From NCBI RefSeq assembly GCF_029674545.1, contig NZ_CP121354.1, forward strand, positions 434,001 through 498,000: 64,000 bases of DNA. Direction: 5' to 3'. The notes under the pieces were generated by a model, which saw only the letters and a program-made list of their open reading frames with translations, was not told the DNA's origin and did no database searches. Position numbers and translations under genes: made by a program. Position 1 is the first letter of the stretch; each line of letters begins with the position of its first letter. Positions 1 to 64,000 of this stretch are shown here, one piece after another. The DNA comes from Mesorhizobium sp. WSM4904. GTDB taxonomy: Bacteria > Pseudomonadota > Alphaproteobacteria > Rhizobiales > Rhizobiaceae.

Positions 1-1717
1 GCCGATCATCGGCCCGAACTGCTACGGCCTGATCAACTATGCCGACGGCGCGCTGCTTTGGCCCGACCAGCATGGCGGCATCAGGCTGCCGGAGGGAGGC
101 AAGGGCGTCGCCATCATCACGCAGTCGTCCAACATCGCCATCAACATGACGATGCAGAAACGAGGCCTGCCGATCGCCTTCCTGATGACGGCCGGCAACC
201 AGGCGCAGACCGGCCTCTCCGAAATGGCGCTTGGCCTGATCGAGGACGAGCGCGTCACCTCGCTTGGCCTGCATATCGAGGCTTTCGATTCGGTCGCCGG
301 CTTCGAGCGGCTGGCGGCGAGAGCCCGCGAGCTGAAAAAACCGATCATCGCCATGAAGGTCGGCCGTTCCGAACAGGCCAGGCAGGCGACGGTGTCGCAC
401 ACTGCCTCGCTCGCCGGTTCCGACGCCGCCTCCGGCGCCTTCCTGAAGCGTCTCGGCATCGCGCGCGTCGATTCCATTCCGGCCTTCATCGAAGCACTGA
501 AGCTCCTGCACATCACCGGACCTTTGCCCGGCTACAGACTGTCGTCGATGAGCTGCTCGGGCGGCGAGGCATCGGTGATGGCCGACAGCGCCGAAGGGCG
601 CTGGGTGCATTTCCCGGCGATGACCGCCGAGCACCGCGCCCATGTCAAATCGACGCTCGGACCGCTGGTCGCGGTCGCCAATCCGCTCGACTACCACACC
701 TTCATCTGGAACAACGAGCCGGCGATGACGGCCACCTTCACCGCCATGGTGTCGGGCGGCTTCGACCTCAACATGCTGGTGCTCGACTTCCCGCGCCCCG
801 ACCGCTGCTCCGACACCGACTGGTGGGCGACGCTGCGCGCCTTCGAGGCGGCGCTGAAGACCAACAGGGCGCAAGGCGCGATAGTCTCCTCATTGCCGGA
901 GAACCTGCCGGAGGAATATACCGCCGGGCTGATGGCGCGCGGCATGGTGCCCTTGTTCGGCATTTCCGAGGCGATGGATGCCGCGCAGGCGGCAGCCTTC
1001 ATCGGCTGGGCGTGGCGTGAGCCACAGGCGCAGCCGGTCGACACCACGGCGGCCGGCGCGACCGATGGCAAGCATATCGCCCCCGACGAGGCCGAAGCCA
1101 AGGCACGCCTGATCGAGGCCGGCCTGCCGGTGCCTAGGGGCGAGCGCGCTTTCAACGCGGTCGAGGCCGTGATCTCGTCGATGGCGCTCGGCTTCCCGGT
1201 GGCGCTGAAGGCGCTGGGCGTGACCCACAAATCGGAACTCGGCGCGGTGCGGCTCAACCTCAAGGACGCCGAATCCGTCAGCAATGCGGCGCATGACCTC
1301 CTGCCGCTCGGCACGGGGCTCTATGCCGAACGCATGGTGCGTGACGGCGTCGCCGAGCTGATCGTCGGCTTCACCCGCGACCCGATGTTCGGTGCGGTGA
1401 TGACGCTGGGCACCGGCGGCGTGCTGGTCGAGCTTTTGCGCGACAGCGTGACCCTGATGTTGCCGGCGACGCGCGACGATATCGAGGCGGCATTGCGGGG
1501 GCTCAAGCTCTATCCCCTGCTCGAAGGCTATCGCGGTCGACCCAAGGCCGATGTCCAGGCCGCCATCGACGCCATCGCCGGCATTGCCGACTTCGTGCAG
1601 AAGAATGAAGGCGAGATCGAAGAGCTCGACATCAATCCGCTGATCGTCTGCGCCGAAGGCAAGGGCGCCTGGATCGCCGATGCGCTATTGGTGCTTGGAG
1701 AAAAGAAGAATGGCTGA
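1..1717 (+). CDS. NDP-forming acyl-CoA synthetase (acetate--CoA ligase family), 5' end outside window
   Basis: The reading frame is open from base 2, so the start lies upstream; about 571 residues are visible. The visible part opens with a GPNCYGLINY motif typical of the CoA-ligase part of ADP-forming acyl-CoA synthetases. The C-terminal third, from about position 1080, looks like the ATP-grasp domain (ALKALGVTHKSELGAV, then GTGGVLVELL and the ending EELDINPLIV). The family forms an acyl-CoA from a free acid, CoA and ATP, releasing ADP and phosphate. Its stop overlaps the start of the downstream caiD-like gene, so the two are probably co-translated, and the natural inference is that it activates carnitine, crotonobetaine or a similar acid for that enzyme. 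The substrate cannot be read from sequence. Confidence 0.85.
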   Translation, partial: PIIGPNCYGLINYADGALLWPDQHGGIRLPEGGKGVAIITQSSNIAINMTMQKRGLPIAFLMTAGNQAQTGLSEMALGLIEDERVTSLGLHIEAFDSVAGFERLAARARELKKPIIAMKVGRSEQARQATVSHTASLAGSDAASGAFLKRLGIARVDSIPAFIEALKLLHITGPLPGYRLSSMSCSGGEASVMADSAEGRWVHFPAMTAEHRAHVKSTLGPLVAVANPLDYHTFIWNNEPAMTATFTAMVSGGFDLNMLVLDFPRPDRCSDTDWWATLRAFEAALKTNRAQGAIVSSLPENLPEEYTAGLMARGMVPLFGISEAMDAAQAAAFIGWAWREPQAQPVDTTAAGATDGKHIAPDEAEAKARLIEAGLPVPRGERAFNAVEAVISSMALGFPVALKALGVTHKSELGAVRLNLKDAESVSNAAHDLLPLGTGLYAERMVRDGVAELIVGFTRDPMFGAVMTLGTGGVLVELLRDSVTLMLPATRDDIEAALRGLKLYPLLEGYRGRPKADVQAAIDAIAGIADFVQKNEGEIEELDINPLIVCAEGKGAWIADALLVLGEKKNG

Positions 1718-2492
1718 CGTCATCACCACCCGCCGCGAAGGCACCATCCTCGAAGTGACGCTCGACCGGCCGAAGGCCAATGCCATCGACCTCAAGACGT
1801 CGCGGCTGATGGGCGAGACGTTCAAGGCGTTCCGCGACGATGCCAGCTTGCGCGTCGCCATCGTCAAGACGGCCGGCGACAAGTTCTTCAGCGCCGGCTG
1901 GGACCTGAAGGCTGCCGCCGCCGGCGACGCGGTCGACGGCGACTATGGCGTCGGCGGCTTTGCCGGGCTGCAGGAACTGCGCGACCTCAACAAGCCGGTC
2001 ATCGCCTGCGTCAACGGCATGGCGGTGGGCGGCGGCTTCGAGCTGGCGCTGTCCTGCGACCTGATCTACGCGTCGGACCACTCTTCCTTCGCGCTGCCCG
2101 AGATCCGCGCCGGCACGCTTGCGGATGCCGCGACGATCAAGCTGCCGAAGCGCATCCCCTATCATATCGCCATGGACCTTTTGTTCACCGGCCGCTGGAT
2201 GGATGTGGCGGAAGCGCATCGCTGGGGCCTGGTCAACGAGGTGCTGCCCAAGGAGAAGCTCGAGGACCGCGTCTGGGAGATCGCGCGGCTTTTGGCCAGC
2301 GGTCCGCCGCTGGTCTTCGCCGCGATCAAGGAGACGGCGCGCGTGGCCGAGGCGCTGACCTTCCAGGATGCGATGAACAAGGTGACCCGCAGGCAGTTGC
2401 CGACGGTCGATACCCTCTATGGTTCGGAAGACAATATGGAGGGTTTCCGGGCGTTCGCGGAGAAGCGCGACCCGGTGTGGAAGGGCAGGTAG
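1710..2492 (+). CDS. caiD: carnitinyl-CoA dehydratase (crotonase family)
   Basis: This 260-residue crotonase-fold protein resembles E. coli CaiD (261 aa) along its whole length, including the FFSAGWDLKAAA and GGGFELAL oxyanion-hole segments and the identical C-terminal ending KRDPVWKGR. The two glutamates I recall as important in CaiD are present at the same positions, E111 (GGGFE) and E131 (FALPE). The reaction would be hydration/dehydration between crotonobetainyl-CoA and carnitinyl-CoA. The chosen ATG has a GGAG eight bases upstream and overlaps the preceding stop; an in-frame codon 30 bases earlier would lie inside the upstream gene. No other cai genes are visible, so a related acyl-CoA is possible. 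Confidence 0.8.
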   Translation: MADVITTRREGTILEVTLDRPKANAIDLKTSRLMGETFKAFRDDASLRVAIVKTAGDKFFSAGWDLKAAAAGDAVDGDYGVGGFAGLQELRDLNKPVIACVNGMAVGGGFELALSCDLIYASDHSSFALPEIRAGTLADAATIKLPKRIPYHIAMDLLFTGRWMDVAEAHRWGLVNEVLPKEKLEDRVWEIARLLASGPPLVFAAIKETARVAEALTFQDAMNKVTRRQLPTVDTLYGSEDNMEGFRAFAEKRDPVWKGR

Positions 2493-2515
2493 ACCCGCAG
2501 ACGATGGCGTTCCTT

Positions 2516-2679
2516 CGCACCCCCCTCTGCCCTGCCGGGCATCTCCCCCGCAAGGGGGGAGATCGGCAGCTTCGGCCGCATCGCCCTTTCTGCAATGTTG
2601 GAGATTGGCGAAAGCCTTCGCGACATCCAATCTCCCCCCTTGCGGGGGAGATGGCCGGCAGGCCAGAGGGGGGTGCCTC
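2516..2679. repeat. large palindromic intergenic element, type B copy 1
   Basis: Two hairpin arms (CACCCCCCTCTGCCCTGCC ... ATCTCCCCC-loop-GGGGGAGAT) are arranged as an inverted repeat around a spacer of about 80 bases containing GTTGGAGATTGGCGAAA. The same arrangement and spacer box recur at 52681-52842 and, in modified form, at 49522-49736. It lies between the caiD-like gene and the esterase. It resembles the mosaic palindromic elements (RIME-like) known from rhizobia; I cannot assign it to a named family. Confidence 0.85.
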
Positions 2680-2709
2680 GCGCCGTCATCTCCAATCGAT
2701 GCGGCCGGC

Positions 2710-3651
2710 ATGACCGATTACAGAAAACTCATCGACGCCGAGACCTGGGCCTTCATCGAGAAGACCAATTCCTATTACCCGCCGGACACGATCGACTACA
2801 CGATCGCCGAACAGCGGGCGATCTACGACCGGATGTGCCGGGAGTTTTTCGCCGGCTACCCGCATGGCGTGACGACGGAAACGACCGCCATCCCCACGCC
2901 GACCAACAGCATCCCGATCCGCATCTATCGCAACGCGGAACCGGACAAGGCCGCGATGGTGCTCTATGCCCATGGCGGCGGCTTCATTCTCGGCGGATTG
3001 GACAGCCATGACGATGTCTGCGCCGAACTCTGCGCCCGCACCGGCTACGAGGTGGTCTCGGTCGATTACCGTCTGGCGCCGGAACATCTCCACCCCGCCG
3101 CCTTCGACGACGTGCTTAGCGCCTTCGAATGGGCTGCCAGGACCTATGACTGCCCGGTCCTGCTCTGCGGCGACAGCGCCGGCGGCAATCTCTGCGCCGC
3201 CATTGCCCACGCGACGCGCGGTCATGTGAAGAAGCCGGCGGCCCAGCTGCTGATCTATCCCAGCCTCGGCGGCGACCGCTCCAAGGGGTCCTACGTCACG
3301 CATGCCGAGGCGCCGATGCTGACCGCACGCGATATCGAATTCTACAAGCATATTCGCACCGGCGGCGTCGACCGGACCGGCGACATCACGCTGTATCCGC
3401 TCGCCGACGCCAATTTTGCCTACCTGCCTCCGACCGTGCTGATCACCGCACAATGCGACCCGCTGTCGTCCGACGGCGAGGCTTATCGCGACCGCGTCGT
3501 CGCGGCGGGCGGCCATGCCTACTGGTTCGAGGAGCCGGGGCTGGTGCACGGCTATCTCCGGGCCCGCCATACGGTCGACCGGGCACGCGCCAGCTTCACG
3601 CGTATCGTCGAGGCGGTCTCCACGCTCGGCAAAGGCGAATGGATCTGGTGA
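2710..3651 (+). CDS. alpha/beta hydrolase, hormone-sensitive-lipase family (esterase family IV)
   Basis: The 313-residue product has the HSL signature HGGGF at residues 88-92 (oxyanion hole) and the nucleophile elbow GDSAGG at 154-159 with Ser156. Asp250 (AQCDP) and His280 (GLVHGY) complete the expected triad. It has no signal peptide, so it is presumably a cytoplasmic carboxylesterase. The start is the first ATG after the palindromic element; the frame stays open upstream through the element, but that translation is repeat-derived. The ribosome site is weak. It may be expressed with the acyl-CoA synthetase and caiD genes, but the 217-base gap with a palindrome argues for partial uncoupling. 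Substrate unknown. Confidence 0.8.
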   Translation: MTDYRKLIDAETWAFIEKTNSYYPPDTIDYTIAEQRAIYDRMCREFFAGYPHGVTTETTAIPTPTNSIPIRIYRNAEPDKAAMVLYAHGGGFILGGLDSHDDVCAELCARTGYEVVSVDYRLAPEHLHPAAFDDVLSAFEWAARTYDCPVLLCGDSAGGNLCAAIAHATRGHVKKPAAQLLIYPSLGGDRSKGSYVTHAEAPMLTARDIEFYKHIRTGGVDRTGDITLYPLADANFAYLPPTVLITAQCDPLSSDGEAYRDRVVAAGGHAYWFEEPGLVHGYLRARHTVDRARASFTRIVEAVSTLGKGEWIW

Positions 3652-4022
3652 CTTTCCCGAGCGGCGAGGACAGACCTTCCGCCTCGCCCTATTCCTCGCA
3701 TTGAACCTTTCCGTCTCGGGCCGCGACTGACGGCCAGGCACACCGCGATCGTGCGGACTGGAAAGGAACCCCAATGACCAGAAACCCAGAGACTCGGCGA
3801 TCTCCGGGAACAACAGGAGTCCAGCGCGATCATCGCTTTCGGGAGCGGGTCGATACGCTCGGCTTCCGGCTGCTTCCGTTGACCCTGCCGGGGAGCCGGC
3901 GTATCGTGACCAAGCGGAAAACAGACAATTCTATCAGGGACGAACGAGCCGGAACGCTGCGACTTGCTTTGACTTGCGCGGCGAAAATCGGGGGTTCTTC
4001 CGACGACTTCGGGGGGAGCTCA
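3652..4022. other. 371-base intergenic region, no gene supported
   Basis: I see no convincing gene, terminator or operator. The frame of the downstream secreted protein is open from 3774, but the predicted extension is Arg-rich, does not resemble a signal peptide and lacks a ribosome site, so I treat it as leader. The region presumably holds the promoter of the secreted-protein pair. A GGGGGGAG ribosome site sits just before 4023. Confidence 0.5.
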
Positions 4023-6011
4023 ATGTCTTGCGACCGCGGCTCGTTCGTGGCTTCTCGCGCCAGCGGTTTGCGCCGCGCCATAGTGACGGCCAGCGGAATC
4101 CTGGCGCTGGCGCTGTCCGCCAGCCTCTGGCCAAACAGCGCGGCGAAGGCCCAGGAAACGCAGATCATCTATCCCGGCTCGATGGCGGTGACCGGCTTTC
4201 CCGGCACCGTCACTCCAGATTTCGACTCCTCCGATTCGGGAAAAGGGGGCCTGCCGCCCGGCTCCGACCCGGTCGACGAAACCTTCATCGATACCTCTCA
4301 AGCCTCGTTGCGGATTTTCAATGTCTCGCGGCTCGGCGGCCCGGCTTCCGGCCAACTCGTCTACACGCCGCCGCCTTTCGAGGTGACGGCAGGCCAGGTC
4401 GGCGAGGTGTTCGGCCTCACCTATGACGACGGCGTGCGCGATGGCGTGCCATCGGGCATCCCCAATCTCTATGCCGCGGCGACCTCGCTGCACGGCATCG
4501 AGATCGTCACGCCGGACGCCGACGACGACGGCCGCCCCGAGCGGCAGCGCCGCGGCACCGCGGGCGCAGTCTTCATGGACGGCCAGTTCGGCACCGAAAA
4601 CGGCGGCGGACCGGGCACGATCTGGAAGATCGACGGCATTTCGGGCGCAGTATCGAAATTCGCCGACATCGACACCAATAGCGGGCCTGGCATCGGCAAC
4701 CTCGCCTTCGACCCGACCCATCGCGAGTTCTTCGCTTCGGATCTCGACACCGGCCTGATCCATCGCATCGACGTCGACGGCAATCTGATCGACACGTTCG
4801 ACCATGGCGTTGCCGGACGTCCGGCGCATGGGCTGGCCCCGGTCGCCGACGACGGGGCCGTGATGGACATCCAGGCCGCCGCCTTCGACAGCGAAGACCC
4901 CGACACCTGGGGTTATACGCAGGATGCGCGCCGCGTCTGGGCTGTCGCCTATCATGGCGGCCGGCTTTACTATTCCGTCGGCGAGAAAGCCGAAATCTGG
5001 TCGATCGGCATTGCGAGCGACGGAAGCTTTGCCGGCGATCCGCGCTGGGAGCTGACGGTCAAGGCCGGCCAGGACTACGCCGTCACCGACATCGCCTTCG
5101 ACAACAAGGGCTTCATGTACCTCGCCCAGCGCGGCCCGGCGGAAAACCGCTACGACTACGGCCGCTTCGCCGATTCCGGCAAAGGCGAGGTCATCCGCTA
5201 CCAGCACGAGGATCCGGACGATCCGGCGACGGAATCGGTCTGGGTGGAAGTGCCGCAGGAATATGCGATCGGCTTCCCGCAAGGCAATCGCCAGTCGGCC
5301 GGGGGCGTCGACCTGCAATACCGCTACGATGCCGAAGGCAATCTCGACACCTCGGTTTGCACCGACACGGTCGTCAACACCGGCGACAAACTGCGCGACA
5401 ATCCCGAACTTGCCGAGCGGCTCGCCGCCGGCGGGCCGCTTGCCGTGCATGGCGTGCAGCTGACGCCCAGCGCGCTGGTCAAGCCGGCTAACGTGCCGCC
5501 TTTCGGCTCATGGTTCGTCGACTTCGACGGCTATTTCGAAGACCCCGACGTCCAGGGCCATGTCGGCGACGTCAGGGTCTGGCGCCCCTGCGAGGGCCGC
5601 GCCGGCTACTACGAGGAAATCCCGGGCGGCTATCTGCCCCCGTTCTATCCGCCGGACTTCCTACCGCCCGGCAACCTGCCGCCATGTCTCGATGTCGCGG
5701 ACGTGCAGTATTTCTGCACACCACGCGGCCTCCAGGCGGATCTCTATCTCCATGACCATGCCGGCTTAGGCGGCGATTCGATCAAGGCTCAGTCCAAAAC
5801 GCCCGGCGTCGCGGTGACCTCACCCATGTCGCACGCTCCGGGCAAGCCCTACACGATCGACATCACCGGCCACAATCCGGGCGAGACCGTCAATGTCGGG
5901 CTCTGCTTCTACCGGAAGTCCGACCAGGACAAGGGCGGCTACTATCCTTGCTGCAAGATGACGCTGCCGCTCAGAACGCCGGACGTCAGTTGCGAAGGGA
6001 GGGACAGATGA
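4023..6011 (+). CDS. secreted beta-propeller-like protein with C-terminal Cys domain, function unknown
   Basis: I do not recognise a named family. The ATG follows GGGGGGAG, and residues 1-44 form a signal peptide (Arg-rich start, hydrophobic stretch, SAAKA-Q cleavage context), so the 662-residue product should be exported. Residues about 200-470 contain repeated segments of the kind seen in SMP-30/NHL-type propellers: GTIWKIDGISG, NLAFDPTHREFFASDLDTG, IHRIDVDGNLIDTFDHG, VTDIAFDNKGFMYLAQRG. A Pro-rich linker (about 535-553) leads to a C-terminal domain (about 555-655) with C555, C565 and an adjacent CC pair at 643-644, which resembles a domain in the next gene. The stop overlaps the next start as ATGA, implying coupled translation and a joint role at the cell surface or in the periplasm. 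Confidence 0.75.
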   Translation: MSCDRGSFVASRASGLRRAIVTASGILALALSASLWPNSAAKAQETQIIYPGSMAVTGFPGTVTPDFDSSDSGKGGLPPGSDPVDETFIDTSQASLRIFNVSRLGGPASGQLVYTPPPFEVTAGQVGEVFGLTYDDGVRDGVPSGIPNLYAAATSLHGIEIVTPDADDDGRPERQRRGTAGAVFMDGQFGTENGGGPGTIWKIDGISGAVSKFADIDTNSGPGIGNLAFDPTHREFFASDLDTGLIHRIDVDGNLIDTFDHGVAGRPAHGLAPVADDGAVMDIQAAAFDSEDPDTWGYTQDARRVWAVAYHGGRLYYSVGEKAEIWSIGIASDGSFAGDPRWELTVKAGQDYAVTDIAFDNKGFMYLAQRGPAENRYDYGRFADSGKGEVIRYQHEDPDDPATESVWVEVPQEYAIGFPQGNRQSAGGVDLQYRYDAEGNLDTSVCTDTVVNTGDKLRDNPELAERLAAGGPLAVHGVQLTPSALVKPANVPPFGSWFVDFDGYFEDPDVQGHVGDVRVWRPCEGRAGYYEEIPGGYLPPFYPPDFLPPGNLPPCLDVADVQYFCTPRGLQADLYLHDHAGLGGDSIKAQSKTPGVAVTSPMSHAPGKPYTIDITGHNPGETVNVGLCFYRKSDQDKGGYYPCCKMTLPLRTPDVSCEGRDR

Positions 6012-9000
6012 ACAGTCCCGTCCTTTCCCGCCATGCTTCGCGCAAAACCCTCATGGAGACGATCATGAAACCCCTGTCATACGCCAGGCGCGGTGCGCGC
6101 TGGCTGATGGCGGCCGGTGTCGCCGTCGCCATGATGCCGGCATTGCCGGCGCTCGCCCAAGACAAGGCTCCTGCCGCCAATCCAGAACCCGCCCTTGCAC
6201 AGCACGGCATCAATCCGGAGCTCGCACGAATCGTGCCGTTCTTCACCAAGAGAGGCGGCCAGAGAGGCTGTGATTCCGTCGAATATGTCCTGAGCTTCGG
6301 CATCCACGGTGATCCACAGGACTTCGACCGACCAAGCGTGGCGGCGCTGCTGAAAGCGACGCGGCTCGACTTCAAGGACCAGCTTCCGCACGGCTTGCAG
6401 ATCGTCAGCGTCGATGTCGCCGGCGACGGCACCAGCGCCTCCGGCGGACCGCTGCCCGCTGCTGCGATCGGCACATCGGCCGACCCGAACGATACGGCGA
6501 GCGTCACCAACTTCCGGATCAGCGCTTCCAACCTCGACGGCGCCGGCGCCGCGAATGAACGCGTCATCACCTTCCGTATCACGGCCAAGATAGACCATGC
6601 CGCCTTTCCCGCGCCGGCGACGGCCGATAACCAGGGCCTGATCGAAGTGGCCTTCAGGGGTGGTCCGGCAACCACGATCCCGTCGCAGGATCCGGACAAG
6701 CCCGACGACGGCGATTTCCTCACCGGCGTCAAGACCTCGATCAAGATCGACCTGACCAAGTGCAACCCGCCGCCTCCGGCCAAGGAATGCTTCAAGGTCG
6801 AGCGCGGCACGGTCGACTGCGTGCCCGGCGGCGGCGCCTTCATCTACCACATGCCGGTCGGGCCGGAGATGGGCGGCAAATGGGTGCAGGTGTCGACGAC
6901 GACACCCGGCATCACCATCGTGCCCGACACGCAGCAGGTGCCTGCCGGCGGCGGCGTGCTGAACTGGAAGATCATCGGCGCTTCGCCGGGCGAGGCCGTC
7001 CATCTCGTCGTCACCGGCATCGACAGCCATGCCGGGCCGAAGGAAGGCTGGGGACTTTGCTGCACGCAGGAGATCGACATCGTCATTCCGCGCGATCTCA
7101 AGTGCCCGCCTGAAAAGCAGCCCGATCTCAAGGTGGAGAAGTGGGCAGGGGTGCCGCGCTGCACGATGGCCGGCGGCTGCGACTTCACCATCACGGTCAC
7201 CAATGTCGGCGATGGGCCCTACAACGGCAAGATCGTGCTCGACGAGGTGACGTTGCCGGCCGGTTCGATGCTGTCCTCGGGGCCGAACCCGCCCTGGGTC
7301 TGCGTGCCCGGAACGACGCCGACGGCCTGCACACATCCGGTCACGACACTCAATCCCGGCGCCTCCGTCGTCCTCAAGCTCGGCTTCAAGCCGGCCGGCG
7401 GCTGGCAGGGCAGCGTGCTGCGCAATTGCGCCGCCTATGACTACCAGGCCAGCGGCAAGCCGCTGTTCGGCAGCCAGCAGAACGACCGCGGCTGCGCCTC
7501 GATCCCGATCTGCCGCCGCGGCGATCGCGACCCGCAGTGCCAGCCTCCGGTCGAGAAGAAGGTCGACCTGATCCTGAAGAAGCGCGCCCGCATCCCGGTC
7601 TGCACGTCGGACGGGATCTGCACTTTCGTGATCGACATCATCAACAACGGCACCGGCACCTATCACGGGCCGCTGACGGTGATCGACACCTATCCAGGCG
7701 GCGCGCCGACCTCATCGACCTTCGGGCCGAGCCCGCCTTGGACCTGCGGGCCGAACGGCCCCGGCCAGTTCCGCTGCGACAATGCCGGCATCTCCCTACC
7801 TCCCGCCGCCTCGACGCCGATCGTGGTCAAGGCGGTGATGCCGGCAAACTACCGGCCGGACATGGTCGAGAACTGCGCCGAGGTGAAGGCCATTCCCGGC
7901 GAAGCCGACCTCGCCAACAACAAGGCCTGCGCGACCGAGCGCATCCGCCATCCGAATGGCGGCCAGCCCGGCCTGCGCATCACCAAGACGTGCGGCGCCT
8001 CGCTTGCCGGCGCGGCTTCGGTTTCCTGCCGCATCACCGTCAGCAATGCCGGCACGGCTGCTCCCACCGGCCCGGTGCGGGTCGACGATGCCGCCGCGCT
8101 GGTGTCGGGTGGCGCGCCGGTCGCGATCCAGACCATCGCCCCGGACGGCGCGGAGTGGGCCTGCGGGCCGGCGCCCGCCAACACGGTGTCGTGCCAGCTT
8201 CCCGGCGCCGTCATGACGCCTGGAACCAGCCGGCACTTCGACGTGACGGTGAGCGGCAATGGCGAATTCGAGAACTGCGCGCGCGGCTCCTATGGGCCGG
8301 CGCCGGGTGACGACATCGTCTATCCGATCGGCCAGGCCTGCGCCAAGGGCGGCGGTACCTCGACGCTGCGTGTCGAGAAGACCGGCGACAGCGAATGCCA
8401 GCCGGGCCAACCCTGCTCGTTCGAGATCACCATCACGAACGACGGGCCGAACGCCTTCTCCGGCCCGGTTCGCATTGGCGATGCGATCGGCCTGGACGGC
8501 ATAGGCCGCCTGGAAGGTGTCCAGATTACCTCTGTCGACCCGCCCTTCGGCTGCTCGCCGGAGCCGGCGACGCTGCCGGCATCCTGCATCGCCAACCTGA
8601 CGCTCAGCGCCGGCGAAAGCCACACGCACCATGTCACCGTGATCCTTCCCGACGATGCGCGGCTTGCCAATCTGCAGGGCACGGTCAGCGGACAGAACTG
8701 CGTCGGCGTGCTGTCGCCGAACACGCCGGTGCAAAGCGGTGGCGACGTGCTGTCGCCTGCCCCAACCAACGGGCAGGTCGACCGCGGCAAGGCCTATGCC
8801 TGCCACCCCTTCACCATCAGGCGTGAGGTGAAGAACCTGTGCTCGAACGGCATGGTGCTGAACGCGGCCGGACGCTGCACCTGCCCGGATGGCACCAGCT
8901 TCCGCAATGGCCAGTGCAGTTCCGGCGGCGGCAAGCTGCAACCGCTGCCGGTGCCGCCGCGCTGCGTGCTGCTCAAGGGCCAGGTCCGCACCGAGGACGG

Positions 9001-9733
9001 GCGCTGCGTCTGCCCGCGCGGCACGGAGCTAGAAAACGGCAAGTGCGTGCAAAGCGAGCAGCCGCAGGAGCCGCAATGCACGCTGCGTCCCGGCCAATAC
9101 CGCGACCAGGACGGCAATTGCGTGTGCCGGCGCGGCGAGCTGGTGAACGGCGTCTGCCAGGTCATCCCGCCGAAATGCACGATCCGCGGTGCGGTGCCGA
9201 CGGCGAACGGCTGCGTCTGCCCCGACGGCACGCATCTCGACCGGGCGGCCAAGGCCTGTATGCCCGACCGGCAGCCGCCCAGCCAATGCCGCATCCGCGG
9301 CCAGGTGCGCAATGCCGACGGCGACTGCGTCTGCCCGAAGGGGACGGAGGTGCGGGGCAAGGTCTGCGCGCCGGTCAGGAAGCCGCAAACCTGCTCCATC
9401 CGCGGCCAGGTCCTCAACAAACGCGGCGCCTGTGTATGCCCGCGTGGCACCGAGGTGATAGAAGGCAGGTGCGGCACGTTCGAAGACGCTGAATGCGCAC
9501 CGGGCTCGCAGATGATCGGCGGCATTTGCCAGCCGATCATCAGGCGGCGCTGCCCGGTCGGGACGACCGGACGGTATCCGGACTGCTTCCCGATCCGCAG
9601 GCGGCCGGGCGTGGAGATCGGTCCGGACCTGCTGCTCAATCCGAACATCCTGCAGCAGCTGGTTCCGCAGCGCCAGCCGAGGCGGGTGCTGCAGGACCCG
9701 GCAGGCGCAAACATCCAGAATTTCAAGCCGTAA
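6008..9733 (+). CDS. large secreted protein with DUF11-like repeats and tandem Cys-rich repeats
   Basis: I recognise the architecture but not a function. The product is 1241 residues from the overlapping ATG at 6008 (GGAGG upstream). A second start at 6065 (MKPLSYARRGARW, GGAG upstream) begins directly at the signal peptide ending ALPALAQ and is equally plausible. Order: N-terminal region (about 50-255); a domain with CC at residues 351-352 resembling the C-terminus of the upstream gene product; four DUF11/Ig-like repeats (about 367-478, 518-648, 655-761, 785-903), each with a K-(K/V/T)-type strand, a TITVTN-like strand and paired cysteines; then six Cys-rich repeats from residue 945; then a short basic tail. 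DUF11-type repeats are usual in envelope and surface proteins. There is no sortase motif or obvious transmembrane anchor at the C-terminus, so it may be periplasmic, outer-surface or released. Confidence 0.75.
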   Translation: MNSPVLSRHASRKTLMETIMKPLSYARRGARWLMAAGVAVAMMPALPALAQDKAPAANPEPALAQHGINPELARIVPFFTKRGGQRGCDSVEYVLSFGIHGDPQDFDRPSVAALLKATRLDFKDQLPHGLQIVSVDVAGDGTSASGGPLPAAAIGTSADPNDTASVTNFRISASNLDGAGAANERVITFRITAKIDHAAFPAPATADNQGLIEVAFRGGPATTIPSQDPDKPDDGDFLTGVKTSIKIDLTKCNPPPPAKECFKVERGTVDCVPGGGAFIYHMPVGPEMGGKWVQVSTTTPGITIVPDTQQVPAGGGVLNWKIIGASPGEAVHLVVTGIDSHAGPKEGWGLCCTQEIDIVIPRDLKCPPEKQPDLKVEKWAGVPRCTMAGGCDFTITVTNVGDGPYNGKIVLDEVTLPAGSMLSSGPNPPWVCVPGTTPTACTHPVTTLNPGASVVLKLGFKPAGGWQGSVLRNCAAYDYQASGKPLFGSQQNDRGCASIPICRRGDRDPQCQPPVEKKVDLILKKRARIPVCTSDGICTFVIDIINNGTGTYHGPLTVIDTYPGGAPTSSTFGPSPPWTCGPNGPGQFRCDNAGISLPPAASTPIVVKAVMPANYRPDMVENCAEVKAIPGEADLANNKACATERIRHPNGGQPGLRITKTCGASLAGAASVSCRITVSNAGTAAPTGPVRVDDAAALVSGGAPVAIQTIAPDGAEWACGPAPANTVSCQLPGAVMTPGTSRHFDVTVSGNGEFENCARGSYGPAPGDDIVYPIGQACAKGGGTSTLRVEKTGDSECQPGQPCSFEITITNDGPNAFSGPVRIGDAIGLDGIGRLEGVQITSVDPPFGCSPEPATLPASCIANLTLSAGESHTHHVTVILPDDARLANLQGTVSGQNCVGVLSPNTPVQSGGDVLSPAPTNGQVDRGKAYACHPFTIRREVKNLCSNGMVLNAAGRCTCPDGTSFRNGQCSSGGGKLQPLPVPPRCVLLKGQVRTEDGRCVCPRGTELENGKCVQSEQPQEPQCTLRPGQYRDQDGNCVCRRGELVNGVCQVIPPKCTIRGAVPTANGCVCPDGTHLDRAAKACMPDRQPPSQCRIRGQVRNADGDCVCPKGTEVRGKVCAPVRKPQTCSIRGQVLNKRGACVCPRGTEVIEGRCGTFEDAECAPGSQMIGGICQPIIRRRCPVGTTGRYPDCFPIRRRPGVEIGPDLLLNPNILQQLVPQRQPRRVLQDPAGANIQNFKP
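8840..9588 (+). repeat. tandem Cys-rich protein repeats (C-x(n)-C-x-C-P-x-G-T-x(n)-C)
   Basis: The 3' part of the secreted-protein gene encodes at least six successive units of about 30-45 residues, each with the core CxCPxGT between flanking cysteines: CTCPDGTS, CVCPRGTE, CVCRRGE, CVCPDGTH, CVCPKGTE, CVCPRGTE. Four units begin with a similar lead (RGQVR, RGQVL, RGAV or KGQVR). The spacing suggests small disulphide-bonded EGF-like modules. Two further, more diverged cysteine pairs follow before the stop. Confidence 0.85.
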
Positions 9734-9754
9734 CTTCCGATGGCTGAAGACAAA

Positions 9755-9788
9755 GACCCGCCGGAGCAATCCGGCGGGTCCTTCTTTC
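9755..9788 (+). terminator. rho-independent terminator after the secreted-protein pair
   Basis: A perfect 11-bp stem, GACCCGCCGGA / TCCGGCGGGTC, with a GCAA loop is followed by CTTCTTT, 22 bases after the stop codon. It ends the two-gene transcript and separates it from rpe. Confidence 0.85.
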
Positions 9789-9928
9789 CCGCGCCGGAGC
9801 TGCGTTCCCGTACGCCCGCCGACCGATGCGGAAAACATGCTTCCCCTTGACCAGACGATGGTCTAGGCAGACGCGCAAGGAAGGCGCGCAACCCAGCGCG
9901 CCGACGTGGATGCCGGGAGAGGCCTTTC

Positions 9929-10606
9929 ATGAGCAAGAAGACCCTGATCGCGCCATCGGTGCTGGCGTCGGATTTCTCCAAGCTCGGCGATGAGGTCGAG
10001 GCGGTCGCGGCGGCCGGGGCCGACTGGATCCATCTCGATGTCATGGACGGTCACTTCGTGCCCAACATCACCTTCGGCCCGCCGGTGATCAAGGCGATCC
10101 GCAATCGCACGAAGGCCTTTTTCGACTGCCATCTGATGATTGCGCCGGCCGATCCCTACCTGGCCCCCTTCGCCGAGGCCGGCTGCGACGGCATGACCGT
10201 GCACGCCGAGGCCGGCCCGCATCTCGACCGCTCGCTGCAGACGATAAAAGGCCTCGGCAAGAAGGCCGGCGTCTCGCTCAACCCGGCGACCCCGGAAACG
10301 GCGATCGAATATGTGCTCGACCGGCTCGACCTCATCCTGATCATGACCGTCAATCCAGGCTTCGGCGGGCAGGCGTTCATCCCGGCGATCGTCGACAAGG
10401 TGAGACGGGTGAAGGCGTTGATCGGCAACCGCCCGATCCGCATCGAGATCGACGGCGGCGTCTCGCCGGAAACGGCACCGCTGGTGACGGCCGCCGGCGC
10501 CGACGTGCTGGTGGCGGGGGCGGCGATCTTCAAGGGCGGCACGGTCGAAGCCTATCGGGCAAATATCGAGGCAATCCGTTCAGCAGCTGACAAAGCCGCC
10601 AATTGA
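9929..10606 (+). CDS. rpe: ribulose-phosphate 3-epimerase
   Basis: This 225-residue TIM-barrel enzyme interconverts D-ribulose 5-phosphate and D-xylulose 5-phosphate in the pentose phosphate pathway. Family hallmarks visible are the start APSVLASDF, the [17 protein letters not shown] segment with the metal-binding His/Asp, the [10 protein letters not shown] loop and EIDGGV near the C-terminus. The start follows GGGAGAGG. It stands alone between a terminator upstream and a regulator gene downstream; in this window it could link the pentulose 5-phosphates of the distal polyol operon to central metabolism, but nothing shows co-regulation. Confidence 0.95.
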
Positions 10607-10770
10607 AGACATCGACAGCTTATTTCCAGCAAAAGCCGCAGCGCTGCTGAACGCCTGTTCAATATACCGAGTTATATCAAGCCGCCCAACAACGTCAGCT
10701 TTTTCCGGCTGATTTTTATTTCTTAAAGTCGAATATCGCCACCTTCCGCTTTTAGGCGGCAGTGCCCGGC

Positions 10771-10781
10771 TGTATGATACA
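10771..10781. promoter_or_regulatory. candidate GntR operator, TGTATGATACA palindrome
   Basis: A perfect 11-base palindrome (TGTAT-G-ATACA) lies 49 bases upstream of the chosen start of the GntR/FCD gene. FCD-type GntR repressors typically bind short AT-rich palindromes of this form, so autoregulation, and control of matB downstream, is the likely meaning. I see no second copy just upstream of matB. Confidence 0.45.
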
Positions 10782-10830
10782 TGTACGGAGATTGCTTCGC
10801 CGATGGGCCCTGACAAAACAGGGGCAAGCA

Positions 10831-11586
10831 ATGGGAGTTCGATTGACATACGGAAACGCCGATACGGGCGAAGGCAAGGGTGCCAAGAGCACGCTGGCCA
10901 GCTCGGTGTATCATCAACTCCGCGAGGACCTGCTGCGCGGAGCCCTGGAGGCCGAGGGCAAGCTGCGCGTCGAATGGGTCGTTTCCCGCTATGGCGCCGG
11001 CGCGTCGCCGGTGCGCGAGGCGCTCAACCGCCTTGCCGCCGAAGGCTTGCTTGGCCGCCATGACCAGCGCGGCTTCTTCCTGATGCCGGTGAGCGCGGCC
11101 GAGCTGGAGGAGCTCACCCGCACCCGCTGCTGGCTGGAAGAACGCGCCTTGCGCGAATCCATCGCGCATCGCACGGCCGAATGGGAAGAGCAGCTGGTAT
11201 TGGCCCTGCACCGCCTGGCGCGCGCCGAGCGCCGCCAGCCCGACGATCCGGCAACCAACAATCCGGAATGGGAGACGCTGCACCGCGCCTTCCATCGCGC
11301 GCTGATTTCGGCATGCCGGTCGCATTGGCTGATCGGCTTTTGCGATCAGCTTTCCGACCAGGCCTCCCGCTACCGGCTGATCTCGCAGCGCGGCCCCGGC
11401 TCCGAACGCGACGACCTTGGCGAACACCGCACGATTGCCGAGCGGACGCTGGACGGCGATGCCGACGGCGCGGTCGAGGCCCTGCTCAATCACTACCGGC
11501 TGACGGCCGAGATGTGCATGGCGCGCCTCAACCGGGGCTACGATCAGAGAGCCGGTTCAGCCAAGGCCTCACGCGGCCGCAGATAG
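10831..11586 (+). CDS. GntR-family transcriptional regulator (FCD subfamily)
   Basis: The 251-residue product has an N-terminal winged helix-turn-helix (about residues 20-85, with the recognition segment GASPVREALNRLAAEGL) and an all-helical FCD effector domain with the expected acidic/His positions (WETLHRAFHRALI, LGEHRTIAE). The start at 10831 has AGGGG seven bases upstream; the frame is open to a GTG at 10762, but that would place the TGTATGATACA operator inside the gene. It lies 97 bases upstream of matB on the same strand. In Rhizobium a GntR protein, MatR, controls malonate genes, so this is a reasonable MatR candidate, but the identity is inferred from position. Confidence 0.8.
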   Translation: MGVRLTYGNADTGEGKGAKSTLASSVYHQLREDLLRGALEAEGKLRVEWVVSRYGAGASPVREALNRLAAEGLLGRHDQRGFFLMPVSAAELEELTRTRCWLEERALRESIAHRTAEWEEQLVLALHRLARAERRQPDDPATNNPEWETLHRAFHRALISACRSHWLIGFCDQLSDQASRYRLISQRGPGSERDDLGEHRTIAERTLDGDADGAVEALLNHYRLTAEMCMARLNRGYDQRAGSAKASRGRR

Positions 11587-11683
11587 CTGCCCGTGCGGGC
11601 GGCCGTTACGCACTCTTCCTGGAATTGCCCTGGCCGGCAAATCTGATATTCGCTCTGGCGAGCATTCGACGCCAGAGGACGAC

Positions 11684-13204
11684 ATGGCCAACCATCTGTT
11701 CGACGCCTTTCGGGCCAGCATGCCGGCACCCGGTCGCCTGCTGATGGAGACGGACGACGGGCGTTCGATCTCCTATGGCGACATGCTGGCACGATCCGCG
11801 CAATTGGCGCACGCGCTGGTGCAGGCGGGCGTCCACCCTGGCGATCGGGTCGCCGTGCAGGTGGAGAAGACGCCGGAAGCCTTGCTCCTCTATCTCGCGT
11901 CCTTACGCACCGGTGCCGTCTTCCTGCCGCTCAACACCGCCTACACGCTGCCGGAGCTCGACTATTTCTTCCGCGACGCGGAACCGCGGCTGGTCGTCTG
12001 CGATCCCGAAAAAGCGTCGGATATCGAGGCGCTTGCCGCGGCGGCGGGAGCCGCAACGCTGACGCTTGGCCGCGACGGGCGGGGCACGCTCGCGGATGGC
12101 GCCGCGCTGCAGGCGGCGGATTTTGCGGATGTGGCGCGCGGCCCGGACGATCTTGCCGCCATCCTTTACACTTCCGGCACGACCGGCCGCTCCAAGGGCG
12201 CCATGCTCAGCCACGAGAACCTCGCCTCGAACGCGCGCGTGCTGGTGGAGCACTGGCGCTTCGACGCCGACGACGTGCTGATCCACGCGCTGCCGATCTT
12301 CCACACGCATGGCCTGTTCGTCGCCACCAACGTCATCCTGATGGCTGGCGCCAAAATGCTGTTCGAACGGAGGTTCGATCCTGGCCGTGTCATTTTGCTT
12401 TTGCCTCGCGCCACCGCGCTGATGGGCGTGCCGACTTTCTATGTGCGTCTCCTGCAGCAGGACGGGCTGACGAGAGATGCGGCGAGCCACATGCGGCTGT
12501 TCATCTCAGGCTCGGCGCCGCTGCTTGCCGAAACGCACAACGCCTGGCGAGAGCGCACCGGGCACGCCATCCTCGAACGCTACGGCATGACCGAGACCAA
12601 CATGAACACGTCCAACCCCTATGACGGCGAGCGGCGCGCCGGCACGGTCGGTTTTCCCTTGCCCGGCGTATCCTTGCGCATCACCGATCCCGAGACGGCC
12701 GAGCCGCTGGCCCAGGGCGCGATCGGAATGATCGAGGTGAAGGGGCCGAACGTCTTTGCCGGCTATTGGCGGATGCCGGAGAAGACCAAGGCCGAGTTCC
12801 GCAGCGACGGTTTCTTCATCACCGGCGATCTCGGGCTGATCGATGCCGACGGCTATGTCCACATCGTCGGCCGCGGCAAGGACCTGATCATCTCGGGCGG
12901 CTATAACGTCTACCCGAAGGAAATCGAGAGTGAGATCGACGCGCTTGCCGGCGTCAGCGAAAGCGCCGTGATCGGCGTCGCCCATCCGGACTTCGGCGAA
13001 GGGGTCACGGCGGTGGTGGTACGCAAGCCGGGATCGGCGATCAGCGCCGCCGATATCGCCGCCGCCATCGCCGGGCGGCTGGCGAAATACAAGCATCCGA
13101 AGCAGGTGATCTTCGTCGACGAATTGCCCCGCAACACGATGGGCAAGGTGCAGAAGAATGTTTTGCGCGAGGCCTATAAGGATATCTATGCCAAAGCCGG
13201 CTAA
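11684..13204 (+). CDS. matB: malonate--CoA ligase (malonyl-CoA synthetase)
   Basis: This 506-residue AMP-forming ligase makes malonyl-CoA from malonate, ATP and CoA. The P-loop YTSGTTGRSKGAM is at about 162-174, the adenylate-binding YGMTETNMNTSNPYDGER segment and GDLGLID hinge region follow, and the catalytic lysine lies in the C-terminal NTMGKVQKNVLRE. The MTETNMNTSNPYDG stretch and overall sequence match characterised rhizobial and Rhodopseudomonas MatB proteins as I know them, rather than general fatty-acid ligases. No matA (malonyl-CoA decarboxylase) or matC (transporter) is visible, so malonyl-CoA may feed fatty-acid synthesis, or the other genes are elsewhere. A half-palindrome of the AATTCC type lies in the upstream gap (about 11612-11630). 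Confidence 0.9.
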   Translation: MANHLFDAFRASMPAPGRLLMETDDGRSISYGDMLARSAQLAHALVQAGVHPGDRVAVQVEKTPEALLLYLASLRTGAVFLPLNTAYTLPELDYFFRDAEPRLVVCDPEKASDIEALAAAAGAATLTLGRDGRGTLADGAALQAADFADVARGPDDLAAILYTSGTTGRSKGAMLSHENLASNARVLVEHWRFDADDVLIHALPIFHTHGLFVATNVILMAGAKMLFERRFDPGRVILLLPRATALMGVPTFYVRLLQQDGLTRDAASHMRLFISGSAPLLAETHNAWRERTGHAILERYGMTETNMNTSNPYDGERRAGTVGFPLPGVSLRITDPETAEPLAQGAIGMIEVKGPNVFAGYWRMPEKTKAEFRSDGFFITGDLGLIDADGYVHIVGRGKDLIISGGYNVYPKEIESEIDALAGVSESAVIGVAHPDFGEGVTAVVVRKPGSAISAADIAAAIAGRLAKYKHPKQVIFVDELPRNTMGKVQKNVLREAYKDIYAKAG

Positions 13205-13212
13205 TAATACTG

Positions 13213-13374
13213 CGTCGTCATCCTAGGGCGAAGCAAGGAGCGAAGCGACGCGCGCAGACCTAGGATCCATGCCGTTACGCTAAGGCGTTGTAGCGGTTGC
13301 AGAATTCTGCACCGTTGCGCTCTACGGCAGAGGTTGCGGCATGGATCCTCGGGTCAAGCCCGAGGATGACGAAG
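13213..13374. repeat. large palindromic element, type E copy 1
   Basis: The element is about 160 bases with ends CGTCATCC...GGATGACG, nested arms ending at CCATGCCG/CGGCATGG and a central GCAGAATTCTGC palindrome. It fills the gap between the convergent matB and nagA genes and could act as a bidirectional terminator. The same element occurs in the opposite orientation at 29873-30035. Confidence 0.85.
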
Positions 13375-13382
13375 GAATAGGC

Positions 13383-14543
13383 CTATGCTGCGAAAACCTT
13401 CTCGCCGCCGATCCAGACATTCCTGACATCCAGCTCCGCCGACAGACCAACAATGTCTGCCGCCGTGCCGTTGGCGAAGCGGCCGAGGCGGTGCGCTTGG
13501 CCGATCGCTTCGGCGGGATAGAGCGAGGCCATGCGCAGGGCCTCGTCGAGATCGAGCCCGACGACGCGATGGACGAAGCGCACGGCCGAAATCATGTCGA
13601 GGTCGGCGCCGGCCAGCGTGCCGTCGGCGAGCCTGAGACTCCCGTCCTTGCGGTAGATGGTGCGACCGTTGAGGGTGAAGGAGGTCATGTCGGTGCCGAT
13701 CGTCGCCATGGCGTCGGTGACCAAAAGGATCTTACCCGGCCCCTTTTTGGCATTGAGCGCTAGCGTCATCGTGCCGGGATGGACATGGATGCCGTCGGCG
13801 ATGATGCCGGCGTAGAGACCGCCTGTGTCGATGGCCGCTCCGGCCAATCCGGGCTCGCGATTGCCGATCTGGCTCATGGCGTTGAAGAGATGGGTAACGA
13901 CCGAGGCACCCGCTTCGGCGAAGGCCGTTGCCGTGGCGTAGTCGGTGTCGGAATGGCCGAGGCTGACGATGATGCCGGCCCCGGCGAGCACCGTGACGCG
14001 GGCCGGCTCGACCGATTCCGGCGCAATCGTGGTGAGCAGCACCGGCAGATCCCGGCGCGCGGCGATCAGCGCCGCCTGGTCGGCATCCGTCATCGGCCGG
14101 ATGAGGGCCGGATCATGCGCGCCCTTGCGCGCTATGGACAGATGCGGGCCTTCGAGATGCAGGCCTAGGAAACCCTGAACTTTCTTCCGCGCAGCCTCGG
14201 CGCCGACGGCGACGGCCGCGGCGGTGATCGCCGGCGTGTCGGTGATCAGCGTCGGCAGCAGCGCCGTGGTGCCGAACGGCGCATGCGCCCGGCAGATGGT
14301 CTCGATCGAGGCGACATCGGGATGATCATTGAGCATGACGCCGCCGCCGCCATTGACCTGGATGTCGACGAAGCCGGGAGCCAGCAGGCCGCCGCCAGTC
14401 TCGACCAAGGATACGCCGGACGGAATGGCGCCAGTGGGCAGAATGGCTTCGACCATGCCGTCCTTGACGACGAGCGCCGCATCGTCATGCCAGTCGGCGC
14501 CATCGAAGATGCGGGCGCCAGTGAGGGCGAAACGGTCGCTCAT
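13383..14543 (-). CDS. nagA: N-acetylglucosamine-6-phosphate deacetylase
   Basis: This 386-residue amidohydrolase converts GlcNAc-6-phosphate to glucosamine-6-phosphate and acetate. Family landmarks are PGFVDIQVNGGGG near residue 55, LHLEGPHLS (metal-binding Glu), LGHSDTDY, THLFNAMSQ and VTDAMATIG, with SLRLADGTLAG close to the C-terminus. The start overlaps the stop of the upstream SIS gene by four bases, so it is the last gene of a four-gene minus-strand operon: kinase, regulator, SIS deaminase, nagA. Its product is the substrate of the preceding SIS deaminase candidate. Confidence 0.93.
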   Translation of the reverse strand: MSDRFALTGARIFDGADWHDDAALVVKDGMVEAILPTGAIPSGVSLVETGGGLLAPGFVDIQVNGGGGVMLNDHPDVASIETICRAHAPFGTTALLPTLITDTPAITAAAVAVGAEAARKKVQGFLGLHLEGPHLSIARKGAHDPALIRPMTDADQAALIAARRDLPVLLTTIAPESVEPARVTVLAGAGIIVSLGHSDTDYATATAFAEAGASVVTHLFNAMSQIGNREPGLAGAAIDTGGLYAGIIADGIHVHPGTMTLALNAKKGPGKILLVTDAMATIGTDMTSFTLNGRTIYRKDGSLRLADGTLAGADLDMISAVRFVHRVVGLDLDEALRMASLYPAEAIGQAHRLGRFANGTAADIVGLSAELDVRNVWIGGEKVFAA

Positions 14544-15571
14544 ACGGTTTCCGTCACCTTGCGCAGGTTACGCGGCATGTCCGGGTCGAGGCCGCGATGG
14601 CGAGCGAAGGCCTCGACGAAGCCGTAGAAGGACACGATCAGCGGCAGCGGGTCGGTCAGCGGGTGGCCTGTCGCCACATGCGGCAGCAGCCTGGCGCTCT
14701 TTGCCTTGTCGGAAGTCACGAAAGCAGCGGCGCCCTTGGCCGCCACGCTGTCGGCGGCCTCGGCCACCGAAGGCTCCGAGGCGTCACGGGCGGCGAGCGC
14801 CAGGACCGGGAAACCCGGTCCGACCAGCGCCAGCGGCCCATGCATGACCTCGGCTGCGCTGTAGGCCTCGGCGTGCATGGCGCAGGTCTCCTTGAACTTC
14901 AGCGCCGCCTCGCTGGCGATTGCGAAGGACGGGCCACGGCCGAGGATGAACAGCGACTGCGGGGCCTCGAGTGCCGAGGCGAGCGCCATCCAGTCGCAAG
15001 CGATGGCCTTTTCGAAATGTTCGGGCAGGCGGGCAAGCGCTGAAAGCAGCGCCTGATCGCCAGTGCTGTGCGCCATCAGCGCCAGGGCGGCCACGGCCGA
15101 ATTGACGAAGGTCTTGGTGGCCGCGACACTGCGCTCCGGCCCGGCGAGAATGTCGATGGCGTAGTCCGAGGCGCGCGCCAGCGGCGAGTCGGCCGTGTTG
15201 GTGATGGCGACGGTCAGCGCGCCGCCGACCCTCGCCGTTTCGGCCATGGCGACGATGTCCGGGCTTTTGCCCGACTGCGAGATCGCCAGGCAAGCCGAGC
15301 CGCGGAGTCTGAGCTTCGCGCCGTAGATGGAAGCGATCGACGGGCCGACCGAGGCGACTGCGAGGCCGGCCGTCAGTTCCACGGCATATTTCGTGAACGT
15401 GGCGGCATGGTCGGACGAGCCACGCGCCACGGTGACGACGAAACTCGGATCGCGCTCGCGAAGGCCGCGGCCGGCCTCGGCCAGCGCCTTGGCCGAGCCA
15501 TCCAGCAGGCGGGCGGTGGCCGCCGGGATCTCCTCGATCTCGCGCCGCATGTGAGTGGTGGCTGCGCTCAT
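14540..15571 (-). CDS. SIS-domain glucosamine-6-phosphate deaminase candidate (GlmS-isomerase-like, NagB-II type)
   Basis: The 343-residue protein has two SIS domains like the C-terminal isomerase half of GlmS but lacks the glutaminase domain. Motifs include TVARGSSDHAA (about 46-56), ISQSGKSPD, FKETCAMHAEAYSAAEVMHGPLAL and the GlmS-like tail ending DMPRNLRKVTETV. Such proteins beside nagA deaminate glucosamine-6-phosphate to fructose-6-phosphate (NagB-II) or act as amino-sugar isomerases. No classical NagB is visible, so this enzyme plausibly fills that step. It overlaps both neighbours by four bases (ATGA), indicating translational coupling. Confidence 0.82.
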   Translation of the reverse strand: MSAATTHMRREIEEIPAATARLLDGSAKALAEAGRGLRERDPSFVVTVARGSSDHAATFTKYAVELTAGLAVASVGPSIASIYGAKLRLRGSACLAISQSGKSPDIVAMAETARVGGALTVAITNTADSPLARASDYAIDILAGPERSVAATKTFVNSAVAALALMAHSTGDQALLSALARLPEHFEKAIACDWMALASALEAPQSLFILGRGPSFAIASEAALKFKETCAMHAEAYSAAEVMHGPLALVGPGFPVLALAARDASEPSVAEAADSVAAKGAAAFVTSDKAKSARLLPHVATGHPLTDPLPLIVSFYGFVEAFARHRGLDPDMPRNLRKVTETV

Positions 15572-16347
15572 GGCCGGATCTCCTCTCCCGGCCCGGTCAG
15601 CCGGAGTTCCGCGACAAAGTCATAGGCGTCGCCCCGATAGATCGAGCGGGTGAACTCGATCACCTTGCCGCTCGCCAGATAGGAAATACGTTCGATGTGC
15701 AGGCCGGCAACCCCCGGCGGCACTTCGAGCAGGCGCGCGTCGGCGTCGCCGAGATTGGCGGCCGAGATGCGCTGCACCGCCCGCACCGGGCGGTTGCCGG
15801 TCAGTTCCAGCGCCGCGTAGAGCGAGGAGCCTATCGCCTCGGGATCGGGAAGGACGCTGGCCGAGAGCGCGGCGCGCTCGATCGCCAGCGGCGTGTCGTT
15901 GGCGATGCGCAGGCGCGCCACACGCGCCACCAGCTCGTTCGACGACAGACCGAGCACCATCATCTCGTCCGGAGAAGGCGCATAGAGGCCGCGGTCGAGC
16001 CAGGCCGAGCGCACGACCATGCCGCGGCGCGCCATGTCCTCGGTGAAGGAGGTGAGCCTTGACAGCGACTGCTCGACACGCTCCATGCGCGGCGCGACGA
16101 AGGTGCCGGAGCCATGGCGCTGGACGAGGATGCCGCCCTTGACCAGATCCTGCACCGCCTTGCGCACGGTGACGCGCGAGATGTCGGCCTTGCTGGCGAT
16201 GTCGCGCTCGGAGGGCAGCGCGTCGCCAGGGCCGATCAGACCGCGATTGACCGCTTCCTCGATGCTCTTTCTGAGCTGCAGGTAGAGCGGCGCGCCGCTC
16301 TGCGAGGACTCTTTGAGCATGGCGAAGATCTGGTCGGCGGCGCTCAT
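15568..16347 (-). CDS. GntR/HutC-family regulator of amino-sugar genes (NagR/NagQ-like)
   Basis: The 259-residue protein has an N-terminal winged helix (about residues 20-85; LPSERDIASKADISRVTVRKAVQDLVKGG) followed by a UTRA effector domain (from about 100 to the end, with the conserved LHIERISYLASGKVIEFTRSIYRGD). UTRA regulators of this type (NagR, DasR) sense phosphorylated amino sugars. The ATG at 16347 overlaps the kinase stop by four bases; the frame continues upstream, but that sequence lies inside the kinase gene. The direct repeats TGGTATT-N4-TGGTATT in both divergent promoters are the obvious candidate targets. Confidence 0.85.
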   Translation of the reverse strand: MSAADQIFAMLKESSQSGAPLYLQLRKSIEEAVNRGLIGPGDALPSERDIASKADISRVTVRKAVQDLVKGGILVQRHGSGTFVAPRMERVEQSLSRLTSFTEDMARRGMVVRSAWLDRGLYAPSPDEMMVLGLSSNELVARVARLRIANDTPLAIERAALSASVLPDPEAIGSSLYAALELTGNRPVRAVQRISAANLGDADARLLEVPPGVAGLHIERISYLASGKVIEFTRSIYRGDAYDFVAELRLTGPGEEIRP

Positions 16348-17225
16348 CGGCCATCCCCCGATTTGCCGGCGAAGATGCGTACGGCCATCTGCACCGCGCC
16401 GCCGAGTGCGTCGTCGAGCGGGGCCTTCAGTAGCGCCTGAAAGCGCGCCGACAGGCGCGGCGCATAAAGCGGCGCCAGGCCGCCGAGCAGGCACAGCGGC
16501 GCATCATCGGCGAGATCGAGCGCGCCGAGTGAGGCTTCGACATCGGCAACCGCCCTGTCGAGGATAAAGTTGGCGACGAGGTCGCCCTTGGCGGCATGCT
16601 CGAAGACCTTGGGCGCGAAACCGCCGAAGTCGCCGGGCTTGGCATTGGTGGTGAACTCGACCACGTCCTCGGGATTGTTGCGGAACACGGCGAGCATGGC
16701 GTCTGTCAAAGGTGAGCCGGGGCGGATGCCGTCATAGGCAAGCAGCGTCTGCTCGAGCAGGTCGCGGCCGATGCGGGCGCCGCTGCCCTGGTCGCCGACC
16801 TGGAAGCCCCAGCCGCCGATGGCGCGCGACTTGCCGTTCTTGCGCGCCATATAGGCGGTGCCGGTGCCGAGGATCGCCATGGCGCCGTCGCCGGACCCGA
16901 CAGCCCCTTCGAGCGCGATCTCGGCATCGGTCTCGACGCGGCTCTTGCTGAAGGGCAGGACCGCTTCCAGCTGCTGCCTGTAGGTGCCGACATTGGCGCC
17001 GGCGAGGCCGAGAATGGCAGGCGTCTCGGGGATCAGCTCCGGATCCTGGCCGGCGGCGAGAAAAGCCTGCCTTGCCGCCTCGACGATGTTGGCACGCGCG
17101 CCGGTGAGGTCGGTGCGGATGTTGGCCGCGCCGCTTTTGGCGCGCCCGACGACGTTGCCGTCGACGGTCGCAAGGGCCGCCCTGCAGCTGGTGCCGCCGC
17201 CATCGATGCCAAGCACGAATTTCAC
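16344..17225 (-). CDS. BadF/BadG-type ATPase, probable N-acetylglucosamine (amino-sugar) kinase
   Basis: The 293-residue protein has the ASKHA phosphate-1 motif GIDGGGTSCRAAL at its N-terminus, LGLAGAN, ILGTGTAYM and GGWGFQVGDQGSGARIGRD, as in bacterial and eukaryotic GlcNAc kinases of the BadF/BadG/BcrA family. I choose the GTG at 17225 because GAGGAG lies upstream and the protein then begins MKFVLGIDGGGT; an ATG 48 bases further up would place the operator inside the gene. It is first in the minus-strand operon, and its role would be to phosphorylate imported GlcNAc or MurNAc so that MurQ, NagA and the deaminase can act. Confidence 0.82.
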   Translation of the reverse strand: MKFVLGIDGGGTSCRAALATVDGNVVGRAKSGAANIRTDLTGARANIVEAARQAFLAAGQDPELIPETPAILGLAGANVGTYRQQLEAVLPFSKSRVETDAEIALEGAVGSGDGAMAILGTGTAYMARKNGKSRAIGGWGFQVGDQGSGARIGRDLLEQTLLAYDGIRPGSPLTDAMLAVFRNNPEDVVEFTTNAKPGDFGGFAPKVFEHAAKGDLVANFILDRAVADVEASLGALDLADDAPLCLLGGLAPLYAPRLSARFQALLKAPLDDALGGAVQMAVRIFAGKSGDGR

Positions 17226-17247
17226 GCGATTTCTCCTCGCGCCGAAT

Positions 17248-17265
17248 AATACCAATAAAATACCA
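17248..17265 (-). promoter_or_regulatory. direct-repeat operator TGGTATT-N4-TGGTATT (kinase side)
   Basis: Read on the minus strand, two identical TGGTATT heptamers are separated by TTAT, giving an 11-base period (one helical turn). The site lies 22 bases before the GTG of the kinase gene. It matches the site in front of murQ. I recall, without certainty, that tandem TGGTATT sites were predicted for NagQ-type GntR regulators in other Proteobacteria. Confidence 0.65.
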
Positions 17266-17382
17266 ATAGCCAAGCGTTAATTTCGGTTCAAAAAAGATTA
17301 AGGGGTATTTGATTGAAAAATCACAGAAATTTGCCAGCTAGGCAGTTCCGACGCACGAAATCCGTTAATGGATGTGGACAAG

Positions 17383-17400
17383 TGGTATTTTTTTGGTATT
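17383..17400 (+). promoter_or_regulatory. direct-repeat operator TGGTATT-N4-TGGTATT (murQ side)
   Basis: Two TGGTATT heptamers separated by TTTT lie 24 bases before the murQ start codon, with the same spacing and sense orientation as the site in front of the divergent kinase gene. This placement would let a bound repressor block either RNA polymerase or the early transcript region of both operons. Confidence 0.65.
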
Positions 17401-17424
17401 GTTCGCTCAGTTGGAGGACGCTGG

Positions 17425-18333
17425 ATGGCCGAGACGCGCACGGAAGCGCTTCATCAGAACGCCGAGGGGCTGGATGTCCAGGCCCCGGAAGCCATCCTGG
17501 CGTTCCTTGCCAACGCCCAGATCGAGGCCGCGAAGGCCGTTCACGGCGCCATTCCGGCGATCGCCGAGGCCGCCGAATTGATCGCAAGACAACTGAAGGC
17601 CGGCGGCAGGCTCGCCTATGCCGCGGCCGGCAGCTCCGGCCTGATGGCCGTTGCCGACGCGCTGGAGCTTCCCGGCACGTTCGGCATCGCGCGTGACCGC
17701 ATCGCCATCCTGATCGCCGGCGGCGACGAGGCGTTCCATACGCTTGCCGGCGGGCCGGAAGATGATACCGAGGAAGCCGCCGCAGCCGTGGCGAAGGCCA
17801 AAATCGGCAAGGGCGATTGCCTGATCGCCGTCTCCGCCAGCGGTTCGACGCCTTATGCCGTCCAGGCTATCGGCGATGCCAAGCGGCGCGGCGCGGCAAC
17901 GATCGCCATCGCCAACAACAAGGGCGCGCCGCTGTTCGGCGAGGCGGACGTCGCCATCCTGCTCGAAACGCCGCCGGAGCTGATCGCCGGCTCCACCCGC
18001 ATGGGCGCCGGCACGGCGCAGAAGCTCGCGCTCAACATGCTGTCGACGCTCGCGGCCATCCATCTCGGCCATGTGCATGACGGCTACATGGTCAATCTCA
18101 CCGCCGACAACATCAAGCTGCGCGAGCGTGCCATCCGGATGGTCGCCGCCATCAGCGGGCGCAGCCGCGACGACGCGGCGCGCCTGCTCGAAGAGAGCGG
18201 CGGCGGCGTCAAGACTGCCATTCTGCTCGCCGCAGGCGCTGCCAACGCCGACGCGGCCGAGAAGATACTGGAAGGAGCCGGCCAGAAGCTAAGGCCGGCG
18301 CTTTCCGCGATCGAGGGGAGCAAGGGGCGCTAG
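17425..18333 (+). CDS. murQ: N-acetylmuramic acid 6-phosphate etherase
   Basis: The 302-residue SIS-domain protein matches MurQ in length and motifs: GRLAYAAAGSSGLMAVADALELPGTFG (equivalent to the GAGTSGRL/PPTFG region), IAGGDEAFHTLAGGPEDD, SASGSTPYAVQAI, LIAGSTRMGAGTAQKLALNMLST and GHVHDGYMVNL. MurQ cleaves the lactyl ether of MurNAc-6-phosphate to give GlcNAc-6-phosphate and D-lactate. The start follows GGAGG; the frame is open upstream to 17368, but that would include the operator. It heads the plus-strand operon with a sugar ABC transporter, tying the transporter to peptidoglycan-derived sugars. Confidence 0.9.
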   Translation: MAETRTEALHQNAEGLDVQAPEAILAFLANAQIEAAKAVHGAIPAIAEAAELIARQLKAGGRLAYAAAGSSGLMAVADALELPGTFGIARDRIAILIAGGDEAFHTLAGGPEDDTEEAAAAVAKAKIGKGDCLIAVSASGSTPYAVQAIGDAKRRGAATIAIANNKGAPLFGEADVAILLETPPELIAGSTRMGAGTAQKLALNMLSTLAAIHLGHVHDGYMVNLTADNIKLRERAIRMVAAISGRSRDDAARLLEESGGGVKTAILLAAGAANADAAEKILEGAGQKLRPALSAIEGSKGR

Positions 18334-18385
18334 CCGCTGTTCTCATCAGAACCGAACCTGAAAAAGGTCAACAGGGAGACTGAAC

Positions 18386-19645
18386 ATGACGACCAAACTA
18401 CTGACGGCACTGCTGCTCGGCACGAGCATTCTCGGCACCACCGGGATGGCGCTCGCCGAGGATGTCACACTCAACATCGAGAGCTGGCGCGGCGACGACC
18501 TGACCATCTGGAAGGACAAGCTGATCCCGGCCTTCGAGGCCAAGAACCCCAGCATCAAGGTGGTGTTCGCGCCGTCGGCGCCGACCGAGTATGACGCCGC
18601 GCTCGGCGCCAAGCTCACCGCCGGCTCGGCTGGCGACCTGATCACCTGCCGGCCGTTCGACAAGTCGCTCGAGCTGTTCAAGAAGGGCAACCTCGCCGAC
18701 CTCACTTCGCTGCCCGGCATGGAGAACTTCTCGCCGGTCGCCAAGGCGGCCTGGCAGACCGACGACGGCAAGTCGAGCTTCTGCGTGCCGATGGCCTCGG
18801 TCATCCACGGCTTCATCTACAACAAGGACGCCTTCGACAAGCTCGGCCTCAAGGTGCCGACCACGAATGAAGAGTTCTACGCCGTGCTCGACAAGATCAA
18901 GGCGGACGGCACCTACATCCCGATGGCGATGGGCACCAAGGACCTCTGGGAAGCCGCGACCATGGGCTACCAGAACATCGGCCCGAACTACTGGAAGGGC
19001 GAGGAAGGCCGCCAAGCGCTGATCAAGGGCGAGCAGAAGCTGACGGATCCGCAGTGGGTCGAGCCTTACAAGGAACTGGCCAAGTGGAAGCCCTATCTCG
19101 GTGACGGCTTCGAGGCGCAGACCTATCCGGACAGCCAGAACCTGTTCACGCTCGGCCGCGCCGCCATCTATCCGGCCGGCTCGTGGGAGATCGGCCTGTT
19201 CAACACGCAGGCGCAGTTCAAGATGGGCGCCTTCCCGCCGCCGGTGCAGAAGGCCGGCGACACCTGCTACATCTCCGACCACACCGACATCGGCATGGGC
19301 CTGAACGCGGCCTCGAAGCATCCGGAAGAGGCCAAGAAGTTCCTGGCCTGGGTCGCCTCGCCGGACTTCGCCACCATCTACGCCAACGCGCTGCCGGGCT
19401 TCTTCAGCCTGAACAGCACGCCGGTGAAGATGGAAGACCCGTTGGCGCAGGAATTCGTCTCCTGGCGCGGCAAGTGCAAGTCGACGATCCGCTCGACCTA
19501 TCAGATCCTGTCGCGCGGCACGCCGAACCTCGAGAACGAGACCTGGGTTGAATCGGCCAACGTGATCAACGGCACCGACACGCCGGAAGCCGCGGCCAAG
19601 AAGCTGCAGGACGGCCTCGACAGCTGGTACAAGCCGGCGAAGTAA
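18386..19645 (+). CDS. sugar ABC transporter substrate-binding protein
   Basis: The 419-residue product has a signal peptide (about residues 1-24, ending GMALAE) followed by a family-1 solute-binding fold: TLNIESWRGDDLTIWKDKLIPAFEAKNP, KLTAGSAGDLI, VIHGFIYNKDAFDKLGL and PAGSWEIGLF. It acts in the periplasm and delivers ligand to the two permeases that follow. Position between murQ and the permeases suggests an amino sugar or muropeptide sugar (GlcNAc, MurNAc or a disaccharide) as ligand. A ribosome site GGGAGA precedes the ATG. Confidence 0.9.
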   Translation: MTTKLLTALLLGTSILGTTGMALAEDVTLNIESWRGDDLTIWKDKLIPAFEAKNPSIKVVFAPSAPTEYDAALGAKLTAGSAGDLITCRPFDKSLELFKKGNLADLTSLPGMENFSPVAKAAWQTDDGKSSFCVPMASVIHGFIYNKDAFDKLGLKVPTTNEEFYAVLDKIKADGTYIPMAMGTKDLWEAATMGYQNIGPNYWKGEEGRQALIKGEQKLTDPQWVEPYKELAKWKPYLGDGFEAQTYPDSQNLFTLGRAAIYPAGSWEIGLFNTQAQFKMGAFPPPVQKAGDTCYISDHTDIGMGLNAASKHPEEAKKFLAWVASPDFATIYANALPGFFSLNSTPVKMEDPLAQEFVSWRGKCKSTIRSTYQILSRGTPNLENETWVESANVINGTDTPEAAAKKLQDGLDSWYKPAK

Positions 19646-19659
19646 TCTTCGCTATCGAA

Positions 19660-19683
19660 CCGGCCGGGCGCATGCCCGGCCGG
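19660..19683. promoter_or_regulatory. intra-operon GC-rich hairpin after the binding-protein gene
   Basis: A perfect 10-bp stem, CCGGCCGGGC / GCCCGGCCGG, with a GCAT loop lies 15 bases after the stop and has no T-tract. Such hairpins between binding-protein and permease genes protect the upstream mRNA and raise binding-protein levels. An analogous nested hairpin occupies the same place in the second sugar operon (59738-59794). Confidence 0.6.
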
Positions 19684-19870
19684 CATTCGGACAGTTCCTA
19701 GATAGCGATTGTCGGCGCCGCCTCTCGGTCTTACCCTCACCCTTGCGGGAAGACGAAGCCGCACTGTCGCTGGCCTTGTCCTTCGCATTATGAGGACAGT
19801 CAGGCCGTGCATCGAGGCATCAGCTAAGCATTCATCGACCTGGAACCGAGAGACGGCGGGGACCGAACTC

Positions 19871-20800
19871 ATGGCCGCACAAACACGACCCAAGAAACCG
19901 ATCCGCTGGCATATCGGCGTCTTCCTGGCGCCGGCGGTGCTCGTCTACACGGCGATCATGATCCTGCCGCTGTTCGGCACCCTCCAACTCTCATTGTTCC
20001 GCAACATCGAGCAGTCCCAGGTGTTCGTCGGGCTCGGCAATTTCCGCACGCTGTTCGGCGACCCCAACTGGTCGGTGAATTTCTGGAACGCACTCAGGAA
20101 CAACGTCTGGTTCTTCATCATCCACATGCTGGTGCAGAACCCGATCGGCGTGCTCCTCGCGGCACTTCTGTCCAGCCCGAGGCTCAGGTTTGCCGCCTTC
20201 TACCGCACGGCGATCTTCGTGCCGACGATCCTGTCCTTCGTCATCGTCGGCTTCGCCTGGAAGCTGATCCTGTCGCCGATCTGGGGCGTGGCACCGCACC
20301 TGCTCGACTTCGTCGGGCTGAAGAGCCTGTTCACGCCGTGGCTCGGCAAGGAGCAATATGCGCTGACCGCGCTCAGCCTGGTCTCGGTCTGGCAGTTCGT
20401 CGGCATCCCGATGATGCTGATCTATGCCGCACTGCTGTCGATCCCGGACGAGGTGATCGAGGCCGCCGAATGCGACGGCGTCACCGGCATGGCGCAATTC
20501 TGGAAAATCAAGCTGCCGCTGATCCTGCCGTCGATCGGCATCATCTCGATCCTGACCTTCGTCGGCAATTTCAACGCCTTCGACCTGATCTACACGGCGC
20601 AAGGCGCGCTCGCCGGACCGAACTATTCGACCGACATACTCGGCACCTTCCTCTACCGCGCCTTCTTCGGCTTCCAGCTGCAGGTCGGCGACCCGAACAT
20701 GGGCGCGGCGATCGCCACGATGATGTTCCTGATCATCCTTGCCGGCGTCTGCGTCTACCTGTTCCTCGTCCAGACGCGCCTGCGTCGCTACCAGTTCTGA
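19871..20800 (+). CDS. sugar ABC transporter permease (MalF/UgpA type)
   Basis: The 309-residue inner-membrane protein has about six hydrophobic segments and the EAA loop characteristic of sugar permeases (EVIEAAECDGVTGMAQFWKIKLPLILP). I start at the ATG at 19871 (MAAQTRPKKPIRWHIGVFLAP), directly before the first membrane helix and with a G-rich site upstream; the frame is open to 19709, but that leader is low-complexity and basic. It forms the transmembrane channel with the next gene product. Confidence 0.88.
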   Translation: MAAQTRPKKPIRWHIGVFLAPAVLVYTAIMILPLFGTLQLSLFRNIEQSQVFVGLGNFRTLFGDPNWSVNFWNALRNNVWFFIIHMLVQNPIGVLLAALLSSPRLRFAAFYRTAIFVPTILSFVIVGFAWKLILSPIWGVAPHLLDFVGLKSLFTPWLGKEQYALTALSLVSVWQFVGIPMMLIYAALLSIPDEVIEAAECDGVTGMAQFWKIKLPLILPSIGIISILTFVGNFNAFDLIYTAQGALAGPNYSTDILGTFLYRAFFGFQLQVGDPNMGAAIATMMFLIILAGVCVYLFLVQTRLRRYQF

Positions 20801-20807
20801 GGGCGCC

Positions 20808-21647
20808 ATGAGCACAGCCACCCGTTCCTTGCCCCGCACCATCGGCGCCCATGCCGTGCTTTTGACCTACACGGTGATCGCGCTGTTCCCGGTGATCCTG
20901 GTGGTGGTGAATTCGTTCAAATCCCGCGCCGGCATCTTCGGCGCGCCGCTGACGCCGCCGACGCCGAAGACCTTCGACCTGATCGGCTACACGACGGTGT
21001 TCGGCCAGGGTGATTTTTTCCACTATTTCCAGAACAGCCTCGTCGTCACCGTCGCCTCGCTGTTCTTCGTGCTTTTGTTCGGCGCGATGGCCGGCTTCGC
21101 GCTGTCGGAGTACCGCTTCCGCGGCAATACCATGATGGGACTCTATCTCGCGCTCGGCATTATGATCCCGATCCGCCTCGGCACCGTTGCCATCCTGCAG
21201 CTGATGGTGGCGACCGGGCTGGTCAACACGCTGACGGCGCTGATCCTGGTCTACACGGCGCAGGGCCTGCCTTTAGCCATCTTCATCTTGTCGGAATTCA
21301 TGAAACAGGTCTCCGACGACTTGAAGAACGCGGGGCGCATCGACGGGCTGTCGGAATACACGATCTTCTTCCGCCTGGTGCTGCCGCTGGTCAGGCCGTC
21401 GATGGCGACGGTCGCCGTCTTCACCATGATCCCGATCTGGAACGATCTGTGGTTCCCGCTGATCCTGGCGCCATCGGAACAGACCAAGACGGTGACGCTC
21501 GGCGCGCAGCTCTTCCTCGGCCAGTTCGTCACCAACTGGAACGCGATCTTGGCGGCGCTGTCGCTGGCGATCCTGCCGGTGCTCATCCTCTACGTCATCT
21601 TTTCGCGGCAGCTGATCCGCGGCATTACTTCCGGAGCCGTCAAGTGA
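20808..21647 (+). CDS. sugar ABC transporter permease (MalG/UgpE type)
   Basis: The 279-residue permease is the partner of the preceding gene, with its ATG seven bases after that gene's stop. It shows the MalG pattern: first helix, VNSFKSRAGIFGAPLTPP periplasmic loop, several helices, and the EAA-like loop (DDLKNAGRIDGLSEYTIFFRLVLPLVRP), ending with a basic tail. It should form the heterodimeric channel for the murQ-linked substrate. Confidence 0.9.
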   Translation: MSTATRSLPRTIGAHAVLLTYTVIALFPVILVVVNSFKSRAGIFGAPLTPPTPKTFDLIGYTTVFGQGDFFHYFQNSLVVTVASLFFVLLFGAMAGFALSEYRFRGNTMMGLYLALGIMIPIRLGTVAILQLMVATGLVNTLTALILVYTAQGLPLAIFILSEFMKQVSDDLKNAGRIDGLSEYTIFFRLVLPLVRPSMATVAVFTMIPIWNDLWFPLILAPSEQTKTVTLGAQLFLGQFVTNWNAILAALSLAILPVLILYVIFSRQLIRGITSGAVK

Positions 21648-21711
21648 GCGAGGGGCGCCAATTCTCCGTAGGGCTCAGCTTCACCCTCTCAAGAAAAACT
21701 GGAGTAGTCAG

Positions 21712-22770
21712 GTGAGCGATAAACCCCTTCGCGTCGTCGTCGCCGGCCTCGGCAATATGGGCCGCAGTCACGCGCTCGCCTATCACACCAATCCGGGCTT
21801 CGAGATCGCGGCGCTCGTCAATCGCTCCGACGTGCCACTGCCGGACGGACTCGCCGGTTACGGCATCAGGCGCTCCTTCGAGGATGCGTTGCGCGACGAG
21901 AAGCCGGACGTCGCCGCGATCGCCACCTATTCCGACAGCCATGCCGACTATGCGGTGAGGGCGTTCGAGGCGGGCTGCCATGTCTTCGTCGAGAAGCCGC
22001 TGGCGACCACCGTGGCGGACGCCAAGCGCGTCGTCGACGCGGCCAAGGCCAACGGCAAGAAGCTGGTGATCGGCTATATCCTGCGCCACCATCCGTCCTG
22101 GATGAGGCTGATCGCCGAGGCGCGTAAGCTCGGCGGTCCCTACGTGTTCCGCATGAACCTCAACCAGCAGTCCTCCGGCCACACCTGGGAGACACACAAG
22201 CAGCTGATGCAGACGACCTCGCCGATCGTCGACTGCGGCGTGCACTATCTTGACGTGATGCTGCAGATCACCGACGCCAGGCCGGTCGAGGTGCGCGGCA
22301 TGGGGGTGCGGCTGACCGAGGAGGTGGCGCCCTCCATGTACAATTACGGCCATCTGCAGGTGCTGTTCGAGGACGGCTCGGTCGGCTGGTACGAGGCCGG
22401 CTGGGGTCCGATGATCTCGGAGACCGCCTTCTTCGTGAAAGACGTGATGTCGCCCAAGGGCTGCGTGTCGATCGTGATGAAGGAGGGCGTGAAGTCCGAC
22501 GACATCGATACCCACACCAAGACCTCGACCATCCGCCTGCACAACGCTGCGACCGGTCCGGACGGCAAGTTCGCCAGGCAAGACGAGCTGCTGTCGATGG
22601 AAGGCGAGCCTGGGCACCAGGAGCTCTGCGACCGCGAACAGGCCTTCCTGCTGAAGGCCATCCGCGAGGACATCGACCTCACCCGCCACATGGACGACGC
22701 GGTGAAGTCGCTCGCCGTCTGCCTTGCCGCCGACGAGAGCGTGCGCAGCGGCGCCCCAGTCAAACTCTAG
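21712..22770 (+). CDS. Gfo/Idh/MocA-family NAD(P)-dependent oxidoreductase
   Basis: The 352-residue protein starts at a GTG with GGAG upstream. The N-terminal Rossmann fold shows VVVAGLGNMGRSHALAYHTNPG; the family signature HVFVEKPLATTVADAKRVVDAAK follows (EKP lysine at the active site), then the C-terminal substrate domain with DCGVHYLDVM. Such enzymes oxidise or reduce sugars, inositols or sugar acids, or act by NAD-dependent redox hydrolysis on glycosides. Its place between the permease and ATPase genes says it acts on the imported substrate, perhaps a modified amino sugar; the reaction cannot be read from sequence. Confidence 0.85.
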   Translation: MSDKPLRVVVAGLGNMGRSHALAYHTNPGFEIAALVNRSDVPLPDGLAGYGIRRSFEDALRDEKPDVAAIATYSDSHADYAVRAFEAGCHVFVEKPLATTVADAKRVVDAAKANGKKLVIGYILRHHPSWMRLIAEARKLGGPYVFRMNLNQQSSGHTWETHKQLMQTTSPIVDCGVHYLDVMLQITDARPVEVRGMGVRLTEEVAPSMYNYGHLQVLFEDGSVGWYEAGWGPMISETAFFVKDVMSPKGCVSIVMKEGVKSDDIDTHTKTSTIRLHNAATGPDGKFARQDELLSMEGEPGHQELCDREQAFLLKAIREDIDLTRHMDDAVKSLAVCLAADESVRSGAPVKL

Positions 22771-22803
22771 AACACCTGAAACTATAAGAACGGGGACAAA
22801 GCC

Positions 22804-23802
<999 letters not shown>

Positions 23803-23816
23803 GATCGTGACGCAGG

Positions 23817-23949
23817 TCGGCGCTGCCCCTCACCCTTACCCTCTCCCCGTGAAGGACGGGGAGAGGGAGGTCGCCAGCGCCGGAGCTTGTCCCTTCTCCC
23901 CGTCCTTCACGGGGAGAAGGTGCCGGCAGGCGGATGAGGGGCGGCGCAG
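23817..23949. repeat. large palindromic element, type A copy 1
   Basis: The element is about 130 bases with outer arms GGCGCTGCCCCTC/GAGGGGCGGCGC and two inner hairpins (CCTCTCCCCGT...ACGGGGAGAGG and CTTCTCCCCGT...ACGGGGAGAAGG). It fills the gap between the convergent ABC ATPase and FAH genes and could terminate both transcripts. Related copies are at 25968-26035 (half), 42009-42147 (inside a gene) and 46056-46187 (inverted). Confidence 0.88.
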
Positions 23950-23967
23950 CCCTGCGATTTGATCCGC

Positions 23968-24813
23968 CTATTCGTCCGCCTTGAACGTCTGCTTCTGCTG
24001 GCCCATGCCTTCGATGCCAAGCTCGACGACGTCGCCTGCTTTGAGGAATACCGGCGGCTTCATGCCGAGGCCGACGCCGGGCGGCGTGCCGGTGGAGATG
24101 ATGTCGCCGGGATGCAGCGACATGAACTGGCTGAGATAGGAGACCAGATACTTCACGCCGTAGACCATGGTCTTGGTCGAGCCGTTCTGCATGGTCTTGC
24201 CGTTGACGGTCAGCCACATCTTGAGGTTCTGCGGATCGGCGATCTCGTCCGTGGTCACCAGCCACGGGCCGATCGGCCCAAACGTGTCGCAGGACTTGCC
24301 CTTGGTCCACTGGCCCTGGCGCTCGGCCTGGAAGGCGCGCTCGGACACGTCGTGCGCGACGCAATAGCCGGCAACATAATCGAGCGCGTCTTCCTCACTG
24401 ACATACTTCGCCGTCTTGCCGATGACGACGCCGAGCTCGACTTCCCAGTCGGTCTTGACGGAGCCGCGCGGGATGAGCACGTCGTCATCCGGCCCGACGA
24501 TGGCGGAGCTTGCCTTCATGAAGATGATCGGCTCCGGCGGCACGGTGGCGCCGGTCTCGGCGGCGTGGTCGGAATAGTTGAGGCCGATGCAGATGAATTT
24601 GCCGGTGCCGGCAACGCAGGCGCCCATGCGCGGCTTGCCGGAGACCGCCGGCAGCGATTTCGGATCGAGCTTCGACAGCATCTCCAGCGAAGCCGGATGA
24701 AGCGCGGTGCCGGCGATGTCGGCGACATAGGCCGAAAGGTCGCGGATCGTGCCATCCTGATCGAGCAGGCCGGGACGTTCGCTCCCCACCTCGCCATAGC
24801 GCAGCAACTTCAT
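23968..24813 (-). CDS. fumarylacetoacetate-hydrolase-family protein, possibly 2,4-diketo-3-deoxy-sugar-acid hydrolase
   Basis: The 281-residue protein has the FAH catalytic core: FICIGLNYSDHAAETG, PIIFMKASSAIVGPDDDV, the metal-ligand segment DWEVELGVVIGK and GDIISTGTPPGVGLGMKPP near the C-terminus. Family members cleave C-C bonds of beta-diketo acids or decarboxylate/isomerise related acids with a divalent metal. Together with the SDR gene upstream, it fits the last steps of a non-phosphorylative L-fucose or L-rhamnose pathway, but no sugar dehydrogenase or dehydratase is visible. GGAG lies before the ATG. Confidence 0.8.
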   Translation of the reverse strand: MKLLRYGEVGSERPGLLDQDGTIRDLSAYVADIAGTALHPASLEMLSKLDPKSLPAVSGKPRMGACVAGTGKFICIGLNYSDHAAETGATVPPEPIIFMKASSAIVGPDDDVLIPRGSVKTDWEVELGVVIGKTAKYVSEEDALDYVAGYCVAHDVSERAFQAERQGQWTKGKSCDTFGPIGPWLVTTDEIADPQNLKMWLTVNGKTMQNGSTKTMVYGVKYLVSYLSQFMSLHPGDIISTGTPPGVGLGMKPPVFLKAGDVVELGIEGMGQQKQTFKADE

Positions 24814-25042
24814 CTTCGTTCTCCTACTTGCGGCCGAAGGCCGTTTTGCAAAACTCTTCGCTCAGGCGACCGCTTCACTGCGGAAACCGGCGGACCGTAT
24901 CCATCGAGCCGATCTCCGACAAGCGTGCACGGCGACCAGGGCAGCCGGCGGGAAGGATTTTTCAGACTTTCCGATCCTCTGCCGATAAACGCGGCGTTGG
25001 GCGCGATCTTCCTGTTCGTCAACGATGTTTTCCCGGCGGCGG

Positions 25043-25774
25043 TCAGATCGACCAGCCGCCGTCGATATTGTAGGCCTGACCCGACGTGTAGTTCGCTCCC
25101 GCCAGATAGACGGCGAGATCGGCGATCTCCTCGGGCGTGCCCAGCCTGCCCATGGGCTGGCGCGCGATGAAGGCCGCGCGCGCCGCCTCATAGTCGCCCT
25201 GCGCATGCATGCGGTCTTGCAGCGACGGGCTTTCGACCGTGCCGGGACAGATGGCGTTGCAGCGGATTCCTCTTGCGACATAGTCGGCGGCGACCGCCTT
25301 GGTGAGGCCGACTACGGCCGCCTTGGTCAAACCATAGACGAAACGGTTCGGCACGCCCTTCTGCGAGCTCGCCAGCGACGCCATGTTGATGATCGAGCCG
25401 TCGCCGCGCTCCAGCATGCCTGGCAGCACGGCGCGGATCGTGCGGATCATCGAGCGGACATTGAGGTCGAGCGCGAAGTCGAGGTCCTCATCCTTCATCT
25501 CGAGGATGGAGCCCGAATGGACGAAGCCGGCGCAGTTGAACAGCACATCGACCGGGCCGATCTCGGCGAAGGCAGCCGCGACGGCCGCATCGTTCAGAAC
25601 GTCGAGCTTGCGCGTCTTGATGCCGGAAGTCTTGGCGAGCTCGGCAAGGAGCGGCTCGTTGATGTCGGTGGCGTGAACGGTGGCGCCGGCCCTGGCAAAA
25701 GCCAGCACGCTCGCGCGTCCGATGCCTTGCGCCGCCGCGGTGACCACAACCACCTTGCCTGCCAGATCCGCCAT
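25043..25774 (-). CDS. SDR-family dehydrogenase (2-keto-3-deoxy-sugar-acid / BDH2-like)
   Basis: The 243-residue short-chain dehydrogenase has the cofactor motif TAAAQGIGRAS, a D at the end of the second strand (ATDIN, favouring NAD), NCAGFVHSG, the catalytic Ser in NMASLASS and the Y-x3-K pair in YGLTKAAV, and a C-terminal GQAYNIDGGWSI. The overall pattern resembles the BDH2/DHRS6 group, to which bacterial 2-keto-3-deoxy-L-fuconate dehydrogenases also belong. The start follows GGAGGGAAG; a longer frame upstream has no such site. It is 229 bases upstream of the FAH gene on the same strand. Confidence 0.85.
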   Translation of the reverse strand: MADLAGKVVVVTAAAQGIGRASVLAFARAGATVHATDINEPLLAELAKTSGIKTRKLDVLNDAAVAAAFAEIGPVDVLFNCAGFVHSGSILEMKDEDLDFALDLNVRSMIRTIRAVLPGMLERGDGSIINMASLASSQKGVPNRFVYGLTKAAVVGLTKAVAADYVARGIRCNAICPGTVESPSLQDRMHAQGDYEAARAAFIARQPMGRLGTPEEIADLAVYLAGANYTSGQAYNIDGGWSI

Positions 25775-26100
25775 TCTTCCCTCCGGGTGCCGCAAGCTTT
25801 CTACCGGCAGCCAAACTAGGCGCAATGCGCCAGGCGAGCTTGGCGCCTGACCTGCCATCTGCCGAGGACCAATTGTTTTTTCTGGTTAAAGAACACGTGA
25901 CGAGGCGTCAAGCCTGGAACAGGCATCGTTTCGGGTTTCGGATCTGTCTTGTCGCCCCCTTTTGAGCGCCGGCGCTGCCCCTCACCTGCCTGCCGGCATC
26001 CTCTCCCCGTATAGTGACGGGGAGAGGGGCGCTCTCATCGCCGGTTTCGCCAACCACCAACGTCGCAAAGGGGAAGCGAACATCACTTCCGTCGCAGGGT
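25775..26100. other. 326-base intergenic region with a half palindromic element
   Basis: Between the SDR start and the stop of the aldehyde dehydrogenase. It contains the SDR promoter region (AT-rich stretch near 25871-25893) and, at 25968-26035, half of a type A element. Next to it (about 26040-26065) is the reverse complement of the GTTGGTGGTTGGCGAAAC box also found inside a type B element. No gene is supported. Confidence 0.6.
25968..26035. repeat. half-length type A palindromic element
   Basis: Only one side of the type A element is present: GGCGCTGCCCCTC, then CTGCCGGCA and a single hairpin CCTCTCCCCGTATA...TGACGGGGAGAGG. The loop sequence matches the right-hand hairpin of the copy inside the molybdopterin hydroxylase gene (42009-42147), suggesting recombination or decay between copies. 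Confidence 0.75.
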
Positions 26101-28476
26101 TCAGTCGCCGTAAGGCACCCAGACATTCTTGACCTCGATGGCGCGGCGCAGGAAGGCCTCGCCGGCGGCTTCGCCCGAGGCCCAGTCGAGGCTGCGGCCG
26201 TTGCCGGTCCAGACGCGCTTCAGGTTGCCGATGGAGTCGGCCTCCGCCCTGGCGCAGGTTTCGGCATCGGCGAACAGCCAGAGCCCGTCGACATCGTCGT
26301 GCTTGGCCAGCACGCCCGCAAGCTCGGCGCTGCGGCCGGTGACGATGTTGACGGCGCCGGCAGGCAAGTCGGAATATTCAATCACCTGGTAGAGGTCGGT
26401 CGCCAAAAGCGGGTGCCGTTCGGACGGGACGGCCACCACCGTGTTGCCCATGGCAAGCGCCGGCGCCACCAGCGAGATGAAGTTGAGCAGCGGCTGATTG
26501 TCCGGCGCGACGATGCCGACGACGCCGACCGGCTCATGCAGCGCCAATGTCACGACACGGGCCGGCGGCTGGTGGACGCGGCCCTCGAACTTGTCGGTGA
26601 GGCCGGCATAGAGGAACAGCCGCTCGATCGACTGCTCGACCTCCTCCCGCGCCGCCTTGGGAGCGACGCCGGTGAGCTGGACGAGGCGCGCGGCGAATTC
26701 GTCCGCGCGGCCGGAAAGGTTCTCGCCGAAGTAGTAAAGCACCTGACTGCGGTTGAAGGCAGTCGCATCGGGCCAAGCCTTGCAGGCGCGCGCCGCGGCG
26801 ACCGCGTCGCGGATGTCCTTGCGGTTGCCGAGGCCGACCTCGCCGGCAAGCTTGCCCTTGGCGGTGGCGATGCCAAGCGAATAATTGCCGTCGGGGCGCA
26901 CCTGCTTGCCGCCGATGAACAGCTTTGCAGTGCGGTCGATCGCCGTGCCGTCGGCCTGTTCGGCTGGCTGAGCGGAGCCGGCGGTGGCCGGCTTGATAGC
27001 CGGGCCGATAGGAAGCTTCGCCGTCAGATATTCGAACATGCCCTCGCGGCCACCCTCGCGGCCGAAGCCACTTTCGCGGTAGCCGCCGAAGCCGCAGGCG
27101 GCGTCGAACATGTTGGTGCCGTTGACCCAGACCACGCCGGCCTTCAATTGCGGGGCGACATGCAAGGCGAGGTTGATGTTCTCGCTCCACACGGAAGCGG
27201 CAAGGCCGTAGCGCGTGTTGTTGGCAAGCTCGATCGCTTCCTCGGTGTTTCGGAAGCTCATCGTCGCCAACACCGGTCCGAACACCTCCTCCTGCGCCAA
27301 TATATTAGCCGGCGAAACCGAGGTCGCGAGCGTCGGCAGGTGATAGTAGCCCGTCGTCGGCAAGGCGGCGTCGGGCTGCCAGCAGACCGCGCCTTGCCTG
27401 GCGCCCTCGGCGATCAGGCCCTTGACGCGGTCGAGCTGGGTGCGGTCGACCAAAGGACCGATATCGGTGTTCTTGTCGAGCGGGCTGCCGACGCGCAGCC
27501 GGCTCATCCTGACCTTGACCTTGGCGATGAAAGCCTCGGCTACGCCTTCCTGCACAAGCAGGCGCGAGCCGGCGCAGCAGACCTGGCCCTGATTGAACCA
27601 GATGCCGTCGACCAGACCCTCGACGGCGCTGTCGAGATCGGCATCCTCGAAGACGACGAAGGCCGACTTGCCGCCGAGTTCCAGCGAAAGCTTCTTGCCC
27701 GACCCGGCGGTCGCCTTGCGGATGATCTTGCCGACCTCGGAAGAGCCGGTGAAGGCGATCTTCTGGACACCGGGATGATTGACGATCGCCGCACCCGCTT
27801 CCGGTCCGCCCTGGACGATGTTGACGACGCCTTTCGGCACGCCTGCCCGCTCGCAGATCTCGGCGAACAGGATCGCGGTAAGCGGCGTGAATTCGGCCGG
27901 CTTCAACACCACCGTACAGCCCGCGGCGAGTGCGGGCGCGATCTTCCAGGCCAGCATCAACAGCGGAAAGTTCCAGGGGATGACCTGGCCGACGACGCCG
28001 ACCGCCTTGTGGTCGGGAAAATCCTTCTCCAGCGTCTGCGCCCAGCCGGCATGGTGGATGAAGTGACGGATCGCCAGCGGCACGTCGATGTCGCGGCTCT
28101 CGCGGATCGGCTTGCCGTTGTCGATCGTCTCCAGCACGGCGAACAGGCGCTGATGGCGCTGCATGGCGCGGCCGATGGCATAGAGCACCTTGGCTCTGGC
28201 GTAGCCGGAACTCGCGCTCCACTTCGGCAGCGCCTTGGCGGCCGCGGCGACCGCCGCGTCGATGTCGGCGCCGCCTGCATCCGAGACCTTGGCGAGCAGC
28301 TTGCCGGAGGACGGTTCGCTGGTGTCGAAAGTCCTGCCGCTCGCCGCCGCCTTCCAGGCGCCATCGATGAACAGGGACTTGGAGAAATCGCGCGAGGCCA
28401 ACCAGGCATCGGCTTCGTTGCGGGCCTCCGGCGCCGGGCCGTATTCCATGGCGTGATAGCGTTCGAGGATGTTCAT
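26101..28476 (-). CDS. two-domain aldehyde dehydrogenase (ALDH16-like)
   Basis: The 791-residue protein is longer than an ordinary ALDH (about 480-500). Residues about 30-490 form a complete NAD-linked aldehyde dehydrogenase with PWNFP, FTGSSEVGK, general-base Glu266 (LELGGK) and catalytic Cys300 (NQGQVCCAGSR). After a linker (about 490-510) a second ALDH-like part (about 510-791) keeps the cofactor-domain pattern (GVVGIVAPDNQPLLNFISLVAPALA) but has no catalytic Cys motif. This is the layout of the ALDH16 family, whose bacterial members are active enzymes. AAAGGAGG precedes the start. It follows deoC by 152 bases, so it plausibly oxidises the acetaldehyde that DeoC releases. Confidence 0.88.
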   Translation of the reverse strand: MNILERYHAMEYGPAPEARNEADAWLASRDFSKSLFIDGAWKAAASGRTFDTSEPSSGKLLAKVSDAGGADIDAAVAAAAKALPKWSASSGYARAKVLYAIGRAMQRHQRLFAVLETIDNGKPIRESRDIDVPLAIRHFIHHAGWAQTLEKDFPDHKAVGVVGQVIPWNFPLLMLAWKIAPALAAGCTVVLKPAEFTPLTAILFAEICERAGVPKGVVNIVQGGPEAGAAIVNHPGVQKIAFTGSSEVGKIIRKATAGSGKKLSLELGGKSAFVVFEDADLDSAVEGLVDGIWFNQGQVCCAGSRLLVQEGVAEAFIAKVKVRMSRLRVGSPLDKNTDIGPLVDRTQLDRVKGLIAEGARQGAVCWQPDAALPTTGYYHLPTLATSVSPANILAQEEVFGPVLATMSFRNTEEAIELANNTRYGLAASVWSENINLALHVAPQLKAGVVWVNGTNMFDAACGFGGYRESGFGREGGREGMFEYLTAKLPIGPAIKPATAGSAQPAEQADGTAIDRTAKLFIGGKQVRPDGNYSLGIATAKGKLAGEVGLGNRKDIRDAVAAARACKAWPDATAFNRSQVLYYFGENLSGRADEFAARLVQLTGVAPKAAREEVEQSIERLFLYAGLTDKFEGRVHQPPARVVTLALHEPVGVVGIVAPDNQPLLNFISLVAPALAMGNTVVAVPSERHPLLATDLYQVIEYSDLPAGAVNIVTGRSAELAGVLAKHDDVDGLWLFADAETCARAEADSIGNLKRVWTGNGRSLDWASGEAAGEAFLRRAIEVKNVWVPYGD

Positions 28477-28490
28477 GGGGCGCCTCCTTT

Positions 28491-28638
28491 ACCCTCCCCC
28501 TTGTGGGGAGGGTCGATCGGCAGAGCCGATCGGGGTGGGGGTAGATGGCTAGCGGACTGGTGCATTTGACAGGTTGATTTGTTTTTTCGACCCCCACCCC
28601 GCCGCTTCGCGGCGACCCTCCCCACAAGGGGGAGGGTG
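28491..28638. repeat. large palindromic element, type C
   Basis: Outer arms ACCCTCCCCCTTGTGGGGAGG and CCTCCCCACAAGGGGGAGGGT flank two inner segments (GATCGGCAGAGCCGATC hairpin; CCGCTTCGCGG hairpin) and a central spacer with GATTTGTTTTTTCG. It sits within the deoC-ALDH transcript, just upstream of the ALDH ribosome site, so it may reduce read-through or stabilise one half of the mRNA. Confidence 0.85.
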
Positions 28639-28642
28639 GGTG

Positions 28643-29692
28643 CTACGCCATCGCGTGGCGATGGTTGGCTGAATAGTGCCCGGTCAAATGATGCTCGAGC
28701 TGGCGTTCGATGTCGGTGAGCAGGCTGGAGGCGCCGAAGCGGAACAGCTCCGGCTCGAGCCACGGCCGGCCAAGTTCCTCCTTCATCAGCACCAGCCAGT
28801 CGAGCGAGGCCTTGGCGGTGGAAATGCCACCCGCCGGCTTGAAGCCGATCAGGTAGCCGGTCTCCTCGAAATAGGCGCGGATGGCGCGCACCATGGCGAG
28901 GCCGACGGGAAGCGTGGCGTTGACGCTTTCCTTGCCGGTCGAGGTCTTGATGAAGTCGGCGCCCGCCATCATCGCCACCATCGAGGCCAGCATGACATTG
29001 CGCAGCGTGGCGAGATCGCCGGTGCCGAGGATGACTTTCAAGTGCGCGTCGCCGCAGGCGGCGCGCATGGCGACGATCTCGTTGAACAGCTCGCGCCACT
29101 TGGCGCCGTAGACCAGGCCGCGCGGGATTACGACATCGATCTCATCGGCGCCGTCGCGCACCGAGGCCTCGATCTCCTGCAGCCGGGTCGAGAGCGGCGC
29201 CAGGCCGTGCGGGAAGGCGGTTGAAACGGCGGCGACATGGATGCCGGTGCCGCGCAGCGCCTCGACAGCGGTGGCGACGAAGGGGTGGTAGACGCAAACC
29301 GCCGCCGGACGGATGGTTTCACCGGCGATGCCGAGACCCTCGACGATATCCTTGCGCAGCGGATTGATCGCCTTGGCGCAGAGCCTGCGCACGCGCTCGT
29401 CGGTGTCGTTGGAGTTCAGCGTGGTGAGATCCATGCAGGCAATCGCCCGCAGCAGCCAGGCGGCCTGGTTGTCGGCCTTGATCGAGCGCCGTTTGGTGAG
29501 CGTGGCGACACGACGTTCCAGCGCCGAGCGATTGACGCTGCGCACCGATTCCAGGAAACCGAGGTCGAGCTTCATGCCGGGATTGCGGGCAATGCCATGC
29601 TCCAGCGGCATCGGCGTGTTGGCGGCGGCACGCGCCGGCAGCGGCATGACCTTGGACGCGCCTGCGCCGGCCTCGCGGATGGTGCTGCTCAT
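28643..29692 (-). CDS. deoC: deoxyribose-phosphate aldolase
   Basis: The 349-residue TIM-barrel aldolase splits 2-deoxyribose 5-phosphate into glyceraldehyde 3-phosphate and acetaldehyde. The Schiff-base lysine is in ADFIKTSTGK, the second essential lysine in IGFKPAGGI, and LTTLNSNDT is the usual N-terminal active-site strand. It is longer than E. coli DeoC (259 aa) because of an N-terminal extension of about 70 residues, common in alphaproteobacteria and eukaryotes. The start is uncertain: ATG 29692 has AGGAG immediately adjacent, ATG 29707 has none. Downstream is the two-domain ALDH. Confidence 0.92.
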   Translation of the reverse strand: MSSTIREAGAGASKVMPLPARAAANTPMPLEHGIARNPGMKLDLGFLESVRSVNRSALERRVATLTKRRSIKADNQAAWLLRAIACMDLTTLNSNDTDERVRRLCAKAINPLRKDIVEGLGIAGETIRPAAVCVYHPFVATAVEALRGTGIHVAAVSTAFPHGLAPLSTRLQEIEASVRDGADEIDVVIPRGLVYGAKWRELFNEIVAMRAACGDAHLKVILGTGDLATLRNVMLASMVAMMAGADFIKTSTGKESVNATLPVGLAMVRAIRAYFEETGYLIGFKPAGGISTAKASLDWLVLMKEELGRPWLEPELFRFGASSLLTDIERQLEHHLTGHYSANHRHAMA

Positions 29693-30093
29693 CTCCTGCC
29701 CTTTCATTCAGCTGCTTGCGCCGAAGGATAGCCCGTGCAGCGACGCTTCACGAGTCTTTCAAGGGGTCATAGCGGAAAAAGGCCGGCAAGGCAGCAGGTT
29801 TTTGACCGCATGGTCAAAACATCATCCTGAGTAGGCGCTCCCGGCGTTGGAGATTGGCCGAAACGCCCATCCCTTCGTCATACTCGGGCTTGACCCGAGT
29901 ATCCATGCCGTGACCTCTGCCGTAGAGTGCAACGGTGCAGAATTCTGTAACCGCCGCAAAGCCTTAGCGTAACGGCATGGATTCTAGGGTCTGCGCGCGT
30001 CGCTCCGCTCCTTGCTCCGCCCTAGAATGACGAAGCACGAATGTCGTCGGTAAATCTCAGTGGCTTCCAACAGAGCTGGCGGGTGCGATACGC
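29693..30093. other. 401-base intergenic region, repeat-dominated
   Basis: It holds the deoC upstream region (29693 to about 29840), a lone GTTGGAGATTGGCCGAAA box (about 29846-29863) like that in the type B spacers, and the type E palindromic element at 29873-30035, followed by the stop of the ferredoxin reductase gene. I see no gene. Confidence 0.6.
29873..30035. repeat. large palindromic element, type E copy 2 (inverted)
   Basis: This is the same element as 13213-13374 in opposite orientation: GTCATACTCGGGCTTGACCC ... GTGCAGAATTCTG ... CTAGAATGACGAAG. Differences between copies fall partly in paired positions (CCTCGGG against ACTCGGG with a matching change on the other arm), which suggests that the folded RNA or DNA structure is maintained. 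Confidence 0.85.
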
Positions 30094-30921
30094 TCAGCCG
30101 ACGAAGGCGCGCTCCACGACGAAGCTTGCCGGATGGCTGAGCGAGCCTTCCTGGAAGCCGAGGCTTTCGGCGAGTTCCTTGACGTCCTTCAACATGTGCA
30201 TCGAACCGCAGATCATGATGCGGTCGGTCTCGGGATTGAGCTTGTCGATGCCGAGGTCGGAATAGAACTTGCCCGAGCCGATCAGCGCGGTGATGCGGCC
30301 CATGCGCGCCGATTCCTCGCGGGTCGTCGAATTGTAGAGCGTGACACGGCCGCCGGTCAGCTCGCCGATCAGCGGATCGTTTTCCAGAGCCGCCACCAGC
30401 TCCTGGCCGTAGACAAGCTCGGCTTTGTCGCGACAGGTGTGGGTCAGGAAGACGTGGTCGAACTTTTCATAAGTCTCGGGATCGCGCAGCAGGCTGGCAA
30501 AGGGCGCGATGCCGGTGCCGGTCGAGATCATGAACAGGCGTTTTGCGGGCGTAAGGGCGTCGAGCACCAGCGTGCCGGTCGCCTTCTGGCGCATGATGAC
30601 GGTGTCGCCGACCTTTATCTTCTGCAGCTCGGAGGTCAATGGACCGTCCGGCACCTTGATCGAGAAGAATTCAAGCTCGTCGTCCCAAGCGGGGCTGGCG
30701 ACGGAATAGGCACGGAAGATCGGCTTCTCGGCATTGGGCAGGCCGATCATGACGAACTCGCCGGAGCGGAAGCGCAGCGACTGCGGACGGGTGATGCGGA
30801 ACGAGAACAGCCGATCGGTGTAATGCTTCACCGACACCACCGTCTCGGCATAGACATTGGCCGGGATCGGGAACTGGACCGGCCTGGCGCCGGCGATGTT
30901 GACCGCGGATGTCGTGTTCAT
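30094..30921 (-). CDS. fpr: ferredoxin--NADP+ reductase
   Basis: The 275-residue flavoprotein transfers electrons between NADPH and ferredoxin or flavodoxin. Visible are the FAD-binding RAYSVASPAWDDELEFFSIKVPDGPLTS segment (RxYS), the NADP-binding ISTGTGIAPFASLLRDP and THTCR, CGSMHMLKD, and the ending FVVERAFVG typical of bacterial FPR. I start at ATG 30921; the open frame to 31014 adds unrelated basic sequence. It is divergent from hyuA, and the shared 219-base region contains a GTATACAAA site. Confidence 0.93.
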   Translation of the reverse strand: MNTTSAVNIAGARPVQFPIPANVYAETVVSVKHYTDRLFSFRITRPQSLRFRSGEFVMIGLPNAEKPIFRAYSVASPAWDDELEFFSIKVPDGPLTSELQKIKVGDTVIMRQKATGTLVLDALTPAKRLFMISTGTGIAPFASLLRDPETYEKFDHVFLTHTCRDKAELVYGQELVAALENDPLIGELTGGRVTLYNSTTREESARMGRITALIGSGKFYSDLGIDKLNPETDRIMICGSMHMLKDVKELAESLGFQEGSLSHPASFVVERAFVG

Positions 30922-31046
30922 CAAACCCAACTTTCCGGCCCAGACGCGAGGTTCTGGCGCCAAACTTTTGCGTGCGCGTCCGGACGGTCGGGTCCCGACG
31001 TGCTTCTCACACACTGCCAGCAGTAAGCCCTTGTGTTGGAAACTTA

Positions 31047-31058
31047 TTAGTATACAAA
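31047..31058. promoter_or_regulatory. candidate operator TTAGTATACAAA
   Basis: A near-palindrome in the fpr/hyuA divergent region, 82 bases before the hyuA start. Its GTATACAAA core recurs, with purine changes, in the promoter of the niacin-type operon (43583-43594) and upstream of the liv operon (51144-51155). Confidence 0.4.
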
Positions 31059-31140
31059 CGATCTTGGGGTCAAGATCGAGGCATAAAACACCTTTCCAAA
31101 CTGGGACATGTCCGTAGTTTTAGCATTTCGGGTTTCGACA

Positions 31141-33213
31141 ATGGATGAGAAATTTTCGGCGTCGGCGGGAAATGTTGTCGCAGGCATCGATGTCGGCGGA
31201 ACCTTCACCGACCTGCTGCTGATCGACGGCAAGGCAGGCGGAAAGGTGCATATCGCCAAGACGCCGACCACAGTGGAGAACCAGGCATTCGGCGTGGTCG
31301 CCGCACTTGCCGCCACCGGCTTTCCGGTCGACGGTATCGACCTCATCGTCCATGGCACGACGACGACCACCAACGCCGTGCTGGAACGCCGGCTGGCCAG
31401 GACCGGCATGATCACCACGCGCGGCTTTCGCGACGTGATCGAGCTTGGCCGGCGCACCCGGCCGCAAGCCTATGGCATGACGGGCACCTTCGTGCCGGTC
31501 ATTCCGCGCGATCTGCGACTCGAGGTCTCGGAGCGCGTCGAGGCGTCCGGCGCCGTTCGCGTCCCGCTCGACGAGGCGGAGATGCGCGACGCGGTGAAGC
31601 GGCTGCTCGCCGCCGGCTGCGAGTCGCTCGTCATCCATTTCCTGCATTCCTACGCCAACCCGGCGCATGAACGCCGCGCGGCGGAGATCGCGGCGGAACT
31701 CTGGCCGAACGGCCATATCACCACCGGCCATGCGCTTCTTTCAGAAGCGCGCGAGTTCGAGCGCGGCGTGACGGCGGCGGTCAACGCCTCGGTGCAGCCG
31801 ATCCTGGAGCGCTATGTCGAGCGGCTGCGCAAGGAGCTGGCGGCGAAAGGCTATGCGCGCGACTTCCTGATCATGAACGGCAATGGCGGCATGATCTCGG
31901 CCCGCTTCGTCACGCAGGAATCGGCCAAGACCGTGATGTCGGGCCCAGCATCGGGCGTGATCGCGGCAGCCTATACCGGAAAACGCGCCGGCTTCGGCAA
32001 TGTCGTCACCTACGACATGGGCGGCACCTCGACCGACGTGGCGCTTATCCGCAACGCCGAGCCCGCCGTCTCGAACGAGATCGAGATCGAGTATGCAATG
32101 CCGATCCATGTGCCGATGGTGGCGGTGCACACCGTCGGCGCCGGCGGCGGCTCGATCGCGCGCGTCGACGCGGCCGGCCTGATCCAGATCGGCCCGGAAA
32201 GCGCCGGCGCCAATCCCGGCCCGATCTGCTACGGGCGCGGCGGCACCGAACCGACCATCACCGACGCCAATCTGGTGCTGGGCCGGTTGGCGCCGAAGAA
32301 GCTGCTCGCCGTCGACAATCCGGTCACCGTCGAGCGCGTGACCGCGATCTTCGAGGACAAGATCGGCAAGCGCACCGGCCTTTCCGGCGTCGAAGCGGCG
32401 GGCGCGATCCTGAGGCTCGGCAACATGAAGATGGCGGGCGCCATCCGCATGGTGTCTGTGTCGCGCGGCCACGATCCGCGCGATTTCGCGCTGTTCGCCT
32501 TCGGCGGCGCCGGGCCATTGCACGCGACAGCACTCGCCCGCGAGCTCGGCCTGCCACGTGTGCTGGTGCCGGCGCGCCCCGGCATCACCAATGCGCTCGG
32601 CTGCGTCGTCGCCGATCTCAGGCACGATTTCGTCAACACGATCAACCAGCCGGTGGCGAGCCTCGACGAAGCGAAGCTTCGCGAGGTATTGGAACGGCAC
32701 CGGAACGAAGGCGAGGCGCTGATCGCCAAGGAAGCGGTGAAGCCGGACGCGATCCGCGTCACTCATTCCGCCGACATGCAGTTCGTTGGCCAGACGCACA
32801 TCATCAACGTGCCGCTGCCGTCCTCATCGGTGACGCGCGCGACGCTGCAGCAACTCTTCGAAAAGGCCTATTTCGCGCGCTTCAAGGTCGAGCTGCCCGA
32901 GATCCGCGCCAATCTCGTCAACCTCAATACCTCGGTCACCGGCGTGCGGCCGCAAATCGATCTGTCGAAGCTGATCGACCCGGCGGGGCGCGCGGCGACG
33001 CTCGAGGAGGCGCTGCGCGAAATCCGGCCGGTCTGGTACAGTGGGCACTGGCACGACACTCCGGTCTATGACCGCGAAAAACTGCCGCTCGATGCAACAA
33101 TCGAAGGGCCGGCGATCCTGGAGCAGATGGACGCAACCACGGTGCTGGAACCCGGCGACCATGCGCGTTCCGACGCCGACGGCAACATCATCATCGACAT
33201 CGGCGAGGCCTGA
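31141..33213 (+). CDS. hyuA: hydantoinase/5-oxoprolinase subunit A (ATP-dependent)
   Basis: The 690-residue protein has the N-terminal ASKHA motif GIDVGGTFTDLLLID, then VHGTTTTTNAVLERR, the central TYDMGGTSTDVAL, GAGGGSIARVDAAG and FAFGGAGPLHA, all hallmarks of N-methylhydantoinase A. With HyuB it hydrolyses a cyclic amide or imide (hydantoin, 5-oxoproline or a relative) or carboxylates a ketone (acetone or acetophenone carboxylase relatives) at the cost of ATP; sequence alone does not decide. The start may be 31141 or 31108; neither has a strong ribosome site. hyuB begins three bases after the stop. Confidence 0.88.
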   Translation: MDEKFSASAGNVVAGIDVGGTFTDLLLIDGKAGGKVHIAKTPTTVENQAFGVVAALAATGFPVDGIDLIVHGTTTTTNAVLERRLARTGMITTRGFRDVIELGRRTRPQAYGMTGTFVPVIPRDLRLEVSERVEASGAVRVPLDEAEMRDAVKRLLAAGCESLVIHFLHSYANPAHERRAAEIAAELWPNGHITTGHALLSEAREFERGVTAAVNASVQPILERYVERLRKELAAKGYARDFLIMNGNGGMISARFVTQESAKTVMSGPASGVIAAAYTGKRAGFGNVVTYDMGGTSTDVALIRNAEPAVSNEIEIEYAMPIHVPMVAVHTVGAGGGSIARVDAAGLIQIGPESAGANPGPICYGRGGTEPTITDANLVLGRLAPKKLLAVDNPVTVERVTAIFEDKIGKRTGLSGVEAAGAILRLGNMKMAGAIRMVSVSRGHDPRDFALFAFGGAGPLHATALARELGLPRVLVPARPGITNALGCVVADLRHDFVNTINQPVASLDEAKLREVLERHRNEGEALIAKEAVKPDAIRVTHSADMQFVGQTHIINVPLPSSSVTRATLQQLFEKAYFARFKVELPEIRANLVNLNTSVTGVRPQIDLSKLIDPAGRAATLEEALREIRPVWYSGHWHDTPVYDREKLPLDATIEGPAILEQMDATTVLEPGDHARSDADGNIIIDIGEA

Positions 33214-33215
33214 CA

Positions 33216-34913
33216 ATGCCAGTGCAAGGGGCAAAGCTCGACACGATCACGCTTTCGGTGCTGCAGGCGGCGCTGCAGCAGGTCTGCGACGAGATGGATC
33301 TGACGTTTTCCCGCGCGGCCTTCTCGCCGGTCATCGCCGAGGCCAACGATCGCTCGGATGGCATCTATTCGGCGGCCGACGGCTCGCTGATCGCGCAAGG
33401 CAGCCAGGGCCTGCCGGTGTTCGTCGGCGTCATGCAATATTCGACCAAGACGGTGATCGAGATGATCGCCGACGGCCGTTGCCTGGCGCCGGAGCCCGGC
33501 GACATCTATATCGTCAACGACCCCTATCTCGGCGGCACGCATCTGATGGATGTGCGTTTCGTCATGCCGGTCTATCGAAACGGCAAGATTTTCTGCTGGC
33601 TTTCCAACACGGGTCATTGGCCTGATATCGGCGGCTCTGTGCCGGGCGGCTTCTCGGCGTCGGCCACCGCAGTCGAGCAGGAAGGCTTGCGCCTGCCGCC
33701 GGTAAAACTGTTCAAGAAGGGCGTGCTCGACCCGGAAATCTACGCCATCATCTGCTCGAACATCCGCGTCGCCGACCAGCGCATCGGCGATATTCGCGCG
33801 CAGGCTGCCGCGTTGCTGATCGGCCAGGACAGGCTAAACGAAATACTGGATCGTTACGGAGACGAAACCGTCATCGAAGCGATCGCCGAATTGCGCCGAC
33901 GCGCCGCCGACCAGATGCGCGCCTCGATCGCGGTGATACCGGACGGCGTCTATCGCTCGCAGGCCTTCGTCGATTCCGACGGCGTGGTGAACGAGCCGCT
34001 GACCATAAATCTGGCCATCGAGAAGAAGGGCGACACGCTGACCTTCGATTTCGCCGGTTCGTCAAAGCCCTGCGCCGGACCGATGAACAGCGTGCTGGCG
34101 ACGACCCTGTCGTCGGTCTATCTCGCCATGCGCCATATCTTTCCCGAGGTGCCGATCAGCGCCGGCGCCTTCGAGCCGCTGAACGTCGAGCGGCCGGAAG
34201 GCACCTTCCTCGACGCGAAATATCCGCGCCCCGTATCGGGCTGCGCGGCGGAGGTCTCGCAGCGCATCGCGGAAGCGGTGTTCGCGGCGATGGTGCAGGC
34301 GCTGCCGGAGAAGGTGACGGCGGCACCCGCCGGCTCCAGCGGCAATTTCGCGCTCGGCGGCAACGATCCGGCGCGCGGGCGCGACTACGTGATGTACCAG
34401 ATCTCGGGTGGCGGCTATGGCGGCAATGCCGGCCATGACGGCCTGAGCAACGGCTGCTCTACCATCGGCATTTCGAAATCGCCGCCGGTCGAGATCATGG
34501 AGCAGGCTTTTCCGGTTCTCTACCGGCACTACGCGCTGCGCGAGGGCTCGGGCGGCGCCGGCAAGCATCGCGGCGGCTTCGGCCTTGCCTATGAGGTGGA
34601 GATATTGCGGGGCGAAGCCCGCGCCTCCTTCGTCATGGATCACGGCCGCTTCGGGCCGCAGGGCGCGCTCGGTGGCAAGGACGGCGCGCCGAACAGCGTG
34701 ACCGTATTTCGGGGCGGCGAAGCGCATGTGCCACCACATCTTTCCAAGGAGCAGGACATCGCGCTTAGGGCCGGCGACCGCGTACGCGTCGGCACGCCGG
34801 GCGGCGGCGGCTATGGCGATCCGCGCCAACGCGACCCGAGGCTGATCGCCGAGGATGTCCGGCTCGGCTATTATACGCCCGAACAGGCGCAGGAGATGTT
34901 CGGCGTGGGTTGA
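33216..34913 (+). CDS. hyuB: hydantoinase/5-oxoprolinase subunit B
   Basis: The 565-residue partner of HyuA shows the typical N-terminus (DTITLSVLQAALQQVCDEMDLTFSRAAFSPVI, ANDRSDGIY), GDIYIVNDPYLGGTHLMDVR, GHWPDIGGSVPGGF and the Gly-rich C-terminus (GGAGKHRGGFG, GTPGGGGYGDP). It should be the catalytic half of the ATP-dependent amidohydrolase complex. Start is three bases after hyuA, so the two are translated from one message. The substrate is unknown; a cyclic lactam from the neighbouring heterocycle pathway is one possibility. Confidence 0.9.
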   Translation: MPVQGAKLDTITLSVLQAALQQVCDEMDLTFSRAAFSPVIAEANDRSDGIYSAADGSLIAQGSQGLPVFVGVMQYSTKTVIEMIADGRCLAPEPGDIYIVNDPYLGGTHLMDVRFVMPVYRNGKIFCWLSNTGHWPDIGGSVPGGFSASATAVEQEGLRLPPVKLFKKGVLDPEIYAIICSNIRVADQRIGDIRAQAAALLIGQDRLNEILDRYGDETVIEAIAELRRRAADQMRASIAVIPDGVYRSQAFVDSDGVVNEPLTINLAIEKKGDTLTFDFAGSSKPCAGPMNSVLATTLSSVYLAMRHIFPEVPISAGAFEPLNVERPEGTFLDAKYPRPVSGCAAEVSQRIAEAVFAAMVQALPEKVTAAPAGSSGNFALGGNDPARGRDYVMYQISGGGYGGNAGHDGLSNGCSTIGISKSPPVEIMEQAFPVLYRHYALREGSGGAGKHRGGFGLAYEVEILRGEARASFVMDHGRFGPQGALGGKDGAPNSVTVFRGGEAHVPPHLSKEQDIALRAGDRVRVGTPGGGGYGDPRQRDPRLIAEDVRLGYYTPEQAQEMFGVG

Positions 34914-35148
34914 CGAACCGTCGGCCGGCTTGCAGGTATCGCGCCATTATATTCGATTTTATCTAAATCACATATTTCTAAAATACGAAGATTGGGCGGC
35001 GACTTTTAGAAAAGTCATGCTCAAGGAACAAGATAAAGCGTGATGGCAGTTCGAAGAAAGGTCATCTTGCCCCTCAAACCGACCCAACTGGATAAGAATA
35101 TATTAAGCCCGCAACTATAAATAGAACCCCGGCGGAGCAGGGGCGTTC
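34914..35148. other. AT-rich intergenic segment upstream of the PAP2 gene
   Basis: The 235 bases between hyuB and the PAP2 gene are clearly richer in A and T (for example near 34945-34995 and 35090-35125) than their surroundings. I see no gene. It presumably carries the PAP2 promoter. The AT content contrasts with the rest of the window and may mark a junction of acquired DNA. Confidence 0.5.
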
Positions 35149-36222
35149 ATGGGCTTGTCCGACGGGGTGCTTGAGGATGCGAGTTTGCAGAGCCTGCCGC
35201 GATCGCGGTCTGGCCAGCCGGCGGATGTCGCAAAACTAGACGGTGTTTCGCGTAAACTGCTCGCGCTCTGCCTCTTCTATATCCTCGGAGCGGCCCTGAT
35301 CTGGCCGTCGATGTACTCGGACGTTGCGCAAATCTATCTGTCGGAACTCGTTGTCGGGGGTCCGATCTGTTTCTTCGCCGTGATGATCCCGGCGGCAATA
35401 ATCATTTCGCCAAAAGCGCCGATCGGATTCATCGCGACTCTGGTTCGAGCGAACGGGATGCGAGCCGCACTCGTCGTGGCGGTCTTCATCCTGCTGCTTG
35501 CCGCATACACGACCTGCAAGGTGAACATCCCGGACATCGTGCCTTTCTATAGCGACAAAGCCTTGGCCGACCTCGACGAGCTCCTGCATGGTCAGGCGCC
35601 GTGGCAAATCGCGCATGCATTCGATTCCGACACTTTGGCGCTGCTCATAGGAACGGCCTATTCCAAGATCTGGTTTCTCGAATGGTTCGGCATGGTGTTC
35701 TTTGCGGCGCTGTGCTCCAATCAGCTGGTGCACCTGCGCTATCTCACCGCCCTTGCGCTCGTCACAATGGTGGTCGGAACGCTTCTGGCAACGCTGTTCT
35801 CCTCCGTCGGGCCTATCTTTTACGACGAATTCTTGGGCGGCGACCGCTATGCGGAGCTTCTGAAGGTGGTGAGGCAGCACAACGAGCTTGCGCTGCAATA
35901 TTCCCGTTACCTTCTTGCCAGCTACAAGGCCGATATGCCCGCGCTTGGCTCTGGGATTTCGGCCATGCCCAGCATGCACGTGGCGGTCGCCACGCTGAAC
36001 GCTTTCTACCTCGCACGACTCAACCGCTGGCTCGGCGCGGCAGGCTGGGCGTTCGCGATCCTCATCCTGTTCGGTTCCTTCTATACCGGCTGGCACTATG
36101 CCGTTGACGGTTACATCGCGATGCTGGTCGTCGCCGTGATCTGGCGACGCACCGCCGGCATCGCCGAAATCAAAATCGGCGCCTCCGGTACGACCGTGGA
36201 TGCATCGGGCAGGCAGCCTTAA
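35149..36222 (+). CDS. PAP2-superfamily polytopic membrane protein (Aur1/inositolphosphotransferase-like)
   Basis: The 357-residue protein begins with about 35 hydrophilic residues, then about seven hydrophobic segments. Near residue 272 it carries AMPSMHVA, a variant of the PAP2 motif 2 (PSxH), and about 45 residues later GWHYAVDGY, motif 3 with the catalytic H-x3-D. Motif 1 is not obvious, as in the PAP2_3/Aur1-like group. It probably hydrolyses or transfers a phospho group on a lipid at the outer face of the inner membrane. A GGAG/GGGG site precedes the start. Codon choice looks slightly less GC-rich than its neighbours. Confidence 0.75.
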   Translation: MGLSDGVLEDASLQSLPRSRSGQPADVAKLDGVSRKLLALCLFYILGAALIWPSMYSDVAQIYLSELVVGGPICFFAVMIPAAIIISPKAPIGFIATLVRANGMRAALVVAVFILLLAAYTTCKVNIPDIVPFYSDKALADLDELLHGQAPWQIAHAFDSDTLALLIGTAYSKIWFLEWFGMVFFAALCSNQLVHLRYLTALALVTMVVGTLLATLFSSVGPIFYDEFLGGDRYAELLKVVRQHNELALQYSRYLLASYKADMPALGSGISAMPSMHVAVATLNAFYLARLNRWLGAAGWAFAILILFGSFYTGWHYAVDGYIAMLVVAVIWRRTAGIAEIKIGASGTTVDASGRQP

Positions 36223-36226
36223 AGCT

Positions 36227-36259
36227 GCGTCGCGTCGAAACGGATTCGAGCGACGACGC
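36227..36259. terminator. candidate bidirectional terminator between PAP2 and MarR genes
   Basis: GCGTCG and GTCG are matched by CGA-C and CGACGC across a loop of about 10 bases, in the 38-base gap between convergent stop codons, with TTTAA beyond the right arm and TTAAA before the left arm. The stem is imperfect, so the call rests on structure plus position. Confidence 0.4.
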
Positions 36260-36260
36260 T

Positions 36261-36722
36261 TTAAGCCAGCTTCGCCAGCAGCCGCAGGAAGGTCGCGGCC
36301 TCCTTGGCTGTCAGCGGCGCAAGGGTCTCCTCGGTGATCGTGCGGGCGAGCGGGATCAGCCGCTCGATCGCCTCGCGGCCTTCCGGCGTCAGATTGACCA
36401 GCAGCCGCCGCTTGTCGACCTCGTGCTTGGAAAGCTCGACCAGCCCGCGCGCCTTCAGCCGGTCGATGACGCCCTTCACGGTGGCGGCGTCCATGGCGAT
36501 CAAGGCACCCAGCTGGTTCTGCGAGGTCTCACCGATATCGTAAAGCTTGGCCAAGGCAGCGAATTGCGGCGGCGTCAGATCGGCGATGTGCGAGGCGAAG
36601 ATCGCGACATGACGCTGATGCGCCTTGCGCAGGATGAAGCCGACCTGGTCCTGCAGATGGTAGTTGTTTTCGTCCGGTTCTTCGCCTTCGACCAGGCGCA
36701 GCAGATTGTCCTCACCGCTCAT
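36261..36722 (-). CDS. MarR-family transcriptional regulator
   Basis: The 153-residue protein has a winged helix at about residues 50-115: LTPPQFAALAKLYDIGETSQNQLGALIAMDAATVKGVIDRLKARGLVEL, then the wing DKRRLLVNLTPEGRE. I start at the ATG at 36722, which overlaps the preceding stop as ATGA; five residues more are possible from 36737. As last gene of the niacin-type operon it is the natural local repressor, comparable in position and family to NicR of Pseudomonas nicotinate genes, though orthology is not shown. Its likely target is TTCGTATGCAAA at 43583-43594. Confidence 0.87.
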   Translation of the reverse strand: MSGEDNLLRLVEGEEPDENNYHLQDQVGFILRKAHQRHVAIFASHIADLTPPQFAALAKLYDIGETSQNQLGALIAMDAATVKGVIDRLKARGLVELSKHEVDKRRLLVNLTPEGREAIERLIPLARTITEETLAPLTAKEAATFLRLLAKLA

Positions 36723-37303
36723 CTCAGGCCGTCCCATGCCTTGATGTCCTCTGCCGCGAGGCCGCCCATGCGGTTATGAACGCGCGGACCGCAAGTCATG
36801 GCGAGGCAGAACAGGATCTCGTCGGGGCGCGGCCCGTCGCTGACGCCGACCTCCATGGCATCGAAATGGCTGCGCACATAGGCGGCGTTGATGTGGCCGA
36901 GCGGCACGTCGAGCCGCGCGCCGAAGGCGCCGACCTTCTTGGCCGAGGGCACGATGGCCTTGGCGTCGCCGAGGCGCTCGCGCATGGCATAGCCGCCCGG
37001 CACATGCCACAGCGCGCCGTGCTCGAGCTCGCCGGCCGTGCCGACGATGGCGCCCTTGCCGTAGCCGTCGATCTTTTTCACGTCGCCGCCAAGTGCCGCG
37101 ATCAGCTTGTCGGAAAGCAGGAGCCCAAGCGGCTTCAGGTCCTCCATCGCGCCTTGCAGGTCCTCGACATAGCGGCCGGCGAACGGGTTCTTGACCACTG
37201 CGAGAGCGGCAGCGCGGCGGCGCGGCTCTTTGGCCACAGGGCCGCCGTCATGAAAAATCTCTTCGGTCAGAACCGCGACCTTACGGATCGGAAAGTCAGG
37301 CAT
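36719..37303 (-). CDS. PF06684 (DUF1185, 'amino acid synthesis') family protein
   Basis: The 194-residue product matches my recollection of the DUF1185 family: IRKVAVLTEEIFHDGG at the start, RRAAALAVVKNPFAGRYVEDL, YGKGAIVGTAGELEHGALWH, and the C-terminal DEILFCLAMTCGPRVHNRMGG. Structures of this family were reported to have a chorismate-mutase-like fold; no enzymatic function is established that I know of. It overlaps its upstream neighbour by eight bases and the MarR gene by four, so it is an integral operon member. An unassigned ring-opening or hydrolytic step is a possible job. Confidence 0.8.
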   Translation of the reverse strand: MPDFPIRKVAVLTEEIFHDGGPVAKEPRRRAAALAVVKNPFAGRYVEDLQGAMEDLKPLGLLLSDKLIAALGGDVKKIDGYGKGAIVGTAGELEHGALWHVPGGYAMRERLGDAKAIVPSAKKVGAFGARLDVPLGHINAAYVRSHFDAMEVGVSDGPRPDEILFCLAMTCGPRVHNRMGGLAAEDIKAWDGLR

Positions 37304-38177
37304 GGGCAGTTTCCTTCGCTTTATGCTTGTTGGGCGCGGCCAGCGCCACGGAACCAATGATACGGGACTGGCCCGCCAGGAACAGCGCCGCTGCGGCAAT
37401 CAAGCCGCGCCGGCGAAAATCTTCGGCGACGGCAAGGCCGTTGTCCAGCGCCCGCGTCACCGCATCGGGGGCAAGCGCACCGACGCCTTGCGTCACCAGC
37501 CGGTCGCCGAGGTCGCTGTCGGGTGCCAGGTCGCGTGCCGGCACACGATGGACGGCGGCATGGCCGGGCAGATCGACGGCGTTGGCGATGAGCGTTGCCG
37601 CGGCATCGGCCTCGGCTCCGGTCCGCGCAAGCACAGTCACCGCATCCGCTATGCCGAGCGAAAAGGAGCGGCCGCGCCAGCCGCTGGTCGCAATGCCGCG
37701 CGCGACGTCCTCGGCATGGATCACGATGCGATCGGCCATGCCATGGCCGGTGCCGGCGATCGCCAGCACCATCGACTGGCCCTTGGCAAGATGGATGGCG
37801 CTGTCGCCGCCATTGTTGACATAAGCGCGTTCGAGCCGGCGTCCGGCAAGCAACGAGCCGAGAACTTCGTCGGCTACCGAGCCGGCGACGGCGGCCATCG
37901 GTGTGATGAAGCCTTCCGCCAACGGCGAAACAGCCGCCTCCATGCGCCGCGCCGTCGGGCCGGCGAAAGTACGCGGCCGCAGGGACGCCGGGCGACGCAA
38001 CTCGGGAAGTTCTTCCACCAGCTCGTTCAAGATCGTCTGGAAGCGTTCGACAGCCTGGGCATAGGCGGCGCGGCGTTCACCCGCCTCGCCGAAGGCTGCG
38101 ACGATCAGGTCTATTGGCCCATGATTGAGATGGAGCCGCCGGCCGTCGGCGAGCCAATGCGCCTGCGGGCCGTTCAT
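37296..38177 (-). CDS. UPF0280-family protein
   Basis: The 293-residue protein fits the UPF0280 family: the start RLHLNHGPIDLIVAAFG, ARRMEAAVSPLAEGFITPMAAVAGSVADEVL, AYVNNGGDSAIHL, ATSGWRGRSFSLGIADAVTVLA and NAVDLPGH. As I recall, this family is placed in the ApbE-like superfamily, whose characterised members attach or hydrolyse flavin nucleotides. The NNGGDSA stretch resembles the GGD motif of ApbE. Its gene overlaps the 6-hydroxynicotinate reductase gene by four bases, so it could help mature that flavoprotein or act directly in the pathway. Confidence 0.8.
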   Translation of the reverse strand: MNGPQAHWLADGRRLHLNHGPIDLIVAAFGEAGERRAAYAQAVERFQTILNELVEELPELRRPASLRPRTFAGPTARRMEAAVSPLAEGFITPMAAVAGSVADEVLGSLLAGRRLERAYVNNGGDSAIHLAKGQSMVLAIAGTGHGMADRIVIHAEDVARGIATSGWRGRSFSLGIADAVTVLARTGAEADAAATLIANAVDLPGHAAVHRVPARDLAPDSDLGDRLVTQGVGALAPDAVTRALDNGLAVAEDFRRRGLIAAAALFLAGQSRIIGSVALAAPNKHKAKETAHA

Positions 38178-39718
38178 CCCTCGGCTCCGTTGGCCCGGCC
38201 GCGGCGCAACTGCGCCAGCGGCGGCCAGGGATTGCCGGCAGGCGCGCCGGCGCCACGGCGCGGATTGAGGTATTCGCCGCCCTTGGCGAGGATATCCCCG
38301 ACGCTGCGGATCTCGCTTTCATAGCCGCCGAGCCGGACATAGTCGTCGCGGCGCATGGTGAACTCGATGGGGGCGACCAGCGCCGGCGTCGGTACATAGC
38401 CGAAGGCGCCTTCCGGCACACGGGTGACGTCGACCATCAGTGTGATGCCGCCGCCCGGCCAGACATAGACCGGCGCGCCGCCCACCGTCACATAGGTTTT
38501 CAGGCCCTGCACCGAGCGGGTGAGGTTGACCGGATTCTCGGTGACGCCGGCGCGCAACGAGCCGCCGGCGCCGCCGATGAAGAGCACGGTGCATAGCGCC
38601 GGCTCGCAATTGTCCTCGATCAGGCCGACGGATTTCTGCAGCCGTTCCGGGAACGGCTTTTCGACCGGCCTCAGCTGCTCGTCGAGCTCGTAATAGGCGA
38701 ACTGCTCGCCGGTGGTCGACACCATCATGAGCGACAGGCCGGGACGGGCACCTTTTTTGGCGTTCCAGTCGCCAAGGATCGACAGCGGATCGGAGATCGT
38801 GGTGCCGCCCCAGCCGAGACCTGGCTCCGACACCTTGAAATAGCGGCCGGGGGTCGAGCGGCGACCGATGATTTTTATCCCCGTATCTTCCCAGCCGAGC
38901 ACCTTGCCGGCCTGGTGCTCGGAGACGACGCCGGTGATGTGGTCGTCGACCACCACCACCTCGTCGACCAGCCCGCGCCATTGCGTGGCGAACATGCCGA
39001 TGGTGGCCGAGCCGCAGCCGACGCGCATGCGATGCTCGACCTTGCCGTCGATGACCGGCGCCTTGCCGGCCTCGACGATGACGGTGGCGCCGCCATCGAT
39101 GGTGAGCTCGACGGGCTTCCTGTTGCAGAGATTGAGCAGCGCATCGCAGGTGGCGCGGCCCTCCGCCTTCGAGCCGCCGGTCAGATGATGGACGCCACCG
39201 AGCGACAGCATCTGCGAGCCGTACTCGCCCGTCGTCACATGGCCGATCGCCTCGCCTTCCGAACGCACGGTCGCCGTCTCGTCGCCGATGTGGCGATCGG
39301 TGTCGATCTTCACCTTGACGCCGCAGTAGGAGAAGATGCCTTCGGTGACGACGGTGACGAGATCGACGCCCTCGACCTCCTGGCTGACGATGAAGGGCGC
39401 CGGCTTGTAGTCGGGATAGGTAGTGCCGGCGCCGATCGCAGTGACGAAGCGGCGCCCGGTGTTGACCAGTTCGCCGTCCCACTCCTCGCCCTCGGCGATG
39501 AATGGCACGACCGCGCCGCCGGTCTCGGCCGCGTGGTCGAGGATGGTCAGCGGGTCCATGCGCACGATGCGACCGCCGACATTGCCGTAGCGGTCGCAGG
39601 CGCCGGTGCGGCCGTCGGCGATGTAGCACATGACCGGGCAGGCATCGCAGCGGATTTTTTCCGCCACCTGCTTCTCGCCGGGATCATGGGTTTCGAAACG
39701 TTCGGCAAGCTCGCTCAT
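38174..39718 (-). CDS. 6-hydroxynicotinate reductase-like iron-sulfur protein
   Basis: The 514-residue protein corresponds to proteins annotated as 6-hydroxynicotinate reductase (as in Eubacterium barkeri and some rhizobia). An N-terminal cluster motif C24-x2-C27-x3-C31-x9-C41 (CDACPVMC...GACDRYG) would bind an Fe-S centre, followed by GVHHLTGGSKAEGRATCDALL and Gly-rich stretches (GWGGTTISDPLSILG, FIGGAGGSLRAGVTENPVNLT, YVWPGGGI). The characterised enzyme reduces 6-hydroxynicotinate to 1,4,5,6-tetrahydro-6-oxonicotinate. It overlaps both neighbours by four bases. The upstream hydroxylase would supply its substrate. Confidence 0.75.
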   Translation of the reverse strand: MSELAERFETHDPGEKQVAEKIRCDACPVMCYIADGRTGACDRYGNVGGRIVRMDPLTILDHAAETGGAVVPFIAEGEEWDGELVNTGRRFVTAIGAGTTYPDYKPAPFIVSQEVEGVDLVTVVTEGIFSYCGVKVKIDTDRHIGDETATVRSEGEAIGHVTTGEYGSQMLSLGGVHHLTGGSKAEGRATCDALLNLCNRKPVELTIDGGATVIVEAGKAPVIDGKVEHRMRVGCGSATIGMFATQWRGLVDEVVVVDDHITGVVSEHQAGKVLGWEDTGIKIIGRRSTPGRYFKVSEPGLGWGGTTISDPLSILGDWNAKKGARPGLSLMMVSTTGEQFAYYELDEQLRPVEKPFPERLQKSVGLIEDNCEPALCTVLFIGGAGGSLRAGVTENPVNLTRSVQGLKTYVTVGGAPVYVWPGGGITLMVDVTRVPEGAFGYVPTPALVAPIEFTMRRDDYVRLGGYESEIRSVGDILAKGGEYLNPRRGAGAPAGNPWPPLAQLRRGRANGAEG

Positions 39719-42663
39719 AGGCGCGCCTCCTTTTCAAGGATCGCCGCCAGGATGCGGCTCGGCGTCGCCGGCACCTTGGTGATCAAGACGCCTGTGGCAT
39801 GGCGGATGGCGTTGAGGATCGCCGGCGCCGTCGGGATCAGCACATGCTCGCCCAGACCCTTGGCGCCGAAAGGTCCTTCCGGATCCGGAATCTCGACCAG
39901 AATGTGCTCGATCGGCGGTACGTCGCCGATGGTGGGGATCAGATAGTCATGCAGGTTCTCGGTGCGGCCGGGGATGTATTCCTCCATCAGCGCCATGCCG
40001 ATGCCCTGCGCGATGCCGCCCTCGATCTGGCCCTCGACCAGCATCGGGTTGATCGCCTTGCCGACGTCATGCGCGGCCGTGATCTTGATCAGCTTGACGG
40101 TGCCCAGCCTGAGATCGACCTCGAGCTCGGCGATCTGCGCGCCATAGCCATAGACGGCATAAGGCTTGCCCTGCCCCCTACCGTCGAGCGGCAGCGTCGG
40201 CGGGTCATAGGTTTCTTCTGCTACGAACACCAAGCCGTCGGCATCGGCCTTCAGCGCCGACAGATCGACCCGCCGCGCCGCGTCGCCTTCGTGGATGGAG
40301 ATATTCGCGCCGTCGAGCGCGATCGTCGCCTGATCGGACACATTGGCAAAGCGCAGGATCTTTTCGCGCAGCGCGCGGCCTGCCTTTTCGGCGGCCTTGC
40401 CGGTCACAAAAGTCTGGCGCGAGGCAGATGTTTTGCCGGCGTCGGGCGTGATGGCAGTGTCGGCGCTCTTCAGTCGGAATTTCTCCAGCGGCAGGCCGAG
40501 CGCGTCGGCGCAGATCTGGGTGATGACCGTGTTCGAGCCCTGGCCGATGTCGACGGCGCCCTGGTGCAGGATGACCTCACCCGAGCCCGAGATGCCGACC
40601 TTGATGGTCGATGGATTGGGCAGCGAGGTGTTGCCGCAGCCATACCAGCAGGAGGCGACGCCGACGCCGCGTTTGCTTGCCGTGTTGGTCGCATTGAAGG
40701 CTTCCGCTTCGGCAAGCGCGCACGACCAGTGCGGTTGGAGCGCTTCCAGGCATTCGCCAATGCCGACGCCCGACTCCAGTCGCTGACCGGTGACCGTTTC
40801 GGAGCCGTTCCGAAGACAGTTCTTCAAGCGAAAATCAAGTCGGTCCATGCCAAGCTTGCCGGCGAGCTCGTCATAGAGCGTCTCCTGCATGATGGTCGCC
40901 TGCGGCACGCCGAAGCCGCGGAAGGCGCCGGCGATCGGGCCGTTGGTATGGATCGCGCGACCCTCGGCGCGGTAGTTCGGCGTCAGATAGGGGCCGGAGG
41001 CATGTACCGGCACGCGGTTGGCGACGGTCGGGCCCCAGCTGGCGTAAGCGCCGGTGTTGAAGTCGCCCTGGAACACCATGCCTGTGACGCGGCCTTCGGC
41101 ATCGGCGCCGATGGTCGCCTTCATCTCGGCGGGATGGCGCTTGGTGGTCGATATCATCGATTCGTTGCGCGTGTAGGCGAGCGCCGCCGGCCGGCCAGTC
41201 TTCATCGCCACAAGGCCGATGAGGGGCTGCAGCGAGACGTCGAGTTTCGAGCCGAAACCGCCACCCGTGGCGGTCGGCACGATGCGCACCTTGTCGACCG
41301 GCAGGCCTAGCACCTTGGCCGTGTCATCGCGGTCCATATAGGGAGCCTGCGTGCAGGCGACGACAACGAGCGTGTCGCCGTCCATGTAAGCATAGCCGGC
41401 TTCGGGCTCGATATAAGCGTGCTCGACGAAGGAGGTTTCAATGGTGCCGGACGCTGTCACGGCGGCGCCGGCGAGCGCGCCGTCTGGATCGCCGCGTTCG
41501 ACATAGCCGGAGGTGAGCAGGTTTGCCGGGCGGTGCTTGTGGATCAGCGCGGCGCCGTCGGCCTTCGCCTCGCGTGGATGCAGCAGATGCGGCAGCTCCG
41601 TCCAGGCGATGGGGAAGTCCGTCAGGTCGAGATCGAGGATCGCTTCGCGCTCGCCCGCCACCAGCGCCACCGCCTCGCCACGGAAGCGCACGAAGCCCTC
41701 GGCAAGCGCTGGTTGGTCGGCAAAGGGCCCGATGACACCGTAGCAGTTCTTGCCCGGAATATCGGCGGCGGTGAAGACGCCGGCGATGCCGGGATGCGCG
41801 TCCGCCCATGCCCACAGGTCACCGAAGCTGAAGCGGGCATGATAGTGCGGCGAGCGAACCACAAGCACGGCAAGCGCATCGGCCGGGAAGCTGTCGCCGC
41901 CAAATCTTTCGCCGCCGGTGACCTTCGGCACGCCGTCGAGGCGGATCGGCGAGGCGCCGACAGCGTGGCCGACGTCGGGCGAGCGATGGTCAAGATCTCG
42001 GTCCAGCCGGCAAGGTTGGCGCTGCCCCTCACCCTTACCCTCTCCCCGTGAAGGACGGGGAGAGGGGAGCGTCAGCGCTGAAGCGCTTTCCTTCTCCCCG
42101 TCACTATACGGGGAGAAGGTGCCGGCAGGCGGATGAGGGGCGGCGCTGACCTTCGGCGGTTCGCCCTCGAAGCTCGCAGCATCCATCACCGCGGCGATGA
42201 TCTTCCTGTACCCGGTGCAGCGGCAGAGCACACCGCCCAGCGCATCCTGCGTCTCGGCCTCGCTCGGCGACGGGTTGCGCTCCAAAAGCGCTGTGGCCGC
42301 CACCAGCAGGCCCGGCGTGCAGATGCCGCACTGCGCGGCGCCGTGCTCCAGGAACGAGGCCTGCAAGGCGGACAGACTGCCATTGGCAAGGCCCTCGACC
42401 GTGGTGACGGAAGCTCCGGAGACGGAGGCCGCCGGCACGAGGCAGGCGCAGACGGGATCGCCGTCGAGCAGCACCGTGCAGGCGCCGCAATCGCCGGCAT
42501 CGCAGCCGACCTTGGTGCCCGTCAGCCGCAATTCGTCGCGCAGAACCTGCGACAGCCGCCGCACCGGCGGCACCGAGACGCTGACGGCGGCGCCGTTGAC
42601 TTCGAAGGCGATGTCGGCGCGCTGCATAGCAGGCTGGACCATGCCGGGCTGGGCCATGCTCAT
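39715..42663 (-). CDS. fused 2Fe-2S / molybdopterin hydroxylase of the xanthine dehydrogenase family (nicotinate hydroxylase candidate) with in-frame palindrome insert
   Basis: The 982-residue protein fuses the small and large subunits of a molybdenum hydroxylase. Residues 20-100 hold the plant-type 2Fe-2S cluster (C54, C59, C62, C74); 110-165 the second cluster (C112-x2-C115, C147-x-C149). Residues about 235-982 are the molybdopterin domain with GGGFGSKLD, GAFRGFGVPQ, AHDVGKAINP and the active-site Glu in GAKGLGEH. The FAD subunit is the upstream gene (ATGA overlap). Between the two halves, residues about 173-219 are encoded by a complete palindromic element and are Pro/Ser/Arg/Gly-rich, unlike either domain. 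With the reductase next door, the likely reaction is nicotinate to 6-hydroxynicotinate; another N-heterocycle is possible. Confidence 0.82.
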   Translation of the reverse strand: MSMAQPGMVQPAMQRADIAFEVNGAAVSVSVPPVRRLSQVLRDELRLTGTKVGCDAGDCGACTVLLDGDPVCACLVPAASVSGASVTTVEGLANGSLSALQASFLEHGAAQCGICTPGLLVAATALLERNPSPSEAETQDALGGVLCRCTGYRKIIAAVMDAASFEGEPPKVSAAPHPPAGTFSPYSDGEKESASALTLPSPRPSRGEGKGEGQRQPCRLDRDLDHRSPDVGHAVGASPIRLDGVPKVTGGERFGGDSFPADALAVLVVRSPHYHARFSFGDLWAWADAHPGIAGVFTAADIPGKNCYGVIGPFADQPALAEGFVRFRGEAVALVAGEREAILDLDLTDFPIAWTELPHLLHPREAKADGAALIHKHRPANLLTSGYVERGDPDGALAGAAVTASGTIETSFVEHAYIEPEAGYAYMDGDTLVVVACTQAPYMDRDDTAKVLGLPVDKVRIVPTATGGGFGSKLDVSLQPLIGLVAMKTGRPAALAYTRNESMISTTKRHPAEMKATIGADAEGRVTGMVFQGDFNTGAYASWGPTVANRVPVHASGPYLTPNYRAEGRAIHTNGPIAGAFRGFGVPQATIMQETLYDELAGKLGMDRLDFRLKNCLRNGSETVTGQRLESGVGIGECLEALQPHWSCALAEAEAFNATNTASKRGVGVASCWYGCGNTSLPNPSTIKVGISGSGEVILHQGAVDIGQGSNTVITQICADALGLPLEKFRLKSADTAITPDAGKTSASRQTFVTGKAAEKAGRALREKILRFANVSDQATIALDGANISIHEGDAARRVDLSALKADADGLVFVAEETYDPPTLPLDGRGQGKPYAVYGYGAQIAELEVDLRLGTVKLIKITAAHDVGKAINPMLVEGQIEGGIAQGIGMALMEEYIPGRTENLHDYLIPTIGDVPPIEHILVEIPDPEGPFGAKGLGEHVLIPTAPAILNAIRHATGVLITKVPATPSRILAAILEKEARL
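42009..42147. repeat. type A palindromic element inserted in frame within a gene
   Basis: The full outer arms (GGCGCTGCCCCTC ... GAGGGGCGGCGC) and both inner hairpins (CCTCTCCCCGT...ACGGGGAGAGG; CTTCTCCCCGT...TACGGGGAGAAGG) are present, as in the intergenic copies at 23817-23949 and 46056-46187. The hydroxylase frame stays open throughout and codes for about 46 extra residues at the junction of the Fe-S and molybdopterin domains. Confidence 0.88.
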
Positions 42664-43517
42664 GCCGCCACCTTGCTTTCGCCGAGGCCGACGGCGGCGC
42701 GCACGGCACGCGCAACGATCTCGCGCCCCGCACCCTGCCGATATTCGGCGCTGCCGCGCACGTCACCGATTGGCGACAGTTCGTCGATCGGCGCGGACAG
42801 CACCGCATCGGCAAGCGCGGCTGTCGCGGGTTGGCCGCGAAGGACCGTCTCGACGCCGGCAAGACGGCGGGCAACGGCCGAGCAGGCGCCGACGGCGATC
42901 GCCGCATCGGCGACCGCGCCGTCCGCGATCACGAGGCGAGCTGCCGCCATGGCGATCGAGATGACGAGATAGCGCCGCGCGCCGAGCTTGACGAAGGCCG
43001 ACGCGCCGGCGGCGGAAGGCTTCGGGACACGGATGGCGGTGACCATCTCGCCGGGCCGCAGCGCCGTGCGGCGATTGCCAAGGATGAATTCGCCGAGCGG
43101 CAGATGGCGGGTCGCCTTCGCCGAGCGCAATTCGACTTCCGCCTCGAGCACCAGCAGCGCCGGCACGCCATCGGCGGCGGGCGAGGCATTGCAGAGATTG
43201 CCGGCGACGGACGCGACATTCTGGATCTGAACGGAGCCGACCTCGCGCGCGGCCGCCTTCAGCGCATCGAACGCCGCCGGCAGCGGGTGGCGCACGATGT
43301 CGGTCCAGGTGGTGCGGGCGCCGATCCGCCAATGATCATCCGTCTCGACGATGCCGCGCAGCACGGCAAGACCATTGATGTCAAGGATGTTGTCGCGGAA
43401 AGGCTTTGCGCCCTGCGCCGGATAGAAATCCGTTCCGCCGGCGAGGACGCGCCAGCGATCCTCGCCAAGAAGAGCGAGCGCCTCGTCGACCGTGGTGGGT
43501 TTCGCGTAACGGATCAC
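42660..43517 (-). CDS. FAD-binding subunit of the molybdenum hydroxylase (CoxM/XdhB type)
   Basis: The 285-residue protein carries the FAD-binding motifs of the CoxM family: VLAGGTDFYPAQG near residue 30 and QIQNVASVAGNLCNASPAADGVPALL at about 100, then the CO-dehydrogenase flavoprotein C-terminal domain. It passes electrons from the Mo/Fe-S chain to an acceptor. I choose the GTG at 43517, preceded by GGAAGG, because residues encoded further upstream (to ATG 43583) look non-coding and would overlap the candidate operator. It heads the six-gene operon. Confidence 0.88.
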   Translation of the reverse strand: MIRYAKPTTVDEALALLGEDRWRVLAGGTDFYPAQGAKPFRDNILDINGLAVLRGIVETDDHWRIGARTTWTDIVRHPLPAAFDALKAAAREVGSVQIQNVASVAGNLCNASPAADGVPALLVLEAEVELRSAKATRHLPLGEFILGNRRTALRPGEMVTAIRVPKPSAAGASAFVKLGARRYLVISIAMAAARLVIADGAVADAAIAVGACSAVARRLAGVETVLRGQPATAALADAVLSAPIDELSPIGDVRGSAEYRQGAGREIVARAVRAAVGLGESKVAA

Positions 43518-43582
43518 GCCTTGCCTTCCCGAAAAGGGGCCTTTCCGAGGGAACCTGCCGGCGCCGGGCGTGGGCAAATTCA

Positions 43583-43594
43583 TTCGTATGCAAA
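43583..43594. promoter_or_regulatory. candidate MarR operator TTCGTATGCAAA
   Basis: An imperfect palindrome (TTYGYATRCRAA, mismatches only transitions) in the divergent region between the hydroxylase operon and pncA. AT-rich sequence around it (43576-43606) stands out from the GC-rich neighbourhood. It is the best candidate site for the operon-encoded MarR protein. Confidence 0.45.
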
Positions 43595-43750
43595 TGATAT
43601 CAACTTCGCCGCAATTGTCAAAGCGGAGGCTCTCGCCTCGGCTTTGTTATGCCTGTAGAGGTTGACGCAGCCAGCCATCTGGTCGAGGGTCTGCCTCCGG
43701 TCGCGTCAGCGGCATCTGATTGGGGCCCGAGCCGAACCGAAGGGGAGCCC

Positions 43751-44365
43751 ATGGCCGACGAAGCGCTCATCGTCATCGATCTGCAGAACGATTTTTGCCC
43801 TGGCGGCGCGCTGGCGGTTTCCGGCGGCGACGAGATCGTGCCGCTGGTCAACGACCTGATCCGGCGGACCGAGCATGTCGTGCTGACGCAGGACTGGCAT
43901 CCCGCCGGCCATTCGAGCTTCGCTTCCAGCCATCCCGGCAAGCAGCCCTTCGAAACGATCGAGATGCCCTACGGGCCGCAGACGCTTTGGCCGGATCACT
44001 GCATCCAGGGCAGCCTCGGTTCCGATTTCCATTCGGGCCTCGCATGGACCAAGGCGGAACTGGTGATCCGCAAGGGTTTCCGCACGGCCATCGACTCCTA
44101 TTCGGCCTTCTTCGAGAACGATCATACGACGCCGACCGGCCTTGCCGGCTATCTCAAGGAACGCGGCATCGATGCCGTCACGCTGGTTGGGCTCGCCACC
44201 GATTACTGCGTCGCCTATTCGGCGCTCGACGCAGTGAAGCAGGGGTTCAGGACGACCGTGCGGCTCGACGCCTGCCGCGGCATCGACCTCAACGGCTCGC
44301 TCGACACGATGATCGCGCTCATGCGCGAGGCTGGCGTGACGCTCGAAGACCATTTGGCGGACTGA
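43751..44365 (+). CDS. pncA: nicotinamidase
   Basis: The 204-residue isochorismatase-fold hydrolase converts nicotinamide to nicotinate and ammonia. The catalytic triad is visible as Asp in VIDLQNDFCPGG, Lys in LVIRKGF and Cys in ATDYCVAYSA; the metal-site segment DWHPAGHSSF is also present. AGGGGAG lies before the ATG. It is divergent from the operon for a putative nicotinate hydroxylase, so its product could be the feed of that pathway; pncB, which instead returns nicotinate to NAD, is 8.5 kb away. Confidence 0.92.
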   Translation: MADEALIVIDLQNDFCPGGALAVSGGDEIVPLVNDLIRRTEHVVLTQDWHPAGHSSFASSHPGKQPFETIEMPYGPQTLWPDHCIQGSLGSDFHSGLAWTKAELVIRKGFRTAIDSYSAFFENDHTTPTGLAGYLKERGIDAVTLVGLATDYCVAYSALDAVKQGFRTTVRLDACRGIDLNGSLDTMIALMREAGVTLEDHLAD

Positions 44366-44441
44366 TCCGCCGGTGGGGCAGGCGAGGATACCTTCCGCGT
44401 GGGGCGAGGATGTCGCCAGTTTGCGGCGCCGGGATGCGGGC

Positions 44442-44592
44442 TCCCCCTTCTCCCCTTGTGGGAGAAGGTGTCGCCGAAGGCGACGGATGAGGGGGGTTCC
44501 AGGGAACGCCAGCGTCTCACTCCGCTGGAGCACCCCTCATCCGTCTCGGCGCTATCGCGCCGATCCACCTTCTCCCACAAGGGGAGAAGGGA
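44442..44592. repeat. large palindromic element, type D
   Basis: Outer arms CCCCCTTCTCCCCTTGTGGG and CCCACAAGGGGAGAAGGG, with inner hairpins (GTCGCCGAAGGCGAC; CGGCGCTATCGCGCCG) and a GATGAGG/CCTCATC pair. It lies between pncA and the antiporter gene, and the antiporter reading frame runs through the right half of it. Confidence 0.87.
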
Positions 44593-46037
44593 AGGCGCGG
44601 AGCAGCCGGTCGAGGGGGCTTTTCTCACCCTTCATCGCGCTTGCCGTAGCGCTGCTGCTTCCCGCACAGGCGCTATCCGCCGAGGCTCACGACGCGCTGC
44701 CCGGCGCCGCGATGTCGCTCTGGTGGGCGCTGCCTTTTGCGGGCCTGCTTTTGTCGATCGCGACCGGGCCGCTGCTTTTCCCGCATGTGTGGGAGCACCA
44801 CTATGGCAAGATCACCGCCGCCTGGGCGACTTTTGTCGTGGTTCCGCTGGCGGTCGCCTTCGGCATTCCGGCGGCTGGTGAAGCGGTGCTGCACACGCTG
44901 CTCACCGAGTATCTCTCCTTTATCATCTTGTTGTTCGCGCTGTTCACCATTTCCGGCGGCATCCTCGTTGCCGGCAACATCCACGGCACGCCGCTGGTCA
45001 ATGCCGGCCTGCTGCTCATCGGCGCGATCCTTGCCTCGGTCATTGGCACCACCGGCGCCTCGATGATCCTGATCCGGCCGATCCTGCGCGCCAACGACAA
45101 CCGGCCGTTCAACGCCCATGTGGTGATCTTCTTCATCTTCCTGGTGTCCAATATCGGCGGCTCGCTGACGCCGCTCGGTGACCCGCCGCTGTTCGTCGGC
45201 TTCCTGCGCGGCGTCGATTTTTTCTGGACGACGATACACATCCTGCCCGACACGCTGTTCGTCGGCGGACTGGTGCTGCTCATCTTCCTCATGCTCGACA
45301 TCGTCCTGCATCGCCGCGAGGCCGGCATGCCGAAAATCAAGGACCCGACGCCGGACACGGAGGTGCGCCTGCGCGGGCTGGCCAACCTGCCGCTGCTTGC
45401 CGGCGTCATCGGCGCGATCCTGCTTTCGGCGAGCTGGAAGCCCGGCGTGAGCTTTTCCGTCTTCGGCGTCGCTCTGGAACTGCAGAACCTGGTGCGCGAC
45501 GCCATCATCCTGGCGCTGGCCTTTTTGTCGCTCAAAGTCTCGTACAAGAGCCACCGCGAAGCGAACGGGTTCAGTTGGGGCCCCATCGCCGAAGTGGCGA
45601 AACTCTTTGCCGGCATCTTCATCTGCATCGTGCCGGTCGTCGCCATGCTGAGGGCCGGGCACGACGGCGCGATGGCGCCGCTGGTCGCGCTGGTCACCTC
45701 GGCCGACGGCCAGCCCAACGACCTCGCCTATTTCTGGCTGACCGGCGCGCTGTCGTCCTTCCTCGACAACGCGCCGACCTATCTGGTGTTCTTCGAGCTT
45801 GCCGGCGGCGATGCGAAGCACCTGATGACGGAGGCCGCCTCGACGCTCGCCGCGATCTCGGCGGGCGCCGTGTTCATGGGCGCCAATACCTATATCGGCA
45901 ACGCGCCGAACTTCATGGTCTTTGCCATCGCCAGGCATCGCGGCTTCAAGATGCCGGGCTTCTTCGGCTACATGGCATGGTCGGGCCTGGTGCTGATCCC
46001 GATTTTTTTGATCGCGGGATTTTTGTTCTTCGGGTGA
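44487..46037 (+). CDS. NhaD-like sodium:proton antiporter, N-terminus overlapped by a palindromic element
   Basis: The protein has about twelve hydrophobic segments and the pattern of NhaD/citrate-transporter-type antiporters: ISGGILVAGNIHGTPLVNAGLLLIGAILASVIGTTGASMILIRP, NIGGSLTPLGDPPLFVGFLRG, and SFLDNAPTYLVFFELAGG with GANTYIGNAPNFMV near the end. These are ion-exchange signatures of the inner-membrane family. The start is uncertain. A signal-like hydrophobic stretch (FIALAVALLLPAQALSA) precedes the core, but between it and the palindrome there is no ATG, GTG or TTG in frame. The nearest upstream start is the ATG at 44487 inside the element; the next downstream ATG, 44712, would drop the signal. 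I list the longer form with low confidence in the 5' end. Confidence 0.75.
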   Translation: MRGVPGNASVSLRWSTPHPSRRYRADPPSPTRGEGKARSSRSRGLFSPFIALAVALLLPAQALSAEAHDALPGAAMSLWWALPFAGLLLSIATGPLLFPHVWEHHYGKITAAWATFVVVPLAVAFGIPAAGEAVLHTLLTEYLSFIILLFALFTISGGILVAGNIHGTPLVNAGLLLIGAILASVIGTTGASMILIRPILRANDNRPFNAHVVIFFIFLVSNIGGSLTPLGDPPLFVGFLRGVDFFWTTIHILPDTLFVGGLVLLIFLMLDIVLHRREAGMPKIKDPTPDTEVRLRGLANLPLLAGVIGAILLSASWKPGVSFSVFGVALELQNLVRDAIILALAFLSLKVSYKSHREANGFSWGPIAEVAKLFAGIFICIVPVVAMLRAGHDGAMAPLVALVTSADGQPNDLAYFWLTGALSSFLDNAPTYLVFFELAGGDAKHLMTEAASTLAAISAGAVFMGANTYIGNAPNFMVFAIARHRGFKMPGFFGYMAWSGLVLIPIFLIAGFLFFG

Positions 46038-46055
46038 AGCGAAGCACTATCCGCG

Positions 46056-46187
46056 TCGGCGCTGCCCCTCATCCGCCTGCCGGCACCTTCTCCCCGTGAA
46101 GGACGGGGAGAAGGGACAAGCTCCAGCGCCAGCGCCCTCCTCTCCCCGTCCTTCACGGGAGAGGGTAAGGGTGAGGGGCAGCGCCAA
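46056..46187. repeat. type A palindromic element, inverted copy
   Basis: It is the reverse orientation of the type A element (GGCGCTGCCCCTCATCCG ... GTGAGGGGCAGCGCC), with the two CTCCCCGT hairpins. It lies between the convergent antiporter and livF genes and could end both transcripts. Confidence 0.87.
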
Positions 46188-46218
46188 CGTCCGGCTGGTG
46201 AACCCGACCTTCCTCTCG

Positions 46219-46947
46219 TCACCCAACCCCCACGTAGCGCCGCACCGCCGACGGATCCACACGCAGTTCCTCGACATCGACCGTCTCGCGGTTGCGGCCA
46301 TTCTCGATGAATGAGACGCGGTCGGCGACCGAAAGGACGGCGTCGACGCGCTGCTCGACCAGGATGGTCGAAACGCCGAGGTCGCGCAGCTTCGCCACCG
46401 TCTCGCGGATCCTGGCGATCATCGACGGCATCAACCCTTCGGTCGGCTCGTCGAGCAACAGCACCTGCGGCTCGAGGCAGAGCGCGCGCGCCATCGCCAG
46501 CATCTGCTGCTCGCCGCCCGAAAGCGTGCCTGAGCGCTGCTTCAGCCGCTCTCGCAGCAGCGGGAAGAGGTCGAGGACGTTCTCGCGCGTCTGCCTGTCC
46601 CTGCCCCGCGCCATCAAGCCGATCTCGATGTTTTCCGCCACCGTCATGTCGGCAAACAATCGCCTGCCCTGCGGCACATAGGCGACGCCGGCCTTCGGCA
46701 CGTCATGCGCGGCGAGGCCGGTCAATTCCTTGCCATCCAGCGCGATCGAGCCGGCCGCCGCCGGCACCAGCCCCATGATCGCCTTCAGCGTCGTCGTCTT
46801 GCCGGCGCCGTTGCGGCCGAACAGGCAAAGCACCTCGCCCTTGTTCAGCACGAGGTCGAGCCCGTAGAGCACCTGCACCTCGCCATAAAAGCAGTCGAGG
46901 CCGGAAATGGCGAGCAGGCTTCGATCGACCACGAGCGGATCAGCCAT
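46219..46947 (-). CDS. livF: branched-chain-type ABC transporter ATP-binding protein LivF
   Basis: The 242-residue ATPase has Walker A GRNGAGKTT, Q-loop YVPQGRRLFADMTV, signature LSGGEQQMLAMARAL and Walker B VLLLDEPTEGL, with the LivF-type C-terminus. It overlaps livG by eight bases. It is the last gene of a five-gene liv-type importer operon. ATP hydrolysis by LivF/LivG drives uptake through LivH/LivM. Confidence 0.92.
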   Translation of the reverse strand: MADPLVVDRSLLAISGLDCFYGEVQVLYGLDLVLNKGEVLCLFGRNGAGKTTTLKAIMGLVPAAAGSIALDGKELTGLAAHDVPKAGVAYVPQGRRLFADMTVAENIEIGLMARGRDRQTRENVLDLFPLLRERLKQRSGTLSGGEQQMLAMARALCLEPQVLLLDEPTEGLMPSMIARIRETVAKLRDLGVSTILVEQRVDAVLSVADRVSFIENGRNRETVDVEELRVDPSAVRRYVGVG

Positions 46948-47668
46948 GGGTCGCTCCGAGATAGGCGTCTTGCACCTCGGCGTTGGCGCGGATCTGTTCC
47001 GGCGTGCCTTCGGCGAGGATCTTTCCCGAATTGAAGACGGTGATGCGGTCGGCAAGCTGCATGACCACCGGCATGTTGTGCTCGATAAGCAGCACCGTAG
47101 CGTCCTTGGCGATCTCGCGTACCAGCGCGGTGAAATTGTCGATCTCGCTGTCGGCCAGGCCTTGCGTCGGCTCGTCGAGGATCAGCAGGCGCGGCTTCAG
47201 CGCCAAGCCCATGGCCACTTCGAGCAGACGCTGATGGCCGTAGGAAAGGTGCGCGGCCAGCGTGCCTGCCCGGTCGGCGAGGCCGGTGCGCCCCAGCGCC
47301 GCCATGACGCCGGCCCTCACCTGTCCCCTCGAGCGGCCGTCGGTCAGCGTGCGCTGCACCGGCAGCGCGACATTGTCGAATGCCGTGAGGTTGGCGAAGA
47401 CGCTGGTGATCTGGAAGGTGTAGGCGACGCCGAGGCGAACCCTTTTGTAAGCCGGCATGGTCGTGATATCGGCGCCATCGAAGACGATCATGCCGGCCGA
47501 CGGCCGGATGCGACCGCTGAGCAGGCTGACGAAGGTAGTCTTGCCGGCGCCGTTGGGGCCGATGATGGCGCGGATCTCGCCCGGGATCAGCGCGAAGTCG
47601 ACGCCGTCGACGGCGCGCAGGCCGCCGAAATGACGCGACAGGCCCTTGGTGGTGAGCAGCGGCGTCAT
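46940..47668 (-). CDS. livG: branched-chain-type ABC transporter ATP-binding protein LivG
   Basis: The 242-residue ATPase has Walker A GPNGAGKTTFVSLLSG, the LivG-specific TFQITSVFANLTAFDNV segment, signature LSYGHQRLLEVAMGL and Walker B LLILDEPTQGL. The signature is LSYGHQ instead of LSGGQQ, as is usual in LivG. The ATG overlaps the livM stop by four bases. It pairs with LivF. Confidence 0.92.
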   Translation of the reverse strand: MTPLLTTKGLSRHFGGLRAVDGVDFALIPGEIRAIIGPNGAGKTTFVSLLSGRIRPSAGMIVFDGADITTMPAYKRVRLGVAYTFQITSVFANLTAFDNVALPVQRTLTDGRSRGQVRAGVMAALGRTGLADRAGTLAAHLSYGHQRLLEVAMGLALKPRLLILDEPTQGLADSEIDNFTALVREIAKDATVLLIEHNMPVVMQLADRITVFNSGKILAEGTPEQIRANAEVQDAYLGATHG

Positions 47669-48627
47669 GGCAGCCACCCCAGCCAACGCTGGCGGATGCT
47701 GCCCAGAATCCCCTTTGGGAAGAACAGCACCAGCAGGATGAGCGCCACGCCGACGATCAGCAGATAGGCGGAGGTGAAGCCGCTGGTGATGTCGGTGACA
47801 TAATACATGAACAGCGTGCCGACGAGCGGCCCGAGCGTGGTCGCGGCGCCGCCGAGCAGCACCCAGAGCAAAGGCAGGATCGAATACTGCACCGATGCGA
47901 AGCTCGATCCGACATAGCCGAACAGCAGCGCATAGGCGGCGCCAGATGCGGCGCAAATGGCGCCGGAGGCAACGACGGCGGCGAGCTTGTTGGCGACCGT
48001 GTCGTAGCCCAGCATCCTGGTGCGTTCCTCATTCTCGCGAATGGCGACCAGCACGCGGCCGAAGCGGGAGCGGACGACGGCAAGCGTGATGAACAGCACG
48101 ACCGAAAACAGCGCCAGAGCGCTCATGTAGCGCACGGTCGGATTGGTCAAGTCGAGCGACGCGCCGCCGAGGTTGAGCGTGCGCGACGCCTGCTGAACGA
48201 CCAGGCCCTGGTCGCCGCCGGTCCAGGCCGCGAAATAGAGGATGAGCAGATAGAAAACCTGCGCGAACATCATGGTGACGATCATGAAGGCCACACCTGA
48301 AGTGCGCAGCGCCAGCAGGCCGATGACCAGGGCGAGCAGGGCGCCGCAGACGATCCCGACAAGGAAAGCTTCCGGCACACCCCAGCCGAGATGATAGACG
48401 GTCAGCCCGGCGCCATAGAGGCCGGCCGAAAAGAACATCGCATGGCCGAGGCTGAGCAGGCCGACATAGCCAAAGAGCAGATTGTAGCCCATGGCGAAAA
48501 CGGCGAGCGCCATGATGCGGGCAAAGAGGCCCTGGTGGTAGTCCGGCAAGACGAAGTTCAGCGCAAACAGAAGCGCGATGACGCCGATATGCAGGGCGTA
48601 GGTCTTTGCCGGTGAAGCATCCCTCAT
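47665..48627 (-). CDS. livM: branched-chain-type ABC transporter permease LivM
   Basis: The 320-residue inner-membrane protein has about ten hydrophobic segments, the LivM motif GYNLLFGYVGLLSLGHAMFFSAGLYGAG, the EAA-like loop (RFGRVLVAIRENEERTRMLGYDT) and the C-terminal PLLWVLLGGAATTLGPLVGT. It overlaps livG and livH by four bases each and forms the channel with LivH. Confidence 0.92.
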   Translation of the reverse strand: MRDASPAKTYALHIGVIALLFALNFVLPDYHQGLFARIMALAVFAMGYNLLFGYVGLLSLGHAMFFSAGLYGAGLTVYHLGWGVPEAFLVGIVCGALLALVIGLLALRTSGVAFMIVTMMFAQVFYLLILYFAAWTGGDQGLVVQQASRTLNLGGASLDLTNPTVRYMSALALFSVVLFITLAVVRSRFGRVLVAIRENEERTRMLGYDTVANKLAAVVASGAICAASGAAYALLFGYVGSSFASVQYSILPLLWVLLGGAATTLGPLVGTLFMYYVTDITSGFTSAYLLIVGVALILLVLFFPKGILGSIRQRWLGWLP

Positions 48628-49505
48628 CGCTGCGTCGTCCCGAACAACCCCTGCGGCCTGAACACCAACACCATGACGACCACCAGCGTGGCGATGATCT
48701 TGGCCAAAGTCGGCGAGAAGAACATCGAGACGATGCCGTCGGAGAGGCCGATCAGGATGGCGGCGACGACGGTGCCGCGCAGCGAGCCGAGCCCGCCGAT
48801 GATGACGACGATGAAGGACAACAACAGCGGGTCCTGCCCCATCAGGTAATGCGCCTGGCTGATCGGCACGATCAGCACCGCGGCGATTGCCGCCAGCATG
48901 GCGCCGACGGCGAAGACGCCGGCATAGACGCGCTCGACCGGGATGCCAAAGGCCTGGGCCGTCTCGCGGTCATATTGCGTGGCGCGCATGATCAGGCCGA
49001 TCTTGGTCCGTGTCAGCACCAGCCAGGTGATCACCAGCAGAACGGCGGAGGCCGCGACCACCGAGAGCTTATAGCCGGAATAGCCGAACCACGGCAAAAG
49101 AATGCGGTAGCTGAAGGGCGGTTCCACGGGGCGCGCTTCCGGTCCGTAGAAGGTCAGCGCAAGCTGCTGGATGATGTAAAGCATGCCGATGGTGGCGACG
49201 ATGGTGCTTTCGGGATTGTAGTTCAGCCGGCGCAGCACCAGCCATTCAGAAAGAAACGCGACCAGTCCGACCAGCAAGGGCGCGATCACCAGCGCTGCGA
49301 CGAAGCCGATCGCCGGATGGCCGGGGATCGCGGTCGAGATCGCCCAGGCGAGGACCGCGCCCAGCATGAAGAACTCGCCATGGGCGACATTGACGATGCG
49401 CATGACGCCGAACACCAGCGACAGGCCAAGCGCCGTCAGCGCCAATACGGCCGAGGTGACGAGGCCTTCGAGGGCGGCGAGCAGGAGATGGGGTCCGAAG
49501 TGCAT
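48624..49505 (-). CDS. livH: branched-chain-type ABC transporter permease LivH
   Basis: The 293-residue permease shows the LivH start (GLVTSAVLALTALGLSLVFGVMRIVNVAHGEFFMLGA), the cytoplasmic loop (TKIGLIMRATQYDRETAQAFGI) and VVIIGGLGSLRGTVVAAILIG. I start at ATG 49505; the frame continues upstream through a type B palindromic element, but that portion is repeat-derived. It is separated from the binding-protein gene by 256 bases filled mainly by that element. Confidence 0.92.
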   Translation of the reverse strand: MHFGPHLLLAALEGLVTSAVLALTALGLSLVFGVMRIVNVAHGEFFMLGAVLAWAISTAIPGHPAIGFVAALVIAPLLVGLVAFLSEWLVLRRLNYNPESTIVATIGMLYIIQQLALTFYGPEARPVEPPFSYRILLPWFGYSGYKLSVVAASAVLLVITWLVLTRTKIGLIMRATQYDRETAQAFGIPVERVYAGVFAVGAMLAAIAAVLIVPISQAHYLMGQDPLLLSFIVVIIGGLGSLRGTVVAAILIGLSDGIVSMFFSPTLAKIIATLVVVMVLVFRPQGLFGTTQR

Positions 49506-49521
49506 TACACGCGAACGGATG

Positions 49522-49736
49522 CGCGAGGCACCCCCCTCTGCCCTGCCCGTCCTCCGCAGCAGCTGCGCAGCAGCTTCGGAGGGTGGACCGGGCATCTCCC
49601 CCTCAAGGGGGGAGATTGGCAGTTCCTGCGAAGGCGACCATCTGCCGTCGTTGGTGGTTGGCGAAACCCGCGGCGAAATCCGATCTCCCCCCTTGAGGGG
49701 GAGATGTCCGGCAGGACAAAGGGGGGTGGCTTGGCG
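49522..49736. repeat. type B palindromic element with an extra nested palindrome, copy 2
   Basis: It has the same arms as the other type B elements (CACCCCCCTCTGCCCTGCC; ATCTCCCCCTC-loop-GGGGGAGAT; spacer box TTGGTGGTTGGCGAAA) plus an inserted inverted repeat, CCGTCCTCCGCAGCAGCTGCG ... in two parts around 49548-49587, that lengthens one arm. It sits inside the liv operon between the binding-protein and permease genes, where it could reduce downstream expression. Confidence 0.83.
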
Positions 49737-49761
49737 GCCACGCTCGTCAGGATGGCCAAGC

Positions 49762-51066
49762 CTAAAGCGCCTGCGTCGTGTAGTCCCCTTCCGGCTCGTA
49801 GAGGCCGTCCTCGATCTTGGTCTTGTGGACGACATTCAACCTGCCGCCTTCGACCTTGGAGATGTTCTGGATGCCAAAGCACTGGTGGATCTTGCCGTTG
49901 AACGTCTTGGGGCCTTGCGGATGTTCCGGGCCTTCGGCAAATTCCTTCAGCGCCTCGGTCGCCTCGACCAGCTTGGCGCGGTCTTCCGGTCCCTTGTAGC
50001 CGGCGTCCTCCATCGCCTTCTTGACGACGTAGAGCGTCTCCCAGCAGCCGAACATGTGGGCGGCGGTGGAGACGTCCTTGGGGTCGCCGACAGCGGCGCC
50101 GTTATCGTCGATGCCGACGGCGGCGCGATAGGCTTTCTGGGCGGCTGAATCGTCAGGCTGCGCATAGCGCGGCGAGCCTTCCCAGAAATGGCTGCCGTCG
50201 AGGAATTCGAGGCCGGGACTGTTGATGTCGACGGCTTCGAGCGAGTCGATGAAGCCGAAAAGCTGTGGCCTTTGCGAGCCATAGAACTCACCGAGCTCCT
50301 TGACGAAAGTAAGCACGGCCGGGCCGACCATGACATGGTAGATGACTTCCGTCTCGGCCGGGATCTGGGGGAAGTATTTGGTGAAGGACGACTCCGTCGG
50401 CGGAATGGCGATCTGCGCGATCACGTCGGCGCCTTGCGCCTTGAGCGCAGGCGGCAGGTAGTCGCGATGGTCATAGCCGAAGGCGAAGTCGGGGAAGATC
50501 TGCGTCACCTTCTTGCCGGCGTTGGCGGCGATCCACGGCGCCATCGCCTGGATCTGACTCTTCACGTCGGTGATACCAGGCTGGAAGACGTAGCGGTTGA
50601 GCTTGGTCGAAGCGACGTGGTGGCCTTCGCTGACGACGAAATAGGGGATCTTGTTCTCGCCGGCGGCCGGCGCCGAGCCGATCACGACGTGCGAGAACAG
50701 CGTGCCGAAGACGATGTCGGTCTTGTGCTGCTTGGCGAACTTGCCGACCACCTCGGCGCCGCGGGCGGGATCTGTGCCGTCGTCCTCGATGACCAGCTCG
50801 ACCTTGCGGCCGCCGATGCCGCCGGCGTCGTTGATCGCCTTGACGGCGGCGGCGCTCGTCTTCTCGTACCAGCGGCCATAGGCGGCGCCGATGCCGGTGC
50901 GATGCGACTGGAAGCCGATCTTGATCGGCGCCGAGCTCTGCGCCTGGCTATAGCGGACGAAGCCGGGCGCCAGCGCCAGGCCGGCGCCGGCGGCCATGCC
51001 CTTCAGCGCGGCGCGGCGCGAAAGCGTGGTCTTGGAGAGGTCGAAAAATCCGTTCTTGTCAGCCAT
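49762..51066 (-). CDS. ABC transporter substrate-binding protein (LivJ/LivK type), Tat-exported
   Basis: The 434-residue protein begins with a twin-arginine signal (SRRAALKGMAAGAGLALAPG) ending about residue 42. The mature part is a type I periplasmic binding fold: IKIGFQSHRTGIGAAYGRWYEKTSAAAVKAINDAGGIGGRKVELVIEDD, DIVFGTLFSHVVIGSAP. Such proteins bind amino acids, amides, urea or aromatic acids. It is the first gene of the liv operon and carries a GTGTACAAA site about 80 bases upstream, the same core as in the niacin-type operon promoter, so its ligand may be the substrate of that pathway. That link is inference. Confidence 0.9.
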   Translation of the reverse strand: MADKNGFFDLSKTTLSRRAALKGMAAGAGLALAPGFVRYSQAQSSAPIKIGFQSHRTGIGAAYGRWYEKTSAAAVKAINDAGGIGGRKVELVIEDDGTDPARGAEVVGKFAKQHKTDIVFGTLFSHVVIGSAPAAGENKIPYFVVSEGHHVASTKLNRYVFQPGITDVKSQIQAMAPWIAANAGKKVTQIFPDFAFGYDHRDYLPPALKAQGADVIAQIAIPPTESSFTKYFPQIPAETEVIYHVMVGPAVLTFVKELGEFYGSQRPQLFGFIDSLEAVDINSPGLEFLDGSHFWEGSPRYAQPDDSAAQKAYRAAVGIDDNGAAVGDPKDVSTAAHMFGCWETLYVVKKAMEDAGYKGPEDRAKLVEATEALKEFAEGPEHPQGPKTFNGKIHQCFGIQNISKVEGGRLNVVHKTKIEDGLYEPEGDYTTQAL

Positions 51067-51143
51067 GTCCGTTCCCCTGTTTTTTCAGCTTTGACCAGCG
51101 ATAAGGCGGCTCGATCCTCCTCGCTCGGAGGACGCGAAAATTG

Positions 51144-51155
51144 CATGTGTACAAA
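51144..51155. promoter_or_regulatory. candidate operator CATGTGTACAAA
   Basis: It lies 78-89 bases upstream of the binding-protein start. The GTGTACAAA core matches GTATACAAA (31050-31058) and GTATGCAAA (43586-43594) at all positions except purine exchanges. Confidence 0.38.
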
Positions 51156-51267
51156 CTAAATCACCAAAGCCATGACGTGGCAAGCGAGCTTCCCCGACGG
51201 CAAGCAATTCCAGGAAAAGTATGTGGCGGCTTCCGTCCGGAGTTGCGTAGCAAGAGGCGCCCTTGTC

Positions 51268-52707
51268 TCATCCCGCCGTCGGCGTGGCAAGCAGCCATAG
51301 ACCGAATATCGTGTAGGCGATCATCAGAAGCGTCAGCGGGAACTGGCTCAGCGCGGCACGCGACGGTTGCGGGTGAAGACGCCAGGCGAGGCCATGCGCG
51401 ACCAGGACAGCAAGCACATGGCCGGCGATGATGACGCCGGCCTGCAGGTTCCACAGCCACCAGGCCGACTCCGCACCGGCGACGACGCCCGCCTCGACCA
51501 TCCAATCGGCGGTGCCGAACAGGTTCCAGCCGAGCGCGAAGGGATCGGACAAGGCGACCAGCGCGTACTGGCCGTCGACGAGCAGCACCGTCAGGTAATG
51601 CGCGATGTGGTAGGCGAGCGCGATCGGTACGATCGACCACACCAGCAGGCCGGCAGTTTCCCGGAATGAATGTTCGTCGCCGGCAAGACGCAAGCCGAGA
51701 AAGATGGCAAGGGCGAACACGGCCGCAAGCAGGACGAAGGAGAGCACGAGGCCGAGGCTGCCGATGCCGATCAGCGCGGTGCGGCCCGGAAATCCCAGCG
51801 GATTGATGCCGAACAGGCCCAGCCAGAAAAAGGTCTTCGATAGGCCGTCGAAGGATACGGAGGACAGCGCCAGCAAGAGGAAGGCCGTTCCGCTTGGCGG
51901 CAACGGCTCGGCAGAGAGCAGTTTCGCTCCGGGCCAGCAGAGCCTCAGCCGGCCTTCGCTACGCTCGAAAAGTGCAAAGCAGGCGACCATCGAGAAGAAG
52001 ACGCTCAGGAATTCGCCGCGCCGGCTCCAGTCGCCGTAGCCGAAAAGGAGCATGGCGAGGAAGCTGATCAGCCAGTAGAGGCCGGCGGCCGCAGCCAATC
52101 GCGCGGGATCGTCGGGCGCCGGGTCGATCAGCTCGAACCAGGCGAAGGCGAAGAACAGCACAAAGGCCGGCCAGAAGCCGAGCCATGGCGGCAGGCTCGC
52201 GGGCCAGGTTTCGCTCCCGCGTTTGCCGGCAAGCCGGCTCACGACGCGCCAAGGTCCGTACCACGGATTGAGCCAAGACCAGAGATCGCCGAAGATTCCG
52301 TGCAGCAGCGTGAAGCCGGCCCAGAGCAGCGTCCAGACGACGAGCGGCAGCGGGTTGGACAGCGGGTCGCGGCTGCCGAACAGGCCGGCGGCGATCAGCA
52401 GGGCGAAGCCGGCAAAGGAAAATAGGCTGACGATGGCGCGCAGGCCGTCGCCGAAGGCGAACAGGGATAGGCGCTTGCGCCAGAAGCGGTCGAGGGCAGC
52501 GGGCGGCAGCAGCGCCAGCGCTAGGAAGCTGACGGCCACGGCAAGAGCGCCGCCGGCGATATAGTAGCCCGTCGGAAGAAGCAGCACGTGGCCACGGTCG
52601 GAGGCGTGGGCGAGGGCGGCGGTGGGGTGGAGGGCGAGGATGGTGGCTGCTAAGGCTAACCCCCAAGGTAGGCGCTCTACGGCGCCCCCCTCTGTCCTGC
52701 CGGACAT
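51268..52707 (-). CDS. polytopic membrane protein of unknown function; start codon lies in a palindromic element
   Basis: The 479-residue product has a hydrophobic N-terminal segment that looks like a cleavable signal (ending HPTAALAHA) and about eleven further hydrophobic segments, with Trp/Pro/Gly-rich loops (FGDLWSWLNPWYGPWRV, GYGDWSRRGEFLSV). It faintly resembles membrane proteins labelled 'fenitrothion hydrolase' in databases; I do not rely on that. The only reasonable start is the ATG at 52707, inside the type B element and directly after its GGGGGAG arm; between the element and the signal there is no ATG, GTG or TTG in frame. It has no obvious partner and lies between the liv and pncB transcripts. 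Confidence 0.65.
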   Translation of the reverse strand: MSGRTEGGAVERLPWGLALAATILALHPTAALAHASDRGHVLLLPTGYYIAGGALAVAVSFLALALLPPAALDRFWRKRLSLFAFGDGLRAIVSLFSFAGFALLIAAGLFGSRDPLSNPLPLVVWTLLWAGFTLLHGIFGDLWSWLNPWYGPWRVVSRLAGKRGSETWPASLPPWLGFWPAFVLFFAFAWFELIDPAPDDPARLAAAAGLYWLISFLAMLLFGYGDWSRRGEFLSVFFSMVACFALFERSEGRLRLCWPGAKLLSAEPLPPSGTAFLLLALSSVSFDGLSKTFFWLGLFGINPLGFPGRTALIGIGSLGLVLSFVLLAAVFALAIFLGLRLAGDEHSFRETAGLLVWSIVPIALAYHIAHYLTVLLVDGQYALVALSDPFALGWNLFGTADWMVEAGVVAGAESAWWLWNLQAGVIIAGHVLAVLVAHGLAWRLHPQPSRAALSQFPLTLLMIAYTIFGLWLLATPTAG

Positions 52708-52842
52708 CTCCCCCACTTGGGGGGAGATTGGCGGTTTCAGCGCCGGCGCTTTTCTTGCAACGTTGGAGATTGGCGAAAGCGATGAAGAGGGCTCAATCTC
52801 CCCCCTTGTGGGGGAGATGTCCGGCAGGACAGAGGGGGGCGC
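52681..52842. repeat. type B palindromic element, copy 3
   Basis: Arms GCGCCCCCCTCTGTCCTGCC ... and their complement, inner hairpins ATCTCCCCC-loop-GGGGGAGAT on both sides, and a spacer with CGTTGGAGATTGGCGAAAGC, nearly identical to the element at 2516-2679. It lies between pncB and the membrane-protein gene and overlaps the start of the latter. Confidence 0.87.
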
Positions 52843-52905
52843 GAAGGAACTCAGCCTATCCAACTTTGCCGTCTCGCGTGGGCGATGCCGAAGCACCGGC
52901 TACCC

Positions 52906-54210
52906 TCACACCTTCACCAACTGCTCCACCCGCCCCTTCTCGCCGAAGATGCGCAAATAGCGTTTGATCTCCTTCTCGTCCCCCGTGGCCTTGGCCGGGT
53001 TGTCGGAGAGCTTCACCGCCGGGCGGCCATTGGCCTCGCTGACCTTGCAGACCAGCGAGATGGCGTCGAGGCTCTTGGTCTCGGTCGGCGCGCAGCCTTC
53101 GAAATCGTTGGTGAGGTTGGTGCCCCAGCCGAAGGACATGCGCACCTTGCCCCTGAAGTGACGATAGGCCTCCTCGATGGTCTCGACCTCGAGCCCGTCG
53201 GAGAAGATGAGCAGCTTCTGCTTCGGGTCCTTGCCCTTCTCGCGCCACCAGGAGAGGATCTTCTCGCCGCCTTCGATCGGCGGCGCGCTGTCGGGGCGAA
53301 AGCCGGTCCAGTCGGCGATCCAGTCCGGCGCATCGCGCAGGAACGCAGCGGTGCCGAAGGTGTCGGGCAGCACGATCAGGAGATTGCCGCCATAGTAGCG
53401 CTGCCAGTCCTGCAGCACCTTGTAAGGCGCCTGCCGCAGCTCTTCCTCGGAATTGGCGAGTGCCGCGAACACCATCGGCAGTTCATGCGCGTTGGTGCCG
53501 AGCGCCTCGAGGTCGTTGTCCATGGCCAGAAGCACGTTGGAGGTGCCGGTGAAGGCGTCGCCGATGCCTTCCTTCAGCGCCTCGACGCACCAGCGCTGCC
53601 ACAGGAAAGAGTGGCGGCGGCGCGTACCGAAATCGGAAATGCGGATGCCGGGCAGCGCTTTCAGCCGCTCGGTCTTGTCCCACATCTTGGCCTTGGCGCG
53701 GGCGTAAAGCACGTCAAGCGCGAACGGACCGAAGGAGCGCAGCGCGGCGCGCGAGCGCAACTCGTTGATGATGGCTAAAGCCGGGATCTCCCAGAGCGTG
53801 GTGTACATCCAGGGACCGGGGAAGGACAGTTCGTACTGGCCGTCGCGCTTGGTGAGCTCGTAGTCGGGCAGCCGGAAATCCTCCAGCCATGCCAGGAATT
53901 CCGGCTCGAAGATCTGCTTGCGGCCATAAAAGGTGTTGCCGCCCAGCCAGATCATTTCCTTCTTGGTGAAACGCAAGGTGCGGGCGTGGTCGAGCTGCTC
54001 GCGCAATTCGCCTTCGTCGATCTCGTCGGCCAGGCGCACAGAAGCGGTGCGGTTGATCAGCGTGAAAGTGGCGTCGACCTTGGGGTACATGCCCCAGATC
54101 ATCTGCAGCATCAGAAGCTTGTAGAAATCGGTGTCCAGCAGGCTGCGGACGATCGGGTCGAGCTTCCAGGTGTGGTTGTAGACGCGCCGCGCTATATCGG
54201 TCTTTGCCAT
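52906..54210 (-). CDS. pncB: nicotinate phosphoribosyltransferase
   Basis: The 434-residue enzyme joins nicotinate to PRPP to form nicotinate mononucleotide in the NAD salvage (Preiss-Handler) pathway. It has the N-terminal [17 protein letters not shown], the [12 protein letters not shown] segment, [11 protein letters not shown] and the phosphate-binding SDGLEVETI and [11 protein letters not shown], as in E. coli PncB, with similar length (400 aa in E. coli). It is monocistronic as far as I can see. Together with pncA nearby it makes nicotinamide salvage possible. Confidence 0.95.
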
Positions 54211-54455
54211 ACTTGCTGCCGCCTTCGCTGCTTGCTCCGAAAGGGTCGCGCCGAAACCGCCTCAGGCGACATTCTTCCGGCCTTCGTTTTAAGCCGACTG
54301 CCTCATAGCATTGAATTTTTGCAAGCGCTGCCCGCTTTGCAAGCTGGCCCGACAAAAAGAAGCGGCCTGCGGCAAGTGTCGCGATCCGAACGCGATTGAT
54401 TTTTCGGATGGGCTACCGGACACTTCCGCCAGACAAGAGACAGGAGTATCCGGAC

Positions 54456-55511
54456 ATGGGTTACGATCGCGGCAAGCTTGAAGCGTTGCGCCGCAAATAT
54501 GGCGAGAGCCATGGCGGCGAGATGTTCGACCCGAAATTCCGCAAGGTCGCCGACAAGATCTTTTCGAAGAGCGGCACGCGGCTCGCCCCCTATTCCGGCA
54601 TCCCGACCTTCCTTGCGGCGCCCTACCGGCAGGTGGCCGCCGACAATCCGGATTTCGGCGACCTGCAGGTGGCGATGATCGGCGTGCCGATGGATCTCGG
54701 CGTCACCAACCGTCCCGGCGCGCGCTTCGGGCCACGAGCGCTGCGCGCGATCGAGCGCATCGGCCCCTACAATCACGTGCTGGAATGCGCCCCGACGCAC
54801 GAGCTGCGCGTCGCCGACATCGGCGACACGCCGTTCCGCAGCCGCTACCGGCTGGAAATCAGCCACGAGGACATCGAGCGCCGCACCAACCAGATCGTCG
54901 ACGCCGGCGTGCTGCCGCTTTCGGTCGGCGGCGACCACTCGATCAGCCATCCGATCCTGAAGGCGGTCGGCAAAAAGGCGCCGGTGGGCATGATCCATAT
55001 CGACGCCCATTGCGACACAAGCGGGCTGTTCGACATGACCAAGTTCCACCACGGCGGACCGTTCCGCAACGCGGTGCTGGACGGCGTGCTCGATCCCACC
55101 CGCACCATCCAGATCGGCATTCGCGGTTCGGCCGAATATCTGTGGGAGTTCACCTACGAATCCGGCATGACGGTGGTCCATGCCGAGGAGGTGACCGGCC
55201 TCGGCATCCCAGCCATCATCGAGAAGGCGCGGAAAATCGTCGGCGACGGCCCGACCTACATCTCCTTCGACGTCGACAGCATCGATCCGGCCTTCGCGCC
55301 GGGCACCGGCACGCCGGAAGTCGGCGGACTGACGACGCGCGAGGTGCTCGAGCTGCTGCGCGGCCTGAAGGGCCTCAACATCGTCGGCGGCGACGTCGTC
55401 GAGGTGGCGCCGCAGTATGACGCGACCACCAACACCGCCCATGTCGGCGCGCAGGTGCTGTTCGAGATTCTCAGCCTGATGGTGTTCAGCCCGGCTCTCA
55501 AGAAGGGCTGA
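54456..55511 (+). CDS. speB: agmatinase / arginase-family ureohydrolase
   Basis: The 351-residue enzyme has the three manganese-binding motifs of the arginase family: GGDHSISHP, IDAHCDTS and SFDVDSIDPAFAPGTGTPEVGGLT. It is therefore a ureohydrolase that splits a guanidino compound into an amine and urea. Agmatine (to putrescine) is the usual annotation, but guanidinobutyrate- and guanidine-hydrolysing relatives share these motifs, so the substrate is not settled. CAGGAG lies before the ATG at 54456; an in-frame start 60 bases upstream lacks a site. A strong terminator follows. Confidence 0.88.
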   Translation: MGYDRGKLEALRRKYGESHGGEMFDPKFRKVADKIFSKSGTRLAPYSGIPTFLAAPYRQVAADNPDFGDLQVAMIGVPMDLGVTNRPGARFGPRALRAIERIGPYNHVLECAPTHELRVADIGDTPFRSRYRLEISHEDIERRTNQIVDAGVLPLSVGGDHSISHPILKAVGKKAPVGMIHIDAHCDTSGLFDMTKFHHGGPFRNAVLDGVLDPTRTIQIGIRGSAEYLWEFTYESGMTVVHAEEVTGLGIPAIIEKARKIVGDGPTYISFDVDSIDPAFAPGTGTPEVGGLTTREVLELLRGLKGLNIVGGDVVEVAPQYDATTNTAHVGAQVLFEILSLMVFSPALKKG

Positions 55512-55542
55512 GGCAGGCATACAACGCGGCCGCCGGCTAGAC

Positions 55543-55590
55543 CGGTTCACCGTTTCACGGAAACGGCGAACCGCTCTATCTTTTTGTTTT
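55543..55590 (+). terminator. rho-independent terminator after the ureohydrolase gene
   Basis: The stem CGGTTC-a-CCGTTTC with loop ACG pairs with GAAACGG-c-GAACCG, followed by CTCTATCTTTTTGTTTT. It begins 32 bases after the stop codon. It may form part of a longer intergenic element with the adjacent CAATTCC hairpin. Confidence 0.85.
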
Positions 55591-55594
55591 CACG

Positions 55595-55636
55595 CAATTC
55601 CGGGAGGAAAACCGCTTCACACTTTTCCTGGAATTG
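55595..55636. repeat. AATTCC-type inverted repeat (part of a common intergenic box)
   Basis: CAATTCC-ggGAGGAAAA ... TTTTCCT-GGAATTG form a hairpin between the convergent ureohydrolase and MATE genes. The right arm (CTTTTCCTGGAATTGCTCT) recurs, slightly changed, at about 11612-11630 upstream of matB, so this is a small dispersed repeat. Confidence 0.65.
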
Positions 55637-55657
55637 CTCTAACCGGCGGCCTTTTGC

Positions 55658-57061
55658 TCAATGACTGAACGACAGCGCCGGCGCGATGCGGTCGCGCCGC
55701 AGCCAGCGCGCGAGCAGGAGCGCCGCCACCACGGCCAGACCCGACGCCAGGCCGATCCAGATGCCGACGCCGTTGAAGCCGAAATGGAAGGCAAGCAGCA
55801 CGCCGAGCGGCAAGCCGACGCCCCAATAGCCGATCGCGGCATAGATCATCGGCACCTTGGTGTCGTGCAGGCCGCGCAGCATGCCGGCGGCGACCGCCTG
55901 CGCGCCGTCGAAAATCTGGAACAGCGCGGCGAACACCAGGAACGACACGGCAAGCGTGATCACCCTGGCGTTACCCGGATCGGCAAGATCGATGAAGGCG
56001 CTGATCAGAAGATGCGGCCAGAGGATCATCACCAGACCCATCAGCGCCATGAAGGAGACGCCGATGACAAAGGCGGTCCAGCCGGCACGCGAGACGCCTT
56101 CCGGATTGCCGGCGCCATGCGCAAGGCCGACACGCACCGTGACCGCCTGGTTGAGGCCGAGCGGCACCATGAAGGAGATCGAGGCAATCTGGATGGCAAT
56201 CGCATGAGCAGCCAGCGAATCCGCGTCGATAAGGCCCATCAGCAGCGCCGCCGCGTTGAAGATCGTCACCTCGAAGGCGAGGATGCCGGCGATCGGCAGG
56301 CCGAGCCTGAGCAGGCCGCGAAAGCGCGGCCAGTCGGAGCGCCAGAAGCGGCCGAACAGGCGATAGCGACGGAACTTCTTCTCCAGCAGCACCACGGCCG
56401 CCAAGCCGGCAAACATAAGAGTGCTGGAAAGCGAGGTTGCGAGGCCCGATCCGGCGATGCCCATGGCCGACACGCCGAGATTGCCGAACATGAACACCCA
56501 GTTGAAGAAGGCGTTGCAGGCCACGGCCACGAACACGATGATCAGCGCCCAGCCCGGCCGCTCCAGCGCCGAGATGAAGGAACGCAGCACGATATAGCCA
56601 TAGAAGGGCAGCACCGCCCATTGCAGCCAGTGCAGGTAAATGCCGGCCTGATGCGCGAGATCCGGCTTCTGGCCCATGGCCAAAAGCACTTCCTCGCCGT
56701 GCCAGAGGAACAGCCAGATCGGGATCGAGACGAGGACCGCAAGCCATAGACCCTGGCGCACGGTGCGACGCAGGTCGCGCACGGAATGGCGGCGACGGCC
56801 GAGCTCGGTCGCCATCATCGGCGAGGTCGCCAGCATCAGGCCGAGACCGAAGATCAGCGGCATGAAATAGAGGTTGGAACCGAGCGCGCCGGCGGCCAGC
56901 GTGTCAGGCCCCAAACGGCCCATCATCATGACGTCGGTCGCGGTCATGGCGGTCTGGCCGAGATTGGTGAGCACCATCGGCCAGGCGAGCGCCAGCGTCG
57001 CCCTGATTTCCTGACGCCAAAGATTTTCCGGCGCGCGAGCGCCGGCTTCGATCGCAGACAT
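55658..57061 (-). CDS. MATE-family multidrug efflux transporter (NorM type)
   Basis: The 467-residue inner-membrane protein has twelve expected hydrophobic segments and MATE landmarks: LALAWPMVLTNLGQTAMTATDVMMMGRLGPDTLAAGALG at the start, PFYGYIVLRSFISALERPGWALI, and in the second half LGLPIAGILAFEVTIFNAAALLMG and GMLRGLHDTKVPMIYAAIGYWGVGLPLG. These proteins export cationic drugs or metabolites using H+ or Na+. I start at ATG 57061; the frame is open further but overlaps the divergent regulator region. Convergent with the ureohydrolase, divergent from the AraC gene. Confidence 0.92.
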   Translation of the reverse strand: MSAIEAGARAPENLWRQEIRATLALAWPMVLTNLGQTAMTATDVMMMGRLGPDTLAAGALGSNLYFMPLIFGLGLMLATSPMMATELGRRRHSVRDLRRTVRQGLWLAVLVSIPIWLFLWHGEEVLLAMGQKPDLAHQAGIYLHWLQWAVLPFYGYIVLRSFISALERPGWALIIVFVAVACNAFFNWVFMFGNLGVSAMGIAGSGLATSLSSTLMFAGLAAVVLLEKKFRRYRLFGRFWRSDWPRFRGLLRLGLPIAGILAFEVTIFNAAALLMGLIDADSLAAHAIAIQIASISFMVPLGLNQAVTVRVGLAHGAGNPEGVSRAGWTAFVIGVSFMALMGLVMILWPHLLISAFIDLADPGNARVITLAVSFLVFAALFQIFDGAQAVAAGMLRGLHDTKVPMIYAAIGYWGVGLPLGVLLAFHFGFNGVGIWIGLASGLAVVAALLLARWLRRDRIAPALSFSH

Positions 57062-57296
57062 TTTCCGCTCTTTCAGATCGCGGCGCGTCGGGACCAATCC
57101 CGGAAGCCGCACGCAACGGCGCAAAATGGCGCCGTTTGCGCCGTCTTGTGAACGAAATGCGACATATTGGCAAGGGAGGAGGCGCGGCCAGTCATTGATC
57201 CAGCAGGCCGGACCGGCGGCACGTTCACTTGCCGGCCGGGGGCTGCTACGGATGTCCGAAGACACACAGCCGGCGAGAGATGCCGGGAGGAATGGG

Positions 57297-58214
57297 ATGC
57301 CGTTCAGGCGCAGAAAGAACACGGCCGCGATCCCGCGAACTGTGCCCGCCTTCGAGCACATCGTCACCGAGGCGAGCGAGAGCTTCCTGTGGCGGCTGGA
57401 CGACTATCCGTGGGAACGCAACGTCTGGAATTTTCACCCCGAATACGAGATCCATCTGCTCAGGAAATCGTCAGGCGTGGTGCTGGTCGGCGACCATATC
57501 GGCGAGTTCGGGCCAGGCTATCTGACAATCGTCGGCGGCGGGCTGCCGCATGACTGGGTGACGGCGGTGCAGCCGGGCGAGCTGATCGAGGGCCGCGATA
57601 TCGTGCTGCAGTTCGACCCGGAGCGGCTGCGCGGCTCGGCGGAGCTGCTGCCGGAGTTGCGCGAGCTGGAGCCGTTCCTGGAGCGCTCGCTGCGCGGCAT
57701 GGCCTTCCATGGCCGCACCGCGATCGACGGCGCCGCGCTGATGGAGCGGATGGGCACCGTGCACGGGCTCACCCGCTTCCGGTTGTTCCTCGAACTGGTG
57801 GATTTGCTGGCCAAGACCGATGAATACGAGCTCTTGTCGTCACCGGATTTCTCGCCGGTGCTCGACGCCGCCTCGCTGGACATCATCCAGCGTACGCTGA
57901 CCTATCTCTTCCAGCACTTCGCCGAAGATTTGAAGCTGCCGGAAGTGGCAGCACTTGCCGGGATGAGCGAAAGCACGTTTTCGCGCTTCTTCCAGAAAAA
58001 CACCGGTAACAGCTTCAGCGACCACGTTGCCAAGCTGAGACTTTGGCAAGCCTGCAAGCTGCTCGCCGATACCGACATCCCGATCACCGACATCTGTTTC
58101 CAGGTCGGTTACATGAACATCTCCAACTTCAACCGCGCCTTCCTGCGCAAGCACAAGATGACGCCGTCATCCTACCGCAAGCTGTCGCGGCAGCGGCTGA
58201 CACTACGGGCCTGA
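57297..58214 (+). CDS. AraC-family transcriptional regulator of the polyol operon
   Basis: The 305-residue protein has an N-terminal cupin-like sensing domain (HPEYEIHLLRKSSGVVLVGDHIGEFGPGYLTIVGGGLPHDW) and a C-terminal double helix-turn-helix at about 200-300: LKLPEVAALAGMSESTFSRFFQKNTGNSF and ITDICFQVGYMNISNFNRAFLRKHKMTPSSYRK. The ATG at 57297 follows GGGAGG; a longer form from 57252 is possible. It lies directly upstream of a polyol ABC operon on the same strand, so it is most likely its activator, with polyol or ketose as ligand. Confidence 0.9.
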   Translation: MPFRRRKNTAAIPRTVPAFEHIVTEASESFLWRLDDYPWERNVWNFHPEYEIHLLRKSSGVVLVGDHIGEFGPGYLTIVGGGLPHDWVTAVQPGELIEGRDIVLQFDPERLRGSAELLPELRELEPFLERSLRGMAFHGRTAIDGAALMERMGTVHGLTRFRLFLELVDLLAKTDEYELLSSPDFSPVLDAASLDIIQRTLTYLFQHFAEDLKLPEVAALAGMSESTFSRFFQKNTGNSFSDHVAKLRLWQACKLLADTDIPITDICFQVGYMNISNFNRAFLRKHKMTPSSYRKLSRQRLTLRA

Positions 58215-58273
58215 CCAGCTTGAAATCAGCTACTCCCAACGACACTGATACTCATGTGACAGACAGACTCTGC

Positions 58274-58298
58274 TTGTGCCATTTTTTGCGTCGCACAA
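58274..58298. promoter_or_regulatory. inverted repeat TTGTGC-N13-GCACAA upstream of the polyol operon
   Basis: The half-sites extend to GC-TTGTGC and GCACAA-TGC. The site lies in the 240-base gap between the AraC gene and the binding-protein gene, about 155 bases before the latter's start. It is a reasonable AraC-protein or other regulator site, found by eye only. Confidence 0.35.
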
Positions 58299-58454
58299 TG
58301 CATAAAAGTACAGGTTTGCCGCAACAAGGCTTCTAGCCTCGTCCCGTCCAACTCCTCATTTTGGCGACGGGTGGCAGGTCGCCCGGGGGACGATGAAGGT
58401 CGTCTGGCCCGAGGACCTCCGCTTCCCGCGAATGTTCCTGGAGGAGAAAAATCA

Positions 58455-59729
58455 ATGAAATCAAATCGGCTCGCTGCCAGCCTCGGCGCAGCGTTCGTGC
58501 TTACCGCTTCCGTATCCACCGCGGCACTCGCGCAGGCGCCGGTCTGCTCGGCACCGGTCAAGGTGCTGGCGCAGCCGCGCGACGGGCTGACGCTTCTGGA
58601 GGACTCCAAGGACGAGTTCAAGAAGCTCTCCGGCGCCGGCTTCCAGATCGATTACCTCAACGAGAATGACCGCCGCGCCAAGTCGCGCGCCGACGCCTCC
58701 ACGGTCGGCAACTACAACGTCTACTATGTCGACGAGGCCAATGTCGCGCTGTTCGCCTCGTCCGGCTGGATCGCGCCGCTGGCCGACTATTATCCGGCCG
58801 AGTACGACTTCGCCGACTTCGACCCGGGCCGCCAGAAGGTGGCCACCTATGACGGCAAGGTCTGGTTCGCGCCGCTGACCGGCGGCGGCGACCTGATGGT
58901 CTACCGCAAGGACGTGCTGGAGGCCGCCGGCATCCAGCCGCCGAAGACGCTCGATGAACTTATCGCCGATGTGGCGAAGCTGAACGATCCGGACAAGGGC
59001 ATGTACGGCATCGCACTGCGCGGCGCGCGCGGCTCGGGCGCCAATGTCTGGCGCTGGATGCCTTTCTTCAAAGCCTATGGCGGCAAATGGTTCGACGGCG
59101 ACAAGCCGGCTTTCAATTCGGACGCGGCTGTGAAGGCGACCGAGACTTATCTCAAGCTGTTTAAGGACTCGGCCCCCGGCACGCAGACCGGCAGCTGGGA
59201 TGAATCGACCGGCGCCTTCCTCTCCGGCCAGGTCGCCATCCTCGTCGAATCGACGCCGCTGTCGGGCATGGCGGTCGATCCGAAGACCTCGCAGGTGGTC
59301 GGCAAGGTCGGCTTCCTGCCGCCGCCTTCGCCGCTGCCTGGCGGTGGCTACGGTCACGGCCTCGCCATCGGCACCAAGGCCAATCCGGACGACGCCTCGA
59401 AGAAGTGCGCCGGCCTGTTCATCGCCTGGGCGACGTCGAAAGAGAACGAGAAGCGCCGGCTCGACGCGCACCAGTTCGGCGAGCTCAACCGCACCAGCAT
59501 CCTCTCCAGCAAGGAATTCGCCGACATCTACGGCGCCGATCTCGGCCAGGCGCTGGCCGACACCGGCAAGGTCACGGCGGTGAACTTCTGGCAGGATCCG
59601 CGCTGGCCCGATCTCGGCGACCGCTGGGGCATCATCCTCGAGGAGCTGGTCACCGGCACCCGCACCGACATCAAGGGCGGTCTCAACGAGCTCGATGCCT
59701 ATGCCGACGAGCTGGTGAAGAAGAAGTAA
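58455..59729 (+). CDS. polyol/sugar ABC transporter substrate-binding protein
   Basis: The 424-residue protein has a signal peptide (about residues 1-27, ending STAALAQ) and a family-1 solute-binding fold: VKVLAQPRDGLTLLEDSKDEF, NVYYVDEANVALFASSGWIAPL, DLMVYRKDVLEAAGIQPPKTLDEL, GYGHGLAIGTKANP. GGAGGAG lies before the ATG at 58455. With the xylitol-type dehydrogenase and a FGGY kinase nearby, the ligand is probably a pentitol or hexitol. It is the first gene of a five-gene operon. Confidence 0.9.
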   Translation: MKSNRLAASLGAAFVLTASVSTAALAQAPVCSAPVKVLAQPRDGLTLLEDSKDEFKKLSGAGFQIDYLNENDRRAKSRADASTVGNYNVYYVDEANVALFASSGWIAPLADYYPAEYDFADFDPGRQKVATYDGKVWFAPLTGGGDLMVYRKDVLEAAGIQPPKTLDELIADVAKLNDPDKGMYGIALRGARGSGANVWRWMPFFKAYGGKWFDGDKPAFNSDAAVKATETYLKLFKDSAPGTQTGSWDESTGAFLSGQVAILVESTPLSGMAVDPKTSQVVGKVGFLPPPSPLPGGGYGHGLAIGTKANPDDASKKCAGLFIAWATSKENEKRRLDAHQFGELNRTSILSSKEFADIYGADLGQALADTGKVTAVNFWQDPRWPDLGDRWGIILEELVTGTRTDIKGGLNELDAYADELVKKK

Positions 59730-59737
59730 TCCTCCCG

Positions 59738-59794
59738 CCCGTGGCGCGCGGTCGCCGGCATTCGTCGGAATGCCGGGACCCCGTGCGCCACGGG
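59738..59794. promoter_or_regulatory. intra-operon nested hairpin after the binding-protein gene
   Basis: An outer stem CCCGTGGCGC / GCGCCACGGG encloses an inner stem CCGGCATTC-gtcg-GAATGCCGG; no T-tract follows. It begins eight bases after the stop and is positioned like the hairpin at 19660-19683 in the amino-sugar operon, so it probably protects the 3' end of the binding-protein message. Confidence 0.65.
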
Positions 59795-59841
59795 TTCACG
59801 CCAGCGATTCCTGATGCATCCGCGATAGCCGAGGATAGGCA

Positions 59842-60708
59842 ATGCGCCGACGCTCTTCCCTGCCCGTCACCTTTCTCGTTCCCACATTCGTCATCCTGCT
59901 CGTGCTGTCGATGGTGCCGACGCTCTACGCCATCGTGATTGCCCTGCAGAACCGCGAATTGAGCGCGCCTGGCTATTCCTGGGTCTGGTTCTCGAACTTC
60001 GCCGACCTCTTTCTCGACCGCCGCTTCCTCAACGCCGTGTGGGTTTCGGTGAAGTGGGAGATCGTCACCGTCGTGGCGACGATGGTGGTGGCGATCGGGC
60101 TCGGCGTGCTGATGTTCGAAGTTGCCTCGCCACGCCTGCGCAACGTCTACTGCCTGCTGTTCATCATTCCGGTGCTGTTGCCGCGTGTCTCGGCGGCTTT
60201 CGTGTGGAAGTTCGCCTATCACCCGCTTTACGGCATCGCCACCTATCCCTACCGGCTGATCACCGGCGGGCTGATCTTCGACCCGCTCTCCAAGGCCTCG
60301 ACAGCGCTGTTCGCCGTCGCCTCGGTCGACGTCTGGCAATGGGGCCTGTTCTTCGCCGTCATCGTGCTGAAGCTCCTGGAGACCTTGCCGCCACAGCCGA
60401 TCGAGGCGGCGCGGCTCGACCATGCGAAGCGCTGGCAGATCCATGCCTACGTGACCTTGCCGATGCTCAAGGCGCCGCTGATCAGCCTGATGTTCGTCAA
60501 GATGATCGAATCGCTGCGCTCCTTCGACCTCATCTATGTGATGACGCGCGGCGGACCGGGCGTCGCGACGGAGACGCTCGACATGTACGCCTTCTCGCAG
60601 GGCTTCATCGAGTCCGGCAAGGTCTCCTATGCCTCGGCCATGGCGGTGCTGATGATGATTGCGACCGTCATCACCTTCACCTTCCTGTGGAAGCGGGTGC
60701 AGGCATGA
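59842..60708 (+). CDS. polyol ABC transporter permease (MalF type)
   Basis: The 288-residue inner-membrane protein has six hydrophobic segments and the EAA loop (QPIEAARLDHAKRWQIHAYVTLPMLKAPL). An AGGATAGG stretch precedes the ATG. Its last four bases (ATGA) overlap the next permease gene. The two form the channel for the polyol-type substrate. Confidence 0.9.
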   Translation: MRRRSSLPVTFLVPTFVILLVLSMVPTLYAIVIALQNRELSAPGYSWVWFSNFADLFLDRRFLNAVWVSVKWEIVTVVATMVVAIGLGVLMFEVASPRLRNVYCLLFIIPVLLPRVSAAFVWKFAYHPLYGIATYPYRLITGGLIFDPLSKASTALFAVASVDVWQWGLFFAVIVLKLLETLPPQPIEAARLDHAKRWQIHAYVTLPMLKAPLISLMFVKMIESLRSFDLIYVMTRGGPGVATETLDMYAFSQGFIESGKVSYASAMAVLMMIATVITFTFLWKRVQA

Positions 60709-61532
60709 GGCCATATCCGATACGACCGGGCCGCCTGATCGCCAAGGCCATCCTGGCGCTGGCAGGATTCCTGGCAGTGTTCCCGCTTGTCTGGACGGCG
60801 CTCAACGCGCTGAAGAACAATGTCGACATCATCACGCGGGTTCCGCGCCTGGTGTTCACGCCGACGCTTGCCAACATCGGTTACATCCTCGGCCGCGACA
60901 GCGTGCTGACCGGGCTCTACAACTCCGTCGTCGCCTGCGGCTCGGCCGTGCTGATCGGCGTCGCGCTCGGCCTACCGGCGGCCTATGCGGTGGCGCGCTA
61001 TCCCAACCGCTTCGCCGGCGACATCCAGTTCTTCGTGCTGTCGCTGCGCTTCCTGCCGCCGGTGGCGGTGGCCATCCCGTTGATGGTGATCTGGCTTCAG
61101 GTCGGTCTCTACGACACTTTGCCGGCGCTCATCGTCACCTATTCGCTGCTCACCATCTCGGTGATCATGTGGCTGGCGATCCCCGCCTTCCAGGGTGTGC
61201 CCAAGGAGATCGAGGAAGCGGCCTTCGTGGATGGCTATGGTGCCTACTCGGTGTTCTGGCGGATTGCGCTTCCCGTCGCGGCGCGCTCGCTCGCCGGCGC
61301 CATCGCCTTCAGCTTCGTGCTGGTGTGGAACGAGTTCCTGATCGCGCTGATGCTGTCGAGTTCCAACGCCAAGACCCTGCCGATCGTCGCCTCCGAGCTG
61401 TCGCAGCAAGGCATGAACGTGCCGTGGGGCATCCTCAACGCTTCGGTCGTGCTTCTGTCGCTGCCGCCGCTGCTGTTCCTCGGCGTGCTGAGCGGCTTCC
61501 TGAATTCTGTTTTCCGGCAAAAGAAAAGTTGA
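60705..61532 (+). CDS. polyol ABC transporter permease (MalG type)
   Basis: The 275-residue permease starts at the overlapping ATGA and has the MalG pattern: PLVWTALNALKNNVDIITRVPRLVFTPTLANI periplasmic loop, SLRFLPPVAVAIPLM, and the EAA loop (KEIEEAAFVDGYGAYSVFWRIALPVAARS). A much longer frame is open upstream within the preceding gene and is not used. It is followed by the dehydrogenase gene 15 bases later. Confidence 0.92.
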   Translation: MRPYPIRPGRLIAKAILALAGFLAVFPLVWTALNALKNNVDIITRVPRLVFTPTLANIGYILGRDSVLTGLYNSVVACGSAVLIGVALGLPAAYAVARYPNRFAGDIQFFVLSLRFLPPVAVAIPLMVIWLQVGLYDTLPALIVTYSLLTISVIMWLAIPAFQGVPKEIEEAAFVDGYGAYSVFWRIALPVAARSLAGAIAFSFVLVWNEFLIALMLSSSNAKTLPIVASELSQQGMNVPWGILNASVVLLSLPPLLFLGVLSGFLNSVFRQKKS

Positions 61533-61547
61533 TGCGAGGATTACCCG

Positions 61548-62594
61548 ATGCGGGCACTGGTGCTTGAGAAAAAAGGCGAACTGTCGCTGCGCGAGATCGC
61601 GCTGCCGCTCGACGTCGGGCCGGACGACGTCAGGATCGCCATCCACACGGTCGGCGTCTGCGGCAGCGATGTGCATTACTACACGCATGGCGCGATCGGC
61701 AGCTATATCGTGCGCGAGCCGATGGTGCTCGGCCACGAGGCGTCGGGAACGATCGTCGAGATCGGCGCCAATGTCACTAGCCTGAAGGTCGGCGACCGCG
61801 TCTGCATGGAGCCCGGCGTGCCGAACCTGTCGTCACGCGCGACGAAGCTCGGCATCTACAATGTCGACCCTGACGTGCGCTTCTGGGCAACGCCGCCGGT
61901 GCATGGGGTGCTTGCCCCTTATGCCGTGCATCCGGCGGCCTTCACCTACAAGCTGCCGGACAATGTGTCCTTCGCCGAGGGTGCGATGGTCGAGCCCTTC
62001 GCCATCGGCATGCAGGCGGCCGCACGGGCACGCATCGTTCCGGGCGATGTCGCCGTCGTCGTCGGCTGTGGTCCGATCGGCATCATGATTGCGTTGGCCG
62101 CGCTGGCGGGCGGCTGCTCCAAGGTTCTGATTTCCGACTTCTCCGCGCCCAAGCTCAAGATCGCGGGCCAGTATCCCGGCATCGCACCGGTCAATATCGG
62201 CGAGGAGTCGCTGACCGACAGGGTGCGGGCAGCGACCGATGGCTGGGGGGCCGACATCGTGTTCGAGGCGAGCGGCAGCCCGAAGGCCTTCGCCAATCTG
62301 TTCGATCTCGTGAGGCCCGGCGGCGCGCTGGTGCTGGTCGGACTGCCGGTCGAACCGGTCAGCCTCGACGTGCCGGCGGCGATTTCCAAGGAAGTGCGCA
62401 TCGAGACGGTGTTCCGCTACGCCAACATCTTCGATCGCGCCCTGCAGCTCATTGCTTCCGGCAAGGTCGACCTCAAGCCGCTGATCACCGGCACTTATGA
62501 TTTTCCAGACAGCATCAAGGCATTCGAGCGGGCGGCGCAGGGCAACCCGCAGGACGTCAAGCTGCAGATCCTGCTCACCGGCGAGAAGGGCTGA
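61548..62594 (+). CDS. zinc-dependent polyol dehydrogenase (xylitol/sorbitol dehydrogenase type) lacking the structural-zinc cysteines
   Basis: The 348-residue medium-chain dehydrogenase has catalytic-zinc ligands C38 ([13 protein letters not shown]), H63/E64 (GHEASG) and E149 (MVEPFA), and a cofactor motif [15 protein letters not shown]. The sequence [31 protein letters not shown] closely follows xylitol and sorbitol dehydrogenases. Where those often carry a Cys-rich structural-zinc lobe (after EPGVP), this protein has [10 protein letters not shown], with no cysteine. It should oxidise a polyol such as xylitol to the ketose D-xylulose with NAD. It sits between the permease and ATPase genes of the operon. 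Confidence 0.87.
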
Positions 62595-62597
62595 CCC

Positions 62598-63683
<1,086 letters not shown>

Positions 63684-63692
63684 CTCGAAGGT

Positions 63693-64000
63693 CTATCGTA
63701 TCGCGTCGAGCGCCTGGCGCTGGCGGTGCATTTCGAGGAAGATCCGGTAGTCGCGGTCGAAGCGGGCGCCGGCGGCCGGGTTCGAGTGACGCGTCCTGCC
63801 GCCCTGCTGCATGGCAACGCAGGCGGCGTTGAGGTCGGGGTAAAGCCCGGCGGCGGTCGCCGCCACCATGCCGGTGCCAAGCAGCACCGCCTCGTCGGCC
63901 AGCGGCTCGATGACGGTGCAGCCGGTGGCGTCGGCATAGAGCTCCATCAAGAGCGGGTTCTTGGTGTGGCCGCCGGTGACGTGCAGCGTGTCAATCAGAT
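63693..64000 (-). CDS. FGGY-family carbohydrate kinase, C-terminal part (5' end outside window)
   Basis: The frame is open to the right edge, so only the last 102 residues are seen. LHVTGGHTKNPLLMELYADATGCTV is the FGGY adenosine-binding loop (usually GGGAxSxxW or GGHxxNP), and EAVLLGTGMVAATAAGLYPDL follows, as in ribulokinase-type and D-ribulose/xylulose kinases. It is convergent with the polyol operon by nine bases and would phosphorylate the ketose made by the dehydrogenase. Which pentulose is uncertain. Confidence 0.82.
   Translation of the reverse strand, partial: LIDTLHVTGGHTKNPLLMELYADATGCTVIEPLADEAVLLGTGMVAATAAGLYPDLNAACVAMQQGGRTRHSNPAAGARFDRDYRIFLEMHRQRQALDAIR

Follow-up and report, generated by a model that had tools for sequence, protein, structure and literature searches.

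A putative MarR-controlled nicotinate catabolism regulon in which a HyuA-HyuB pair may replace enamidase and UPF0280 may mature 6-hydroxynicotinate reductase

Which enzyme opens the reduced nicotinate ring in a genome that has no enamidase, and what do the two orphan families encoded beside the reductase contribute? Both questions are raised by a locus in the 64,000-nucleotide stretch of DNA analysed here (the window). Nicotinate is vitamin B3, and the core of this soil bacterium's gene set for using it has been published before (Shettigar 2012). We computed gene identities, reciprocal occurrence, a shared operator motif, folds and residues. The reading that we prefer, with a probability of roughly 0.75, is a MarR-controlled regulon for nicotinate catabolism in which HyuA and HyuB (HyuAB) would replace enamidase and UPF0280 would mature 6-hydroxynicotinate reductase (Hnr).

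Gene content of the locus

The first-pass annotation had described six overlapping genes and a divergent nicotinamidase gene. This arrangement was confirmed in what is a Mesorhizobium-like genome; the genes and their neighbours are:

43583-42660 (-): fad, FAD subunit of the hydroxylase (FAD_binding_5 and CO_deh_flav_C; likely start GTG 43517)
42663-39715 (-): mohyd, fused [2Fe-2S]/molybdopterin hydroxylase (Fer2, Fer2_2 and MoCoBD fused), proposed nicotinate hydroxylase
39718-38174 (-): hnr, 6-hydroxynicotinate reductase-like protein (a 98% relative bears that name)
38177-37296 (-): upf0280, UPF0280 (COG2122), ApbE-fold protein, proposed Hnr maturation factor (NF003322)
37303-36719 (-): duf1185, DUF1185 = AA_synth (PF06684, 237.5 against a cut-off of 27)
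36737-36261 (-): marR, BpsR-like regulator (MarR family match; 6pcp, BpsR; start may be 36722)
43649-44365 (+): pncA, divergent nicotinamidase (NF008623; likely start 43754)
46219-51066 (-): liv-type ABC transporter, proposed importer (genes for a binding protein, two permeases and two ATPases); many of 80 loci have matches near hnr
52906-54210 (-): nicotinate phosphoribosyltransferase of NAD salvage (NAPRTase, NAPRTase_N)

Successive genes from fad to duf1185 overlap by 4, 4, 4 and 8 bases, as had been stated. The final overlap, given as 4 bases, has that length with the second Met of MarR (36722) as its start and is 19 bases with the first (36737). The true start of fad is probably GTG 43517, because ATG 43583 falls within the promoter/operator. 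PncA matches NF008623 from residue 36 onward with a score of 217 (cut-off 174), which upholds its naming as a nicotinamidase. The interval annotated at first took in the operon and pncA but left outside the liv transporter, the NAPRTase gene, whose counterparts also lie near hnr in loci L078, L080 and L090, and hyuA-hyuB (window 31108-34913).

Niacin catabolism through a molybdenum hydroxylase and Hnr is well supported by family matches, by the name of the 98% relative and by the neighbours: the hydroxylase and Hnr genes lie together among nicotinate-related genes. At E 0.001 Hnr itself passed none of the Pfam or NCBIfam models. No fold could be assigned to it either, and this second point we counted against our explanation; nine of the ten cysteines inspected occur in 40 or more of 41 sequences. 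Compounds on this route are nicotinate, 6-hydroxynicotinate and the pesticide product 6-chloronicotinate, and growth of a relative, strain SG-6C, on nicotinate and its intermediates is described (PMC3511419).

In the proposed route, for which we infer the substrates, products and effector as well as the chemistry of HyuAB and UPF0280, the liv transporter would import the substrate, PncA would convert nicotinamide to nicotinate, and the FAD/Fe-S/Mo hydroxylase would yield 6-hydroxynicotinate. Reduction of the latter by Hnr would yield the six-membered enamide lactam 1,4,5,6-tetrahydro-6-oxonicotinate. HyuA would use ATP to activate this lactam, and HyuB, carrying a metal ion, would open the ring, giving after ammonia loss the same product as enamidase, so that HyuAB would stand in for that enzyme. 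The enamidase product after loss of ammonia is 2-formylglutarate.

Identification of a candidate ring opener

The absence of enamidase, already noted in the first pass, was borne out by a search of the whole genome, in which no gene matched as an amidohydrolase related to 2vun at E 1e-20. At lower window coordinates than the operon lie the two genes that we propose for this step:

31108-33213 (+): hyuA, ATPase subunit in a pair of the ATP-dependent lactamase type (Hydantoinase_A, Hydant_A_N), proposed lactam phosphorylation
33216-34913 (+): hyuB, metal-binding subunit (Hydantoinase_B; 6yra_B, E 4.4e-76), proposed ring opener

Their Hydantoinase_A and Hydantoinase_B matches place them in another family than enamidase, that of the ATP-dependent lactamases (oxoprolinase/hydantoinase). 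The ATP motifs of HyuA are kept (DVGGT 28, DMGGT 303, GANPGP 367), and Asp45, His109, Asp112 and His134 of HyuB align with the metal ligands of CapB (Asp41, His99, Asp102, His124), for whose partner CapA the ATP-site motifs have likewise been described (PMC8453981). OplAB, of the same family, is reported to open delta-valerolactam at the expense of ATP (PMC11033972).

The distribution of the two enzyme types is nearly reciprocal. Among 88 Hnr-bearing genomes (51 + 37), 57 have HyuB alone, 28 enamidase alone, three both and none neither. The corresponding figures are 33, 15, 3 and 0 in the 51-genome set and 25, 13, 0 and 0 for the 38 class-sample genomes with Hnr. On the tree of the 88 Hnr sequences the type of ring opener changes at least nine times, six of the changes being forced by strong (starred) branches. 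All 25 class-sample genomes with HyuB at 65% or more possess Hnr, a cut chosen after the list had been inspected; Hnr is missing from two genomes with HyuB at 62-64%, in which hyuA carries no operator and adjoins another Mo-hydroxylase-like gene. The genomes holding both enzymes are three Mesorhizobium, which we counted against replacement; they carry an operator at hyuA and none at enamidase. Gene order adds to the picture: fad-mohyd-hnr-upf0280-hyuA-hyuB form a single operon without duf1185 in loci L225 and L227, and from mohyd onward in L228, and L231 has the operon hnr-upf0280-duf1185-hyuA-hyuB.

Co-regulated with the operon and reciprocal to enamidase, HyuAB thus appears to fit the missing ring-opening step. 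An unlikely alternative keeps HyuAB in the regulon but gives it a different substrate, an intermediate further along the route or on a side branch. HyuAB might then open another cyclic amide or catalyse a carboxylation like that of the acetone and acetophenone carboxylases, and an unseen enzyme would open the nicotinate ring. The carboxylases 5l9w, 5svb and 5m45 do belong to the HyuAB family, and enamidase, an amidohydrolase, opens the ring of tetrahydro-6-oxonicotinate without ATP, so that ATP is not strictly needed. However, the solved chain nearest to HyuB is 6yra_B, ahead of the carboxylases; HyuB exchanges with enamidase itself, no genome among the 88 lacking both; and the operator is found at hyuA or at enamidase.

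The first-pass annotation had instead offered UPF0280 or DUF1185 for ring opening, which we now regard as highly improbable. Both are encoded within the operon, and the fold of DUF1185 resembles that of chorismate mutase (PMC2954203). However, UPF0280 occurs whichever ring opener is present (38/38 class-sample Hnr genomes), and its fold is that of a flavin transferase. For DUF1185, counted as present at 47% identity or more, the predicted co-occurrence was seen in 28 of the 38 and failed in the other ten, and the operons of L225, L227 and L228 lack the gene too; all 13 enamidase genomes have DUF1185 although they already possess an enzyme for this step. Where there is room for it, duf1185 directly follows upf0280 in 64 of 71 loci. 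The HyuAB proposal would supply the step that follows Hnr in many alphaproteobacteria, predicts a ring opener for each genome and suggests a concrete substrate for one branch of HyuAB, which is a large family.

UPF0280 as a candidate maturation factor of Hnr

The identity of UPF0280 is clear (390 bits with NF003322, whose cut-off is 290), and the co-occurrence predicted for it was found: it is present in 38/38 Hnr genomes of the class sample and in 1/202 others, with enamidase and HyuB alike. In 79 of 80 named loci its gene comes directly after hnr and is read from the same strand, which is above chance; the two genes most often overlap by 4 nt (34 loci); the exception, L065, has no upf0280 within the 1.5 kb before the contig end. 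Because of this occurrence and its ApbE fold, UPF0280 is best read as a dedicated maturation factor that Hnr would need, perhaps for an Hnr flavin. Of the two roles first suggested for it, cofactor maturation is the one retained.

The active site is only partly that of ApbE. Asp191 (49/49) and Thr195 (48/49) align with ApbE Asp255 and Thr259 (row L245), a pair which we take to bind metal. The loop bearing the invariant His of ApbE is absent in the profile alignment, and the Lys of its GxxKG motif is not kept, Ala98 standing there in 49/49 sequences; both losses we counted against our explanation.

Alternatively, UPF0280 might serve Hnr by trafficking sulfur, as a supplier of persulfide or Fe-S, rather than through flavin, as proposed for methanogen COG2122, although we think this rather unlikely. 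COG2122 is needed together with DUF39 in Desulfovibrio, where persulfide modification is proposed (PMC5764234), MA1715 is termed a sulfur-trafficking protein (PMC12068725), and Hnr has many conserved cysteines. However, the UPF0280 of the window contains no cysteine, 4 of 49 sequences have none, Cys reaches at most 15/49 in any column, and fold and Asp/Thr pair match ApbE. Beyond the proposal that HyuAB opens the reduced nicotinate ring in a new, ATP-driven way, it is a tentative speculation that UPF0280/COG2122 might be a general ApbE-fold maturase, with Hnr as client here and DUF39 in homocysteine synthesis, that installs or handles a flavin-type cofactor without ApbE's histidine. With Hnr, this orphan, otherwise known from homocysteine synthesis, would gain a second client enzyme, and since that client sits in genetically tractable aerobes, its function becomes directly testable.

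A shared operator and its regulator

A matrix built from 13 fad-upstream sites of other genera was used to search the 64-kb window. Its three best sites lie in the hyuA, fad and livJ promoters (next score 12.1):

31043-31062 (+): operator-like site, hyuA promoter, some 46 nt ahead of the start codon ATG (score 27.5, best in the window)
43579-43598 (-): operator-like site over the -10 box of the fad promoter (25.5, second)
51140-51159 (-): operator-like site, livJ promoter (18.6, third)

The fad promoter boxes are TTGACA (43621-43616) and TATCAT (43599-43594). A stricter 16-base pattern occurs exactly at three places genome-wide, the hyuA site among them; the fad site is also an exact match, and the livJ site is not. 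Across genomes, the site was found in 19 of 40 hyuA upstreams, the other 21 lying inside gene rows (19) or in Hnr-less genomes (2). Two counts speak against our explanation: only 23/42 fad upstreams outside Mesorhizobium have a site within 3 mismatches, and only 3/16 enamidase upstreams score at least 17.

Among solved structures, 2nnn is the first match of the MarR protein and BpsR the second and third (6pcp, E 5.1e-29). BpsR senses 6-hydroxynicotinate through four contacts, Tyr15, Arg26, His32 and His23 (PMC6837509), three of which are kept here; the change of the fourth we counted against our explanation. The BpsR-like MarR of the cluster would leave the operators on binding 6-hydroxynicotinate.

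Comparison with known systems

Among the closest known systems are the nicotinate degradation clusters of Azorhizobium caulinodans and Bradyrhizobiaceae SG-6C (PMC3511419). The Bradyrhizobium loci of our comparison have hnr-upf0280-duf1185-liv. However, such loci have enamidase and a NicAB-like hydroxylase fused, judging from sequence, to cytochrome c domains, whereas the window has the FAD/Mo hydroxylase and HyuAB without enamidase. The enamidase of Eubacterium barkeri (2vun) and the alphaproteobacterial one are clearly related (E 2.9e-111); HyuAB, proposed for the same step, is an unrelated, two-subunit, ATP-dependent enzyme type. It resembles caprolactamase (CapAB) and oxoprolinase (OplAB) in its two subunits, ATP motifs and four metal ligands (PMC8453981), but differs from them in regulon and proposed substrate, and HyuB scores 317 bits with the NCBIfam caprolactamase model, far under its cut-off of 1000. 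The flavin transferases ApbE, Ftp and FmnB have the histidine loop and GxxKG lysine that UPF0280 lacks, and the COG2122 proteins of homocysteine synthesis (DVU1097, MA1715) are partnered by DUF39 where Hnr is the partner here. Finally, the equivalents of Tyr15, Arg26 and His32 of Bordetella BpsR (PMC6837509) are invariant in 42/42 cluster MarRs, whereas that of His23 is Phe (37) or Tyr (5).

Gene content of the window

The first-pass annotation had described six overlapping genes on the minus strand, and this arrangement stands apart from two corrections, which concern the MarR overlap and the start of the FAD subunit. The genes marR and duf1185 overlap by 4 bases only when the second Met of MarR is used as the start, and since the ATG of the FAD-subunit gene (fad) sits within the promoter, GTG 43517 is the likelier start of this protein. 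Family searches returned the same gene names, among them a nicotinamidase scoring above the NCBI cut-off. The closest listed relative of the 6-hydroxynicotinate reductase-like protein (Hnr) is from Mesorhizobium loti (98% identity). The hyu genes, the transporter and the phosphoribosyltransferase listed below lie outside the region annotated in that first pass.

31108-34913, plus strand: hyuA-hyuB
46219-51066: liv-type ABC transporter
52906-54210: nicotinate phosphoribosyltransferase
30094-31014, minus strand: FAD/NAD-binding oxidoreductase (ferredoxin-NADP reductase-like), divergent from hyuA
44373-46037, plus strand: CitMHS_2 family permease, directly after pncA

The oxidoreductase family (cluster 15) is present in 10 of 80 hnr loci, so it could supply electrons to Hnr. 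Of the 23 Mesorhizobium-like loci (L017-L039), 16 contain a match to the permease; L040-L096 contain none.

Reciprocal occurrence of HyuB and enamidase

HyuA/HyuB is an ATP-dependent lactamase-type pair that probably replaces enamidase at ring opening. A first sample comprised 51 Hnr genomes, i.e. the window's own and 50 from the 80 hnr loci. Enamidase (E 1e-20 or better, 54-100% identity) was found in 18 of them and HyuB (at least 74%; next matches 44-45%) in 36; 33 genomes had HyuB only, 15 enamidase only, 3 both and 0 neither. The second sample consisted of 240 evenly drawn genomes of the class, 38 of which contained Hnr. HyuB, at a cut-off of at least 65% picked after the list was seen, occurred in 25 genomes, all with Hnr, and enamidase (at least 68%) in 14, of which 13 had Hnr and one (G321) did not. 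The 38 Hnr genomes thus comprised 25 with HyuB only and 13 with enamidase only, none having both or neither. HyuB without Hnr was seen at 64% (G450) and 62% (G352); including both, HyuB is present in 27 genomes, 25 of them with Hnr. Weaker enamidase relatives (37-43%) were found in six genomes, including the HyuB genomes G305 and G343.

The samples overlap in the window's genome, which enters the total of 88 a single time, and other species may also be common to both. The enamidase label required three changes on a tree of the 51 Hnr sequences and nine on a joint quick tree of all 88, in which the three genomes with both enzymes were scored as HyuB; six of the nine were forced by starred branches. 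The exclusion therefore represents several separate exchanges, not 88 independent ones.

Three Mesorhizobium genomes (L275, L276, L277) contain HyuAB together with an enamidase that adjoins DUF1185 genes, with an isochorismatase-like hydrolase nearby in L276 and L277; these enamidase loci perhaps belong to a different N-heterocycle pathway. In the genomes that have a HyuB of 62-64% identity and no Hnr (L237, L238), a gene resembling Mo hydroxylases (27-29% to mohyd) is close by, which may point to a related pathway acting on a different hydroxylated ring.

Neighborhoods of hnr

We compared 80 named loci around Hnr, the best 80 of 321 encoding a relative. In 79 of these best 80, the gene directly after hnr, in the same orientation, encodes UPF0280; in the exception (L065) there was none in the 1.5 kb before the contig end. 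A 4-nt overlap is the commonest spacing (34/76 measured). DUF1185 comes next in 64 of the 71 loci of this set with room for it. Within the fetched flanks, 20 of the best 80 encode HyuA/B (at least 58% identity), seven (L051, L059, L067, L075, L083, L086, L091) an enamidase (at least 50%), and none both. The enamidase query matches the Eubacterium barkeri enamidase structure 2vun with E 2.9e-111.

In some layouts hyuAB joins the row itself: fad-mohyd-hnr-upf0280-hyuA-hyuB in L225 and L227, where DUF1185 was not found in the row; the same from mohyd on in L228, with upf0280, hyuA and hyuB overlapping by 4 bases as called; and hnr-upf0280-duf1185-hyuA-hyuB in L231. In L229 and L230, marR, hyuA and hyuB form one row, from which fad-mohyd-hnr-upf0280 diverges. 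Among the 25 HyuB genomes of the class sample, hyuB lies within 25 kb of hnr on the same contig in 15, farther off on that contig in four and on other contigs in six.

DUF1185 (at least 47% identity) was present in 28 of the 38 Hnr genomes of the class sample (13/13 with enamidase, 15/25 with HyuB). A second type (about 50%) often adjoins enamidase; it is likewise found next to enamidase-like genes where the genome lacks Hnr (L235 and, judging by coordinates, G435). DUF1185 structures are described in an excerpt of PMC2954203 as hexamers with a chorismate-mutase-like fold. That the protein handles the ring-opened enamine, or acts in a later decarboxylation, is only a guess.

Five loci (L078, L080, L085, L086, L090) carry a NicAB-like pair, its large protein with cytochrome-c-type motifs, in place of the FAD/Mo hydroxylase; the module's first step is swapped as well. 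A membrane protein of about 450 aa lies near hnr or liv genes in 27 of the 80 loci (e.g. L093:2660-4021, L055:12856-14232); two members scanned gave no Pfam family. One hnr (G016:C1:2969820-2971255) is split over two frames, with matches to residues 21-250 and 251-500, through either a frameshift or an assembly error. The Hnr locus L091, labeled Acidobacteriaceae, falls within the alphaproteobacterial group and is a misbinned contig or a transfer.

A shared operator-like site

In other genera, a TTTGTATACAAA-like site was often noticed by eye upstream of fad, just behind a TTGACA-type promoter. Of 42 non-Mesorhizobium fad upstreams, 23 contain it within three mismatches (5.8% for shuffles) and 19 lack it. 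A matrix built from 13 fad-upstream sites, with the Mesorhizobium-like loci L017-L039 contributing none, was scanned across the window and scored highest at the promoters of hyuA (27.5) and fad (25.5), followed by livJ (18.6) and the next place at 12.1. The hyuA and fad sites were used to fit a 16-base pattern, which matches exactly at three places in the 6.65-Mb genome, namely these two sites and one promoter elsewhere; allowing one mismatch gave seven, versus one for the backward control.

Of 40 hyuA upstreams from fetched loci, 19 score at least 22 and 21 below 8. Among the latter, 14 belong to a row of liv-like genes on one strand, three follow upf0280, one follows DUF1185 and one overlaps marR; the remaining two come from the genomes without Hnr. 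As a control, 54 of 3000 random 320-base pieces of the loci reached 17. Hyu genes that are distant from the locus, at about 52-73 kb or on a separate contig (L284, L285, L286), also have the site. At a score of at least 17 it lies upstream of enamidase in 3 of 16 loci that use this enzyme (L086, L281, L290) and upstream of nicA in all five NicAB-type loci. In the three genomes with both enzymes it is on hyuA only, the enamidase being elsewhere, beside DUF1185 genes.

Comparison with known systems

The solved chain nearest to HyuB is 6yra_B, which we take to be caprolactamase CapB, as the residue numbers fit. HyuA retains the DVGGT, DMGGT and GANPGP motifs, and HyuB all four metal ligands, with residues as in an excerpt of PMC8453981. 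OplAB of the HyuAB family opens delta-valerolactam using ATP (excerpt of PMC11033972); with this precedent and the kept motifs and ligands, a six-membered lactam such as tetrahydro-6-oxonicotinate would be a plausible HyuAB substrate.

The PDB chains nearest to MarR are 2nnn and BpsR, the Bordetella regulator that senses 6-hydroxynicotinate. All 42 cluster MarRs share three of the four 6-hydroxynicotinate contacts of BpsR and differ from it in the fourth. These contacts are those given in the part of PMC6837509 consulted.

The cluster had been put forward as a candidate for an undescribed pathway variant. Its core is already covered in an excerpt of PMC3511419 and so is not new; the proposed ring-opening step is, as is the strength of the UPF0280-Hnr link. 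Most likely the whole system represents a variant form of the nicotinate pathway already known. The Hnr of E. barkeri reportedly binds its flavin covalently and carries three Fe-S clusters, and enamidase is reported to yield 2-formylglutarate (Alhapel 2006).
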